A stretch of 64,000 bases of DNA, taken from NCBI GenBank assembly GCA_035610835.1, contig CM069458.1, positions 35,706,718-35,770,717 on the forward strand, in the 5' to 3' direction. The position numbers and the translations under genes are program-made. Positions 1 to 64,000 of this stretch are shown piece by piece; the first letter of the stretch is position 1, and every line of letters starts with the position of its first letter. A model generated the notes under the pieces. It saw only the letters and a program-made list of their open reading frames with translations, searched no databases and was not told the DNA's origin. The DNA comes from Ophiura sarsii (taxonomy: Eukaryota; Echinodermata; Ophiuroidea; Amphilepidida; Ophiuridae).

Positions 1-571
1 TCGCGGCTCATCGGCCGGGATGTTTTTGGGCTTTTTTAATGCACTTTGAGGGTTCCTGTCACATAATATTGATTTTATCCACAAATTTGTGTTTTTGGGG
101 GGGTTTTTTTAGAGTGCCGGGTGGGCCAGCCCAATTCCAGGCCCAGTGCTGGGCGGGCCCGACCGGCGTAGCTACAACCCTGGTATACACTCTTTTAAGT
201 AATAGAAAGTTTGTGCATGATATGCTACCCTCAATAAAGTAACTTACCCGGTAATAAATACGCTGATAACTCATAGAAATAAAGTTCCAAAGTAAAAACA
301 TCAAATTACAAAGTTATGGATTAATTTCTCCTCTTCAATTTGAAATATTGTTTGTGAAGATCCGTTAACAATTAAGAACACTACGCTGACAAGAATGAGA
401 CAAAGAACAAATTTTCATTTTCGCTCTTGGGTTTTGAACACGCAGGATAGTGTGACAGGTATGTGTATTTGCCGCATTCAATTGACGCATTCAGGATCCT
501 CATCTTACTATCGACCGAGTCACTACCAGTTAATCAATACTCTGCCTATTGCTACACAGAGGCTGCCTGTA
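1..571. other. No gene seen; repeat-like segment at 100-200
   Basis: No supportable coding sequence. Bases 100-190 (T-run, AGAGTGCC, GC-rich block, then GTAGCTACAACCCTG) resemble 13600-13690, so both are probably copies of one dispersed repeat. The remainder is AT-rich sequence that may be intron of the gene whose last exons start at 2389. Confidence 0.4.
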
Positions 572-1232
572 CCGGGTGGTTCAAAAAAAAGTTGACCCAA
601 GTTCTAGGTAACTTTTCAACTACATTTTATAGTTTCAGAGAATTTGTGTTTACTTAGTCTTGATCAGCAGTAAGTTTTGAAACTATCCTGAACAAATGGT
701 AAATTTAGCTTGGTTGGTTCTTCAGATATGGCTCATCACAGAGAGCATGCACAAAACTGCCTTGTCCATGGGAGCGTCCTTTAGTAGAGATAGAATGTAC
801 AAAGTGGACTTACACACGATTGGTCACAAATTGTGAAAAAAGGAGAAAAAGAAAAAACGAGACATCTGAAACATCTGCCTTGTGCATGACATTACCTACA
901 TACGTACCTACGTTTCTTTGTTGAATGTGAATGGCACATAAGCACATAGATTGGGATACTTTGTCAGGGCGGGCTTTTCACTTCTGAATCTAGAGCATGC
1001 TGTTTTGTTGAAGATAAAAACTAAATGACGCTCCCGTGGACAAGTCAGTTTTGTGCATGCTTTCTGTAATGAACCATATCTGAAGAACTAAACAAGCTAA
1101 ACGCGCCATTTGTTCAGGATAATTTCAACATTTACTGCTGATCAAGACCAAGTAAACACAAATTCTCTGAAACTATAAATGTGGTTGAAAAATTACTTTG
1201 AACTTGGGTCAACTTTTTTTTGAACCACCCGG
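572..1232. mobile_element. 661-bp foldback element with TA target duplication
   Basis: The two halves are inverted copies of each other over about 210 bases per arm. The left end reads CCGGGTGGTTCAAAAAAAAG and the right end is its complement, ending CCACCCGG. TA stands on both sides (570-571 and 1233-1234), as for Tc1/mariner-type insertions. There is no open frame, so it is non-autonomous. The arms differ at scattered positions, so the insertion is not brand new. Confidence 0.85.
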
Positions 1233-2388
1233 TAGAAGAATAAAATGCTAAAATTATATTAAAAAAAACTTTTTTGATTTTGACACATCACGCAATCCAT
1301 GCAATATCTCAAATTAAAGAGAAGAAATATCTTTTCAATTTTATGATTTGATATTGTTACGCAGGAGCTATAATAGTATTGGAGTTATTGGCATGTTTAG
1401 TACCTGATTTCTTGAGCACTGTAGTCGGTAAATATATTAAAACTTGTGCATCATGATTGATAACTTTTTCAGGGACGAATACCCTATTTACCTCATGTTT
1501 ACCACTTAACCCTGCTTCTTATCACACCAAGAACTGGTGCACTTTGAAAGATATATTTAATGCATAGCTGTAAATGCATTGATACATTAGGGTGAAACCT
1601 ACAAGTAATAAAGTAATACAGGACTTATAAACTTGGTCCCCATTTTGAGAACAATTTCGACACATTTCCGGCCCAAAAAGGCTGATTTTACATGATTTGA
1701 GAAAAAAATTCTAAAAATTCTAAATTCTTGAAAAACGCAAAAAGTTCGTCAGTCAGTAAAACAGGGGTTGGTTTTTTCCTCGCCTAAGCTACAATATCTT
1801 AGTGGTATTTGTTGAAAACGGCATTGAAATTGAGCACAACATAAAGAAATAGCGAATGTTTAACAGCAATTTGGTAAATCCAATGGTTTTTTTCCCCAAC
1901 ACAAGTCTATGAGAATGAGCTGCCAATTCAACACAATAGCACTACGTGCGCAAAGTAGAGCAATAATGCATGGCTGCCATCGACTTACATGTGGATAAGG
2001 CCACAGAAGGGGAAAACCTGTTGTATGGGCCCGACCGACCCATTTTGCTCGGCGGCACATTTCCTGAAATTTGTGGGGTGGGGGGGGGGGGGGGGGGGGA
2101 CAAAAACCTTCTTTTTTTACCAATTTTTCTCTAAATAGCTATTATTTCGTAATTAGAGCTTCAATTTAAATGTCCATTTTTCACCAAATATGCCCATGAT
2201 ATTACATTTGGCAAGAATTTGTAGAAAGAAAATCAGAATCAGAGATCCGGAACAAATCTGCCTTGGGAAAAAGTGTACCTCTTTTAGGACCACTCTCTAT
2301 GATTCAACTAACATTTTAACCAACAGAATTTATAGACAAATATTCAGCTCTTGAATATCTCTGATATTTTTTTCCTTTTGATAACCAG
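1233..2388. other. Intron-like sequence with repeat fragments and poly-G tract
   Basis: No exon recognised. 1660-1720 carries a dispersed motif (GGCTGATTTTACATGATTTGAG) also present, in either orientation, at 4480-4510, 23180-23210 and 52470-52500. A run of about 20 G at 2079-2099 follows GGGGAAAACCTGTTGTATGGG, which is also found near 4395. Confidence 0.4.
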
Positions 2389-2547
2389 GTTTCAACAGGC
2401 ACCTTGAGTTACATCCAAGCCCGTTGTGAACAGGCTCTGCAGAATTTAGATCAGGATACTAGCAGTGAGGAGGAAGACAACACAACTCCAAGGCTGATAT
2501 CTAGCGGAATTGAAGACATAACACTGACTGAAGACATACATACAGAG
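2389..2547 (+). CDS. Exon of the unrecognised gene: acidic segment
   Basis: The acceptor CCAG ends at 2388 and the donor GAG|GTGGGT follows 2547. It has 53 codons, phase 0 at both ends. It begins VSTGTLSYIQARCEQ and contains an acidic serine patch (DTSSEEEDN) of the kind often phosphorylated by CK2; that role is only suggested by composition. A second AG eight bases inside (CAACAG at 2392-2399) is an alternative acceptor but would change the phase. Confidence 0.7.
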
Positions 2548-5500
2548 GTGGGTAGATGTTACACTTGTTTAACCCACATCCTAGACTGGATCCTAATCAT
2601 GTCTTCCCTATTTTACTCACGGGCCCCTGCGAGGGTGCTCAAATGTGAAGACTGGAAAAAATACAGTTCTAAAAGGGTGCGCTGATAAACTCGTGAATAA
2701 ACATGAGCTTTTCACTCACCAGTCACGCCACAGTGTGCCGGTAGTTACACCGCGTCACACGATAGGGCGCCCGATTTGCCTCCCGCGCGGGACGCAGCTT
2801 GACCAATCGGGTGGTATTTCTGTTGTTGTTGTGTACAAATGCGCATGCTCGGTATTGGTATGCATATTCATATATATCCAAAATTCACATGGAATTCCAC
2901 GTGAAAACTGCACACTTTTTGGACGTACAATTTTCCCAGTCCCTCTTTTTGGTCTGCCATTTTTAAAGATGGCGGCCATATAGAGGGACGCGGGGACCCA
3001 GTCTACCCACATCCCTCTATTTGGCCGTCAACTTTAAAATTGGCGGACCAAATCAAGGGACTGGGTAAATAATAACAAAAAATGAGCGGAAGTGTTGTGG
3101 AAAAATCCATGACACTTCCGATCACTTGTAATTTAATAGCAATAACACTAAAGTACCCAATTGGTCCAATTTAAACTGTAAAGCAGGTATAACGATAGTC
3201 ACGCTGGGCCATGGGTGGTATAACAGTGCGCCTCATCGTGTCATACAATGCACAGCACTGCGTGAAACCACTGGTGCAGTATGGCGTGATGGTACAGGAA
3301 TAGATTTATGTTTATTCATGAGTTGATCAGCGCACACTTTGGAACTGTTTGTTTTTCAGTCTTCATATTGAAAGTATGAAGACAGGACAGATTCAGTCTA
3401 GGTAGATGTATGGGAGGCCATATACTCTGCGTTGGTTCAAGTTGGAGGCTGACATTAGCGAGTATTATTTTGACAAGAAAAATGTTAATGACAAAGGCCT
3501 AGTATGCATAGAGGACTCTGGACAACATTCCTGCTTGCTTACCATGTAATAGCATATCATTTATAAGTTAGGAATCAGGGAGAACATCTTTATTTGAAAT
3601 GTTGTTTATTTACTTCACATATTACAGGTTGAATTTGATTGGCTGCGACAATTCTGGATGCAAGGTGTGCAGCGTGCTCAAGAGAGAGACAATTTCTGGA
3701 TGCAACCCCTGGAAGATTTAGAGAAATCATGGAAACAAATGGAATTAATGGTAGGAAAATTCACTTTTATACTGACGATTTCAGCTATCAGTCGGTCATA
3801 AATTCTCCAATTCCCATATTAGGCAGGCCAGTTTTGTTTTTCGATATCAAAATTTAGTTAAGTTATAAACCTCAGTGTATTCCAGTGTGATTTGGTCAAT
3901 GACAGCAGACTAACAGTCTGAAAAAACAGACACTTTATATCCTCAGGGAGAGTTTTGTGATCACTAGAGGGGTCTGTCTAGCTCTCAAAATAGCAAAATA
4001 AAAAGGGCCTCCTCCTTTTTGCAGACACCATTCTGAATGCCAAACTTGGGCTAAAACGCGAGGCAACAGGGGAATTTAGGTCCGTTTTCCAATAAAATAA
4101 ATAAAAAAACCTCCTATTTTTCCAAAACCCGGACGAGAAACATGTTTTTTTAATTTTACTTGGCCTAACTCCATGTCCATTCTTGATTCGGAGATTGCCT
4201 CAAGTGATTGTAACACAAGATTAAACTGTTCACACTCGACCGATGGTCGATCATATTTGAACAATCCCCACTCAGTGGAGACTTATTCAGCCGTTTAAAA
4301 TATTCACAAACATTTGATCGATCATTGGTCATTGTATACACACATAAAAGTGGATCAATTATCCAAAGATCCATCTGTCAGGTTAGGCGAGGGCCCCGAG
4401 GGGGGAAAACCTGTTTTACGGGTCCGGCCGACCCACTTTTTTGCATTTTTGAAAATATTTTTTAGATATTTTTCTTCTCAAATCATGTAAAATCAGCTGT
4501 TTTTTGGCTGAAAATCTGCCGGAAAATTCTGCCAGGGCAAACATACTGCTTCCTGCAGATTATGCTACAAAAAAGTCAACAGATATGTCTAAAAATACTA
4601 ACCAGACTTACCATAAAAGATTGGACACTGTCTTTATGTACCATGTGGTGGCATAGGAAAACCCTTCGCATGGTCATTTTCTAACAACTTGTTTTTTTAT
4701 TTGGCAGCAAGTTACATATTCTACTGATTTCAGAACTGCTTAAAATCTTTCAAAAATTCCATCTAGAACTACAGTTATTTTCGTTTTTTAAAGACGGCAA
4801 GTTTATACGCAACAATAAAATATGAAACTAAAAATTCAAAGGTTAAAGTTCCGTACTCTAAATCTTTGAATTTCTTTAATAACACTATGTGTCAATATCA
4901 CACAGAATAGCTTGTCATGTTAAAAAGACTTTTGATAATAATCTAATTTGTTTGCAATCTTATTACCAATTTTCAATTCTTCACTTTCAAAATCTTTACA
5001 TTGCATTGTCGGAATGTGGTTAACATGGTCAATATCTATCCCTCCAAGGCCATAAGATTTCGGGCAACTTCACTTTTCAACGTTTTCACTGGGCACCACC
5101 ATCTTAGATTTTGATGGCATTATAAACAATATAGTGAAGTACAGCCAACTATGGCACAATTTAGAATTTTAACATAGGAAATGGTAAAATATATAACTTG
5201 ATTTCAATCAATGAATACTCCTTGTTATTTGAAGTAATAGTTTGCATTCCAAAATGTCGACATTTTAGGAAATAACTGGCGATAAATGGGTGTTTCCTCC
5301 ATCGGGTTGAGTGACCTGTTGCTTTGAAGAAATGTGATGCGCAGTAAATTATGTGACCTATCAATGCGCATGTACATCTTCATACAGGGCATGAATAGAG
5401 CTTTCTAACGATATCAAATTCAATGGGGTGCATGTTAAGTTCAAGAAGGAGTGAGCAGGTTCAAAAGACGTACATTTTAGTTCATTCACCTCTGATTTCT

Positions 5501-8248
5501 TGCCAAAAATTTGATAATCATGGTTCAGAAAAGTGCTAAAAATAAACTGTACATCTGGAATTTTGCATAAAAAACTCCTGGGGACTAAAGTTAAAGGTCT
5601 AATCCCTATCTTGGGACCAAAGTTGGAAAGTTGACTTGGAACCCATTTGTTAGGAATAATTTGGCTAGACCCAGATATCTCAGTATTAACATTAGCGACT
5701 TCCGACGGGTTTTCCCATACCACCACACAAATGGTTTAATAGCCGATCATGGCCAAACATTATTCAAATCAATTGTACAGACACTCCTATGTGTACTGCC
5801 GCAGCAAAGGGGTGCAGTTGTTGGTAAAATGAATTTTGAGATATTGATAGAATTACATTGTAGGCATGGAAATACAAAGAAAATAAAGATAATTTTTCTG
5901 TCACATTTCTTCATAGAATCAGATAGCAGTATCCAGTCTTAACAACTATTTTTAAAGCATGCAGAAAGCTCCTTTTCTTGGTATTTAGATCTCAACCTTT
6001 TCTTTGAGAGACAACTGCATCCTTTTGCTGTGGCTGTACACATATTACCTAACAAATACAGCCATCAAACATGATACACCAGATGAAGTAAAAAAAAACT
6101 GTGGGAGAAAATAGTAAGCAAATGCCTCGCCTTCTGTGCAAGATAAGGAAATTAAATTGTGTTTCACCATAATGTGCATTAGTCAACAACGGTGTTTGCG
6201 TCATCTGGGTCATTCCCTCGTGCCCTTCCAACTCTGACAAAGGATTTGAATGTCATTTCATCAAAAATTGACACATGAATGCAATACAAATGAGAACATT
6301 ATATGATTTCACATGATTGTTACTTTTTGTCACAAAGCTTTGCCACTGTACTAACTAACAGTATGGGGAAATTGTTAAAATGCATAATATTCAACACCAT
6401 CTCATTACATATTTGTTATCTCTGTTACAGACCCAGCTTGCCATTGATGCTGCAATGCAAGGTAGTAGCAGTGAACATCATAGCCTGTGTAATGTACTGA
6501 TTGATGTCCTAAAGAAGCGTACCAGGCAGCGTCAGGAATGCATAAACAGGTGAGAGAGACAACCCTGAAATTCAAAACATAATTTAAAAGTTTTGGCAAT
6601 GTCCAAACACAAAATAGAACAACACAGATCGTTGTGCGAGTGCAACAATGTCGTAAGTGACATTTTGGTGAAATTGACTATTTTATATATTTTTGGAAAG
6701 AGTAGGTAATTGCGCTCATTTTAAGCTAATTTTGAAGTTCTAAAAAACAATGTCATAAGTGCACTTCAATTTAATTTTATATTTTTCTCAGTGCAACAAC
6801 AACGTATCTGCCACATATGTTAGAATTGCACTCTGCTTTCATAGTATGCTGAGTGCAATATCATCGTATCTACCACTTACGATGTTCTTGCACTCTGTTT
6901 TCTCATATTTTCTCAAGTTTTCTCAGTGCAATAATAACGTATCTGCCATATACGTTGTTGTTGCACTCTGATTTCTCATATTTTCTCAAGTTTTCTAAGT
7001 GCAATAATAACGTATCTGCCACATACGTTTTTGTTGCACTCACTAGATTGGTTATTGCAGATACGTTATCTAAAAATGTCAATATCTTTTCAAATACTTA
7101 TTATTATGACACGATGTTCAATTTATATCATCAAAGATAACAATCTTTACACTTCCATAACATTATATTTTTACTCAAAAACACAATAAGTATGAAAAAC
7201 ATAATAATGCTTCTCCTGTAAATTCAGCAAAATGCAGATACGTTATTGTTGCACTCGCATGACGAGATTGTCTGTATTCGATTTAGGGGAGAAATTTGCT
7301 CACTCGATGTATATCTCAGATATTTGGTACCAATTCTGATTTTGAATTAACTTATATAAAAACACTTGGTCAGAAACTGTTTGTGTTAGGTGTATTTGAT
7401 GTCGATCAACAATGTCCCAGTTCCATTCCATGCATGCGGGAACATGCATTGACTGTTGCATTGACTGCTGTTGTTACAGATGACTTAGTGTATGTTTTAT
7501 AGTGGACACCCCCTTCTAATGCGCGCATACAGACAGGCAAGCTTTTGTTTCCTTGGCTGCTATGACGTTACAGGTGACATCATATAGCAGTGGCGGATCC
7601 AGGAATAAAATTTACGGGGGGCTGACAAAGACCGTTTTTTTAATTGGTACAACAACAAAAATTGTAGAATTTTTTTCCGCCAGCTCGTGAAATTCTGCTA
7701 AATGGGGGTGGGGTGAGGGGTGGGGGTAGAGATATGGTTGTCCAAAAACCAGCAAAAAATAAATTGCATGGTAAAACTCTCAAATGTACCGACGGAACCT
7801 ACCTATGTCTCTGAAAAAGGTACAGTGATACACAAAAAAAGTATATTCTCCGCCCCCCCCCCTGTATCCGCCACTGTATAGCTACTCTAATTAGGGAAAC
7901 ATATGCAAATGAGATGCAGGTGTGACATAAGTTTCCCTAATTCTTAATATAATCACTATTGACTTTTTAAACCTGGAAAAGACAGATGGTGTTTTATTTT
8001 ATTCTGTGTTATACATAGCACAACATACTATTGTATACATCCTTAATGTTTATACTCACTCTTTTTATGCTGTATTTTGTATCCATTACAGATTTGGAGG
8101 CAAGATGCTAGTCACCATGCCATCAGATGAAATCCCAAGCTTCAGACCTTACTGGCAGGATTCTGACCCCAGTTACCCTTTGCCCTTTGACCTTGATGAT
8201 GTCATCCATAAATTAGAATGTCATCTGGATAATGGTGACAATTCTTAG
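2389..8248 (+). CDS. 3' part of an unrecognised multi-exon gene (four terminal exons)
   Basis: I do not recognise this protein. Four exons join in one frame: 2389-2547 (phase 0, 53 codons), 3628-3750 (41 codons, phase 0), 6431-6549 (39 codons plus 2 bases) and 8092-8248, which ends in TAG. Every junction has a pyrimidine-tract/AG acceptor and a GT donor, and the split codon AG|A across the last intron gives Arg. The encoded C-terminal ~185 residues start with an acidic Ser/Glu/Asp stretch (SSEEED), continue with a Trp- and Gln-rich probable helix (FDWLRQFWMQ), then a basic stretch (KKRTRQRQ), and end in an acidic, Pro/Tyr-rich tail (RPYWQDSDPSYPLPFDLDD). There is no signal peptide, membrane segment or zinc motif. 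No initiator is visible, so upstream exons probably lie left of the window. AATAAA at 8535-8540 fits a 3' end. Agreement of phases makes a real gene likely; the function is unknown. Confidence 0.72.
2582..3003 (+). mobile_element. TAGACT-family miniature element, 9-bp target duplication
   Basis: It starts TAGACTGGATCC and ends GGGACCCAGTCTA, giving short terminal inverted repeats. CCCACATCC occurs immediately before and immediately after it, a 9-bp target site duplication. A second copy lies at 55405-55833 and is nearly identical over long blocks, including the region around CAAATGCGCATGCTCGGTA. The 9-bp duplication fits Mutator-like transposition. It lies in an intron of the 2389-8248 gene. 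Confidence 0.8.
3004..3406 (-). mobile_element. Inverted partial copy of the TAGACT-family element
   Basis: 3010-3065 is the reverse complement of the right part of the neighbouring element (CCCTCTATTTGGCC...AAGGGACTGGG). 3240-3406 mirrors its left part (TTTATTCATGAGTTGATCAGCGC) and ends GATTCAGTCTA. A related right end is found at 52505-52605. It is probably a rearranged second member lying tail-to-tail with the first. Confidence 0.55.
3628..3750 (+). CDS. Exon of the unrecognised gene: Trp/Gln-rich helix
   Basis: The acceptor TTACAG ends at 3627 and the donor ATG|GTAGGA follows. It encodes 41 codons in phase 0, with three tryptophans in two similar blocks (FWMQGVQ and FWMQPLE), which suggests a short internal duplication or a regular amphipathic helix. 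Confidence 0.7.
3861..5791. other. Intron-like stretch with dispersed repeat fragments
   Basis: No exon found. 4385-4530 carries the dispersed repeat with CCTGTTTTACGGGTCCGGCC and the AAATCATGTAAAATCAGC block. A long antisense frame at 5361-5726 has no recognisable domain and is probably chance; its TCCGACGGGTTTTCC also occurs near 13517, which suggests repeat origin. Confidence 0.35.
5792..6040. mobile_element. Miniature element with CAGCAAAAGGTGCAGTTGT ends
   Basis: The left end TGTACTGCCGCAGCAAAGGG pairs with the right end CCTTTTGCTGTGGCTGTACA over about 30 bases. A second copy, with its left end truncated, lies at 15650-15862 and shares the internal blocks, including TTAGATCT and GAGAAACAACTGCACC. 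It has no coding capacity. Confidence 0.65.
6431..6549 (+). CDS. Exon of the unrecognised gene: helical and basic segment
   Basis: The acceptor CTGTTACAG ends at 6430 and the donor AACAG|GTGAGA follows 6549. The 119 bases leave two bases (AG) that join with the first A of the next exon to give Arg. It contains LCNVLIDVLKKRTRQRQ, a likely helix ending in a basic cluster. Confidence 0.7.
6630..7262. repeat. Array of GTGCAA(N)AACGTATCTGCCA hairpins in a foldback frame
   Basis: Between inverted ends (GCGAGTGCAACAATGTCGTA and its relative near 7230-7255) there are at least four units of about 80 bases. Each opens with AGTGCAATAATAACGTATCTG and closes with CATACGTTGTTGTTGCACTC, so each can fold on itself. 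The units are joined by TTTTCTCATATTTTCTCAAG. It lies in the last intron of the 2389-8248 gene. Confidence 0.7.
7588..7876. mobile_element. Miniature element with CAGTGGCGGATCC ends
   Basis: The ends CAGTGGCGGATCCAGG and CCTGTATCCGCCACTG are inverted repeats. TATAG flanks both sides (7583-7587 and 7877-7881). The inside is low-complexity, with G- and C-runs near the ends. CAGTGGCGGATCC termini are common among animal hAT-like miniature elements; the short flanking duplication leaves the superfamily open. Confidence 0.75.
8092..8248 (+). CDS. Terminal exon of the unrecognised gene
   Basis: The acceptor CATTACAG ends at 8091. After the split Arg codon the frame reads FGGKMLVTMPSDE and stays open to TAG at 8246-8248. 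The last 50 residues are acidic and rich in Pro and Tyr. The 3' UTR runs into a foldback element (8313-8468) before the poly(A) signal at 8535. Confidence 0.72.
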
Positions 8249-8312
8249 GCGATGCTGAATTGCAAAGATGGTTTCTTTATTACCGGTACAAAAGCATGCC
8301 ATAATTTCATCA

Positions 8313-8468
8313 CATAGACCTTATCGCAAATAGGTAAAAATCAATTGATTATCCTTTTCTGATGCATTGTGGGATAGAAAATTGGGCAAATTTTGTCATT
8401 TTTCAACCCCACAATGCACCAGAAAAGGATAATCAATTGATTTTTACCTATTTGCGATAAGGTCTATG
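8313..8468. mobile_element. 156-bp near-perfect hairpin element
   Basis: Arms of about 61 bases (8313-8373 and 8408-8468) are inverted copies; each contains GCAAATAGGTAAAAATCAAT and GATTATCCTTTTCTG. The loop is only about 34 bases. The same arms recur at 28061-28236 with an unrelated loop. It is in the 3' UTR of the upstream gene if the AATAAA at 8535 is used. Confidence 0.8.
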
Positions 8469-8508
8469 AGCAGAGTTTTTCACTGGTTTCCATTAGCATT
8501 TACATTGA

Positions 8509-8932
8509 GATGATAGAACTATGTTTAAGCCTAAAATAAAAAGTTGTTGACTTGCCTTTTATGACCGACCCTAAAATCTGAACATCTAGGGTAGCTTTTT
8601 TATTTTTTTTATATATTTTTAATATTGATTTTTGCTAAATATTTTAAATATAATGTTTAACTGCTACTTAAACGTATGAATTTGTCAATTACTCACTTAT
8701 GTGTTAAATATTAATAGTTAGATGATAGAACTATGTTTAAGCCTAAAATAAAAAGTTGTTGACTTGCCTTTTATGACCGACCCTAAAATCTGAACATCTA
8801 GGGTAGCTTTTTTATTTTTTTTATATATTTTTAATATTGATTTTTGCTAAATATTTTAAATATAATGTTTAACTGCTACTTAAACGTATGAATTTGTCAA
8901 TTACTCACTTATGTGTTAAATATTAATAGTTA
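8509..8932. repeat. Tandem duplication, 2 x 212 bp
   Basis: 8509-8720 and 8721-8932 appear identical by eye, both starting GATGATAGAACTATG and ending TTAATAGTTA. Absence of differences implies a very recent duplication, an assembly error, or gene conversion. The unit holds an AATAAA. Confidence 0.9.
8535..8540 (+). promoter_or_regulatory. Candidate poly(A) signal AATAAA
   Basis: AATAAA lies about 290 bases after the stop at 8248. It sits inside the first copy of the 212-bp tandem duplication, so the same signal recurs at 8747-8752 and the gene may have two equivalent cleavage sites. Confidence 0.45.
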
Positions 8933-10396
8933 ACATATGTGTTCTTGTGTAGTATCTTGTTTTGGTTGTCTGATTAAAAGAAATATTACCAAAATAACAA
9001 ATACAAAAAATCAACCGACCGACCCACAATCCTAGAAAAAAGTCTTGGAACACTTTTCTGTGATTGAACGCTTTTCTGTGATTAACGGTAAATGGTCACC
9101 CCCACTCCCCCGCGCAATGTTGAGGGATGCCAATGGCTTCAGCAGCTTGCTAGAATGTCCCAACATTGATTGATAGGGGTGGGGAAGGAAAAATCCCATT
9201 TAAAAGTGTTCAGATAAGCACAGAAGACAATACACATTAATCAAATAGCTTGGAAATATATATACATGTATTATCCAAAAAGTGCGCTCAACGTTCCAAG
9301 GATTTATTTCCAAGATTGCAGATGTTGGCACTTAAAGGACAAGTCAGTCAACTCTTTCTTTTTTTTTGCCTTATCATGGAGATGAGTAAGTCGATAGAAA
9401 CATAGCCATCATGTGCGCATTGGTATCAATGGCATTTAGTTTGGTTCCAGCTTGTATAAGGCCAACAACAACAAAAAATAGTTGTGTTGCCCTCATCCGG
9501 CCGGGTCCAAATTCCGAGAATGTGGGCCGGGTATTTTTTTTCTTCTTCTTCTTTTTTTGTAAGATTTTTTTTTTTCATGATTTTTTTTTCAAGATTCTTT
9601 TTTCCTCAAGATTTTTTTCAAGATTTTTTTTTCTTCTCAAGATCTCTCAATCTGTGAAAATTGCACCAGAGATGGGCAAGAAACCAAAATATTCACCATT
9701 GGGTTGAAAATACATCCAGTAAGCGTTTTCCTTAGTATCTTCACACATGTTGACTGAAATAATAGGTATAAAATCGTTGATTTGGAGAAGAAAAAAATTT
9801 AAAATAAATAAATTTAAAAAAATTTAAAAATCCGGCCGGCCGTCCCTCCTGATTTTAGGCTTGTTTTTGTTGGCCTAACCATGGACATTATAAATTGATC
9901 AAAACTATATAGGACCTCTGGATTTGAATGGGAATCAGCCCAAGGGCTCCCAAAATGACACATGATTTTAAATTTAGTCATATTAAGGCAAAAAAGTAAT
10001 GTGAGGTTAAAATGATACATAAACTTTGATAAAATATACAAACAATCAATATGCAAACTTTTGAAGGTCAACAAACATCGCATTTATTTTGTATTTCTCC
10101 ATAGAAGACAATGCTAAATCATTTTTTCCTCTATGGGAACCCATTTCATTGACCAAAATGCTCGCTCGTACTAGGTGTTATTTACAGTGCATTGAGGTGT
10201 GTTATTGCAATGGAGTTCAACAGTATTGAACTGTCATTACGGCAGGCTGCCATGTATTGTATAAACGCTGACGTTCTCCTATTTCACCACACGCTGCAGG
10301 CTGTCATCGCATGCGATGACCTACATTAACCCAACATGATCTGCGATGAATTGCTGTTCACTGCAGCGGAAGTAGGGCTACCCCACCGCATTGTCC
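8933..10396. other. Intergenic sequence, no gene seen
   Basis: Contains a T-rich low-complexity block (9535-9650) built from TTTTTTCAAGATT-like units, and a segment at 9800-10090 (CCAAGGGCTCCCAAAATGACAC) repeated near 28545-28570. A C/G-rich block at 9098-9190 resembles 11645-11730, both carrying AACATTGATNG. No exon is supported. Confidence 0.4.
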
Positions 10397-10702
10397 CACT
10401 AAGGCCAAACAAAGAAGGTTTGTCTCAGAAAACCGCCCGCATTGGTGTGTGAAATGAGCTACGGCGCGTAGGTCTGTGCACTGAGGCCTAACATTTTTAT
10501 TTTTTTGGTGGATTTTTTTTGGATTTTTTTAAAACAAAAAGTTTAAAAAAGTTCTCTGTAAGCTTGGATTAGCAACAACAACCAAAAAAATTGCATACCT
10601 CATAGCCTATTTTCTAAAAAAAAATTTTAAAAAATCGCACAGCGCTTAGCTTTTTTGCAAAATGTTTCTGAGACAAACTTTCTTCTTTGTTTGGCCTTAG
10701 TG
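10397..10702. mobile_element. Foldback miniature element, CACTAAGGCCAAACAAAG ends
   Basis: The left arm CACTAAGGCCAAACAAAGAA then GGTTTGTCTCAGAAA is mirrored by the right arm, ending TTGTTTGGCCTTAGTG. Related ends with TTTGTCTCAGAAAC occur at 31475-31500, 31715-31735 and 57300-57320. No clear target duplication seen. Confidence 0.7.
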
Positions 10703-10798
10703 CCTAGTATAAACAAGCCGCTCTCTACATATATCTAGATTATACATGCTTCCAATAATACTACAAATAATGGTTTGTACATTCTTGAATGGTGTATT

Positions 10799-11280
10799 AT
10801 TATTATTATTATTATTGAATCTTTCTTTATTGAGGGTAAACAGCTTCAGTGTCAAGCACTGCTTTCCAAGCAGGCCCTCATTTCACAGAGAATAATACAT
10901 AATTATTTACAAAATACATGGAATATAACAACTATTTACATAAATATATATACAAAACCCATCAGATAAATTCACCAAGAAAATGCAGAATTGTAATATA
11001 TAGAACACAAAATTTAAATTCCATGGATCTTTGTCCTAAATTGTTTCACTGACATATTCTCAAGCTCGGTTCTGATTGTTGATGGCAAGTTGTTCCAGGC
11101 ATATGCTGCCCTAACATGAAACGTTCACATACCTGAGTTAGACTTAAAGTATGAATGTTTCTTAGTCGTCTGAAATCTACAATCATGGAGAAAATAGAGT
11201 TGGATACTTTACACAATTTGTTGGACCCATCCCACTGCTCACATCTGAAATCTGACTTTGGCAAGTCATTGTTCAATAGA
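10799..11280 (-). mobile_element. 5'-truncated LINE-type retrotransposon, 3' end
   Basis: On the minus strand a frame reads AAYAWNNLPSTIRTE and ends FRTKIHGI then stop (about 11110-11022). NNLPSTIR followed by an F/K-rich end is typical of the C-terminus of CR1/RTE-like reverse transcriptases. A -1 shift separates it from the preceding piece (LPKSDFRCEQWDG, RLRNIHTL). The 3' end ACCCTCAATAAAGAAAGATT plus an (AAT)n tail sits at 10799-10840. It is a dead fragment. The same tail is found on the + strand at 15230-15310. Confidence 0.75.
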
Positions 11281-12091
11281 AAGCAGAGGTCTTCCCTTTA
11301 CCTTATCTTTCCACATTCCCCATCATGCAATGTTGAGGGATATGGCAAGCCAGCTGACGAAATAACTTGGATTAACATTGCCTTGGGAAAGAGGGGATTG
11401 CTTATTCCCTAAATCAAACACAAAGAGTACCAACCTATTATTCCATGATTGAAGATGATTTTGGCCATGTTTTGTGTATCATCAAATGGCTTGAAAAGAA
11501 TGATGTGATAGCATACACATTAACTACAATCATAGAAAAATGTGTTCGAACAGTGACCCTTTAATTACCATATATTACACGTTATTAGAGTCATGTGAAA
11601 ATACCAATTTGCATATGCTAGCCTGAAAGCTTCCCTTCAATATACCCCTCCCCTCCCCCAGTCAATGTTGCTAGGCCACAGGCTGATGTTTGGCAAGTTG
11701 GGCGACTCAACATTGATCAGGGGGGAAAGGGGGATGACTTCACATCAGGCCTACTAAGTGTTCGAACACTTTTTTCTAGCATTGTAGCTATGAGTGTGCT
11801 GGTTGAAATATATTCACCCTTACTCTTAAGTGGTATCAAATTTACCACAAGTTATACATGATTTATATAGAACAAATAAAGGTTTTGGGCATATATTCAT
11901 TTGCATGCGTTTCGTTATGTTTTGCACAGCAACGAAAAGCTGATGTGTTCATCTTTTCAATGATTTGAGGCAAACACATGTTTCAGTGCTCAACCACTTG
12001 CCTGACAATATGGGATGGTTTCAATCTGAATGTGCAAAAATCACTATTTTGTGCTCAAAAGTTAATCAAGCATAACTCTACACTGTAATCT
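11281..12091. other. Intergenic sequence with inverted motifs
   Basis: No gene seen. GTGTTCGAACA near 11541 and GTGTTCGAACAC near 11760 bracket a segment with a C-rich and a G-rich block (11645-11735), resembling a decayed foldback element related to 9060-9190. Confidence 0.3.
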
Positions 12092-12444
12092 TTAAAGGTA
12101 GATGACCCGATCACATTTTCGTAACACAGAATTATTTCAAACATACGGCGATTTTCATATCATATGAAAGCTCGTATTTTTCTCATCATCATACTGAAAT
12201 TTGACGGCCTAAATCGGTATAATTACGGATAAATCAATGAAATAACGTCGAATTACCGCGAATGGTGGTAACCACCGATATAGTTTGTGTACTACTCAAT
12301 GGGTACAGTTCACAGCATCTTGTGCGTCTAAAATAAGAACCATTAGAGCTATGCAACTCAAACTTTGGAACACGACTTTTTTGAGGATGACCTTTCATGT
12401 AGAATAGAAAACTTCAAGTTGAAAATCGGAACATCTACCTTTAA
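12092..12444. mobile_element. TTAA-flanked element with AGGTAGATG ends (copy A)
   Basis: TTAA at 12092-12095 and 12441-12444 flank inverted ends AGGTAGATG / CATCTACCT, the signature of piggyBac-type targets. The inside is about 345 bp and non-coding. It matches 29848-30189 in inverse orientation over most of its length, and a decayed third copy at 60807-61166. Confidence 0.85.
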
Positions 12445-12741
12445 TGTATTACTTCATTGAACAGATGACAAAGTTGTTCTTTTGAGCACATTAAATAGTG
12501 GTAAATTTGGTGATTTTGATTGAGACTTTCCAACATTCTCAGGCAAGTAGCTGAGCACTAATGAATGGTGTATTTGTTGGGAAATGTTCGCATTTTGAAG
12601 AATCATTGGAGAGCATTTACATTAAATGTCACTATCATTGTCATAGAACATTATATACATTATACTTATGTTTGTTTATTAGCATGTTAATACAACAACA
12701 AATTGCAATTATCAATTGGGAGTAATTATGTCGTAAAGTCA

Positions 12742-13037
12742 TGTGCCGGTATGTCAGAACACAAAAATAAACTTCCTATTCTTCTTACGGTGATATGCCT
12801 GTATTTTCGAACTGCAGTTACATAGTGGTCTGTGGCGGTGATGTGCCGGTATGTCAGAACACAAAATGAGGTTTTCATGCCGGTGGTATGTAAAAACCAT
12901 AGCATATCACACTAATTAGTGTTGTATCTCATGAATTAATTACCTTTTTGGGGAAATAAAGAATTTCATTTGTAGATTATGAAATGCAACTTATTTCATT
13001 TTTGCTCAAATGGCACATGTGCCGGTATGTCAGAACA
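12742..13037 (+). repeat. Three copies of a 20-bp motif
   Basis: TGTGCCGGTATGTCAGAACA occurs exactly at 12742-12761, 12842-12861 and 13018-13037 (spacing 100 and 176 bases). The sequence between copies is not obviously repeated, so this is not a simple tandem array. Confidence 0.8.
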
Positions 13038-14810
13038 GCGATGATATGTAACGCAGTATGGATATATCCAGAAATATCTGGGGGAATTCGGCGATTGGAA
13101 ATAAATTCTGAACTAAAGGAGTTTATACAAATACAAGAGAACAATTCCATTCATGTATACTTTTTTATTGTACATCTAAGAAATATTGATATATTTTCCC
13201 AAAAGTGCTTTGGGACTGTGCTTGCATTGTGGTATATAAGAACGGTAATATTATTATTATTATTATTATTATTATTCTAGTGGAGCAATATTTATAGTAG
13301 TATTTTTCAAACTACTTAACAATAAAGTGTGTATACAGGGTGTATAAAAAAAATTATGACGGTGTAATTCTTATTATAATCATTGGCCCATGACCAATTT
13401 AGTCTCAATGTAAAGCCCAATTAATTATTATGATATCCTGAAAATATGAGATCAATCCGATGAAAAATAAGAGAACTAGCGTACTTTGTGTAAACCATGT
13501 CATTTACTGGATCTGTGTCATCCGACGGGTTTTCACAGATCGCATCACAAATTGTAAAAAAAACACTTTTTTTTATTTTATGTTTTTAGTGCCGGATTTT
13601 TTACCCTTATTTTTTAAGAGTGCTGGACGCTGGACACGACTTCCGGATGGCCCTGTCCAGCGTAGCTACAACCCTGTACCCGGGTAGAAAATGCTGCGCT
13701 GGTTAAGTTACGTTACTATATCCAAAGGAAAAGAAATAGGGTATAGAACTTTTTTTTCTTCTATTTCCAACCCGTTTAAATTATAGGGACTTTTTTATTT
13801 TATGACATACAACAATAAATCAACAAAATACAAAAATAACACTACACAAAATACATCAAATACAGACAAGGCATCAACATTCAGACGCCACAAGTGCCAG
13901 ACGAAGTTTTACTATTATATAGGCACATAATGCTATTTTTTTTATTTTAAGAAAACATGAAAACAATATTATGAAAACAATATCCCCCATCTTTTGTTAT
14001 GGGATGCCATTCTATTATTCCTTTCTGCAATAACTTTCTCAGATTTTTCAGTCATTTTCACCAATGCTTTAAAGACATAAGTTTCTTTTCTTCAACTCTG
14101 CATCTATAAATATAACGTTTTGCCAAAAGAATGATTATATTTTTGAAAAAGTTGAAATCTTCATTAAATAAGTATAGAACATTTTGCATGATCATTAAAT
14201 ATCCATTTATACCAATACCAAACTATCCTATATTAGGACTTGGGTAATAATAACAGTTTGACCGACTTTCAAGTAATGAGTTATTGCCATTTCTGTCAAT
14301 TTAAGGGACAAGAGAGGAATTTTTGCCAGGGAGTTCAAGCCACAGTTAAAAATATGGTTTAAATCCCTGCAGCAAATGTCGGCTAACACTGGGTTTTGTA
14401 TCAGAGAAATCGTACCAGGACATCCTTATACACTGAGCCAAAAAAGAAACTTATAAAAATTAAAAAAATTGTAAAATTTTAACAGATCACCAAATGAAAT
14501 TCTGTGCATGAAAATGTACCAAATTTGGATACAATATTACTGCAATGTATTGCTTCAAATGGCAGTTAATAACCAATTGTTTGCTTCAATGACACAAGAG
14601 AAATGTGCACTGACCCTATGGTGATCTGTTAAAGTTTCTTTTTTGGCTCAGTGTATGTTTTACCTAATGCAACTTTTTTGAAAAGTTTTTAAAGTTTTTT
14701 GAATGCTTTAAATTGCATGTACATGTATGCTATATATTATATAGCTAATTTCAGTGACCAAATTTACTATGGTCACTTTGAATGCAGCTGAAATGTTGTA
14801 AGATTGATAT
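13038..14810. other. Intergenic sequence, no gene seen
   Basis: A (TTA)n microsatellite lies at 13249-13277. A TACAGGGTGTATAAAAA end at 13335 is related to the TA elements at 42637 and 28817. 13600-13690 matches the repeat at 100-200. CACTGAGCCAAAAAAGAAAC (14432) and its mirror TTTCTTTTTTGGCTCAGTG (14635) are the ends of a roughly 220-bp miniature element (14431-14654). Confidence 0.45.
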
Positions 14811-15061
14811 TAACACTCTCCACACGGTAGTCGTTTGCAGACGACAGTTCCAAAATTCCACAAAATGTTTCAAAAATGTCAAAATTATTGAATTTCATCA
14901 CCATATTTGGAATCACCATGAGAAATGCATTAAAATAAGTACAAACATGCCTAGTATTGGTTCAGTAATTCTTGAGATAAGACTTTGAAAGTTTTGGGAA
15001 AGGTTTCTGAAAAGTCTGTTTTGTATAGTGGTAAAACTGATAGCCGCATGGAAAGTGTTAA
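14811..15061. mobile_element. TTAA-flanked element with CACTTTCCACGCGGC-type ends (copy 1)
   Basis: TTAA at 14811-14814 and 15058-15061 flank it. The left end is CACTCTCCACACGG and the right end CCGCATGGAAAGTG. It shares long blocks (GCAGACGACAGTTCCAAAAT; ATATTTGGAATCACC) with 30588-30823 and 51587-52018. The TTAA duplication points to piggyBac-like mobilisation. Confidence 0.8.
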
Positions 15062-15227
15062 CGTAAACCTACCAGCCTATTACTACTACCAAACCTTACT
15101 TCCAAATTCATGTATGACATGCAATCAAATTTGTAATAATAGTCCTCTATAAACCTGGCATATTATATGAATATATGTGTAAATATTTGAACATTTCTTT
15201 GTAAATACTGTAATATTTTCTGTATGA

Positions 15228-15310
15228 TGAGGGCCTGCTTGAAAGCAGCTAAAATGCTTGACACTGAAGCTGATTACCCTCAATAAAGAAAGATTGAATA
15301 AATAAATAAA
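15228..15310 (+). mobile_element. LINE 3' tail
   Basis: GGGCCTGCTTGAAAGCAG then ACCCTCAATAAAGAAAGATT and an (AATA)n tail match, on the opposite strand, the 3' end of the LINE fragment at 10799. Only the tail is recognisable. Confidence 0.6.
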
Positions 15311-15323
15311 TATGTGTACTGTC

Positions 15324-15633
15324 CAAGGCTCAAGATAAGGGGGCGCTGGGCGATTTTTACCCCTCGGTCCTTCTGCCATAGCGCCCGGTTATGCTGAAAA
15401 ATAATCAACCGAGCGCTAATATTTTGTCCAAACCAGCGCCCGTTGACGATCGGGAAGCTTGCCCAAGACATCGAATTTTGAGTTGACAATGCTGCCATGC
15501 TGGATTTAATTTTAAAAAAAGTAAGCTCCCGGTAGACTGAAAGTAGCTCTCGGTTCTCAATAAATCCCATGATCCAGGCGCTACTTTTGATAAAAAGTAG
15601 CTCCCAGTAAAAAAACTGTTATCTTGAGCCTTG
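15324..15633. mobile_element. hAT-like miniature element, 8-bp target duplication
   Basis: GTACTGTC stands on both sides (15316-15323 and 15634-15641). The ends CAAGGCTCAAGATAA and TTATCTTGAGCCTTG are inverted repeats. An 8-bp duplication is the hAT signature. It repeatedly carries AGCGC/GCGCT and AGCTCCCGGTA-like blocks and has no coding capacity. Confidence 0.85.
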
Positions 15634-15649
15634 GTACTGTCACAACTGA

Positions 15650-15862
15650 AGGGAGCAGTTGTCAGTCAAATGCATTTTTTGGATATTGATGGAATTAGGC
15701 ATGGAAAACCAAAGTAATTTTTCTTCATAAAATCAGAACACAGTAGCCAATTTGACCACAAAGGTGTCATTTTAAAGCATTCAAAAATCACCTGTTGTTG
15801 GTATTAAGATCTGAATTTGTTCTTGGAGAAACAACTGCACCTTTTGCTGTGGCTGTCTGTAC
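15650..15862. mobile_element. Truncated copy of the 5792-6040 element
   Basis: Shares GCAGTTGT, the ATATTGATGGAATTA block and the right end CCTTTTGCTGTGGCTGT with 5792-6040; the outer left end is missing. Confidence 0.55.
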
Positions 15863-16489
15863 ACATATGAAGAGCCTTTTTGCATAAGGGCTTACAAACC
15901 ACTCCTACATGTTACTCATTTTGCATTATTAATTAATCAAATTATTGTATGGCTGTTTTCATGACTTGGATTAGTGCATCCATGCACGCCAATTGAGGCA
16001 CCAACAATACAAGCCACATTCCACATAATGAATAGCCATCCATTTAATAATGCAAAGTGAGTAACAGGTAGAAGTGTGATGTAGGCCGTTTGCAACACAG
16101 CTCTTCAATATATAAAGTGATACGATTATTAGACATTGCTACATAATATGACAATAGAAAACCCTGTTATACAGGTTCAATCCTCAACTATCCCATTATT
16201 TAGAAATGAGAGATTTCTTTTTTGATTTTTTTTTCTCTCAAAAATGTCCATAAGTTTCAAGAAAATGGTTAGACCCTGACTTGAATGACCCAACTGCCTG
16301 TATACAAGATGATTTTTGTTAATGCTTAATGTATACAGTATGACTATTATGTTTTATATAATCCAAAGTCCGAATATATCAACTGATTAATCAATTCAAA
16401 TATGATGTGAATGTTAACAGCTATTATGTTGAAGTTCACACTGTTTCTATCAGAATCAAAGAGTACAATATTGATAATATGTTTCATTA

Positions 16490-17068
16490 TTCACCTAACA
16501 CTAAAAGTTCCAGACCAGATGTTTGATGTTGGCTAATTCAAAATCATTAGTCGGTACCAACAATCCGAGATAAACATTAAATGAGCAAATTTCTTCTCTG
16601 TAGTTTGATACCTCATTCATAAAAATCGAAAAGATACTTTTAAAGTTATGATAATTTCAATAACCACTAGTAACGACAACAAAGTTGTACTAGAATTATG
16701 GTTTTCAATGGGATATCAATTTGTATTGTCCACTGTGCACTATCTGAACCATTCAAGTATCTGGATGAATGGGTAACTTGCACGACAGGGAGTATTTACA
16801 CACACATTTTCACTGTGTAATCACACACTATAAGCAATGATATCACATAGAATCCCAATTTTTAATGCATTTTATTTGTGGTCATTCAAACCATCATAAC
16901 TTCAAAACTATCCACTCTAATCTTATGGATGAGATATCAAACTACGAAGAAGAAATTTGCTCATTTAATGTATATTTCATTTTTTTGGTCCTGATTATTT
17001 ATTTTGATTAGCCAACATCAAAGTACCTGGTCTGGAACTTTTTGTGTTAGGTGTACCATTTTGTGTAC
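16490..17068. mobile_element. Foldback insertion present only in the left arm
   Basis: The ends CACCTAACACTAAAAGTTCC and GGAACTTTTTGTGTTAGGTG are inverted repeats, followed internally by GATGTTGGCTAA and its mirror. The matching place in the right arm (about 27598-27602, ATCTACAAAGTAATGAAAC) is uninterrupted, so insertion at a TA is supported. A related right end lies at 7370-7392. Confidence 0.75.
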
Positions 17069-17751
17069 CTTGTAGATATTGTGCATGCTTTAATATTAAT
17101 TATTTACTATTTGGCATTTCAAAAAGATAACTTGATTCTGGATAAATCCATTTTATGAGGACCAATATGTAGCCAAGTAATGTACGACATAATTGAACGC
17201 TGCCAACTGACACACACAAAATCTGATAAGGGGTTCACATTTTACAGTGAGTCCAAATTTAAACTATGCCATGTTGGAAAGAAGATAGGAGGTCAAGGCT
17301 AAATTAAGGTCACAAATTTTCTGCTTTGAACTGTCGAATTCCGTGTTTTTCCGCTTTGTAAATTTTTCATTTTTCTGTGATGTAATTTTCCCCAAGAAAG
17401 CTTAACATCTACGATCTATAAAACCAAAATAAACACACTTTACAGAAAAACACATCATTTTAGATTTTTAGGCTTACCTTATTATTACTATAGCGGTAGC
17501 CGACCCTCTATATCGCCATTGTATTTTAATATTTATATTGTTTTATTCAAGACTATTTATAAATTTTGTGTTTTGGACATTTTTTGTGCATATTTTTCTT
17601 CTTCTTTTCATCAAAATGTCGTTTTCCGCGTTTAACCTCAATTCCGCGATTTTCGCAGAAATTCCGCAATGCAGAAAATTCGTGACCTTAGGCTAAATCC
17701 ACGCATTTGTCAAAGCGATTTGTTAATTCAAATAAATAAATGTATGCAAGC
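17069..17751. other. Sequence 3' of the TRIM gene, no gene seen
   Basis: 17085-17300 is homologous to the right arm. The TA in CTTATCAGA near 17225 is the empty counterpart of the insertion site used at 26781-27441. The rest is AT-rich; TTTATT near 17542 would be a poly(A) signal for the minus-strand TRIM gene but is about 730 bases from its stop. Confidence 0.4.
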
Positions 17752-18109
17752 CCGGGGGGGGGGGGGGGTACTCGCTTAAGACGGTATAGGGGGGTGTGCC
17801 GCTCTAATGGGTAGCTTTTTTGGCACAATATCCCTAAACATGGGGTATGGTTTGTGCTGGAAATCCCTAATAATAGGGTCACTTTTTACAAATGGGTCTA
17901 TTTAGCTCATTCTTTGTCTATTTTTGCGAAAAATTTGCAAAAATTAGGTCTACTTTCCCGATAACTTGCGAAAATTTGGTCTAAAATGAAGCAAAACCCC
18001 TAAAAATGGGTACCAATTTTTCCAACATCACCCCTAAAGATGGGTATGGGTTTTGAATCTCCAGCGGCACACCCACGACCAAACCAAATCTGAGTACACC
18101 CCCCCCCGG
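17752..18109. mobile_element. Element with poly-G/poly-C ends and 9-bp target duplication
   Basis: It starts CCGGGGGGGGG...TACTC and ends GAGTACACCCCCCCCCGG. TATGCAAGC is duplicated on both sides (17743-17751 and 18110-18118). The interior alternates imperfect CCCTAAANATGGG and GGTCTA blocks on both strands. It lies 160 bases after the TRIM stop codon. Confidence 0.8.
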
Positions 18110-18269
18110 TATGCAAGCCTGCCAAGATAAAAACATTTTTGTTCTGCGCATCAATTTCTTTGCTGCTTCGTGGCAAAGTGTTCTCTTTTAACTAAAAAGT
18201 TCAAAAGTATCACGTAGCTTTGCAGACAGGCAAATCTGATTTTATATATGAAATTCTTTTCCCCCAATG

Positions 18270-21200
18270 CTAAGACCAAGGAACAGTTTGACAGATATAG
18301 CCATACTTTCTAATTCGATTGCATTCTCCTTCCAGCCGAAGCAAATAGCCATCTTCGAGTACAACCAACCTGTCCGAATGAGGAGACACTTCACCTCTAT
18401 AAGCACGGCCCAACCTTAATATCTTTTGTTGCTGGGTTACAGTGTTGAAAACGTACAAGAAATCATACTTGTGACGCTTATCCTGAGTGCTAACAAATAA
18501 ATATCGATCGTCTGACGATAGAGCAATGCCTCCCACTGTCAAATCATCCCCGATAGGGTAATGACCTTTGAACTTGCCAAAGAAATTATCCACAGTTGTC
18601 ACTCCACGTCTAGCCTCGCTCACATACATCAGTCCTTGGCTGTTGATGCAAATTTGAGCACATTCTTTCCATTTTGTCTTCAATCTATGGACTTGAACGT
18701 ATTGGTTGTTCTGATATTTTAATTCAAAAAGCCCAGTTTTATCAAGGACTAGCAAGTGGCCCTCTAAGTTAATTGCGATATCCACTGGATGCTTTATGTC
18801 ATCGGGCATGTTGCATTCAATAGGATTACCATTTTGAGGGATCTTGTACAGTTTTCTGTGATTAGGGTACATAATGTGCAGACAGCCATCTGCATCGCAT
18901 TCGCAGAGGCCATGTCCCTTTATTGGCAACGGCCATTTCCCGACACACTTTCCAGATTGGTCAAGTTTTTTAATACAACCATTGATCCGAGTATCAGCTA
19001 CATGAATTTGACCATTGTGGCTGATACTTATATCAGATGGCTGTTTGAATCCATCACGATCGTGATAATTTGGACCAAAGTCTTCAGTTTTCTGAGCATA
19101 AACCTGAAGAATTGCATCATGGGTAGGACCCCATAGTTTTGTCAGCATTAAAATGGTATGCTTCCCTTCAAATTGAGGAACAAACTGTACCCTGAGAGTC
19201 TTCTTGTCATCGGGATCTATGAATGCTTTTACTGGGAGGAAGGTTTTCATATTGCCATCATATTTTGCAACACAAACAGCTCCCTCTATTGAGGGTTTAT
19301 CTATTGCAGAAGCAATAATCTCTTGTGGCAACTCAATCCGTTCACCATGAACATTTTCAGCATTTAGTATTATGTGGCATATCCCACCGATAAGTACAGT
19401 CCTGGTAGTTCTCACTATATTCAACAAACAACATGGTATGGCTATATGACATTGAAGGCCTTGAGTGATTTTGTCGCGAATTATCAAATGATAATCGCCA
19501 CGACACATGGGAGTGAATCGAATGCAGTTCTTTGAGTCACCAGGAAAAACAACTTCAGCTAATTCTGCTAAATGTTTGACTTTGTGCCAGGCAATTTGTT
19601 TTCCCGATGGACCCACAACAGTAATATTCACCGAGTCGAGACGCACTAACCCCCTGAGCACAACACAACAGGTGCGGTTACAGACACATAGACCTGCTTC
19701 CGCGTGTAATTTGCCCTCCGTAACCCAGAACACTTTTTGCATTTCCGTATCACCCATGTCAATTTTGAGAATGTGATCGCCAGTTGATTGAGGTTTGGCT
19801 GTTATCATATGTTCCTTGGTCTTATTATCAAATGCCACTCTAGCCTGTACTGCATTATCTACAGCCCCTTGTACTGGCCCCATAAGGACACCACGTATCT
19901 GGTTCGCTAAAGGAAATGTATCTGTATTTGAAAACACAAGTTTTGCCTTCACTTCTGCTAGTGTGGAAGTAACAACTGTAACTTTATAGCCGGCTACTTC
20001 TACTGTATACTTATAGAATACCTTATCTACATATCTGCTATGTACAAACTTTACCGTATAGTGGCCAGAATGGTGCGGGGTAAAGTGAACTATGATAGCA
20101 ACGGCGTGGGTGCCGTCTTGTTCTCGAACAACATCACAGTTCACTTTGTTTTGGTTTGGATCTTGTAGTTGGATACCAATGTGTTGCATATCATTTACTC
20201 GTAAATTTCCCACTGAATTGCTAATAGAAAATTGAACCACACACTTGCTACCAACGAGCAAACCTTTAGTTGATACTGTCTGCACAACCATGTCTATAAC
20301 TTGACCAAGAGAAGTAAGATGACCGCTTACAAGGGAACTGCTTTCTTGGTAGAGAAACCGAAGAATATTATCGCTCTGATAGCAACTTGCCTCAAAATCT
20401 GTCTCTGCTATTTCTTGCATCGTCGGTCCAACATCTCTTTTAGCCCTGACAATATCCAATGAGCTACCCACATCAAAGAGTCTAGTTACGTGTTCAGAGC
20501 ACGTGCCCATTTTCATTAAACTCAACTGGGCATTCTCTTTCTGCTCTTGGAACTGTTTTTGCCCACGTTTATGAGCACTCTCTATACTCCAAGTTACCTG
20601 CTTGTGGTATTCCTCAAGTTCTGTGCGGCATTGCTCATAAAACCTCTTGCTATCCTGCATGGCTTGCTCTGCTTTCTCTTTCCAGCTATCTTGATTCTTT
20701 TTTATTACCTTTAGTAAGTTCAATATCTCCTTCTGCTTGGAAAGAGCGCTATCAACGAGTCTATCAAGTTCAACTTTGTCTCTCTCTGCGACTGATGTCA
20801 GATTGCACCATCGGTGACCATTTTTCTTTGTGTGTGTCGTATCAGTGCACATATCACAGATGAACTCATCACCACATGTCTCGCAAACCTGAGTGAATTC
20901 CTGCTTATGGACACCACAGACTCGTCGGGCTTGAAGCTTTTGTAGTTGAGCTTCAAGTTCAGGTGTTAAGCCGTGAAAATCGTGATCCTCTAAGAATCTC
21001 ATCTTTTGTCTATGGGCTTTAAAGCAGACTCTGCACAGATACCCACAACCGGAATTGCACCAGCCCTCTGCGGGGGCGCTATCGTGACACAACTGACAAG
21101 CATGCGATGTCTGTGGCAAGCTGCCGGTAGGGGCATAGTTCCGTAAACGTTCAATATGAAGGCTGATTTTGAGATTGTCAACACCGCCTTCGGGTAGTGT

Positions 21201-21422
21201 TATAGGCGTACGGCATTCCGGACATGGAAAGATATTGGTTTCTTCATCAGTTTGTTGCCGTAAGATAGTCTTAATGCACAGTTCACAAACTGAGTGCTGA
21301 CACTCTGGGAGATTTTTGGCTTTCCTATCTTTGTCATTAAAACTTTCTAAGCACACGGGACAAGTCAGAAGAAATTTCTGCAGTTTTGACCAGTCTATGG
21401 AGTCCGTAGATGCCATAGCCAT
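18270..21422 (-). CDS. TRIM-type RING E3 ligase with filamin repeats and NHL-like propeller
   Basis: One uninterrupted frame of 1050 codons. Seen: C3HC4 RING (residues 21-70: CPVC, CQHSVCELC, CPEC); a first B-box-like zinc module (109-140) and B-box 2 (169-205: CGVH, CETC, CDMC, GH); a coiled coil about 212-310; four filamin-like Ig repeats (about 385-478, 480-570, 575-665, 668-776); and a C-terminal NHL-like beta-propeller (about 785-1040; FKQPSDISISHNGQIHVAD, HPVDIAINLEGHLLVLD). Family knowledge: RING-B-box-coiled-coil-filamin-NHL proteins (TRIM2/3/71 class) are cytoplasmic ubiquitin ligases whose propeller binds RNA or protein partners. Two start codons are close; Met3 has the better context and matches the start of the copy at 25078. 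Several filamin repeats, rather than one, are unusual. The single-exon form suggests retroposition or a lineage expansion of intronless TRIM genes. The specific orthologue cannot be assigned. Confidence 0.93.
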   Translation of the reverse strand: MAMASTDSIDWSKLQKFLLTCPVCLESFNDKDRKAKNLPECQHSVCELCIKTILRQQTDEETNIFPCPECRTPITLPEGGVDNLKISLHIERLRNYAPTGSLPQTSHACQLCHDSAPAEGWCNSGCGYLCRVCFKAHRQKMRFLEDHDFHGLTPELEAQLQKLQARRVCGVHKQEFTQVCETCGDEFICDMCTDTTHTKKNGHRWCNLTSVAERDKVELDRLVDSALSKQKEILNLLKVIKKNQDSWKEKAEQAMQDSKRFYEQCRTELEEYHKQVTWSIESAHKRGQKQFQEQKENAQLSLMKMGTCSEHVTRLFDVGSSLDIVRAKRDVGPTMQEIAETDFEASCYQSDNILRFLYQESSSLVSGHLTSLGQVIDMVVQTVSTKGLLVGSKCVVQFSISNSVGNLRVNDMQHIGIQLQDPNQNKVNCDVVREQDGTHAVAIIVHFTPHHSGHYTVKFVHSRYVDKVFYKYTVEVAGYKVTVVTSTLAEVKAKLVFSNTDTFPLANQIRGVLMGPVQGAVDNAVQARVAFDNKTKEHMITAKPQSTGDHILKIDMGDTEMQKVFWVTEGKLHAEAGLCVCNRTCCVVLRGLVRLDSVNITVVGPSGKQIAWHKVKHLAELAEVVFPGDSKNCIRFTPMCRGDYHLIIRDKITQGLQCHIAIPCCLLNIVRTTRTVLIGGICHIILNAENVHGERIELPQEIIASAIDKPSIEGAVCVAKYDGNMKTFLPVKAFIDPDDKKTLRVQFVPQFEGKHTILMLTKLWGPTHDAILQVYAQKTEDFGPNYHDRDGFKQPSDISISHNGQIHVADTRINGCIKKLDQSGKCVGKWPLPIKGHGLCECDADGCLHIMYPNHRKLYKIPQNGNPIECNMPDDIKHPVDIAINLEGHLLVLDKTGLFELKYQNNQYVQVHRLKTKWKECAQICINSQGLMYVSEARRGVTTVDNFFGKFKGHYPIGDDLTVGGIALSSDDRYLFVSTQDKRHKYDFLYVFNTVTQQQKILRLGRAYRGEVSPHSDRLVVLEDGYLLRLEGECNRIRKYGYICQTVPWS

Positions 21423-22190
21423 TGTACGCTGTGATTTAATCCAAAGTTAGGTTTACATGAACTTGACTTCAAATCTTATAGTTTTCTCAAGCTTACCTCC
21501 CATAGCCACTGTGATCCATGTATTACATCCAATAGTGAATTATTGTTGATCTACCAAAGTTATAAGATTAAACCATAGTTTGTAGTATAAAAGAGTTATC
21601 AGGTCATTTCCTCCACAGACGTTGTGGTAGTTATAGCATTGTGGTAGACACTTGCTATCTTCAGTAGATAACTTTATACATACTTGAGTATGTGTTAGTA
21701 TGATACAGTTTGCAGGTCAATTGCTCCAGTAGTAATTGTTGTCGTAGCAGTCGGGGTGTCAAAAACCTTTTCAACGTTAACGTTTTATACAGAGTATACA
21801 GTTGCATTCACTATAATCCAAAATTGTGTTCTGGTAGTCCCCTGATTCCAATTCTGGACGAGAAGTATTCATATTTCAAATTCTAATATGACAACAAGTT
21901 GTATTCATAAACATATTCTAATATGACAACAAGTTTTACATGTTTATTTCGCTTCCGTGTATCCCGGCAAACTGGTGGTTTGTGTGGTATTTACCCCGTG
22001 ATACGGGTCATTATCACATAACAGGAGCATATGGCCCGGATGAGTGAACTTCAATCTAATCAATCTATGACATTGACAAATGGCATAAGTTTGCAAACAA
22101 TAACTTCTATTTATAGACAGTGAAATAGAACATACCATTTTGCCTGCGGGTATGCCTTTTATTGATAGAAATCACCGAAGCATTTAATTG
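21423..22190. other. 5' flank of the TRIM gene, homologous to that of the second copy
   Basis: Shares blocks with 23490-25077 in inverse orientation, including GGCAAACTGGTGGTTTG and AAATGGCATAAG-side sequence. It carries one GCTATCTTCAGTAGATAAC at 21654-21672, conserved as the mirror at 24849-24867. No clear TATA box; the promoter position is not decidable by eye. Confidence 0.5.
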
Positions 22191-23489
22191 TGGAAACAGG
22201 GAATTTTTTTTTTAAATTGAGATCATCCCACACAGGTCCAACATCTATGTAATGATTTTGTTCAACTATAGAAAACTTGGCACTAACAATACCTAATTGA
22301 ACCATATTCATGTTTCTATAGTCCTACCTATTATTACAAAATAAACTCGTACTACGTGCTGGTATGCTCGCTCATCAATTATTCAGCTGTGTGTTAATAA
22401 AGGTTCATTCACTATTGTTCTTGTTTGGTACAGCACATTGTACTCATATTTTTAATAGGCAACTATTAATTCTCGTAGGCAACTATAGCTTGGTCAAGGA
22501 ACACCATCTCTTGATGGGTTTTATTGGGAAATAACTAAGAAGTTTTGGATCCCTAGTGGACTATATATATATATATTTTGAATCACATAGAATTGTCATT
22601 TTAATAAGTTTTGTTCCAATATTTTTTTAAGATAAATTTCAAACCCTTTTCAGACAGAAAAAATGCCATTGCCATATCTCAAAAAGTGTAGTACCTTGCG
22701 TATAAGACAGAAGTGCAGCTGTTTTTATCATTGCATCTAATGACCACAACTATCCACATTTCGCTGTTACTCTTTTTCAATGCTAGACATTTGATTTAAG
22801 GTGTAATTTGTAATCTATGGCATTTTTAAAATGTGTTGTGTTTCACTTAAAAAGAGCAAAGGGCAACTTTGTTCCAAGTTGTTGTGTGGGTTATTATAAC
22901 TTTACCAAATCTAGGCCTATTGTATCCTTGTTTCATGGATGTATGTCACACAGACAATAAAGCTCAATCAAAACTGAGTCTGGTCTGCTGTGATATCTTT
23001 TCACTTAGTTTTTATCCCCCTCTGGCTTGAAAAGCAGGAGGATATTGTGATCATGTTATGTATATGTAGGGGATGTATGTATGTGTGTGTGCTTTTAGTT
23101 AGGTTGGCCTGTTCAGTGCTCTCATTTGAAAAATCAAACTTCAATACCGACCATACTTGTTAACAATTATCTGATTTTTTTCTTCTCAAATCATGTAAAA
23201 TCAGCCGTTTTTTTGCCGAAAATCTGTCGAAAATTTAGCATGCTTAGGTTTTTATTTTACCAACTTCAAAGAGCATTTTGGTATATAACTCCCTGTGTCA
23301 GCCTCGGACCAGGACCGGAAAACCGTTATGCTCCTTAACTCTAGTGTGATATTCTGATCTAAGCCGTAGATCAGAATATTTGAATTGATGTATTGTTGTT
23401 GTACAAAGAGGGCTAATTTGTCTAAATCCTTACATGTAATACAATTGTAAAAAAGTACAAATCTCAGTTTTTATCAACATTTTCAATTA
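22191..23489. other. Spacer at the centre of the inverted duplication
   Basis: About 1.3 kb with no gene. Contains (TA)n at 22562-22575; a TTTTATCCCCCTCTGGCTTG hairpin followed by GGAGGATATTGTGATCATG (23010-23055), which also occurs inverted at 46560-46612; and the AAATCATGTAAAATCAGCCG repeat at 23190. The spacer ends in AAGCCGTAGATCAGAATA. Confidence 0.5.
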
Positions 23490-23809
23490 AATTCCGAAGT
23501 GATTTCTATCAAACAGCTTGGCATATCCGTAGGCAAAATGGTATGTTCTATTTGACTCTTTGAATAAGTTTCATTAGGATTATAGATTAAAATGTTTAAC
23601 CATTTATGTTGTACTAATCCATTATGTTATTCACATGTTAGACGGTTTTGTCTTTCCCATTCAGAAGACATCTTTGGGAATTACTTGATTCAATTGTTTT
23701 TCTTAGCGAGAATTGTTTACATTCTAGGTCCCAGGAAGCTCAGGTGTTTACAGTGGATATATAGACAATTTGACCGTGTACAATAAATAGAACTTATTGT
23801 ATGCAAACT

Positions 23810-24022
23810 TACTGTAAAGTTTAACGTTCACAAATCAGCAATACTGGCCTAACTCACAGCATGAACATTTTTTTAATGTAAACTTTGGAGTACATGTACC
23901 TTTGCAATGCACTGCTACAAGGTAGATTGGAAATATTCGCGGCATGACATTTTCACGAGTAAATGCTCCTTGCGAAATTAGCCAAATTTGAATGCAGGCG
24001 AACATTCCTGGTTTTACAGTAA
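23810..24022. mobile_element. TACTGTAAA element (copy 1)
   Basis: The ends TACTGTAAAGTTTAACGTTC and TTTTACAGTAA are inverted. It is the reverse complement of 54412-54636 (shared GCAATACTGGCC / GGCCAGTATATTGC and TTTGCAATGCAC blocks), and a third copy lies at 47275-47486. It is absent from the matching position of the left arm. Confidence 0.7.
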
Positions 24023-24225
24023 TGTAAACGTGGACATTTTCACGCTACATTAATTTTCGCGCTCCAAGCAGCTACTGCGAAAATAAAAACATGTGAATAT
24101 ATTTATTTTGTGTATAAGTCTATGTAATGATCTTTTAAATCGCGAATTTAAAAACGAGCGATATTTGATGAAAATCAGCAAAGTGTGAAAATATAATCGC
24201 ATGAAAATTAAAACTGTTACAGTGT
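24023..24225. mobile_element. Second miniature element, GCGAAAATAAAAACATG type
   Basis: Abuts the previous element. It contains TTTTCGCGCTCCAAGCAGCT and TGTGAAAATATAATCGCATG, matched inversely at 48838-49045. It is AT-rich, has mirrored ends (CATTTTCACGC / GTGAAAATA) and no coding capacity. Confidence 0.55.
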
Positions 24226-25077
24226 GCCATTTGTCAATGTCATAGATAGATTAGATTGAAGTTCAATAAATCCGGGCCATATGAATTTTGTATTGTAGCT
24301 GATAATGACCCACTTGATGGGTAAATCCTAAACAAACCACCAGTTTGCCGGAGTACACGGAAGCCATTGACAGCACACAATAGATGTACATGTACTACTA
24401 AATTTGATTTGTTGTTATCTTAACATTAGAACATATGTTATACGATACGTTTGGTCTTGTCCATAATTGGAATCAGTGGAATCAGAAGTCAATGCAAGTG
24501 AATGCCAATGCCATACTCTGTATGAAACTTTACTATTCACCTGCCTAATTGTTATCAATTCAGCAACCCTACCGCTACAACAACTACTACTACTACTGGA
24601 GCATAGATCATTTCAAATCAAAGTTTTCAGAAAATAGGTTTGATGACTTCTGAAACTTGTTGGACACGATTGGTCGTACATATACGTACGGATACAATGG
24701 TAACCAAACTTCCATCAGGGACCAATTTAATGACTTCGGATAATATGACTTAATATTACCTATTTTCTGATTTTTTTTCTCGATTGTTATTTGAAATGCT
24801 CTAGTGACTTGCAAATTGTATCATTACACATACTGATGTATGTATAAAGTTATCTACTGAAGATAGCAAGTTCCTACCACAATGCTACAACTACCACAAC
24901 GTCTATGGAGGCATTGGCCTGAAAAGTAATGTACTACAAAATGTGTTATTTATCTGATAACTTTGGTAGATCAATACCATGTTAATATCAAATCTAATGC
25001 ATGGATCAAAGTGGCTAGGGAGGTACATGTAAGCTTCATTACGCTATAACTTTAAGAGAAAAATGTGAAATATTGCC

Positions 25078-26547
25078 ATGGCATCTAAAGACTCCATAGA
25101 TTGGTCAAAGCTGCAGAAATTTCTTCTGACTTGTCCCGTGTGCTTAGAAAGTTTTAATGACAAAGATAGGAAAGCCAAACATCTCCCAGAATGTCAGCAC
25201 TCAGTTTGTGAACTGTGCATTAAGACTATCTTACGGCAACAAACCGATGAAGAAAACATTATCTTTCCATGTCCGGAATGCCGTACGCCTATAACACTAC
25301 CCGAAGGCGGTGTTGCTAATTTCAAAACCAGCCTTCATATTGAACGTTTACGGAACTATGCCCCTACTGACAACTTGCCCCAAACTTCACACGCTTGTCA
25401 GTCATGTTGCGATAGCGCCCCCGCAGAGGGCTGGTGCGATTCCGGATGTGGTTATCTCTGCAGAGTCTGCTTTAAAGCTCATAGACAAAAGATAAGATCT
25501 TTACAAGATCACATCTTTCACATCTTAACACCTGAACTTGAAGCTCAACTACAAAAGCTTCAAGCCCGACGAGTCTGTGGTGTCCATAAGCAGGAATTCA
25601 CTCAGGTTTGCGAGACATGTGGTGATGAGTTCATCTGTGATATGTGCACTGATATGACACACACAAAGAAAGAAGGTCACCGATGGTGCAATCTGACATC
25701 AGTCGCAGAGAGAGACAAAGTTGAACTTGATAGACTCGTTGATAGCGCTCTCTCCAAGCAAAAGGAGATATTGACCTTATTAAAGGTTATAAAAAAGAAT
25801 CAAGATAGCTGGAAAGAGAAAGCAGAGAAAGCCATGCAGGATAGCAAGAGGTTTTATGAGCAATGCCGCGCAGAACTTGAGGAATACAACAAACTTGTAA
25901 CTTGGAGTATAGAGAGTGCTCATAAACGTGGGCAAAAACAGTTTCAAGAAAAGAAAGAGAATGCCCAGCTGAGTTTAATGAAAATGGGCACATGCTCTGA
26001 ATATGTGACTAGACTCTTTGATGTGGGTAGCTCATTGGATATTGTCAGGGCTAAAAGAGATGTGGGACCGACGATGCAAGAAATAGCAGAGACTGATTTT
26101 GAGGCAAGTTTGTATCAGAGCGATAATATTCTTCGGTTTCTCTACCAAGAAAGCAGTTCCCTTGTAAGCGGACATCTTACTTCTCTTGGTCAAGTTATAG
26201 ACATGGTTGTGCAGACAGTAACAACAAAAGATTTGCTCGTTGGTAGCAAGTGTGTGGTGCAATTTTCTATTAGTAATTCAGTGGGAAATTTACGAGTAAA
26301 TGATATGCAACACCTTGGTATCCAACTACAAGATCCAAACCAAAACAAAGTGAACTGTGATGTTGTTCGAGAACAAGATGGCATCCACGCTGTAGATATC
26401 ATAGTTCACTTTACCCCGCACCATTCTGGCCAATACATGGTAAAGTTTGTACATAGCAGATATGTAGATGAAGTATTCTATAAATACACAATGGAAGTGG
26501 CAGGCTATACAGTTACAGAAAAAGTGGAGGCAGTACATTGGCTGTAG
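25078..26547 (+). pseudogene. Truncated second TRIM copy (RING, B-boxes, coiled coil, one filamin repeat)
   Basis: Head-to-head duplicate of the 18270-21422 gene, about 92% identical in protein by eye over 478 residues. All RING and B-box cysteines and histidines are kept. The frame starts at the ATG matching Met3 of the intact gene and runs 489 codons. Small deletions after AGYTVTEK and a one-base loss just before 26545 shift the frame to TAG, so the shared protein ends at the close of filamin repeat 1. Homologous but out-of-frame sequence continues to about 26705 (KIDMGDTEMQKVF), then the rest is deleted. It may be a dying copy, or it may make a short RING/B-box/coiled-coil protein able to dimerise with the full-length one. 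The clean first 478 codons mean either recent loss or retained function. The 5' flank is also duplicated. Confidence 0.85.
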
Positions 26548-26705
26548 ATGATGCAGTGGCATTTGATACTATGACCAAAGAACGTGTGATGAATCAACCG
26601 GCAATCACATTCTCAAAATTGACATGGGTGATACTGAAATGCAAAAAGTGTTCTGCGTTACAGAGGGCAAATTACACACAGAAGCAAGCCTGTGTATCTG
26701 TCACC
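26548..26705 (+). pseudogene. Out-of-frame remnant of filamin repeat 2
   Basis: After the TAG at 26545-26547, another frame still encodes the region equivalent to residues 549-580 of the intact gene (HILKIDMGDTEMQKVF, VTEGKLHTEASLC). Homology stops near 26705 and then resumes with left-arm sequence near 17290, which marks a deletion junction of about 2.4 kb. Confidence 0.75.
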
Positions 26706-26780
26706 AAGCCTATACCTTTTTTCCAACTTGGCATAGTTTCAATTTCTATCGAGAATCACTGTAAAATGTATATACCTCTA

Positions 26781-27441
26781 CAGGGTGAGTCAGAAAGAAC
26801 AAGCAATGTTTTGCAAAGGCGCCAGGAAACTTGCAGGCTTGCATATTCGAAACCAATGATATTGCCTAAAAGCTAGGCCACATATTTGGCTTTCATTCAA
26901 ATAAGAATTTTTGAATTTTACCATTGCGTCATAATGTTACAACAATTTTAGTAGAACCCGGTATTCTAAAGCCAAACCACAGGGTGATATAACGCAAACG
27001 CACAGAATTACCGGCTATCTGATTCAGAGATGGCAATCAATGAAACCTTTGAAAGGTACATGAATGTCGGATACAAAATCTTAAAATGACTGAATATAAA
27101 TTGGACTAAGTAATTATGAGTTAAAGACCATGCAAGCCTGAATTCAAGGGGAAAACCTGAAAAGAGGCATCACAGCTGAATAAGGAAGCAAACCTCATTA
27201 GAATGCATTAAAGAATGGCTTGATGATTTGACCATCATGTGGATTGGCTTTAAAATTGTGGATTGGCGGTTTTACCAAAATTAGTGTAACATGAGAACGG
27301 AATGCTCGATTTGAAAAATTCTTGTTTTGAATGAAAATTAAATAATAGGTCTTTAGTACTGTTATTGGTTTTGAATATGTTTTCTTGAATTGTTTGTGAT
27401 GCCTTTGCCAAAAAAGTGCCCATTCTTTCTGACTCAAACTG
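26781..27441. mobile_element. TA element with CAGGGTGAGTCAGAAAGAA end
   Basis: TA flanks it (26779-26780 and 27442-27443). The left end is CAGGGTGAGTCAGAAAGAA and the right end TTCTTTCTGACTCAAACTG. The left arm of the inverted duplication has the same site without the insert (mirror of CTTATCAGATTTTG near 17225), which proves insertion at a single TA. 661 bp, non-coding, mariner-type. Confidence 0.88.
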
Positions 27442-27639
27442 TATCAGATTTTGTTCTTCTTCAGTTGGCAGCGTTCAAGTATGTTGTTTCACGTATTTGG
27501 CAATTATTGGATCGCATTAAATGGGTTTATCCAGAATAAAGTTATCTTTTGAAATGCCAAATAGTAAATAAATAATTGCAAAATAATATCTACAAAGTAA
27601 TGAAACAGATTTTCAATATCCTACTCTTTGATTCTGATA

Positions 27640-27845
27640 CTGTAAAACAACTAAAATTTCACAGCAACTTTATTTAGCGAATTAGCTATTTAGTCAATTT
27701 TTTGCGGCAATTTAATTTCACTTATTTGTACCATCTTCCTATTATATATAACTATTATAAATAATATAATTGGCGGCAATTTAATTTGGCGAATTGGATC
27801 TCCTAGCGAAATTAAATTGCTAGTGAAATTAAGTTGTTTACAGTA
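27640..27845. mobile_element. TA element with CTGTAAAACAACT ends
   Basis: CTGTAAAACAACTAAAATTTCAC on the left is mirrored by GTGAAATTAAGTTGTTTACAG on the right; TA on both sides. The left arm has continuous GATTCTGATAG at this point, so it is a right-arm-only insertion. The inside repeats GGCGGCAATTTAATT. Confidence 0.7.
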
Positions 27846-28060
27846 GTATGTATCACTTTGATCTATAACATAACTGATAACTTCACGTTTATTTGTATAT
27901 GGATAAATCAAATTAGACTCAAGTTGGATATTCGGACTTTGGATTTATATAAGAAATAATAGCCGTATTGTCAACCTATTAGGCATTTAAAAAACTTCAC
28001 CTTATCTACAATTTTCTTGAAAATGTTGGGATATTTTCCAACAATATTCCAAATAATTTC

Positions 28061-28236
28061 CATAAGGTTAATTGCAAATAGGTAAAAATCAATTGATTAT
28101 CCTTTTCTGATGCATTGTGGGATCGCAAAGTGTACTAATTCTCGAATTTGTACGAGAATTTGTATACTTTGCAATCCCACATTGCATCAGAAAAGGATAA
28201 TCAATTGATTTTTACCTATTTGCGATAAACCTTATG
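28061..28236. mobile_element. 176-bp near-perfect hairpin element (copy 2)
   Basis: The arms match 8313-8373 (GCAAATAGGTAAAAATCAAT, GATTATCCTTTTCTGATGCA). The loop is itself palindromic (GCAAAGTGTACTAATTCTCG against CGAGAATTTGTATACTTTGC), so almost the whole element can fold. Confidence 0.8.
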
Positions 28237-28310
28237 GTTTTAAACTTTTTGAAAATAACAAAATCTCCCATTTCCAAATAATGAGAGGTTGGGTCTGTAA
28301 AACAGGTTTT

Positions 28311-28957
28311 TATTGGTTTGTTTTTTTGTTTTCCAACAATTTCAGGGACATTTTGGGGAATTTTCAGCAATTTTCTAAATTTTCAAAAAAAAATTAAAAT
28401 ATTCAAAACATTTTCAACCAAAAATGATGGGCCTGTAGAACTGGGGGTGGGGGGGGGGTTGTCACCTTACCCTATCAATTTATATAATATGCCATGCTTA
28501 TAATATGCCAATTATTACAAAGGACCTCTAGATGTGAATGGGTATCAGCCCAAGGGCTCTCAAAATGACACAGGATTTGAAATTTAGCTAACAATAAGTA
28601 ATCAGAGGTTAATCTGATACATATATTTTTATAAAATATAATGGTGAGGTGCATCAGCAAAACAGTCATACTCTTACCGGATCTGGAAAGATGCATCCCA
28701 TGAAGTGTAATTAATATTGTTGAATTGATGGGAAATGCTTACATTGTCGAGCTATCGAAACTTTTACGTTTTTATAATGTATGTACATGTACATGTATGT
28801 GCAAAAGAGTAATATACAGGGTGAGTCAGAAATAATGGGCACTTTTGTGAAACTTTTGACTCACCCTGTATTTACTTTTTTCAAAGCAACAAATATCACC
28901 TTTAATTATTCCATTGCCATAGAAGACAATGATAAATTATTTTTCTCTCTATAGCAA

Positions 28958-28988
<31 letters not shown>

Positions 28989-29650
28989 TTTGATAAAAAA
29001 GTAAACATTATTATCTAAATATGTGCAAAATGGAATATTTGTTCATAGGAGGTGAGGGCATCCATTTGCAACTTTTTCTGCCAAAATAAACATTCTTTTC
29101 TAATCTGAATTGCCACATAGAAAATAGTAGTGAATAGGGCCCTACAATAAAGGTGCTTGGAAGAATAATTAATGCTATCAGTGGATACTATAAGCAATGT
29201 GGCAGCTAATTAAACATGCGTTATTATGCAGCAGTCCAGTCATGAAGTTTCAAGAAACTTTTCATTGTGGTGTACCAGCCTATACAGAAGTGGTTGGTTC
29301 ACACATCTGAAAAACAGGAGCTAGGAGACGATGGGCCATTCTTACTGGGAGGGGGGGGCTAGTCAAATATCAGGCTGTAAGCATGCATGACCAAAGATCT
29401 CCATAAACACATTTCCTCTGAAGCCAAAATACACCTTAAATGAGGGTTTCACGTGCTTTCTCCCCAATTTGACTCAAACAGGTAAAATATCAACATGATT
29501 TTGAAGAAGAAAAAATCCTCTTTTTTTTTAAATGGTAAATATTAGCGATATTTATTTCACGCCAGTTTGTCCAAGTCTATATATATTTTTTTTTTTTTTT
29601 TAAATGTTTAATTTTAGACTCCATCCCATCTTACAAAACATCACCTTAGT
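28311..29650. other. Intergenic sequence with poly-C tract and miniature element
   Basis: No gene seen. 28528-28570 repeats 9950-9965. A run of about 26 C at 28960-28985 adjoins a segment like 10100-10130 (CCATAGAAGACAATG). The poly-C length is probably unreliable in the assembly. Confidence 0.4.
28817..28868. mobile_element. 52-bp minimal TA element
   Basis: CAGGGTGAGTCAGAAA... ends in ...TTTGACTCACCCTG, with TA on both sides (28815-28816 and 28869-28870). It has the same terminal sequence as 26781-27441, but only about 24 bases lie between the 14-bp terminal repeats. Confidence 0.75.
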
Positions 29651-30532
29651 ACGGGATCACGTCAAAACTCGACCGCCCGGCAACCGCCGGTTACGGCCGG
29701 TTCCGCCCGGTTCTCACAAAACGTGTCGTCTGTTATAATATACACACATAATGAGGTCAAATAGTAACACTCTGGTGAACACGACCGGTTGATAGTGCCT
29801 AGTCACACGCGTGAGCAATAACATCTTGAAGTAATGGGCTCTTTTAAAGGTAGATGACCCAATCACATTTCCGATTTTCAACTTGAAGTTTTCTATTCTA
29901 CATGAAAGGTCATCCTTAAAAAAGTTGTGTTCCAAAGTTTGAGTTGCATAGCTCTAATGGTTCTTATTTTAGACGCACAAGATGCTGTGAACTGTACGCA
30001 TTGAGTTGTACACAAACTGTATCGGTGGTATACCACTCGTTATTTCATCGATTTCTCCGTAATTATACCGATTTAGGCCGTCAAATTTCAGTATGATGAT
30101 GAGAAAAATACGAGCTTTCATATGATATGAAAATCTCTGTATGTTTGAAATAATTCTGTGTTACGAAAATGTGATCGGGTCATCTACCTTTAAGACTTAA
30201 AAGTCTCAGTTGACACCAGTACAATACAGCTATTGATTTTCGCTGGGGTTGGCTTTTTCAATCTGTTTATAGCTCAATTAACTTTTTAAAATCAATACCG
30301 AAAGTCTATGAATGTTTTTTTTTTATAGAACGATTATAGAGAGAGCTATTATGACCGCAAAGTAACAGATTGATAGCGTAAATTGGTCAGATTACAGCAT
30401 TAAGTCAACCGGCGGTTGTTCAGTGTTGCATGCGCGAATATTCATATACCAGTAAAACATTTGACCTGAAAGAACCGGGCGGAACCGCCCGTAACCGGCG
30501 GTCAACGGGCGGTCGAGTTTTGACGTCTCCCC
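29651..30532. mobile_element. Foldback element with GC-rich ends containing a nested TTAA element
   Basis: GTCAAAACTCGACCGCCCGG followed by repeats of ACCG/CGGT (29661-29711) is mirrored by 30471-30522, ending GGTCGAGTTTTGACG. The interior is interrupted by the TTAA element at 29848-30189. Confidence 0.7.
29844..30193. mobile_element. TTAA-flanked AGGTAGATG element (copy B), nested
   Basis: TTAA at 29844-29847 and 30190-30193, ends AGGTAGATG and CATCTACCT. It is inverse to copy A (12092-12444), with long shared blocks such as TTCCAAAGTTTGAGTTGCAT and CATATGATATGAAA. Confidence 0.85.
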
Positions 30533-30587
30533 TACACATTTTCATGGTCAGGTTTGCTTACAGTGTAATATTTGACTCCCCGCCTTC

Positions 30588-30823
30588 TTGACACTTTCCA
30601 TGTGGCCGGCGTCTGCAGACGACGTTCCAAAACTTCACAAAATGTTTCAAAAATGTCAAAATTCTTGAATTTCATTGCCATATTTGGAATCACCATGAGA
30701 AATGATTTATAATAAGTACAATCATGCCTTGTATTGGTTCTGTAACTTGAAATAGACTGAAAGTTGGGAAAGGTTTCTGGAAATCTGTTTTATGGTAAAA
30801 CCAATAGCCGCGTGGAAAGTTTT
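30588..30823. mobile_element. CACTTTCC...GGAAAGT element (copy 2)
   Basis: Matches 14811-15061 and 51587-52018 (GCGTCTGCAGACGACGTTCC; ATATTTGGAATCACCATGAG). The flanking TTAA has decayed (TTGA on the left, TTTA on the right). Confidence 0.7.
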
Positions 30824-30891
30824 ATGCAAGTGCAAAACAACTTAAGAAATCCCCATTACTACTTTTTATCTTCTTCTTTTCTCAGGCTACT

Positions 30892-30897
30892 TTTATT
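30892..30897 (-). promoter_or_regulatory. Poly(A) signal of the LDLa gene
   Basis: AATAAA on the minus strand (TTTATT on +), about 60 bases after the TAG at 30956-30958. It fits as the 3' end signal. Confidence 0.6.
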
Positions 30898-30955
30898 AAG
30901 CCCTTGGTTATTGTTTGGAAACCCAGATACATGAGTTCTGGGACAACTGGTCGAC

Positions 30956-31401
30956 CTAGCGCTTTATATGTTCATATATATAATGTTCATCACCTCCATC
31001 AGATTTGTAGCTCGCATTTAAATTGGCCCCACTGCCAGGAGAACCATTGAAGGAGCGGACATCCTTGATGGAAGGAGGACGGTGCGTTACAATCGCATGT
31101 TGCCCTGATGCCTGTGTAAAGAATGGTCCTTTACGGATATCCCCTTTGGCCCTACTGCTAGATTCCATCTCATAAATATTCACATTGGCATTGAGTACGG
31201 TCGTGTGCTTCTTCAGTTTTTTATCGCGTCGCTTCTTACAGCTGTTGTGTTTGCACGGTGTTTCTGGTCTGCGACGGATTACTACGAAGAGCGCCACCAC
31301 AAATATGAGTAGACTTTCAAAGCTGACAACACCCACCAGTATGTACAGGGTGACCATCTTGGTTTGAGAGGCCTCATCGTGCGCCGCTTGATTGGCACAA
31401 A
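30956..31401 (-). CDS. LDLa gene exon 3: stalk, TM segment and cytoplasmic tail
   Basis: The acceptor TTTCCTCCAATTTAG precedes 31401. The frame is also open upstream to an ATG at 31474, and that ATG would give a signal-like N-terminus (VVTLVVLFISSNLVCA), but this part is the pyrimidine-rich intron end. The phase match to exon 2 favours the splice. Confidence 0.85.
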
Positions 31402-34400
31402 CTAAATTGGAGGAAATAAATAAAACAACAAGTGTTACAACCATTGTTGCATGCATATGCATTAAGGCACACAAAAAAGGTTTGTCTCAGAAACTTTTTG
31501 CAAAAAAAGTTAAGTGCTGTGCGATTTAAAATTGAATTGGCTATTAGGTATACTATTTTTTGGATTGGCCATGTTTAATTTGGATGGTTTCCAAATTATG
31601 CGTATCATTTTTGTGTTGATTCAAGCTTACAGAGAACCAGAGGGGGGAGGAAAAGTGCCTCGCCGCCGCGTAGAGTTACTCGCTTTAAAGCCTTTTCACA
31701 TACCAATGCACGTGGGTTTCTGAGACAAACCTTTTGGGGTTTTTGGTTTAATATTTATATCTCTAGGGTGCAAAATCTACTGCATATAGCAACAAATGTG
31801 TTTACCTTTATTTTTTAATGCATAACAGCAAATATATTTTGCTTCTTACAGATAGCGACGTTTAGTTTAGTGACTGTTACACTTGTAAACTGTTAAAAGT
31901 AGCAAATGTTATTTTGCTATTGTCGGTGTATATATAACTACAACATTTAGATTTGCTGCTATCTTCAGTAGATAACGTTATACAATTGTGCAACTATCAT
32001 CAGAATGAATAAGGTATTCACATTACATTAATTAGCATAGTGGGTGTTTCAATAAATGTGGGCATGTGTGGTCTAGTGGATAGCATGCAGGGTTCATTAT
32101 ACAAAGGTTGTGAGTTCTAGCCACGCTATAGCCAACATGTTTGTATCGTTTGGGCAAGATACTTAGTCTCAATTGCCTCGTCGACCCAAGCAAGATTGGG
32201 GAGCTGTTATAGGGGATATTACAATCTAAGTGCTGATACATTGTGGGCGCCGTGTCGGTAGCCTGGTAAATGAAGCGAAGTGATTGTGACGATTTCCTAA
32301 TGGCAGCAAAAACCAGTGGTTCGGAAGTCACTCGTAGAAATTGTGGTCCCGTGCATCGGAAGAGCAATACCCGAGCACGTTAAAAAGGTTACAGACTCTT
32401 TCGTAAAGAGAAGAGGATCATCCCATTCTGTATCTGTTCACACATCTAACGGACCCCAGTGGAAGCTATGTAAGTTTATTGGGTTATCCAGGGTTGTAGG
32501 ACCCAAATGATCTCAAATCAAATCAGGTGTGATAGTAAAAAATCTTAATGTCCCTAATAATTTATTAATAGAAAATTGTCCCAAAAGGATTCACATTTTG
32601 TTAATTTCGGGACTAATAATAGCAAAAACTTCACATTTGTTGTAGATGATAATCTTTTATAGTTTAATCAGTTCCAAATTGGCGAGAAATATTTGGGTTT
32701 TTGTTCAATTCAAGCGTACGCCCACGATTATGGCCACACGCATGCGGTGATGGCCACACGCACATGTCATTCATATGATGCATACACTGCAAAAAGAAGC
32801 GTTTATATTTCTGATAACATTTAATAAACACTTCAACACGTTTATCATTGTGTTTTACGTGTAAATGAGGTATAGGAGGCATTGCATACGATAAACGTTT
32901 GCATAAACACTACAACACTATAACATGTTTATATCAGCAATAAGAAACATGTTGGGGTGTTAATAATTATACAACAAATACCTCTATAAACGTGTTGTAG
33001 TGTTTATGCAAACGTTTATCGTATGCAATGCCTCCTATACCTTTACACGTAAAACACAAAAATAAACATGTTGAAGTGTTTATTAAGTGTTGTCAGAAAT
33101 ATAAACGCTTCTTTTTACAGTGTAGTGTACTAATTGCCTTCATTCACTGTTGTAAGGCGGTTTTGACAATTTGGAACTGATCAAACTATAGAAATTGTAC
33201 TAATATTTTGAGAAGAGAGTAACACATCTCTAATAAATCCACTGCTACTGTTGGTAGGCAGTAGCTTATTTCCTATGACTATCCTACATCATCTGTATAT
33301 TTTAACTTTTTGCTGTTATCTTCAGTAGATAGTAACATATTTCTAAAAGCTAAATAGGCCTATTCTTAATTGTTGCAGTCAGTAGATAGCAACATATTCG
33401 TTGTTGCTGTTTATTTCAGTACATTTTCAACCTCTGACCATCAGGTGATAGCACTAAAAATATAATGACACACATTACTGGTATCTGCAGTAGATAGTGA
33501 TACATCATTGTAATGTTATCTTTTGTGTATAAAATGAAGATATCAGCAAAGGGTACATCGCTGTTTACTGAAGATAGCAGTGAAATGTATACAGTCATCA
33601 AAAAAAGTAATTATACAGGTAATAAATGGGTTTTTAACTCTAAATATATATAGGGCCTATTTTACCTCAAAATATTAAATTATAAAGTTGAAAAGTAAAA
33701 TGTGAAAATGAAAATGAAATTGTGACTTTACCTTATCAATATTCAACCTATCATAGCAATATTCAACCTATCATAGCGTGCAATATCTCATATTAAATAA
33801 GATAAATTTCTCAACAACTTTATAATTTAATATTTTTAGGTAGGATATATATTTTTAGAGTTAAAAGCCCATTTATTATCTGTATAGTTACAACAGAAGT
33901 ACTTTCATTTGCATTTTGTTGTAAGTAGGTGCCAGTAGTGGGGTAAATCCAGGTCAATCCCCACAAAAGTAATTGTTTTTAAGCAAAAGACATCTTGATC
34001 TTCAATAAAAACTGATGAATGAACCAGTTTGCTCTAAAGGTGAAAACAATCACACAAACTTGACCTTTGGTGGTGTGTGACCTGCAGAGTCGCCAGTTTG
34101 ATTTCTAATCACTCAGTCATTGATTGACCTTGTTAATGTCTTTTAGGCTATTGTTCATATTTGCTCTTTTAATACAAAGGACATTGCTATCTACTGAAGA
34201 TAGCATTAAAATGCACATAAAAATATATTGAAGATAGACAACAAGGCATTGCTTATGGCCAAAAAGACAAAAGCAAAATACATTCATCATAGCTACCTAT
34301 TGTACACTGCAAAAAGGTTGCTTAAATATTTACTCAACATTTTACACAACGTTGTTGAAGTATGCAACCGCTTAACAGTTGCGTAAAATTTACACAACAC

Positions 34401-37400
34401 CGTTGGATAACATGTTTTCACCAACAGTTGAACAATTCCAGTTACTCAGCAGTTGCACAATTTTAATTACACAACAGTTAGGTATTATTAATTAACCATT
34501 TGTTGGGCATTTTGTGACTGTTGCTTAATTTGTGAATTGTTTTCATTATATTGAGCATTTTTGTATAGCAACTGTTGCTTAATTTATCAAATATAGCCAT
34601 ATGTTGGGTATTTTATTTGTGTCAAGTTTAGTTATTATATATTGAGCATTTTTGGTATAGCAACACGCAGTAGGCAAAATAATGTGAATTCTGGGCGATG
34701 CAGCAGAGCTACATATACTATTCCCCTTCGGTAGTGAATCTGTAATTTATTTTAACATGTTATTAAACTATAGGCTTATACATGATATCTGACATCTCTT
34801 ATCAATGGTGTTTTTACTGTGAACGTTTGCCAAACGTAGTCTTGCTATCTGGGTATGAAGGTATAAATAATCCATATTATATAATACATAAACATATTTA
34901 TGTGATTCTTTTGGTGCAAAATAGATCACATGACATGAACTATTCAGTATATGTCCATGTCGTGTATTTTTTGGCTATAAAAATCGACTATTCAATATTC
35001 ATCGCTAATGACGTCGCTATACCACCGTTGAAATGATATTCATAAACAACTATATGTCAAACAAGGATGGCAATTTTAAACTATTTGTCAGTGTATTCGG
35101 TTTTGGATGCCAAGACAGAATAAATCTAATTGTGGTCCTGCGCTGCAAAAAGGGGTTGCTTAAATATTTACTCAACATTTTACACAACGTTGTTCAAGTA
35201 TGCAACCGCTCAACTGTTAAGTAAAATTTGCCCAACACCGTTGGATAACATGTTTTCACCAACAGTTGAACAATTCTAGTTACTCAAAAGTTAGGCAATT
35301 ATATTCGCTCAACAGTTGTTCAAGTATGCAACAGCTCACGAAATTGGCTTTTTTGGACAACAGTTGCCTAAAATTCACATGTGCGTAACTTGCATCAACT
35401 GTTGCGTGATTGTCCTCAATGCTCATGCAACAGTTGCCAAAGTGGAATATTTGTACGCAACATATTTTAGCAACAGAAACAGTTTCCACCAACATCTTAA
35501 GGACATTGTTTTCGACGAATTGCTCAACGCTGGGGATTTTTTACTTTTATACAACGCCTAACTTTCTACATATTATATTGAATGAATTTTAATCAACACG
35601 TCAACCAACGGATGATAAAAGTACTTTTAGCAACGTATTTTAAGCAACCTTTTTGCAGTGTAGGCCCTATTGCTTCATAACATAACATAACATAACATAC
35701 AACACATTAATTTAGTATCACCCTTTTATTTCGAACAATATTTATGATGGATTTTAATCACTAAGATGGACATCATTGTTAAACATCTAGTGATTCCTGA
35801 CATTTAAGGCTTTCAACATTTTGATAGGGTTTTTATATTTATACTGTTGAATAAAAACTGCAGTGTATTAATAGTAACTGTGTACAAATGTGGTCTTTGA
35901 GTATCCCTTAAAGGGCACAGAGAGATTTCTCACTAAATTTAAATTCAATATTTTCACCTCTTTAAAAGAAATCAGTAACAATGAAAAATAAAGACATTTT
36001 CTCAGCATTTCTGAAGGTATATTAGTGCTTTTCACTTTTTTTGAATTTTGGTTAAAAGTCACCACCAATTGCATCAGGGAGATCATGGTTAAGCATCACG
36101 TAACAAGCCATAGGTGATCTTCAAGGTTATTTTGAATAAAAATGAAACAAATAAGTAAGAAGCCATCTGTGGCCTTTTAGATGAATTGGGGTAGTTTCTA
36201 TAATATGATCACATTGAAACTCAATAAGCTATCAAATCCATGAATTTCACATGAAATACTGCAAATTAAGCTCTATAATTTTGGGTGGTAGTTAGTACCA
36301 TAATAAGCATTACGTGTGAAAAACCCAACTTTTGAAACAATTGAGGGCTCCTTCCATGAAGGATCTCTTAAGGCCCCTTTTAGGGGTGTGTGAACTCTCA
36401 GGCATAGACTCCATGAAACTGCTGTAATTCCTTCATTATTCATTTAATCTATATAAAAATATACAATTTCTTTAAGAAAAGGGTTCAATGAATCCAACCA
36501 TGAACACTTTGGAGAAAATTATAAAAAGATTTGTCGTTCTAGATTTATTATAATCTTTTAATAACATTCTCTAGGAGGTTTTTTTGTTTGTTGAATATCT
36601 GATATATTTTTTGAATTATTGACCAAAAAGTGCCACAAATTTGCACACAGAAAACACCTCAAAAATCACATTTTTGGTGATTTTTGGTCGAAAAATTAAA
36701 AATCAGCATTTGATACCAAAAATGGATTCTCTGACTCATTTCCTTTCCAAAAATGTATACTTTTATATACATCATAAAAAACTATACAGCGCTTGATAAA
36801 TTTCATTCCCTTAACCCTAACCCACCCGGTGGATTTTCCAACAAAATTTTTTTCAAGCGAAAAAAGCACACACAACAAGAGGTGCCACGCCCCGGGGTTT
36901 GAACCCACGACCTCTCGGTTGGCGGGCGGACACTCTACCAACTGCGCCACGGGGGAAGCTGTGCTGGGCGAGTGTATTCGCCCAGCTATATAGCCCGGGG
37001 CCATTATTTCACACAAAAACCTCAGCGCCAGGTGGAACCAGGATGCTGGGAAATGGGATTTCATGGGATCTGGGGCTGTAAGGATCAAGAAAGTTTTTGA
37101 TTTCATTTTTTGAATTTTGTGAGTGCTGTAATTATTGAACTATTAATCAAATTATATATTTTTGGAAAGGAAATGGATCAGAAAATCCAAATTTGGCGTC
37201 AATTTTGACCCAAAAATTTAGAAAATTTGACCAAAAAGTGAGAGAAAAAAAATGGAAACTTTTCTTTCTTTCTTTGCACTTTTTGGTCAAAATTTCAAAA
37301 AGTATTAGATTAGGTTTTTAAAAGAACTTCGTCCCTAAGTTAGTGTCTTTATATCTTATAATCAAGCGATGTGGGCATTTTTTACTCAAAATTCTTTTTG

Positions 37401-38928
37401 TTAGCTTTGTTCAAAAGATGTGGGTCAAAAATTCTCTTATCCATTACCTTTCCAAAAATGTATACTTTTATATACATTTGAGTCATAGTTCAATTACAGT
37501 ACTCACAAAATTCAAATGAAAACTTCCTTGAGTCCCCCTTAAGCAAGTTGCTGGGCACTGACATTTTAGGTAGTTTTATCTGCAAGGATTCAAATCTTTA
37601 ATTGCTATCTTCAGTAGATAGCAGCATGTGTTTAATGATATCTTCATTAGATAACAATACATAATTTTCAAGTTCTTCTAGCGACACATTCCTTGCTGCT
37701 ATCATCAGTATATATAATCTTTTACTATCTTTTACAGCAATAACACACCCTATAAGTTTCATATTCAGATAATTCAGAAATGGGTAAATTATTGTAAGAG
37801 TTCCAGCATTATATTGGACTATTCCATTCAGTTGAAATCCATACACCCCATGGAAGATATAGGCTACACCCCGGGAGTACATACCTCAAATGGAGTCGCC
37901 CGTGCAGGTAACCCTGTTTAAATTAACATTTGTGTGGGGAAGATTAAGGTTATATCTTCCATATGGGGGGGGGGGTATATAGATTTCAAATGGAATTATA
38001 CCTGAAATTAATATTTATACCTAACCTTTCTTCATGAAACATCCGCCACCGGCTGCTGTACTCTCATCACTGGCATCAGGGCAGTCTACGAAGTTATTAC
38101 ACACACGACTAGTATTCAGACATTCCCCTTGTCGACCACCACATCGAAAACACACTCCATCTGCGCAATTCCAAAGATATCGATTATTATTGTAGTGGTG
38201 TAAGCATGAGTATTTTCCACCACTCCCTTACGCCACTTAAAAGGTTAACGCCCGCCCCCCCCCCCCCCCCCCCACCTGCCCGAATGATAACAAACTCGTG
38301 TATATTGACAAAATTAAGCATGTTCCCACCCACCCTCTCCTAATGACAGGCCTCCCTCCTGCCCTCTTGCCCTCCCAAATGGAAATTGGAAGGAAGGAGG
38401 ATTACGTTACTGACTAATAATAATGCTACGCGAAATCCCGGTGCTAAATACAGTAAATGCAACATAAACGATTTACTGTAAACATGGTAAAGAGTCAGTG
38501 AGGATTATCATAATTTATACATTTAATCAGCATAGCCCACCGTAATTTACAAACATGCTTAATATTTTCTAACTGCATTAAGTTTTCTCGTTTTTAACCA
38601 AATTTAACTCAAATTAAAACACTAATTTTGGTAGTCAAATGATTTAAATGATTTTCAACACGAATATTATTGAGATACAATTACATAACCTTTTGCTCTA
38701 CAACATGCACAATGTCACAAGTGAAACTATACACTTGAGAAAGCAAAATGCATGTACAGTTGCATTACACTTTTAGATATCAAGGAGTTATTAATTATAG
38801 AAATAATAGAAAGCTATAATCCAGGCGATTTTTTTACAAAGAAAATAATAATTCAACTCACCAGAGGCACACACCGAATGTATGATTAAAACTGAAACAG
38901 CTATCGTCCACATCATAAACTGAGACAT
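30956..38928 (-). CDS. Single-LDLa type I membrane protein (three exons)
   Basis: Exons 38928-38862, 38160-38026 and 31401-30956 join with consistent phase 1 (G|AT = Asp, G|TT = Val), giving about 215 residues. Exon 1 is a signal peptide (MSQFMMWTIAVSVLIIHS, cleavage near VCAS). Exon 2 is one LDL-receptor class A module: six cysteines and the calcium-site block DCPDASDES. Exon 3 has a short stalk, a TM segment (MVTLYILVGVVSFESLLIF...) and stop-transfer RRR, then a ~105-residue cytosolic tail with a basic cluster (CKKRRDKKLKKH), tyrosine sites (NIYEM, HYIYEHI) and HRPPS. Family knowledge: small LDLa-TM proteins such as LDLRAD-type adaptors bind ligands or ubiquitin ligases; the PPxY motif of LDLRAD4 is not seen here. 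An orthologue cannot be named. A 135-base exon with exact LDLa spacing and matching phases on both sides makes the model strong; small additional exons cannot be excluded. Confidence 0.85.
31475..31740. mobile_element. Degenerate copy of the CAAACCTTNNTGTCTCAGAAA foldback element
   Basis: GGTTTGTCTCAGAAAC at 31480-31496 and its mirror GTTTCTGAGACAAACC at 31717-31733 enclose sequence resembling 10397-10702 (TTGCAAAAAAAGTTAAG, GTGCGATTT). It sits in intron 2 of the LDLa gene, next to exon 3. Confidence 0.55.
32058..32330 (+). mobile_element. tRNA-derived SINE
   Basis: GTGTGGTCTAGTGGATAGCA (A-box-like) is followed about 45 bases later by GGTTGTGAGTTCTAGCC (B-box-like), the layout of an RNA polymerase III promoter in a tRNA head. 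Downstream, TTTGGGCAAGATACTTAGTC resembles the conserved central segment of several vertebrate and invertebrate SINEs. No clear 3' tail or target duplication was found. In intron 2 of the LDLa gene. Confidence 0.65.
32658..33191. mobile_element. Element with CTATAGTTTGATCAGTTCC ends, host of a nested element
   Basis: TATAGTTTAATCAGTTCCAA and GGAACTGATCAAACTATAG are inverted ends. Removing the nested 32785-33122 insertion restores colinearity with the second copy at 49409-49644 (inverse orientation), including GGCGAGAAATATTT and CATTCACTG. Confidence 0.85.
32785..33122. mobile_element. Nested hairpin element CACTGCAAAAAG...CTTTTTACAGTG
   Basis: TA flanks it (32783-32784 and 33123-33124). The two halves mirror each other over about 150 bases (CGTTTGCATAAACACTACAA against its complement). 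It splits the host element exactly where the copy at 49409-49644 is continuous (GATGCACAGTGCG on the inverse strand). It shares its terminal sequence with 34305-35660. Confidence 0.85.
33315..34204. repeat. Cluster of ATCTTCAGTAGAT near-palindromes
   Basis: Variants at 33315-33333, 33372-33393, 33480-33499, 33561-33580 and 34186-34204 in both orientations; the last is the exact mirror GCTATCTACTGAAGATAGC. Single copies also at 31958-31976. All lie in intron 2 of the LDLa gene. Confidence 0.7.
33600..33900. mobile_element. Foldback segment, AATAAATGGG type
   Basis: ACAGGTAATAAATGGGTTTT (33615) is mirrored by AAAGCCCATTTATTATCTGT (33865), and CTCTAAATATATA by TATATTTTTAGAG. The middle repeats CAATATTCAACCTATCATAGC twice (33738-33777). 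Probably a miniature element inserted in the near-palindrome cluster. Confidence 0.55.
34305..35660. mobile_element. CACTGCAAAAAGG elements, partial plus full, built of CAACAGTTG palindromes
   Basis: TA precedes CACTGCAAAAAGGTTGCTTA (34303-34304) and follows CTTTTTGCAGTG (35661-35662). A second left end begins near 35141 (GCTGCAAAAAGGGGTTGCTT) and repeats 34305-34490 directly, so one truncated copy (to about 34670) and one full copy (35141-35660) are present. Both are filled with CAACAGTTG, CAACGTTG and variants every 20-40 bases. Confidence 0.7.
35661..36880. other. Intron 2 sequence, no further gene
   Basis: A (CATAA)n microsatellite at 35678-35700. The rest is AT-rich. 36590-36780 and 37120-37480 share blocks (TTTTTGGTCGAAAAATT; CCTTTCCAAAAATGTATACT; ATATACAT) in inverted and direct form and flank the tRNA-like segment, so a composite repeat may cover 36590-37500. 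Confidence 0.4.
36885..36965 (-). repeat. tRNA-like sequence (SINE head or tRNA pseudogene)
   Basis: On the minus strand GTGGCGCAGTTGGTAGAGTG (A box) is followed by GGTCGTGGGTTCAAACCC (B box), with a CCCCG/CGGGG pairing at the ends. The anticodon arm (region CCGCCCGCCAACCG) does not form five clean pairs, so a functional tRNA is unlikely. It sits inside a larger repeat (36590-37500), which favours a tRNA-derived SINE. Confidence 0.6.
37604..37716 (+). repeat. Three tandem GCTATCTTCAGTAGATAGC variants
   Basis: 37604-37622 is GCTATCTTCAGTAGATAGC, 37637-37655 GATATCTTCATTAGATAAC and 37698-37716 GCTATCATCAGTATATATA. Spacing is 33 and 61 bases. About 300 bases downstream (in transcription) of the LDLa exon. 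Confidence 0.75.
37750..38010. other. Sequence beside the LDLa exon, foldback traces
   Basis: CCATTCAGTTGAAATCCATA-CACCC (37822) and GGGTATATAGATTTCAAATGGAAT (37971), with CATGGAAGATAT mirrored by ATATCTTCCATATGG, indicate a roughly 170-bp miniature foldback element with C/G-rich ends. Confidence 0.5.
38026..38160 (-). CDS. LDLa gene exon 2: one complete LDLa module
   Basis: The acceptor TTGCGCAG ends at 38161 and the donor AAAG|GTTAGG follows 38026. It encodes six cysteines in LDLa order (CFRCGGRQGEC, RVCNNFVDC, then GGGC) and the DCPDASDES calcium loop. The module is inserted as one symmetrical phase 1-1 exon, the usual form of shuffled LDLa exons. Confidence 0.88.
38862..38928 (-). CDS. 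LDLa gene exon 1: signal peptide
   Basis: ATG at 38928-38926 is followed by a hydrophobic core and CAS, then the donor CTCTG|GTGAGTT. 22 codons plus one base leave phase 1, as exon 2 needs. An in-frame ATG at 38982 would add a long N-region and lies close to the TATA box, so the inner start is preferred. Confidence 0.78.
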
Positions 38929-38992
38929 AATGCAAGTGTACATCCAATATGAAAACAGGAGCTCTAAACTCCGTGCTAACACCCTGCTGGCC

Positions 38993-38998
38993 TTTATA
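38993..38998 (-). promoter_or_regulatory. TATA box of the LDLa gene
   Basis: TATTATAAAGGCC on the minus strand, about 70 bases before the chosen ATG. A start site near 38965 would leave a 5' UTR of about 40 bases. Position and sequence are typical of a focused promoter. Confidence 0.55.
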
Positions 38999-38999
38999 A

Positions 39000-39949
39000 T
39001 AATGAAATTGAATTGTTTTAAAATGTGACCCAGTGTAGGTTTTTCTGAATAGCAGAGTTTTTACATCCTTTATTCTCGGAACCAAATGTTTCGCCTGAGT
39101 GATTTTTCTATTCTTAACAAGAATTATGATTTCAACTTTTTTTTCAAAAAAATGAAAGTCACGGTTGACAGGACAGAAGGTCGTGTGCTTATCATTAATA
39201 CATTGAAGGTCCTAACACTAAGTACTCACACAAATAAAACTGAGAAGATAAAGATATAAAGCTTTGAAACTTGAAATCTCATCATGTTAAACAGTTAAAA
39301 TTATGAACTCTAGCAACTTGTGGGTGGAGATTGAAAACAAAACACCACGGTACAAACGTGCGGATTGAGCTTATTCGTTATACCAGAGAGAACACCTGAG
39401 CTGAGCCACACCTATCCATACTATACATTCAATAGTGTTCCTATAACAATACACAATTATATGTAAAGTTCACATGTTGGTCTTACTGGTAATTGATATG
39501 GAACAATTGGGTTGGTGGTCAAGGTAATTTATGTGAATAATGCATAAGTCAATGGACGTATTGTTCAATATTGGAATAATTGAAACGTCTTTATCTACCC
39601 TCGACGGCGAACCTGTTTAAAAAATATAATTTGTTTAATACCCGTCGTATATGCCTATTGCCTATTATTTCTATGAAACTTCTTTGTTTGTCATGGTCAT
39701 GTTATGATTTTAGGTCTATTTATAATAATAATTTACTAATTTAATTGTAATTATGAGGGTCATTTTGATCTCCAGTCAGTCAACTCAAATGACTAATAGG
39801 CCTATATCTGTTACGACATATTTTCAAATAAAGTCAGGATTTGAAAAGAGGCAATAAGCCTATGCCTTCACAAAATGTGTCACAAAATATTTGGACATTT
39901 GAATCTCTCAGTGGCATCTGCCATTGCGTAAATTCGAATAATTATTATA
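39000..39949. other. Upstream region of the LDLa gene
   Basis: No gene seen. AT-rich, with no recognised array. It would hold proximal regulatory sequence of the LDLa gene, but no site can be assigned with confidence. Confidence 0.35.
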
Positions 39950-39951
39950 TA

Positions 39952-40417
39952 AACTGCTCACAAAAAGTATCGAAACACTTAGAAATTATCCAATACATAG
40001 CGGCTCGAAAGGGTATGCATTAATCGAAGCAAATAACCAAGTGCATAATTTTGTTCTGCGTATTTTGACACCTCGATCGTTGAGATACGATGTTGCGGAG
40101 CGGAGTTATTGTCATTTTAATGATCGTGGGTCCAGTTTCAAAAGTGACACTCATCCCTATTGAAAAGCACGAATCTGATCATTCTAAACAGTAATGCAAA
40201 CCACTTTCTATAGGATGATTGTCATTTTTGAAACTGGACCCACGACCATTGAAATGACAATAACTCCGCTCCGCAACATCGTATCTCATCGATCGAGGTG
40301 TCAAAATACGCAGCACAAAATTATGCACTTGGTTATTTGCTTCGATTAATGCATACCTTTTCGAGCCGTTATATATTGGATCATTTCTAAGTGTTTCGAT
40401 ACTTTTTGTGAGTAGTT
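39952..40417. mobile_element. Foldback TA element, AACTGCTCACAAAAAGTATC ends
   Basis: TA on both sides (39950-39951 and 40418-40419). Arms of about 185 bases mirror each other (GAAACACTTAGAAATTATCC; GCAAATAACCAAGTGCATAA; GTGGGTCCAGTTTCAAAA), leaving a short loop around 40155-40210. Ends resemble those of 44219-44892. Confidence 0.85.
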
Positions 40418-40479
40418 TAGTTTGTGAAGGTTTTTGCGGTTACAAAAGTTAATTTAATTAGCGTTATCTGGCTGGTTTT

Positions 40480-41985
40480 TACTGGGCAACTTTTTAATGT
40501 GAGGGACATTAAAAACGTTATACTAGACCTTTTTAGTGTTAAAAATGCCAATTTTTGCGCGCTTTGCACGTATTAGTTTCAATGTTTCATTATTCAAGCT
40601 TAACAAGAGGGCTTCGGGAACGTTTTTTTCTGGACCATTTTAATAGTTCAAAAACTGGGTTTTTGTTGTTTTTGCTCGATTCGCGCTCACTTTTTCAACA
40701 GGTTTCAACATTATAATGGGTCTCAAAACACACCAAGTATTCTAAATATTATGTGGGGACGTTAAAAAATTCAGACTGGACCATTTAAGTGTTAGAAGTG
40801 TCAATTTTTGCGTACATCGCGCGCATTAGTGTGAATGTTTCATTATAACAAGATGGCATTGTTAGTTCAAAAACATATATTCTACAGGTTTCAACATTAT
40901 AATGGCCCTCAAACCATGCAAATGATTCTAAATATTATGTTGGGGACGTTAAGAACGTCATACTGGACCAATTTAAGTTTTAGAAATGTCAATTTTTGCC
41001 ACTTCGCGCATTAGTTTCAATGTTTTATTATTCAAGCTTGACAAGATGGCTTCGGACAGTTTTCCATGACCATTTTAGCTCCAAAATTTTGCGCGCTCCG
41101 CGAGAATATTTTCTGCAGGTTTAACCTGAGACTAAAATTAGTCTCAGGTTTAACATTATATTGGCCCTCAGACCCACCAAATATTCGAAATAATGTAGGG
41201 GACGTTATCATCATACCGGACCATTAGTGTTAGAAATCCAATTTTTTTGCGCGCGCGTATTAATTTTTCCATGACCATTTTAGTTAAAACTCAACAATTT
41301 TGCGCGCTCCTCGCGCATATTTTCTACAGGGTTTTAACATTATAATGGCCCTCAAACCATACCAAATATTCGAAATATTATGTGGGGGACGTTAAAAACA
41401 TCATACTGGACCATTTAAGTGCTAGAAGTGCCAATTTTTGCGCGCTTCGCGCGTATTAATTTCATTATTTAATTATTTAATCTAGACATGGTGGCTTCAG
41501 GACAGTTTTCCATGACCAATTTGAGTTCAAAAACTCAAAAATGATGTGCACTCCGCGCGAATACAGGTTTTAACATCCCTCAAACAACACCCAAAAATTC
41601 TAAATATTATGTGGGGGACGTTATTATCATACTGGACCATTGGTGTTAGAAATGCAATTTTTGCGCGCTTCGTGCGTATTATTAGTTTCAATATTTTAAG
41701 CTTAACAAGATGGCTTCAGGACAGTTTTTCATGAACATTTAATTTCAAAAACTAAAAGAAAATCGCGCTCCTAGCGCATGATTAGAGGTTTTAATATTAT
41801 AATGGCACACAAACCACACCAAATACTCAAAATAGTATGTGGGGGACGTTAAAATCGTCATACTGTACCTTTTTAGTGTTAAAATCACAATTTTTGCGCG
41901 ATTCGCGGGTATTAGGTTCAACGTTTCAATATTTAATATCAACAAGATGGCTTCAGGTTTTTTTTGGCCCCCTCATCAAAACAAT
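40480..41985 (+). repeat. Degenerate satellite, about 7 units of 180-260 bp
   Basis: GGGGACGTTA...TACTGGACCA recurs at about 40503, 40757, 40944, 41204, 41384, 41612 and 41840. Each unit also carries TTTTTGCGCGCTTCGCGCGTATTA, AAGATGGCTTCAGGACAGTTTT and ATTATAATGGCCCTCAAACC. Units have diverged by indels. A precise hairpin, CCTGAGACTAAAATTAGTCTCAGG, sits in one unit at 41133-41155. Confidence 0.85.
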
Positions 41986-42109
41986 CCTGGTACGCCATTG
42001 GAGGTCAGTATTTGTGCCCTTTCAGATTTTTTAACGTTGGTTAATACCAAAAACCTTTTCCACCTCACCTGTTTTTATCACAGCTTTTACCATTTCTCCT
42101 ACAGAAATT

Positions 42110-42260
42110 TGTCCTGATAGCAGAGTTGGCGTTGATCTCCAGAGATAAGGGGTCCAAATTGATAAATCTGGGATCCATGTAACTAGTACCACACAACATT
42201 AAGTGGTCCAAACTAGCCAAAACTGTCAAGCTAAGAGTTCATGGACCCCAGACCCCTAAA
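42110..42260 (+). repeat. Dispersed GGGGTCCAAATTGA repeat (copy 1)
   Basis: GATAAGGGGTCCAAATTGAT, then a GGGATCCATG-like block and CCAAAACTGTC, resemble 48590-48735 (AAGGGGTCCAAATCGAG, CAAAACTGTCTATCTC). Confidence 0.5.
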
Positions 42261-42456
42261 ATGGGAACAAATGCTTGTCCACTATTTACGACCTTGTTAG
42301 CTTCTATTCTCAATTTATATATTTTGGTGGAGCATTCCCCTGAGCTATAAAACCAGATTGAAACCTATGAAAAAGTCTCAGTGTGGTCTACATGGTCTAA
42401 AAGGCTTGGTATCACAAGATGTCTAATAGTTTGTAAAATCGCTGATGGAATTGCCT

Positions 42457-42503
42457 GTTACCTTCAGTAGATAGCAATATTAATAGCATCTTCAGAAGAG
42501 CGC
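42457..42503 (+). repeat. Pair of ATCTTCAGTAGAT near-palindromes
   Basis: GTTACCTTCAGTAGATAGC at 42457-42475 and AGCATCTTCAGAAGAGCGC at 42485-42503, 28 bases apart. Confidence 0.6.
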
Positions 42504-42636
42504 AATATACCGTATGCCTTTGACTAGTTGAGAACTTAGATTGTATTTTGTGTCTTAATCGGTGACTTGTTTCAGTGGATGTCTATACATTTTACTGCTT
42601 TCTTCTGATAATAGTCATACTGTCCCTAGTAGAATA

Positions 42637-43353
42637 CAGGGTGTGTAAAAAAAAGGTGCCCCATGAGAAACTCACACAATTTAAAAAAAACATCACATGG
42701 TTTTTTTTTATTTTCAACAAAATAGACCGTTGTTTAAAGCCCTATAGTCCTCTATCGAGTCTTGATTCCATTATATTTCACATCCTAACCTCCTAAGATA
42801 TAATCAATTCAGTAACAAGAGTGTGAATCCCACTTTGGCCACTTTTCGAACAATTGGAAATTCAACAGAAACAATGCATGTGTGATTCCAATGATGATTA
42901 GAATAATGTCAATGTATTGTATAAAATACATCTAAAATTCATATATGAAAACATGTTTTCTGTTCAAATTTAACTAACTATTGTCATTTAGCAGGTAGAT
43001 TATTATTTATTTGATTGATTATGTTCAATTACACACTGAATGACAATTCTAATAAAATAGCTCTCTGCACATGAAGTGGCTAAAGCTGAATTTGACATGC
43101 TGGAGTAGATTTGCCATACTAGGGTCTTCAATTTTTAATTTTTTTAAATTTTAATTTTATATTATTATTATTTTTTATTTTTATTTTTATTATTATTATT
43201 ATTATTATTATTTTTTTTTTTGGGGGGGGGGGCACGAGGGGGGCATATCTGTGATCAGGGGGTGGGCATAACTGACTATGTATTGTATATACATAGAGTT
43301 TGCGGTTTCATTTGGGGGCATCAGAGGTGGGGGAAAGCCTGGCAGGGGGAACA

Positions 43354-43387
<34 letters not shown>

Positions 43388-43533
43388 ATATTACGCCATT
43401 GTCCAAAATGGATAGTAACAAATCTTATGACACATTAAAGACTGCTTAACATGATTATTTAGTAAGTCCAATCTTTATATTTTCCATGGCCAACAAAATC
43501 GTATTTCATGGGACACTTTTTTGATACGCCTTG
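42637..43533. mobile_element. TA element with CAGGGTGTGTAAAAAAAAGG end
   Basis: TA at 42635-42636 and 43534-43535. The left end CAGGGTGTGTAAAAAAAAGG...CCCCATGAGAAA is mirrored loosely by TTTCATGGGACACTTTTTTGATACGCCTTG. The interior contains (ATT)n at 43160-43210, a G-run, and about 30 C at 43358-43387. The homopolymers may be a second inserted element (43205-43400, ending ATTACGCCATTG). Confidence 0.7.
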
Positions 43534-43577
43534 TATATGCCTTTCATTGATATCTTATATATATATGCATTTTATGT

Positions 43578-45070
43578 GTATCTTCAATAGATATTCATAC
43601 ATTTTTTTGCAGTAGACATATCTTTAGTAGACAGCAATATATCTATTAGACTGTTACTTCAGTAGATACTGTAGCTTGCGTACATTTTTTACCGTTTCTG
43701 TGGCAGCTAATTTATACATTTATCTTTAGTAGGCCTATAGAGAGCTCTATATAGGCATTTTCGGATATATTCAGTATATAGCTATGTTTTGACTGCTATC
43801 TTCAGTGTAGCAGGTTTTTAGTTGTTTGGTAAAAAAGTGTGAACAAAAAGTTTGTATACATTATTTTTGTTAGATATCAGAAGAAAATCGAGTGAAAGAA
43901 AGACTTATAGTTGGATAATAGGTGGCCCAAAAACACACATAAATAGGTTTACCATACCGGTATATAACTCTATGCGTTATTTTTCGAAAATTAAAACACT
44001 CTATAATTATTTCAGTCTTAAATAATCAAAATATTGGAACTACAAAGTGTTTTTTATTTGTTTATTTGTGGGTGTATAATAAATCAGTTCACCCCAATGT
44101 CAATGCAACAGTCATATGCACTACGATTCATCATACAACAACTTTATCCCAATGGACCCAACTTCCTCAGTCAGTCTCATTGCGCATTTTACGGGTATCT
44201 TCAATAGATGGCCATATAAACTGCACCAATAAAGTATCTAAACACTTACAAATGGTCAGATTTATCGGAACCTGAAATAGTATGCAAAAAAAAAATGGAT
44301 TCACAGTTATCTTCAGCGCATTTTGACACCTCTTTTGTTGCGCTACGATGTTGTTTGGCGGATTTATGGGCACTTGAGTGGCTTAAGGTCGAATACAAAA
44401 GTTGCAAAAGCTCCTATTCAGCTCCAATTCCAGAAGGGAACTCACACAAGCATCACACACAGACAAAATCAAGACAAAAGACACCAATTTGTTCTGTTTA
44501 CTTAACCATGACAAATAATGATTGATTAATTATTGATTTATGCCTCCCATCTCTGACCCTTTTGTTTTTTATTGACAATTAATGCTGATGTTCATCGCAA
44601 TCGATTTATTCAACACGAGACAAACAAATCATTTATAAAAGGGGCAAAAATAATGCTGATCTTATTCGTCACGCTCTTGCTTGAATAGGGCTTTTGCAAC
44701 TTTTGAATTTGACCTTAAGCCACTCAAGTGCCCATAAATCCGCCAAACAACATCGTTTTTAGCGCAAAAGAGGTGTCAAAATGCGCAGAAGATAACTGTG
44801 AATCGAATTAATTAATTATCTTTTTGCATACTATTTCAGGTTCTGATAAATCTGACCATTTGTAAGTGTTTAGATACTTTATTGGCGCAGTTTATTTATT
44901 GCAGTATAATATAGCTATCTTTCGTAGACAACAATATATCCATTAGACTGTTATTTCAGTAGTTATTGTAACTTGTGTACAATTTTGACAGTTTCTATGG
45001 CAGATAACAATATATTTATACATTTATCTTTATATGTTTTGACTGCTATCTTCAGTAGTCAGCAGCAGGT
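43578..45070 (+). repeat. Duplicated block with many ATCTTCAGTAGAT variants
   Basis: Variants at 43578, 43618, 43651, 43795, 44193, 44912, 44953 and 45045. The stretch from TTTTGACTGCTATCTTCAGT to CCAAAAACACACATAAA occurs twice (43787-43941 and 45037-45210) in direct orientation; the foldback element at 44219-44892 lies between the copies. Confidence 0.7.
44219..44892. mobile_element. Foldback TA element, AACTGCACCAATAAAGTATC ends
   Basis: TA flanks (44217-44218 and 44893-44894). Arms of about 200 bases mirror each other (TCTAAACACTTACAAATGGT; GGCGGATTTATGGGCACTTG). It is related by its ends to 39952-40417. It carries one GTTATCTTCAGCGCA. Confidence 0.85.
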
Positions 45071-45224
45071 TGTTGACTACCGTATTTGGTAAAAATGGTT
45101 TGAACAAGAACCTCTTTTATACGTTATTTTCTGTTGGCTATTAGAAGAAAAATTATAGTGAAAGAAATGGGCATATAGTTGGGTGAAAGGTGGACCAAAA
45201 ACACACATAAAAATACTGCAAGTC

Positions 45225-46520
45225 ACGACTTGCGAATCCCCTGGCTTGGAGATTCACCTATGGGGTCAAATTAGAGGTCAATCTGGGTACATCCCATGAA
45301 TTATCTCAAATCTCCCTACCCAAATGTCACCAAGTTTAGTTGAGATTGACGTCTTATGCCTAAAGTTTTGACAAAATGGGTCAAAGGTCATGTAGGGTCA
45401 TTACAGGTAAATCCGGGTATACCTCATTCCTCTCAAGTCCCCTGACCCAAAGATTATTGTCACCAAGTTTGGTTGAAATTGGTTGAGAGCCCTAGAGCAA
45501 TAAGTGCAGTTTTAAAGTGTTGACTAATTGGGTTAAATGTATATTATGTGATCTTTTCTAGGGGACGCCCTCAATCCTCGAAACAAAATTGGAAGCAGAT
45601 TTTCTTTTCTGATCATAAATCATAAATATATTCCAAGTTATATTCCTAATAACCTCAAAATTATAGTTTTAGAGTGAATTTAGAGTAAAATTTGGAATAA
45701 TAGATTGTACCGCTCGGTACAATCTATTTTCAAACCATGATTTTGAAGTAATTATGAATTGTATCGATCTGAAACTTAGAAGATCTTTATGATTTATGAT
45801 CAAAAATGGAAATCTGCAAGAAAATCTGCTTTCATAGTAAAAATCAATGATAGAGGGCGCTACTTGGAAAAGATCACATACTATGCCTTTAGAGGTCATG
45901 CATGTAGGGGTCATTAGATGTCAATCAGTGAACACCCCATGAACATCTCAAGTCCCCTCACCTAAAGATTATTGTCACCAAGTTTGGCCAAGATTGAGGT
46001 CTGACTTTACATGAGAGCTCTAAAAAGTAATAAGTGCAGGTTATAGTGTTGAAAATGTGGGTCAAAGGTCATGTAAGGGTCATTCATTAGAGGTTAATAT
46101 GTTTACACCCCATGAGCACTCAAGCCCCCTTACCCAAAGAATATTGTCACCAAGTTTGGCTGAGATGATTGAAGTCCGACTTCACATGAGAGCCCAAAAC
46201 AGCAGTAATGTGTGCAGTTTAAAGTGTTGGCAAAATGGGGTCAAAGGTTATGTAAGGGTCATGTCGCCAAGTTTGGCTGAGATTGAAGTCTGACTTTACA
46301 TGAAAGCCCAAAACAGCAGCAATAAGTGCAGTTTAAAGTGTTGGCAAAATGGGGTCAAAGGTCATGCCGGGGTCATTAGAGGTCAATCTGTATACACCTC
46401 ATGAGCATATAAAGTCCCCTAAATTTCCCCGAAGATTATTTTAACCAAGTATAGTTGTGATTGAAATCTGACTCTTCATATGAGAGCACTAAACAGGCCG
46501 AACCTAACCAAAAGGGAACA
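45225..46520 (+). repeat. Satellite, about 6 units, with GGGTCAAAGGTCA motif
   Basis: Units of about 120-190 bases share GGGTCATTAGAGGTCAAT, CCCCATGAACATCTCAAGTC, ATTGTCACCAAGTTTGG and AATAAGTGCAGTTTAAAGTG. GGGTCAAAGGTCA is exact at 45378-45390, 46059-46071 and 46352-46364, and GGGTCAAAGGTTA at 46238-46250. A foldback element interrupts it at about 45549-45882. Confidence 0.85.
45549..45882. mobile_element. Foldback insertion in the GGTCA satellite
   Basis: TATTATGTGATCTTTTC on the left is mirrored by GGAAAAGATCACATA on the right. Further mirrored blocks are AGCAGATTTTC and TGATCATAAATCATAAA. The centre is a perfect palindrome, ATAGATTGTACC|GCTC|GGTACAATCTAT, at 45700-45727. Confidence 0.7.
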
Positions 46521-46544
46521 TACACCCCCTACATACATACGGAC

Positions 46545-46612
46545 ACCCCTACAGACACACATGACATGATCACAATATACCCCTCCGGCTTTTCAAGTCA
46601 GGGGGATAAAAA
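46545..46612. repeat. CCCCTCCGGCTTTTCAAGTCAGGGG hairpin
   Basis: CACATGACATGATCACAATATACCCC followed by an imperfect hairpin ending AGGGGGATAAAAAG is the mirror of 23005-23060. It directly follows the satellite and may be the end of the element that carries it. Confidence 0.5.
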
Positions 46613-46666
46613 GCATTTCCGGTGTAACTCTTTGCATTATTTTTCGAAAATTAAAACACCCATTTT

Positions 46667-47274
46667 TATTTTCTTGGCCTCATTTCACAGTATATTTCAG
46701 TCTTAAATACAAAGTTGTTTTTTGTGTGTGTGTATAAATCAGTTCCAATATCAGCAGTGCTATCAGGCCCGAAAGAAGGGGGGGGGGGGGGGGCGATGGT
46801 GGCGATCGCCCCCCCCCCCCCCCCCCTTTGAAAATCTTCCCCGGAAAATGTGTACACAGATGAAAAAATTCTTCCCAAAATGCAATATTCTTTGCTACAA
46901 GCTTGTTTAGAGTAGAGCCAAAATGTACCTCGATCGTGCACAAAATAGGCGCACTACGCGCGCATATTTGACTCACATTTTTGTTGTTGTTGAAAACGCC
47001 CCCCCCCCCCCTTTGAAAAAAGTGTCTTACGGGCCTGCCTATGCACTACAATTCCCTACAGCAACTTTTTCCCCAACTGGACCCAACTTCTTCAGTCAGT
47101 CTCATTGCACAATCATGACCAGCTATGCTTGGAAAACCTTTTTTTTTATTGTGGCAAACTCACACAGCATATTGTTCAAAGATGGGGGATTTTCCATATG
47201 GGGCAAAAAACTCTGGGTCGGATTTAAACCCTAATTAGTCCATTTTTTTTATCTTCGAGATTCATTTCTAAATA
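46667..47274. other. Poly-G/poly-C rich repeats, no gene
   Basis: GAAAGAAGGGGGGG... at 46775-46793 and C-runs at 46808-46826 and 46999-47011 bound segments with TTTGAAAA(A) next to each C-run. GGCCCG at 46767 and CGGGCC at 47030 suggest a miniature element of about 270 bp with homopolymer ends. Frames read across the runs give proline or glycine tracts and are not genes. Confidence 0.5.
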
Positions 47275-47486
47275 TACTGTAAATCATAAAATGTTCGCGG
47301 CATTAAAACTTCGCAAATCACCGACCTCTGCCTTTTTTCGCTGCATGAACATTTTGCGAGCGTTGAGTAGTCATAACAGGCCTTTAAAAGGCAAAACATT
47401 CGCGTGCATGAACATTTCGTGAGTCAGCTGCACTCGCGAAATTCCCTACATTTTGATGCACGCGAAGATTTCATGCTTAACAGTAT
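47275..47486. mobile_element. TACTGTAAA element (copy 2)
   Basis: TACTGTAAATCATAAAATGTTCGCG at the left, and mirrored TTCATGCTTAACAGTA at the right. Repeated GCATGAACATTTNGCGAG blocks are shared with 23810-24022 and 54412-54636. Confidence 0.7.
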
Positions 47487-48837
47487 CCCCAGAAAATACT
47501 GGGCAAAATTATTCCGGGCCAGGACGATTCTTCATAAAAACACCCATGTGGTATAATTATATAATATGTAATGGCTTTGAGGGTGATACAAGAATATTTT
47601 TATAGCGAGTGCATATATTCGAGTGCAATATATTCTTGTATCACCCGAAAATAAGACTTTCAATATTATTAGTATTATTTATATAACAGACTGTTTTGAT
47701 AACAACTAAATAAGTTAGCCCGAACTGACCTTCTCTGTGGATTATACTCACGCGCACATCTTCTGCGCAGAAAATTGGACGGCAATATTTCTTGAATATT
47801 GGACGCACATCCGGGAACTTGGTGCACAATATTCAATAAGCACTTTTATTGTACCGTTTGGAAGGCCCATATAAATAATATTAATCAATTTTAACACAAA
47901 ACCTACAAAAAGGACACACTTACACAAAACCAATCTGTCTGTTTAACAAGTCTTTTTAATTCCACAATCACACTTATTACCGCTATAGAACAGAGACAAT
48001 GTGCGAGCTAGCACACACGCATCATAATACAACAATGGACATAATATAGATAGGTAGGTATATTAGATGGCTGGCAGGCATGCTATACACGTTGACTTCA
48101 GTCTTAAAAAACGACCATGTAGCAAATAACGACATCAAATACTCTACAGCAAAACTTTCATATAGTTTAGCAAATAAAATAAGTTTTTTTTATTATTAAA
48201 GCCTAAAGCTCATGACATACTCCATAATCGCGTGACGCGATTTGTCGCTTACGCTCCTTATAAAGAGTGCTATTTACCAAATAAGGGGCGTCAGAGGCAA
48301 ATCGCTCCGAGCGATTGGGTAGTATGTCATAGACTTAAGTCGAAAACACCACACAGGTGTTATTATTCTTCTTATCATTATTAATATAATGTAACATTAC
48401 TGCTTTTCTCTGCAAGGTTCATCCAGGCTCATATATGAATATTCAAATCATCATGAATATTCAACACTTGTTTATTCCTATACATGAATATTCAAACTAA
48501 CATAAATGTTAACTCAACCATGCAAATATTCTAACTTTGGATTCAAATTACAGTGAATTCATATCTACACTGTATCAGGGTAAGCGCTGACCTGCAAATT
48601 TAAGGGGTCCAAATCGAGAAAACTCGGGGTCCAGGTATCTAAAACTACACAAAATTAGAAATTTAAGGGGTCCAAAAACCAGTCAAAACTGTCTATCTCA
48701 GGGGTCCTGGGCCCCTGGACTCCTTAAAACGCCATCCCTGCACTGTATAAAGGACCTAAGCACCAATTCAAAATGCTGGAATTAAAAAATAAGGTTACAG
48801 TTCACAGAACTATTTATTTACCCTGACTATAATCTGG
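47487..48837. other. Intergenic sequence, two short foldbacks
   Basis: GGGTGATACAAGAATAT...ATATTCTTGTATCACCC (47582-47645) is an imperfect palindrome. CATGACATACTCCATAATCGC (48213) is mirrored by GCGATTGGGTAGTATGTCATG-type sequence (48312-48331), giving a roughly 120-bp miniature element. 48590-48735 is copy 2 of the 42110 repeat. No exon seen. Confidence 0.45.
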
Positions 48838-49045
48838 GTACTGTACAAGTGTTGATTTTCACATGATTAATTTTTCGCGCTTGGTAAATTTTCACCTGTT
48901 ATACATGTTTTTAAATCTATAGCTTCATTACATAGACCTATACGCAAACGAAATATATTTTTGTGTTATTATTTTTGCGGTAGCTGGTCCAAGCGTGAAA
49001 AACGCGAAAATAAATGTGTAGCGAAAATTTCCACTTTTACAATAC
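48838..49045. mobile_element. Second copy of the GCGAAAATAAAAACATG element
   Basis: Inverse counterpart of 24023-24225: TTTTCACATGATTAATTTTTCGCGC, TAGACCTATACGCAAACGAA and GCGGTAGCTGGTCCAAGCG blocks. Confidence 0.55.
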
Positions 49046-49050
49046 AATAA

Positions 49051-49340
49051 TCGAGGGTTTAGTGCAACAAAGACCTATCTGCAATGGCTGCCATTGGTTA
49101 GATTGTGTCTTCCTTCACAAGGGCATATCTTCAAACACCCTTGAAAACATGCGAGATGTGGCAGCTATTGTAGATATTGCCTTTTCACATAACTGAGATG
49201 CAAGTGGTAAAATATCCTATCTGCTACAGCTGCCCTGTGTTACTTTTAGTTTATATCAATGGGTCTGCAGCTTTAGACTACCACACATGATAACATCTGG
49301 TAGCTATTGCAGATGGACCCTTGTTGCACTAAACCCTCGA
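49051..49340. mobile_element. Foldback element with TCGAGGGTTTAGTGCAACAA ends
   Basis: TCGAGGGTTTAGTGCAACAA at 49051-49070 and its exact complement at 49321-49340. Internal ATCTGCAATGGCTGCC-like and GGTAGCTATTGCAGAT blocks are also mirrored. AT-rich TAAT/ATTA flanks obscure the target duplication. Confidence 0.8.
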
Positions 49341-49408
49341 ATTATACTATGAGGTGACAGGTGACATGAGTACCATACAGTTGAATGTCAGAGACTATTG
49401 TTCCTTGT

Positions 49409-49644
49409 CTATAGTATGATCAGTTCCAAATTGGCGAAGCGGCCTTACAGCAGTGAATGAATACAGAAGGACGTGGGCGTGCATTAAGGCAACTAGCGCA
49501 CTGTGCATCATATGCGTGACGCGTGCATGCAACCATTACCGCGTGCGTGTTGCCATAATCGCGTGGGTAGGCTTGGATTAATTTTGCGCGAGGAGAGATA
49601 AAAACTAAATATTTCTCGCCAATTTGGAACTGATCAAACTATAG
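49409..49644. mobile_element. CTATAGTNTGATCAGTTCC element (intact copy)
   Basis: CTATAGTATGATCAGTTCC and GGAACTGATCAAACTATAG are the ends. It is CpG-rich and full of GCGTG/CACGC units. It is the uninterrupted counterpart of 32658-33191. Confidence 0.85.
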
Positions 49645-51586
49645 TAGTATGCGCTGCCGACATGAAGTATAGCGGCAACATGTTGTTACTTCGAGCGTAG
49701 TCGAATACCAGTCCCCATCTCATGTCGCCTCATCTATAATATTTTGACAATGCAATCCTGATTTAGTGCACATTAGATGCTCTATAATACACTGTTAATG
49801 GATAATTTATTTGCTTGAAGTTATATAGAGCTGATAATATGTTTACTAAATTTTCAACAATAAAAAAAGTTCATAAACTGGCCATACAAAGAGCAGCGTA
49901 TGTCATAAATTGTACGAAGAGGAACATTTTTGATAAATCCTCTACACATTCTACATTGGCCAATGACCAGCTGACTAATGAGCGACTGCTCGCTGAAGCA
50001 TTGCAAAACTCAATTGTGTCATTTTAAAGCTTTCAAAATACACTCTTGCATGAAAATAAAATCTCAATTGTCATTTTGAACAACTAAAGCCCCCTTTTGA
50101 TGCGACTGGTCACATATGACTCTCCGCAGCAATATACACTGATGTTGCACAATTCATAACAGCCTAGGGCAGACCTGCAAATTTCCTGTATTGCATTGCA
50201 ATTTGCACCTTGAAAAATCATCAACTGCGATAAAACTTTCAAAGGCTGGTGCAAAATTGCGATACAAGTTTTTGCAGCCCTAAATCAAGTTGCTATCTCG
50301 ATTTACCTAAAATTGCACCTTGACTTGAAGGAAATTGCACCTTGACCTCAGAAGTAAAAGTAAGGTGCAATTTTGCACCTCAAGAAAAATGTGAACATTT
50401 CAGCACTGGCCTAGGGTAGGATTTTAGTGACATGTTGTGACCAAGAATCAATGAATTTGATGACACAAACCTTGGCACTCCAGCAATTGACATCAAATTC
50501 CAAAACCTGAAACTTTAACAATATCCCTTCTCTCTTCCTTTCTATTGTCAATATCCGTTCTCGACAAACAAAAAAATGAAACTCCGCAAGGACCCGCTGC
50601 TGTATGGGTATTAAAGTACACTTGACTAGCCACCACATCAAAAACTTTTTTTTGTTTTAATTAATGATTATATGCATCACATGCATGATTCAATTAGAAA
50701 AAAACATACAACAGTCTTGCCGATTTGCACCTTAAGATCATAGCCCTTTGTATATTTATAGCACTGTATTGTCTTAGTAGTAATAGTATACATCACAAGC
50801 TACTGAAAGCTGTTATCAAAATGTTTATGCAGTATAATAATTATTTCAGATCACTATTATACCATACTCCATTTGTTTGAAAAAAGTCTATAATAACGTC
50901 TCAATGTATATCTTTCTATTCACGCGACTACTACTACAGTTAGGCATAAAGAATTATTTGTTTGACGTCACCATGACTAACCTACTGTTCTCAATCTTTT
51001 TGTCTTTCGATTCGTGTCCATACTGAAAAATATTGCTGAACCGCCTATGATTTTGTGAACATTTTTATTTGTGCTTGCTTTACCCATGGATAAAGCCATG
51101 TCAAGAAGTGGAGCAAAAAAACGATGAACTAATCACCCTTTTTTCATCCCATTACGCCAAACGAGAAATTCTTTATTTTAAGCCTAATTGTAAAACAAAG
51201 CCTAGATATAATACATACAACCATACAAAGCAATACCTTTCACAGTTGGCTCAAACATTGCCGGCTGGCTCATTCACAATAGCAAAAAATTGTCAAGTTA
51301 TTCTAAACACGTAAGGGCTTAAAATACAATGGCTCATTATGAAAAAGAAACACAAAAGAGAAGACATAATAGAGTTAATGTTCACGGTAGAAAACTTTTT
51401 TTATATATATATCGTCTTCGTCGTCAACGCAGGAGGATCAGAATTGGAATGTAGTATAACGGTCAATGCTTGACCACGGTGAATACACGGATATACAATG
51501 ATATCAATAATATAGCTAGCAAATGAGGTATTAAAGCAATACAATCAAATTATCCATATGATACAGCATCAGCAAAACAATCTATC
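49645..51586. other. Intergenic sequence, no supported gene
   Basis: A 70-codon frame at 49815-50027 (TTG-initiated) has gene-like composition but no ATG in a good place, no recognisable domain and no splice context. 50195-50370 repeats AATTGCACCTTGA / AAATTGCGATAC several times. The rest is AT-rich. Confidence 0.35.
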
Positions 51587-52018
51587 TTAACACTTTCCAC
51601 GCGGCAGGCGTCTGCAGACGACATTCCAAAACTTCACAAAATGTTTTAAAAATGTCAATATTATTGAATTTCATTACCATATTTGGAATCACCGTGAGAA
51701 ATGCATTGGAATAAGTACAAACATGCTTAGTATTGGTTTAATAATCCTTAGATAGACTTCGAAAAATTGGGAAAGGTTTCTGAAAAAACTAATAGCTAAT
51801 AGGACGATAGTTCCAAAATTTCAAACGGTTTCAAAAAAGTCAAAATTTTTGAATTTCATCACCGTATCTGGAATCAGCATGAGAAATGTATTGAAATAAG
51901 CACAAACATGCCTATTATTGGTTCAGTAATTCTTGAGATAAGACTTTGAAATTTGGGAAAGATTTGTGACAAATCTGTTTGGTAATGGTAAAACTAATAG
52001 CCGCGTGGAAAGTGTTAA
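51587..52018. mobile_element. CACTTTCCACGCGGC element (copy 3, internally duplicated)
   Basis: TTAA at 51587-51590 and 52015-52018. The ends CACTTTCCACGCGGC and GCCGCGTGGAAAGTG are near-perfect. The body block (TTCCAAAANTTC...GGGAAAGNTTTGTG) is present twice in direct order, so it is about 430 bp instead of 250. Confidence 0.85.
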
Positions 52019-53375
52019 TAAACAACTACTACATAATTTATTTCATCACTGCTATATAATGTCCAATAGGGGGTGGAGAGGCTTCGTACAATAATATACA
52101 TATTACTACAAGAGAGCAACCCACTCTAACCAAACCAGGAATAAGTTTACATCCATAGATGTCTTGCAGCCGTCACTTTGTTTTGCATTAGACATAAAAT
52201 TATTGGAGGGAATGTATGACGGCATTTTGTTTTCATATAAATTTCTAGAAATATTCATAAGCTTTACTTTTCTATTGTGCATAATAGTGGCATAAATCTG
52301 TAAATGTGTTTGTACTGTGCCAGTATGAATAAATGTATTCATTCTTATGCACAAAGTATACAAAATTTGAGGGGTTTTGGAAACCCATGACACTTCCGGG
52401 TCACTTCTAACTGAACTGCTCATGCGCAAGTCTGCCCGACAAAAAAAAAATTCAACAGATTTTCGGCCACAAAACGGCTGATTTTACATGATTTGAGAAA
52501 AATGAATCTAAAATTTGTTTTGGAACTGTTTGCTTTTCAGTCTTCACTTTTGAGCATCCTTAAAGGGTAGGGGTTGTGTGTTAATTGTGAAGACGGTAAG
52601 GATTCAGTCTAACTACCCCCTCTATAGACTTGTTCCATGTTTTGTGAGAGTGGGTATTACATAACAACTACTTCAAAATGTCTAGCAGCCCTTTGTGCTA
52701 TGCTGCAGAATTCTGCTGCTTTTAGACACAGGGAAGTCATTTATATATTATTGCAGGTCGAGTTTGTTACTTTATATAATACATCAGCGGGGTAACATTG
52801 TGTCACGGGTAAATCCAGGAGGGCGTGTATACCAAATACAGAGACATGTGAAGTAGAAAATAAGGATACACTCTGCATTTATCAAAAACAAACAAAAAAT
52901 CATCACTTTTTAATGCTATTCCCTAATACATATAAGTTCTGCTTAATATCTTGTAATATTTTGAATACATTATAACACCTTGTACCCTGTTTGTACTCAG
53001 ATTGAAACGGTGACATCAGTGCATGTCTTTCTGATGGGGTGGTGCATGTGCCTGCACAGCCTAATGCTGATAACATACGAAGGTCATGTCCAGGTCACTA
53101 CCCGATGATGTAATTTAGGCCATTTGTTGTTCAATCGAATGCAATCAAGTTGACCTTGCGCGACTTTCCAAAAGTTCAAACAGGTTGCCTGAATCGCTGC
53201 AGTTGACTTCAATTCAACTTGTGCGCAACTGGTAGTTCAATCTGTCAAGTTGCTGTGAGTGATTTGCGTTTCACAGTCCATCGAGCGACTCCAAATCACC
53301 ACAATCTGCTACTGGCTATAGTATGTAATGAGCATAAGACATGGGCATGCAGATATGTCAGTCATCCCAGGTCTA
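52019..53375. other. Intergenic sequence with repeat ends
   Basis: 52440-52510 carries the CGGCTGATTTTACATGATTTGAG repeat. 52505-52605 is a right end of the TAGACT family (TTTTCAGTCTTCA...GGATTCAGTCTA). No exon seen. Confidence 0.4.
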
Positions 53376-53605
53376 CATTCCAGTTGATCCCAGTTGAAAC
53401 GCTGTCCATTTTCCATATTAAACAAACTGGTTTTAATTGTTTTGAACTGGATCTTAACTGGGTTTCAAAACCAGTTTAAACACCAGTTGAAGCTGTCCAT
53501 TTTCAATATTAAAACCAACTGGTTTGAACTGGTTTGAACTGTATTTAACTGGATTTTCAACTGGTTTTTATGAAACCAGTTCAACTGGGCTCAACTGGAG
53601 TACAG
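53376..53605. repeat. AACTGG/CCAGTT-rich segment
   Basis: At least twelve AACTGG or CCAGTT/CAGTTGA motifs in both orientations within 230 bases. GAAGCTGTCCATTTTCAATATTAAA-type text occurs twice (53400 and 53489). The opposing motifs allow extensive pairing. Confidence 0.7.
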
Positions 53606-54411
53606 TTTAATGGTAGTAATAGCATTTACAAGCAACAGAAAACCTTTGACATTAGCAGGGTTATGAACTTGGATAATCAATATCAACCACAGACAAACTG
53701 TCTGTCAAAACATTGATGAGCCAATCACAGACGTACTTACACAGTGTATGGTTAAAAGGGATTCATTCACATCAAGAGATACATCAAAGCTCTTCTTTGA
53801 TTGGTTACCAGGATGATTTCATCATTAAGTCACCAATCAGTGATATTGATAGAAAAATGTGTACACTTTTTAAGGTCCAACATTGGCACAAATAAACATT
53901 TCAAATAAGCTGTCCATACTGATTTGTCCACCGACATTTACATACATAATGCTTTTAGTATTGCTAGATCCGCAATAGATCATTTATTCCAATTTTTAGG
54001 TAGATTTCAGCCAAATCTGTTACAATTTTCCTTCATGTGTAAGAAATAGCATTTGAGACTAGAATTGCACAAAGGATGTATTATGTGCTATCAATTCAGT
54101 TGAGTGGTTGTGTGGATATAATAACCACCAATAAACCATTAACAAAATTGACACAACATACTTTTATCCATCCAGATATCTTTGGTTAAAGGTGAGCTAC
54201 CATTCTGAGTTTCAATCCACATCCAATTTGTTTGGGAATTTGACAAGGTTACAATTTCTCCATGTTAACTCTGTACTGTCTGTCATCAAGTAAACGGGTG
54301 TATGACCAGTTCGTCTGTGGTGAACTACCAAAGTGGTAGGCCAGCTTTAAGCTTACCAACGGTCAGGTAAAATATTTGTGTATTTCACCATCACAGGTTG
54401 CTACTGTAAAT
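53606..54411. other. Intergenic sequence, nothing recognised
   Basis: Ordinary AT-rich sequence without exons, arrays or element ends that I can recognise. Confidence 0.3.
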
Positions 54412-54636
54412 CCAGAAATGTTCGCGAGCATTTAAATTTTGCTTATTTCGCACGGAGCACTTAGTTGCGAAAATTGAATGCCGCAAATATTTCCAATCTA
54501 CTTTGTACCTGTGCATTGCAAAGTTACACGATGTAATTCCAGTTTTCATTCGTGAAATGTTTATGCCGTGATTTAGGCCAGTATATTGCTGATTTGTGAA
54601 ATTTTAAACTCGCAAACATTTCTGATTTGTACAGTA
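54412..54636. mobile_element. TACTGTAAA element (copy 3)
   Basis: TACTGTAAATCCAGAAATGTTCGCG to TTTCTGATTTGTACAGTA. Its reverse complement matches 23810-24022. Confidence 0.7.
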
Positions 54637-55404
54637 TCTCATTAATTCTTATGGCTTATTTCCACATGATACAGACCGCAACAAATTTGGCTGAAATCTT
54701 TTCACATTTATTCGCATTTACTTTTGTCAATTATGTTTCAAGTATGATACTGTAGTAACAAACTGAAAAAATAGTCAAAAGAATCATGCATACATACACA
54801 CTGACATTGTACACACCCTGGTTCACAAAAGACTGAAGGGATTTCCAAGAGTCAAATTTACAATCGCATGGTAGATAAGAAAAATCTTTACGTTTGTTTA
54901 CAACTATGCATTTGCTTTAATTATTATTTAAAAGGCTTATTTCAGATTGCCTTTACGAAATTGTACATGATTTAGCGATAATAATTATGTCTATTTATCA
55001 TAACATCTATGTTTTTAGCGATGCCCTTACGAACGAAGAGTCCGGGCACACCTAAGATTTATATACACACTTCAACACAAGCCTTCACTTATACCTAAAT
55101 CTATAGATTTGTTTTCACTTGGAAATAGAATTTTTAATATGATTAGAAAAATGCTTAAATGTTTTGTTCATAATGCTGTATTAACACGCAGTATTAAAAA
55201 AATGATTAAGAAAGTGGAGTTTGTAAGAGTTTGGTTTTGAAAAGTACAGGGTGGTTGGTGCTCAGCATACAATACTCTTAATTTATACAACTATATTTTG
55301 AGGTTAACCGATTGCGATCCTTGTCATAATGCTGATAGGCATATTGTGTTAGTAGTGCATAGAGGTTCTCTCTATCAAGGTAACACGATCCCCTAGCAAT
55401 CACT

Positions 55405-55833
55405 TAGACTCGATCCTCTTGTCTTCCTATTTTCCACACGGCTCCTGCGAGGGTGCTCAAATGTGAAGACTGGAAAAAATACAGTTCTAAAATTGTGCGT
55501 TGATAAACTCGCGCTACAGGGCGCCGGTAGTTTCATGCGGCGTTGTACACCATGTGACGCGATAGGAGACACGATCATGCCTCCCTGTGACGCAGCGTGA
55601 CGATCGTTCGATGCACAGCCTTTAAATTGGACCAATCGGGTGGTATTTCTGTTGTTGCTGTGTACAAATGCGCATGCTCGGTACTGGTATGCATATTCAT
55701 ATATGCAAAGTTCATGTGGAATTCCATGTGAAAACCGCACACTTTTTGGATGTACAATTTTCTCATTCCCTCTTTTTGGTCCGCCATTTTTAAAGATGGC
55801 AGGTCATATAGAGGGACGCGGGGACCCAGTCTA
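55405..55833 (+). mobile_element. TAGACT-family miniature element (second copy)
   Basis: TAGACTCGATCC ... GGGACCCAGTCTA, with AGCAATCACT on both sides (55395-55404 and 55834-55843), a 9-10 bp duplication. Shares GCGAGGGTGCTCAAATGTG and the CATATTCATATATNCAAA block with 2582-3003. The right junction is followed by a 36-bp tandem duplication (AGTCTAAGCAATCACTGATG...), so the flank was copied once more. Confidence 0.85.
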
Positions 55834-55843
55834 AGCAATCACT

Positions 55844-58800
55844 GATGATATTAGATAAGAGGCAGTCTAAGCAATCACTGATGATATTAGATAAGAGGCT
55901 CCCTCCTTCTTATTTGGAATGCCATCTACAATAAATGAGATAATTGACACCCCTCAATGGGTGTAGCATGACTTCTGTACTATGCATGAGATACTGAAAC
56001 AAAGAATGCCTGTGGCCCATTTGATCTTTCAGAGGTGTGAACTCTCAGTTTTAGAAGCGGATTTTAGCATTTTGCCGAAATGGCCCCTTTTAATTTGTTG
56101 TTTTTCTCTTTCGGCCTTTTTCAAGAATTTTAAAAGTTTTCAGCTTTTTCGTTGGTAGTCACTTGCACCTCTGATACAACGAAACAATGCATTTAGTTTA
56201 TTTGTCCTCTACGAAACGGTGGAATCACTTCTTAACAAAAGCATCTACGCCTTTGTACATTCATCTCTGTTCGCATACGCAAGCATCACGCATACGATTC
56301 ATAACGCGCAATGTTACGCCATACAAGCGTTTTGCGCGGCCGCGCTCTTCTGAATTCATTCCCTATTGTGAGCAGGTTTGCAAGTTTGAAATTGACTGAA
56401 CTATAGGATGACATCCTACACATTTGATGACGGAACTGTCGCATGACTATATAAAATGCATCAACCTCACCCCAAACTTGAGACAACCCAGAGAAGAGTT
56501 GAATATTTTGTGTGATTATTTTGAAAAAACGACTACCATAGCGTATAATACTGAAGAAAAATAATGGTGTGCATGTATAAATTCCTACCACTCTATAGAC
56601 TAGGCGGGGTAACATTACAAAGAAAGTGGAACATTTTACCTGTAATTATAGAACTTTGTAATCTGCCAATTGTAAACAATATCATTGTGTTGTAAACTTT
56701 GCAATTGTGCGTGTTTTTGCAGAGACCTTAACACTTTGGGAATATATTTGCACATTTATATATTTTGTGTCCTGTTTTCCATGTGCAGAAATTTGTATTG
56801 ACCAAAGGTGGTTTGTGTCATGTTTTCCGTGTGCAGACATTTTTATTGGCCAAAGGTGTGTCCACAATTCAGGTATTTTAAGGACACAAATATTTTATAC
56901 TCATGACACGCATCATTTTTGCCATGGCACATTACTTTTTTGCCATGGTATATTTAGTTTTTGCAATGGCACAACTTGTTTTTTCCATGCCACATATTTC
57001 GTGTTTGCCATCGCACATTTCGCTATTCCCATGGCACATAAACGTAAAACTGGCAACACATAAAAAGTGCAAAAATATTCCCTTTTCTTTGACATACAGA
57101 TTACAAATTAGCCATGATTATTCCTACATTACAAAATAGTTGCTTGCTTGCCCATCCTGCCTGCCTGACCCTTATATTTTAACGTTTATAATTTGTATTA
57201 AGAAATTGATACTGTCTTGAAATGATACTTCCCACTGTGTACATGTTGTCCAGAATGGATTCATTAAGAAAAGATCTATGGTCAGGCTAAACACAGTCAA
57301 AGGTTCGTCTCAGAAACATTTGGCAAAATAATTTAGCTTTATTTCACTCGTTGCAATATCTTAGGTGTTCTATAAATGTTATTACAACACCAGTCGCTCA
57401 CTTTCTAACTATATATTATTTACTGTCAGGACAGACATTGTTTACATCTAGACGGGTATGTGTGAGGTTGTCAAGATTTGTTACCAAGGTGACATCAAGG
57501 TGACAAGTTCCGGATACAGGTTGTCCAGAATGGATTCATTAAGAAAAAGATCTATGGTCAACAATAACAATGTTCATGGGTGTTATATCATCAACACTGA
57601 CAGCTCCAGACGGTGTAAAAGCCAATATTTTCGCACATTTTTATATCATAGACATTTTGATATCATAGACATTTTGCGAATTTTTTTTCGCGGGCGACCT
57701 TCTGGATGCACTACATGAATGTTGAAAACATTATTTTTGAGTTTTCTAATTTATACAGTCAGAATTTGTTATAAACTGTTGGTTATTTATGAAAAAACAG
57801 CTATAGTCCAGATTCCAGAGAGTAGGGCCTTTGCTAGGATTTTGTGGGGAAAACCTTCCCTGTCAAAAATCAATTCCTATTATTCATTGCGTTGAACATA
57901 TATATGAGGCAACATATATGATAGCATGTCTGGGTGTGCCAGGATTTGTTTTAGCATTTAGTGCTGTTAGGGTTAAGATGTTACCATTATATTGCAGCCG
58001 TTTGGTACAATTATAGCCTATGAAAGATATTACCACATGTTGTTGGAACCGCCTCGGATAAGTCTAACTCAATCACTAGTACAGCGACTTTAAATTTCTT
58101 ACACTTTTCTTTAAAACATAAAGACAGATGGAGAAAGAAACAGGTATCAAATAATCCTGAGAGGAGGGGGGGGGGGGGGGGGGGGGGGGTGTTTTGAGCA
58201 AGCAAACAACTATTTAAAAACCATATTGTTTCTAAAGGCATACAAAAGTAAGCCTTGCAAAGATCAATGCAAAAAGCCGTATTATATTAACTACATGTAT
58301 TGTATCATATAAAATAAGCTATAACTCATTCTAATTATAAATAGACTAAATATATATTTTTATATTGTCATTTTGATGTTTCTCCAGGTCGGTAACCTGA
58401 TCAAAACTGACTATTTTCTCTCTAACTTCGCTACACATCTTTTATTTAATAAAAGAGGAGTTTTTTCTATCTACGACATCAAAAACCATCGTCATAAGCA
58501 ATCACACTCCCTCTGCAAAATGTGCTAAAAATTCTATTTTCTGTAATAAATGTGTAATATTTAAAATGAAAACGGCCTGAAACCAATATTTGTCATACAG
58601 TAGCCCAATAAAACATGCCTCATACTTTGCCTAGACCAGCTTTAATACTGTAATACTGGACAGATGGCTTTGGTGTGCAGGCAGCCTACCTAAATGGTGA
58701 AAAGTGACAACAAATGTGTGTCTAGAATCAACAAATTACTCCTAATTCACCATCCCGCTCAAATTCTCCAATTTTCAATCTATCTTTGAGATTTCTGGCA

Positions 58801-59426
58801 GTGTTGCCAGATATAGAGACTCGTGTATTGTTAATTGCAGCCGTATATTTGTTTCGTGACCATTGATTAGTCATCATCCTCAATATGTTAAAGAGTCCAA
58901 TTGGGCTAATAAATCTTGAGTCGGGCAATACTGCAGTTAGCTTGTGATGCTACAAACAGATACCTCCCCGTGTACAATTATATGGCACCTTTCATTAGCT
59001 TACCAATTCAAAAAAAAATCCCAAATGTCTTCTTTTTTTGTTTGGCAGTGTTTCTTTGATGCTTCACTAGCTTCCCCTCCCTTGCCCCCCCCCCCTCCCA
59101 TCATTCATGATATACCTTGTACAATCTTACAGATTTCTTATACTATGCAGTCCTCATAACAACACCCTAACGACTCAATTCTGTGACCCGTATCACTATA
59201 AATATGGCACAACATACCCGTCTTGTTGTTTAGTTTCCTAAATTCCTCATGAGAAAAGCATACACTTTTGACCTTTGACCGTGCTTTCAATCCTACATTT
59301 ATGCCACATCAGACATTGCATGTCTGACATCCAGCAATCAGCACTGAATTACATCAAATCTACACTCTAAATTTAACCATTTCAAATGCACCCTCCTATC
59401 ATCATACACCCACCCATACACCCTTA
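55844..59426. other. Intergenic sequence with short repeats, no gene supported
   Basis: Contains a 48-bp duplication at 56765-56860 (TTGTGTCCTGTTTTCCATGT), about six TTTGCCATGGCACAT-like units at 56919-57040, a 40-bp direct repeat (TTGTCCAGAATGGATTCATT) at 57248 and 57523, and a poly-G run at 58167-58189. No exon with acceptable splice signals and domain content was found; the 3' UTR of the WD40 gene must extend below 59427. Confidence 0.4.
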
Positions 59427-59632
59427 TTACTTTGGGTCAAATTCTTGTCCCATTCTGGACGCATCGCCGTAGGGTGTCAGGTCGGCTTTGGGCGGCTTTG
59501 AGTCCTTGGTGCGAACCCACAGTGTGATGATCTCTTTCTCCCCTGGTAGACCAATCACGGCACAGGATCCATCTGCAGAGATTTGACAGCAGCTGATTGG
59601 TCGATCGGGTGTGAACGTTGCTAGGCAGACAC
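59427..59632 (-). CDS. WD40 gene, last exon
   Basis: The acceptor ATCTACAG ends at 59633. 68 codons to TAA at 59429-59427. It encodes the last propeller blade and the tail (PYGDASRMGQEFDPK). Confidence 0.8.
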
Positions 59633-61641
59633 CTGTAGATAATGGATTATAAGAAATTTATGTTACTTGACATTTTTGTGTTGATTTGTTTGATTCCAAT
59701 GAAGATGAGTGCGGAAAACCAACAGGGAGGGTTTAGCACATTTACAGACTCCTTTTTCATCATTATGGGCCCATTTTTCCCCTCCTGATATTGTCATTCC
59801 CACATATCCATGCTTCTTGAGCATTATAATTAATCTAAATACATAGGAAAGCATTAACCCCCTGGGCACTACCGGCGGTTCTTACAGTGGTTCTGATTGG
59901 TTTATTGCAAGATACTCATTTGAATAGCCAATTAAAATGAAGCTTGTAAAATATTTCACTCCAATCTTTATCAGGGATACAATTATTGTAAAAATGTCTC
60001 TGATTGTAAAAATGTCTCTGATTGGTGCAATAAATCATGTATCTATCTTTCTGACCAATCCGCCGGTAGTTCTCAGGGGGTTAACTGTTCTTGGATCCTT
60101 TAAAACATTATTTTCCTACCTTTCTGTAGATCCCACATTTTGACACTCCTGTCCCTCTGTGACGAGTCATGACTTAAGCACCTATGTCCATCATCACTCA
60201 GATACAGTTTATCTACAGCGTGTGTATGGCCTCGTAGTGTGTGCCTACAAGTTGACATAAGAAAAACATTATCAGATTTATATTAGGGAGTAGTCACACA
60301 GAGAAATATTAAACAAGATATGAATGTTCTCTATTTCATCTCTCCAGCATCAGAGTGATGATAATAATGAATTTTTCCCTCGTGGTGGTAGAGTCGACCG
60401 GGATTTGAACCTGGAACCTCCTGAACTCCAGTCAGACGCCAAAATATGATCAAAATATTGTTTGAATCAATGAGAAGTGAAGTGATACAGGCTGGCTTGA
60501 CTATATCATGCTAGAACAAAATAAATGAGTACAGTTCATTATTCTGATCCTGAAATTGTGCTATCTGAATACAATTCAGCAAAACACAACAGATATTCCG
60601 CAGTTAGGTTAATATTACTGAAACATGTAAGTTCTTATAAAATATACACTGTAAAGTATTCATAGTTAGAGACACAAATTCTGTTTTGTCAATGAAATAC
60701 CCACAGTTTTGGGTATGAATTATAAATGTGCAACCATCAACATGCAGGTCATTGTATGAAGCATATATTTGGAGTTTTTAAGACCAATCAAAGACTAAAA
60801 AAGCTCAAAGGTAGATGTTCTGATTGATGGCCCGATTTTCAACTTGATGTTTTCTATTTTACATGGAAGGTCATCCTTAAAATTGTCACATTCCAAAGTT
60901 TGAGATACATAACTCCAATGGTTCTTATTTTAGAAGCACAAGGTCACAAGAAATTGGCCACATTGAGTAGTACACAAACTAGCTGGTGGTTAACCACCGT
61001 TGGCAGTAATTCACCACATTTTAGCCTATATTTTCTTAATGGAACATTTCTGGCCCCTAAGATTTTAAAGACATAATGAGAAAAATATGGGGATTCTTCT
61101 GATATCAAAATGTCTTGATGTGAACAAAATTCATAGCCCCCAAAAGTGATCGGAACATACACCTTTAAATGATCTCATCAATGTGTTTTCTGAAAAGTTA
61201 CGAACCAAAAATGGTTTGCAACTAAATCATTGAATTCCGTTTCCTAAACCGGTAAAACGGAAATCTTCTGTCTCTAATTTTAGTGTCATGCTTTACAGGA
61301 TTCACAACAATTTCCAACCACAAACATCTAACTTTGAATCTCTGTCATAAGAACGCAATGGCACCATGTATCTGACCTTGGCAAATCTAAAAAAAATTCA
61401 TGCCATGGATATCCCATATTTTACAGTAATCATTCTGCCGTTATAAAATGACTTACTTGAGAGATCCCGATGACAAGTCCCACACCAGTATATTGCAGTC
61501 TTCACATCCGTTCACAACACATAGACCCTCAGATGTTATAGCCACACAGGTCGTGTTAGCTTGTGGCTTCCATTTCTTGAACAGCTGTCCACTCAACAGA
61601 TCATACACTATCACAAAGTTCCTGGACGGATCATCCAGTTC
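59427..61641 (-). CDS. C-terminal WD40 exons, probable NACHT-WD repeat protein
   Basis: Three exons join in frame on the minus strand: 61641-61457 (185 bases), 60244-60120 (125) and 59632-59427 (stop TAA, then a second TAA). The split codons are AA|G (Lys) and G|GT (Gly). The encoded ~165 residues contain WD repeats: FVIVYDLLSGQLFKKW, CEDCNILVWDLSSGSLKHTL, RGHTHAVDKLYLSDDG, RSVKMWDLQKG, then VCLATFTPDRPISCCQISAD and IITLWVRTKD, ending with a short Pro/Lys tail. The last block, a CLATFTPD-type strand with a closing LWVR, resembles the C-terminal propeller of NWD1/NWD2-like proteins; that family assignment is by recollection and moderate. WD40 propellers are protein-binding platforms. The N-terminal part, including any NACHT ATPase, lies beyond the window. 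Confidence 0.8.
59854..60084. mobile_element. TTAA-flanked element with CCCCCTGGGCACTACCGGCGG end
   Basis: TTAA at 59854-59857 and 60081-60084. CCCCCTGGGCACTACCGGCG is mirrored by CGCCGGTAGTTCTCAGGGGG, with CTGATTGG and CCAATC blocks inside. TAAAAATGTCTCTGATTG is tandemly duplicated inside (59991-60024). It sits in the last intron of the WD40 gene, 36 bases from an exon. Confidence 0.85.
60120..60244 (-). CDS. WD40 gene, penultimate exon
   Basis: The acceptor AACTTGTAG ends at 60245; the donor AAAG|GTAGGA follows 60120. It encodes one classical blade: GH dipeptide (LRGHTHAV), SDDG turn, MWDLQKG. Confidence 0.8.
60378..60440 (-). repeat. tRNA-like 3' half (SINE or pseudogene)
   Basis: On the minus strand: GCGTCTGACTGGAGTTCAGG (anticodon-arm-like, TGA/TCA stem) then GGTTCCAGGTTCAAATCCCGG (B box and T-arm). 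The 5' half with an A box is not present in the adjoining AT-rich sequence, so it is not a working tRNA gene. Confidence 0.5.
60807..61166. mobile_element. AGGTAGATG element (decayed copy C)
   Basis: CAAAGGTAGATG at 60807 and an altered right end ACATACACCTTTAAA. Shares TTCCAAAGTTTGAGATACAT and CCGATTTTCAACTTGATG with copies A and B. It lies in an intron of the WD40 gene. Confidence 0.7.
61457..61641 (-). CDS. WD40 gene, third exon from the end
   Basis: The acceptor TTTTTTCAG ends at 61642; the donor CTCAA|GTAAGT follows 61457. It encodes YDLLSGQLFKKW and VWDLSSGSLK, i.e. the ends of two blades. Confidence 0.8.
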
Positions 61642-61836
61642 CTGAAAAAATGTATCATTAAGATGAATTCATGAATCTTTTTAAAGGAAAAAAAACACAT
61701 ATTTTTGCAACTTTTTTGAAAAAATGTTTTAGAAAGAAAAAATTGACACCTTTTGGAAGTTGTAACACATCAACAAATTATATACAGACTGCATTTAATA
61801 TGCCTGCCTCAATGGTCAAAGAGTGATCATCAATCT

Positions 61837-64000
61837 TTGATAAATAGGAAGCCTGTGCAAAATCAACATAATCTGTTATCCCTATTGATGTTCATTATCT
61901 CACAATGGATTCTGATAATACACACGGTACAGTTGATAAATAGGAAGCCTGTGCAAAATCAACATAATCTGTAATCCCTATTGATGTTCATTATTTCACA
62001 ATGGATTCTGATAATGCACATGGTACAGTTGATAAATAGGAAGCCTGTGCAAAATCAACATAATCTGTTATCCCTATTGATGTTCATTATTTCAATGGAT
62101 TCTGATAATGCACATGGTACAGTTGATAAATAGGAAGCCTGTGCAAAATCAACATAATCTGTAATCCCTATTGATGTTCATTATTTCACAATGGATTCTG
62201 ATAATGCACACGGTACAGTTGATAAATAGGAAGCCTGTGCAAAATCAACATAATCTGTAATCCCTATTGATGTTCATTATTTCACAATGGATTCTGATAA
62301 TGCACATGGTACAGTTGATAAATAGGAAGCCTGTGCAAAATCAACATAATCTGTTATCCCTATTGATGTGAATTATCTCACAATGGATTCTGATAATACA
62401 CACGGTACAGTTGATAAATAGGAAGCCTGTGCAAAATCAACATAATCTGTTATCCCTATTGATGTGAATTATCTCACAATGGATTCTGATAATACACACG
62501 GTACAGTTGATAAATAGGAAGCCTGTGCAAAATCAACATAATTTGTAATCCCTATTGATGTTCATTATTTCACAATGGATTCTGATAATGCACATGGTAC
62601 AGTTGATAAATAGGAAGCCTGTGCAAAATTAACATAATCTGTTATCCCTATTGATGTTCATTATTTCACAATGGATTCTGATAATGCACATGGTACAGTT
62701 GATAAATAGGAAGCCTGTGCAAAATCAACATAATCTGTTATCCCTATTGATGTGAATTATCTCACAATGGATTCTGATAATACACACGGTACAGTTGATA
62801 AATAGGAAGCCTGTGCAAAATCAACATAATCTGTTATCCCTATTGATGTGAATTATCTCACAATGGATTCTGATAATACACACGGTACAGTTGATAAATA
62901 GGAAGCCTGTGCAAAATCAACATAATCTGTTATCCCTATTGATGTGCATTATCTCACAATGGATTCTGATAATGCACACGGTACAGTTGATAAATAGGAA
63001 GCCTGTGCAAAATCAACATAATCTGTAATCCCTATTGATGTTCATTATTTCACAATGGATTCTGATAATGCACATGGTACAGTTGATAAATAGGAAGCCT
63101 GTGCAAAATCAACATAATCTGTTATCCCTATTGATGTTCATTATTTCACAATGGATTCTGATAATGCACATGGTACAGTTGATAAATAGGAAGCCTGTGC
63201 AAAATCAACATAATCTGTAATCCCTATTGATGTTCATTATTTCACAATGGATTCTGATAATGCACATGGTACAGTTGATAAATAGGAAGCCTGTGCAAAA
63301 TCAACATAATCTGTTATCCCTATTGATGTGAATTATCTCACAATGGATTCTGATAATGCACATGGTACAGTTGATAAATAGGAAGCCTGTGCAAAATCAA
63401 CATAATCTGTTATTCCTATTGATGTGCATTATCTCACAATGGATTCTGATAATACACACGGTACAGTTGATAAATAGGAAGCCTGTGCAAAATCAACATA
63501 ATCTGTTATCCCTATTGATGTGAATTATCTCACAATGGATTCTGATAATACACACGGTACAGTTGATAAATAGGAAGCCTGTGCAAAATCAACATAATCT
63601 GTAATCCCTATTGATGTTCATTTTTTCACAATGGATTCTGATAATGCACATGGTACAGTTGATAAATAGGAAGCCTGTGCAAAATTAACATAATCTGTTA
63701 TCACTATTGATGTTCATTATTTCACAATGGATTCTGATAATGCACATGGTACAGTTGATAAATAGGAAGCCTGTGCAAAATCAACATAATCTGTTATCCC
63801 TATTGATGTGAATTATCTCACAATGGATTCTGATAATGCACATGGTACAGTTGATAAATAGGAAGCCTGTGCAAAATCAACATAATCTGTTATCCCTATT
63901 GATGTGAATTATCTCACAATGGATTCTGATAATGCACATGGTACAGTTGATAAATAGGAAGCCTGTGCAAAATCAACATAATCTGTAATCCCTATTGATG
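61837..64000 (+). repeat. 96-bp minisatellite, about 22.5 units, open at the window edge
   Basis: Units start TTGATAAATAGGAAGCCTGT at 61837, 61933, 62029, 62123 and every 96 bases thereafter to 63947. Only the third unit is shorter (94; CA lost). Units differ at a few linked sites: CTGTTATCC or CTGTAATCC, GATGTTCATT or GATGTGAATT or GATGTGCATT, TATCTCAC or TATTTCAC, and ATACACACGG or ATGCACATGG. The 32-codon period keeps some frames open, but CTGTAATCC and ATGTGAATT variants introduce stops, so it is non-coding. It begins about 195 bases upstream of a WD40 exon and is probably intronic. Confidence 0.95.

Follow-up and report, generated by a model that had tools for sequence, protein, structure and literature searches.

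Truncated duplicates of genes are usually filed as pseudogenes. A window of 64,000 nucleotides from the brittle star Ophiura sarsii (C18:35706718-35770717, in an assembly of 1,573,662,873 bases, or 1.57 Gb, and 748 contigs) holds a pair of TRIM open reading frames (ORFs), of which the left is full length and the right is cut short. The locus thus poses the question of whether the right copy is a dead gene or a working short protein. The pair serves as its own internal control: one deletion divides a constrained stretch from sequence that decays at the rate of the flanks. Should the short form prove to regulate the long one, the locus would provide a TRIM ligase with a dominant partner that can be separated from it genetically.

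An inverted duplication with diverged arms

The inverted duplication is real. Comparison of the window with itself revealed homology in mirror order between two arms separated by a spacer of about 1.3 kb (Table 1). The original prediction of an imperfect palindrome with inverse-order arms of 6.0 and 4.8 kb is confirmed by arms of 6,000 and 4,803 bases joined by mirror-order anchors, and both 5ʹ flanks belong to the palindrome, as had been claimed, with their anchors likewise in mirror order. The TRIM ORFs are arranged head to head with their 5ʹ ends facing and their start codons 3,655 bases apart. For 10 of the 11 right-arm blocks, the mirror partner is the sole other match within the window (E ≤ 0.01); the eleventh, 24805-25064, has three extra window matches at this threshold, each of at most 28 bases. 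Alignable arm sequence in the blocks measured amounts to about 2.3 kb (1,434 coding nucleotides, 151 remnant columns and 743 flank columns).

Table 1. Features of the inverted duplication, in window positions; L and R denote the left and right arms.
Feature	Position	Strand	Description
Left arm	16191..22190	-	6000 bp, window self-comparison
Spacer between arms	22191..23483	.	1293 bp
Right arm	23484..28286	+	4803 bp, window self-comparison
Left full-length TRIM ORF	18270..21422	-	1050 aa: RING, two B-boxes, coiled coil, filamin-like repeat(s), NHL-type propeller
Right truncated TRIM ORF	25078..26547	+	489 aa: RING, two B-boxes, coiled coil, filamin repeat 1, 9-residue tail
Left sequence without right counterpart (C-terminal coding and proximal 3ʹ)	17287..19676	-	2389-bp deletion on right
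Remnant of lost coding sequence past right stop	26548..26705	+	alignable 26555-26705 = L19839-19676
Inverted-repeat (MITE-like) element, left arm	16490..17065	.	TA on both sides
Insert with imperfect terminal inverted repeats, right arm only	26770..27441	.	absent from left
Two inserts, right 5ʹ flank	23558-23782 and 23812-24224	.	relative to left arm
Mirror block, CDS and proximal 5ʹ flank	L21719-19976 / R24805-26518		90% identity
Mirror anchor	L22190-22119 / R23484-23557
Mirror anchor	L22114-22086 / R23783-23811
Mirror anchor	L22085-21951 / R24225-24364
Mirror anchor	L21863-21778 / R24455-24532
Mirror anchor	L19839-19676 / R26555-26705
Mirror anchor	L17287-17237 / R26713-26769
Mirror anchor	L17228-17066 / R27442-27599
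Mirror anchor	L16489-16448 / R27598-27639
Mirror anchor	L16377-16299 / R27928-28010
Mirror anchor	L16216-16191 / R28261-28286

Both arms have received insertions of their own. The right arm preserves the empty site of the MITE-like element as uninterrupted sequence at 27598-27599, and the element has at least 103 matches in the genome (40 of 5,281 candidates scored). Parts of the second insert in the right 5ʹ flank match 54610-54402 and 49045-48840.

Homology ends at both arm ends. A larger palindrome was rejected because the outer mirror matches (10415-12431 versus 29869-31733) resemble inverted-repeat elements. The pair L12431-12092/R29869-30193 was discarded as an arm on account of its third relative at 60826-61169 and its own TAAAGGTAGATG-type ends, L10706-10579/R31456-31567 because its end sequence occurs twice in the left region, and L10454-10415/R31694-31733 because it looks like a terminal-inverted-repeat element. 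The regions 12092-12431, 29869-30193 and 60826-61169 belong to one family of elements about 340 bases long whose ends resemble TAAAGGTAGATG / CATCTACCTTTA; the copies at 12092-12431 and 29869-30193 are 92% alike in inverse orientation. Two copies of an apparent terminal-inverted-repeat element, 10400-10706 and 31456-31733, flank the TRIM pair in mirror-image positions by chance.

Elsewhere in the window, units of about 96 bases, approximately 95-98% alike, form a tandem array that occupies 61837-64000 and continues past the window end. At 8508-8932, a stretch of 213 bases is repeated directly in tandem with 100% identity, a duplication that is either very recent or an assembly matter. A 172-aa ORF on the minus strand (30956-31474) appears membrane-protein-like by eye, its start and one further stretch being hydrophobic; it matches no Pfam family at E ≤ 0.001 and has no second copy within the window by tblastn. 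A Pfam scan of 10 further window ORFs assigned none of them to a family at E ≤ 0.01.

The full-length gene and its relatives

The left TRIM gene is intact and intronless. Its protein scores 37.5 bits for filamin over its whole length (Pfam cut-off 26.9), with no single stretch passing alone, and has no match to Pfam NHL at E ≤ 0.001. The C-terminal part of its structure model matches the NHL structure of TRIM2 (7qrv_B, E 3.2e-10), and by this match the protein possesses the NHL propeller of TRIM class VII within subfamily C. Model confidence is low to moderate for both copies (mean pLDDT 50.7 for the left, with residues 472-793 under 50, and 64.1 for the right). An orthologue-like relative of 1,043 aa, P0001, is 72% identical over the full query and scores 25.4 bits for NHL (cut-off 20). 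Because this relative has the C-terminal half, the full-length state is ancestral.

A genome search with the left protein returned at least 38 matches (44 of 901 candidates scored). Among the matches listed are the left protein itself, the right copy at 92% identity and other relatives at 29% or less, and left and right are the only close pair listed in the assembly, the next TRIM standing at 28%. Fifteen of the 38 listed TRIM-like matches cluster at 40.99-42.77 Mb of contig C19, which carries 17 of the 38 in all; members of the cluster include L011, L013, L015, L019, L021, L023, L025, L026 and L030. The open frames on C19 span 376-488 aa, far below most other TRIM-like matches, and the cluster could consist of short TRIM genes or of first exons of longer ones. 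A literature search for a bivalve TRIM expansion yielded no match.

What the right copy has kept

Translation of the right ORF begins at the counterpart of the left Met3, and right residues 1-480 share 92.3% identity with left residues 3-482 over 480 residues. The conserved part stops at residue 480, six residues past the seventh predicted filamin strand (residues 465-474), and the 9-residue C-terminal tail that follows has no left counterpart. Within domain limits set by the authors from profile, alignment and model results, amino acid differences number 3/58 in the RING, 5/30 in the linker, 8/55 in B-box 1, 2/41 in B-box 2, 8/164 in the coiled coil and 9/102 in filamin repeat 1. The right copy retains all 23 tested Cys/His residues that are invariant in the family alignment (26 aligned members). 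The predicted 478 clean codons at about 92% identity with every zinc ligand present thus hold up, with 37 of 478 residues differing between the copies.

By profile, the RING of the right copy is recognizable (zf-RING_UBOX 26.5 bits, cut-off 25.2; zf-C3HC4 23.7, cut-off 21), and the best PDB match of its model is the TRIM2 RING (7zj3, E 8.1e-4). The B-boxes are identified by their full set of family-invariant Cys/His, despite profile scores below cut-off (ANCHR-like_BBOX 19.6 of 27 bits; zf-B_box 16.0 of 24.1). The coiled coil scores 17.3 bits for TRIM_CC, under the cut-off of 30, and is predicted as a single long helix (residues 211-316). The filamin repeat is homologous to left residues 398-458, scores 14.8 bits against the Pfam cut-off of 26.9 and has a weak fold match to the Lin-41 filamin domain (4umg, E 0.018). 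The right model (pTM 0.27) contains a zinc-finger region, this helix and seven strands at residues 377-474.

The NHL propeller is absent from the right protein, and the corresponding DNA is deleted. The right copy had been described as cut down to RING, B-box and coiled coil; those parts are indeed kept, but the description is incomplete, as filamin repeat 1 is kept too. Likewise, of the claimed loss of filamin repeats 2-4 and the propeller, the propeller and a later filamin-like region are deleted, but the count of 2-4 is unsupported, the model of left residues 472-793 having a pLDDT below 50. A protein search with the right copy, limited by length and shared words, found no truncated relative at E ≤ 0.001 among 4,392 candidates; this counts as weak evidence of absence, because the length range searched leaves out the full-length relative and known relatives of 589-757 aa were missed as well.

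Constraint within the short reading frame

Over 478 codons, the two ORFs differ at 90 of 1,434 nucleotides (19, 21 and 50 at the three codon positions) with no indels. Estimates of dN and dS are 0.0387 and 0.180 (NG86), 0.0385 and 0.152 (YN00) and 0.0394 and 0.143 (ML), that is, a dN of about 0.039, a dS of 0.14-0.18 and a ratio between the copies of 0.21-0.28. The comparison is pairwise because the polarising outgroup is one protein, P0001, available as protein sequence alone. Filamin repeat 1 (codons 331-478; dN 0.037, dS 0.17) is as constrained as the rest. B-box 1 is more divergent than the coiled coil, which counts against maintenance.

The flanks differ from the ORF. Seven flank blocks contain 107 mismatches in 743 columns (14.4%; individual blocks 10-17%) and 26 gap events, whereas the 1,434 nucleotides of the right ORF contain no stops or indels. 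At the flank rate of 26 events per 743 columns, with half assigned to each lineage, the right ORF should have acquired 25 indels under neutrality throughout, 10 if neutral evolution had covered 40% of the time since duplication and 6.3 if it had covered 25% (P 0.002 for the zero seen). Among 2,000 simulated neutral right copies at 7% divergence, 1,973 acquired a stop, and each had at least 47 amino acid changes (median 73) in one lineage, compared with the actual 37 across both lineages. When polarised with P0001, 10 of these changes fall on the right and 9 on the left, leaving 18 of the 37 unassigned.

The low dN/dS, the absent indels and the decay outside the frame together argue that the right copy is not a neutral pseudogene. 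The suggestion that it might be a young pseudogene is accordingly disfavoured by the ratio of 0.21-0.28, which is not near 1, by the lack of indels and stops and by the symmetry of the amino acid changes; over these 478 codons, the frame is neither disabled nor neutral, and it is the remnant beyond the stop that behaves neutrally. Judging from these substitution patterns, a dead gene is the less likely reading of the right copy and a working short relative the more likely one, and the right ORF has probably been maintained as coding since the truncation.

The deletion and the age of the truncation

The 3ʹ flanks of the two arms run colinear from L17287 and R26713 outward, so the truncation does not coincide with a border of the duplicated segment; the C-terminus of the right copy was lost by internal deletion. 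Smaller gaps lie between codon 480 and the 2,389-bp deletion. The remnant past the right stop has 18 mismatches in 151 columns and a 13-nt frameshifting gap, and 11 of its 49 alignable codons differ in residue. Its nucleotide divergence resembles that of the flanks (18/151 versus 107/743, Fisher P 0.52) and exceeds that of the ORF (18/147 versus 90/1,434, P 0.0098), as does its amino acid divergence (11/49 versus 37/478, P 0.0024). Differences between the left protein and P0001 are similar in the two regions (121/477 in the ORF part, 15/54 in the remnant part).

Polarised amino acid changes in the remnant number four on the right and three on the left, with four unassigned. The four right-specific changes compare with an expectation of 0.97 under constraint (P 0.017) and 3.95 under neutrality. 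The three left-specific changes are also raised over the 0.97 expected (P 0.076), and part of the excess may therefore reflect faster evolution of the region in both copies. Expected counts point towards a truncation that predates roughly the last quarter to two fifths of the period since duplication; against a recent truncation, single-test P values are 0.002-0.02, which leaves room for a cut within that interval. As the remnant comprises 49 codons, the age of the truncation is the weakest step in the argument. Nonetheless, a remnant that has diverged at the flank rate and bears a frameshift suggests that the truncation is probably fairly old and that the short ORF was maintained afterwards.

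Competing explanations

The explanation that best accounts for the locus as a whole, and the one we hold to be reasonably probable, is a TRIM protein that was duplicated, truncated and then selected in its short form. A segment with an intronless TRIM gene was copied in inverted orientation, and the right copy then lost everything past the first filamin repeat through the 2.4-kb deletion and smaller ones. The remaining 480 codons and the 9-residue tail would have been kept by purifying selection as a short protein, which may fold as a RING ligase and dimerise via its coiled coil both with itself and with the left protein. Since the short protein lacks the part that would choose substrates, mixed dimers could change the site or the strength of the left ligase's action.

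An assembly artefact, whether a false inverted join or a misplaced haplotype, is extremely improbable here, although palindromes are classic trouble spots for assembly. A false hairpin join is expected to yield near-identical arms; the 14% divergence of the flanks and the arm-specific insertions, one with an empty site, argue against it, as do homology that halts at both arm ends and coordinates that are chromosome-scale. Conservation of the ORF by gene conversion between the arms, with no selection, is also very unlikely. Codons 135-224 lack any synonymous difference (43 of 5,000 random placements are as extreme), and the ORFs share an identical run of 131 nt (51 of 2,000 as extreme), a pattern that permits a single local conversion tract in the region of B-box 2 and no more. 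The arms have not been kept near identical, and pervasive conversion was rejected because the dS of 0.14-0.18 equals the flank divergence of 0.144; this agreement makes the arms look like the product of one event and indicates that the low dN does not stem from conversion. The proneness to gene conversion proposed for the palindrome therefore has weak local support at codons 135-224, but the ORF as a whole has not been homogenised. A recent death of the right copy, which would have been full length for most of its history and cut so lately that its 480 codons have not decayed, is rather unlikely. Such a history would suit a copy whose substrate-reading half is gone, since truncated copies are often pseudogenes, and the 49-codon remnant that dates the cut, where left-specific changes are raised as well, rejects a cut within approximately the last quarter of the time at P 0.02-0.03 only. 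It is at odds with a remnant at flank-level divergence that carries a frameshifting gap alongside other deletions, and with the absence of the indels predicted for 25% neutral ageing. It is the joint pattern of decay outside the frame and none inside it that makes a maintained short protein the preferred reading.

A maintained short protein need not act through its neighbour. It may instead be an autonomous RING-B-box-coiled-coil-filamin ligase with targets of its own, in a layout presumably like that of TRIM45, a possibility we regard as doubtful. Three of the 30 TRIM-like genome ORFs fetched (L018, L024 and L027; 460-529 aa) combine a RING and B-box with a filamin-like end and show no NHL match, so short TRIMs of this kind may be an accepted form in this genome; their filamin scores are all under the Pfam cut-off of 26.9, L027 reaching 25.5 bits and the other two being weak (E 0.0015 and 0.071). 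The constraint on filamin repeat 1 is in keeping with such a ligase. However, substrate contacts usually lie in the part that has been lost, and the sequence evidence is equally compatible with pairing.

Comparison with known TRIM systems

In the classification excerpted from PMC3503706, TRIM subfamily C comprises classes VII and X, that is, TRIM2/3/71 and TRIM45. The left protein shares RING, B-boxes and filamin-like and propeller regions with this subfamily, and the right protein would have the filamin-only layout of class X. Because that layout derives from a full-length neighbour, it would be convergent with class X and not a sign of TRIM45 descent.

Partial TRIM duplicates are already known in primates, and the right copy adds a further case. 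The passages on human TRIM73 and TRIM74 in PMC3228819 describe partial duplicates of TRIM50 that have the N-terminal tripartite part only, with function given there as uncharacterised, and state that TRIM73 arose when the exons of its first three domains alone were duplicated (PMC3228819). Like those genes, the right copy is a TRIM paralogue that stems from local segmental duplication and has no C-terminal part. Unlike in TRIM73, a wider segment was copied and the C-terminal half of the gene was lost by deletion, the filamin repeat was kept, and the orientation is inverted.

Two further systems bear on how a short TRIM might act. As outlined in PMC9732051, association of the paralogues TRIM2 and TRIM3 uses a filamin domain from one partner and a coiled coil from the other. 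Both paralogues are full length with an NHL domain, unlike the right copy, which nevertheless retains both pairing modules, and the retention of coiled coil and filamin repeat makes pairing with the left protein plausible. On this analogy, the right protein may work by pairing with the left one, a proposal we advance tentatively. The gamma and delta forms of TRIM5, according to PMC1906832, are dominant negative on TRIM5 alpha when over-expressed, presumably via the coiled coil, and a SPRY-less mutant served as a dominant negative in PMC2731049. Like TRIM5 gamma and delta, the right copy is without the C-terminal reading domain; those are splice forms of one gene, unlike the right copy, and the domain concerned is B30.2 and not filamin-NHL. 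It is conceivable, if rather speculative, that the right copy is a gene-encoded and selected regulatory subunit of the left TRIM that sets its strength or target range through mixed dimers. Equally speculatively, such a subunit would make the principle of TRIM5 gamma and delta permanent, with the truncation placed just behind a folded domain.
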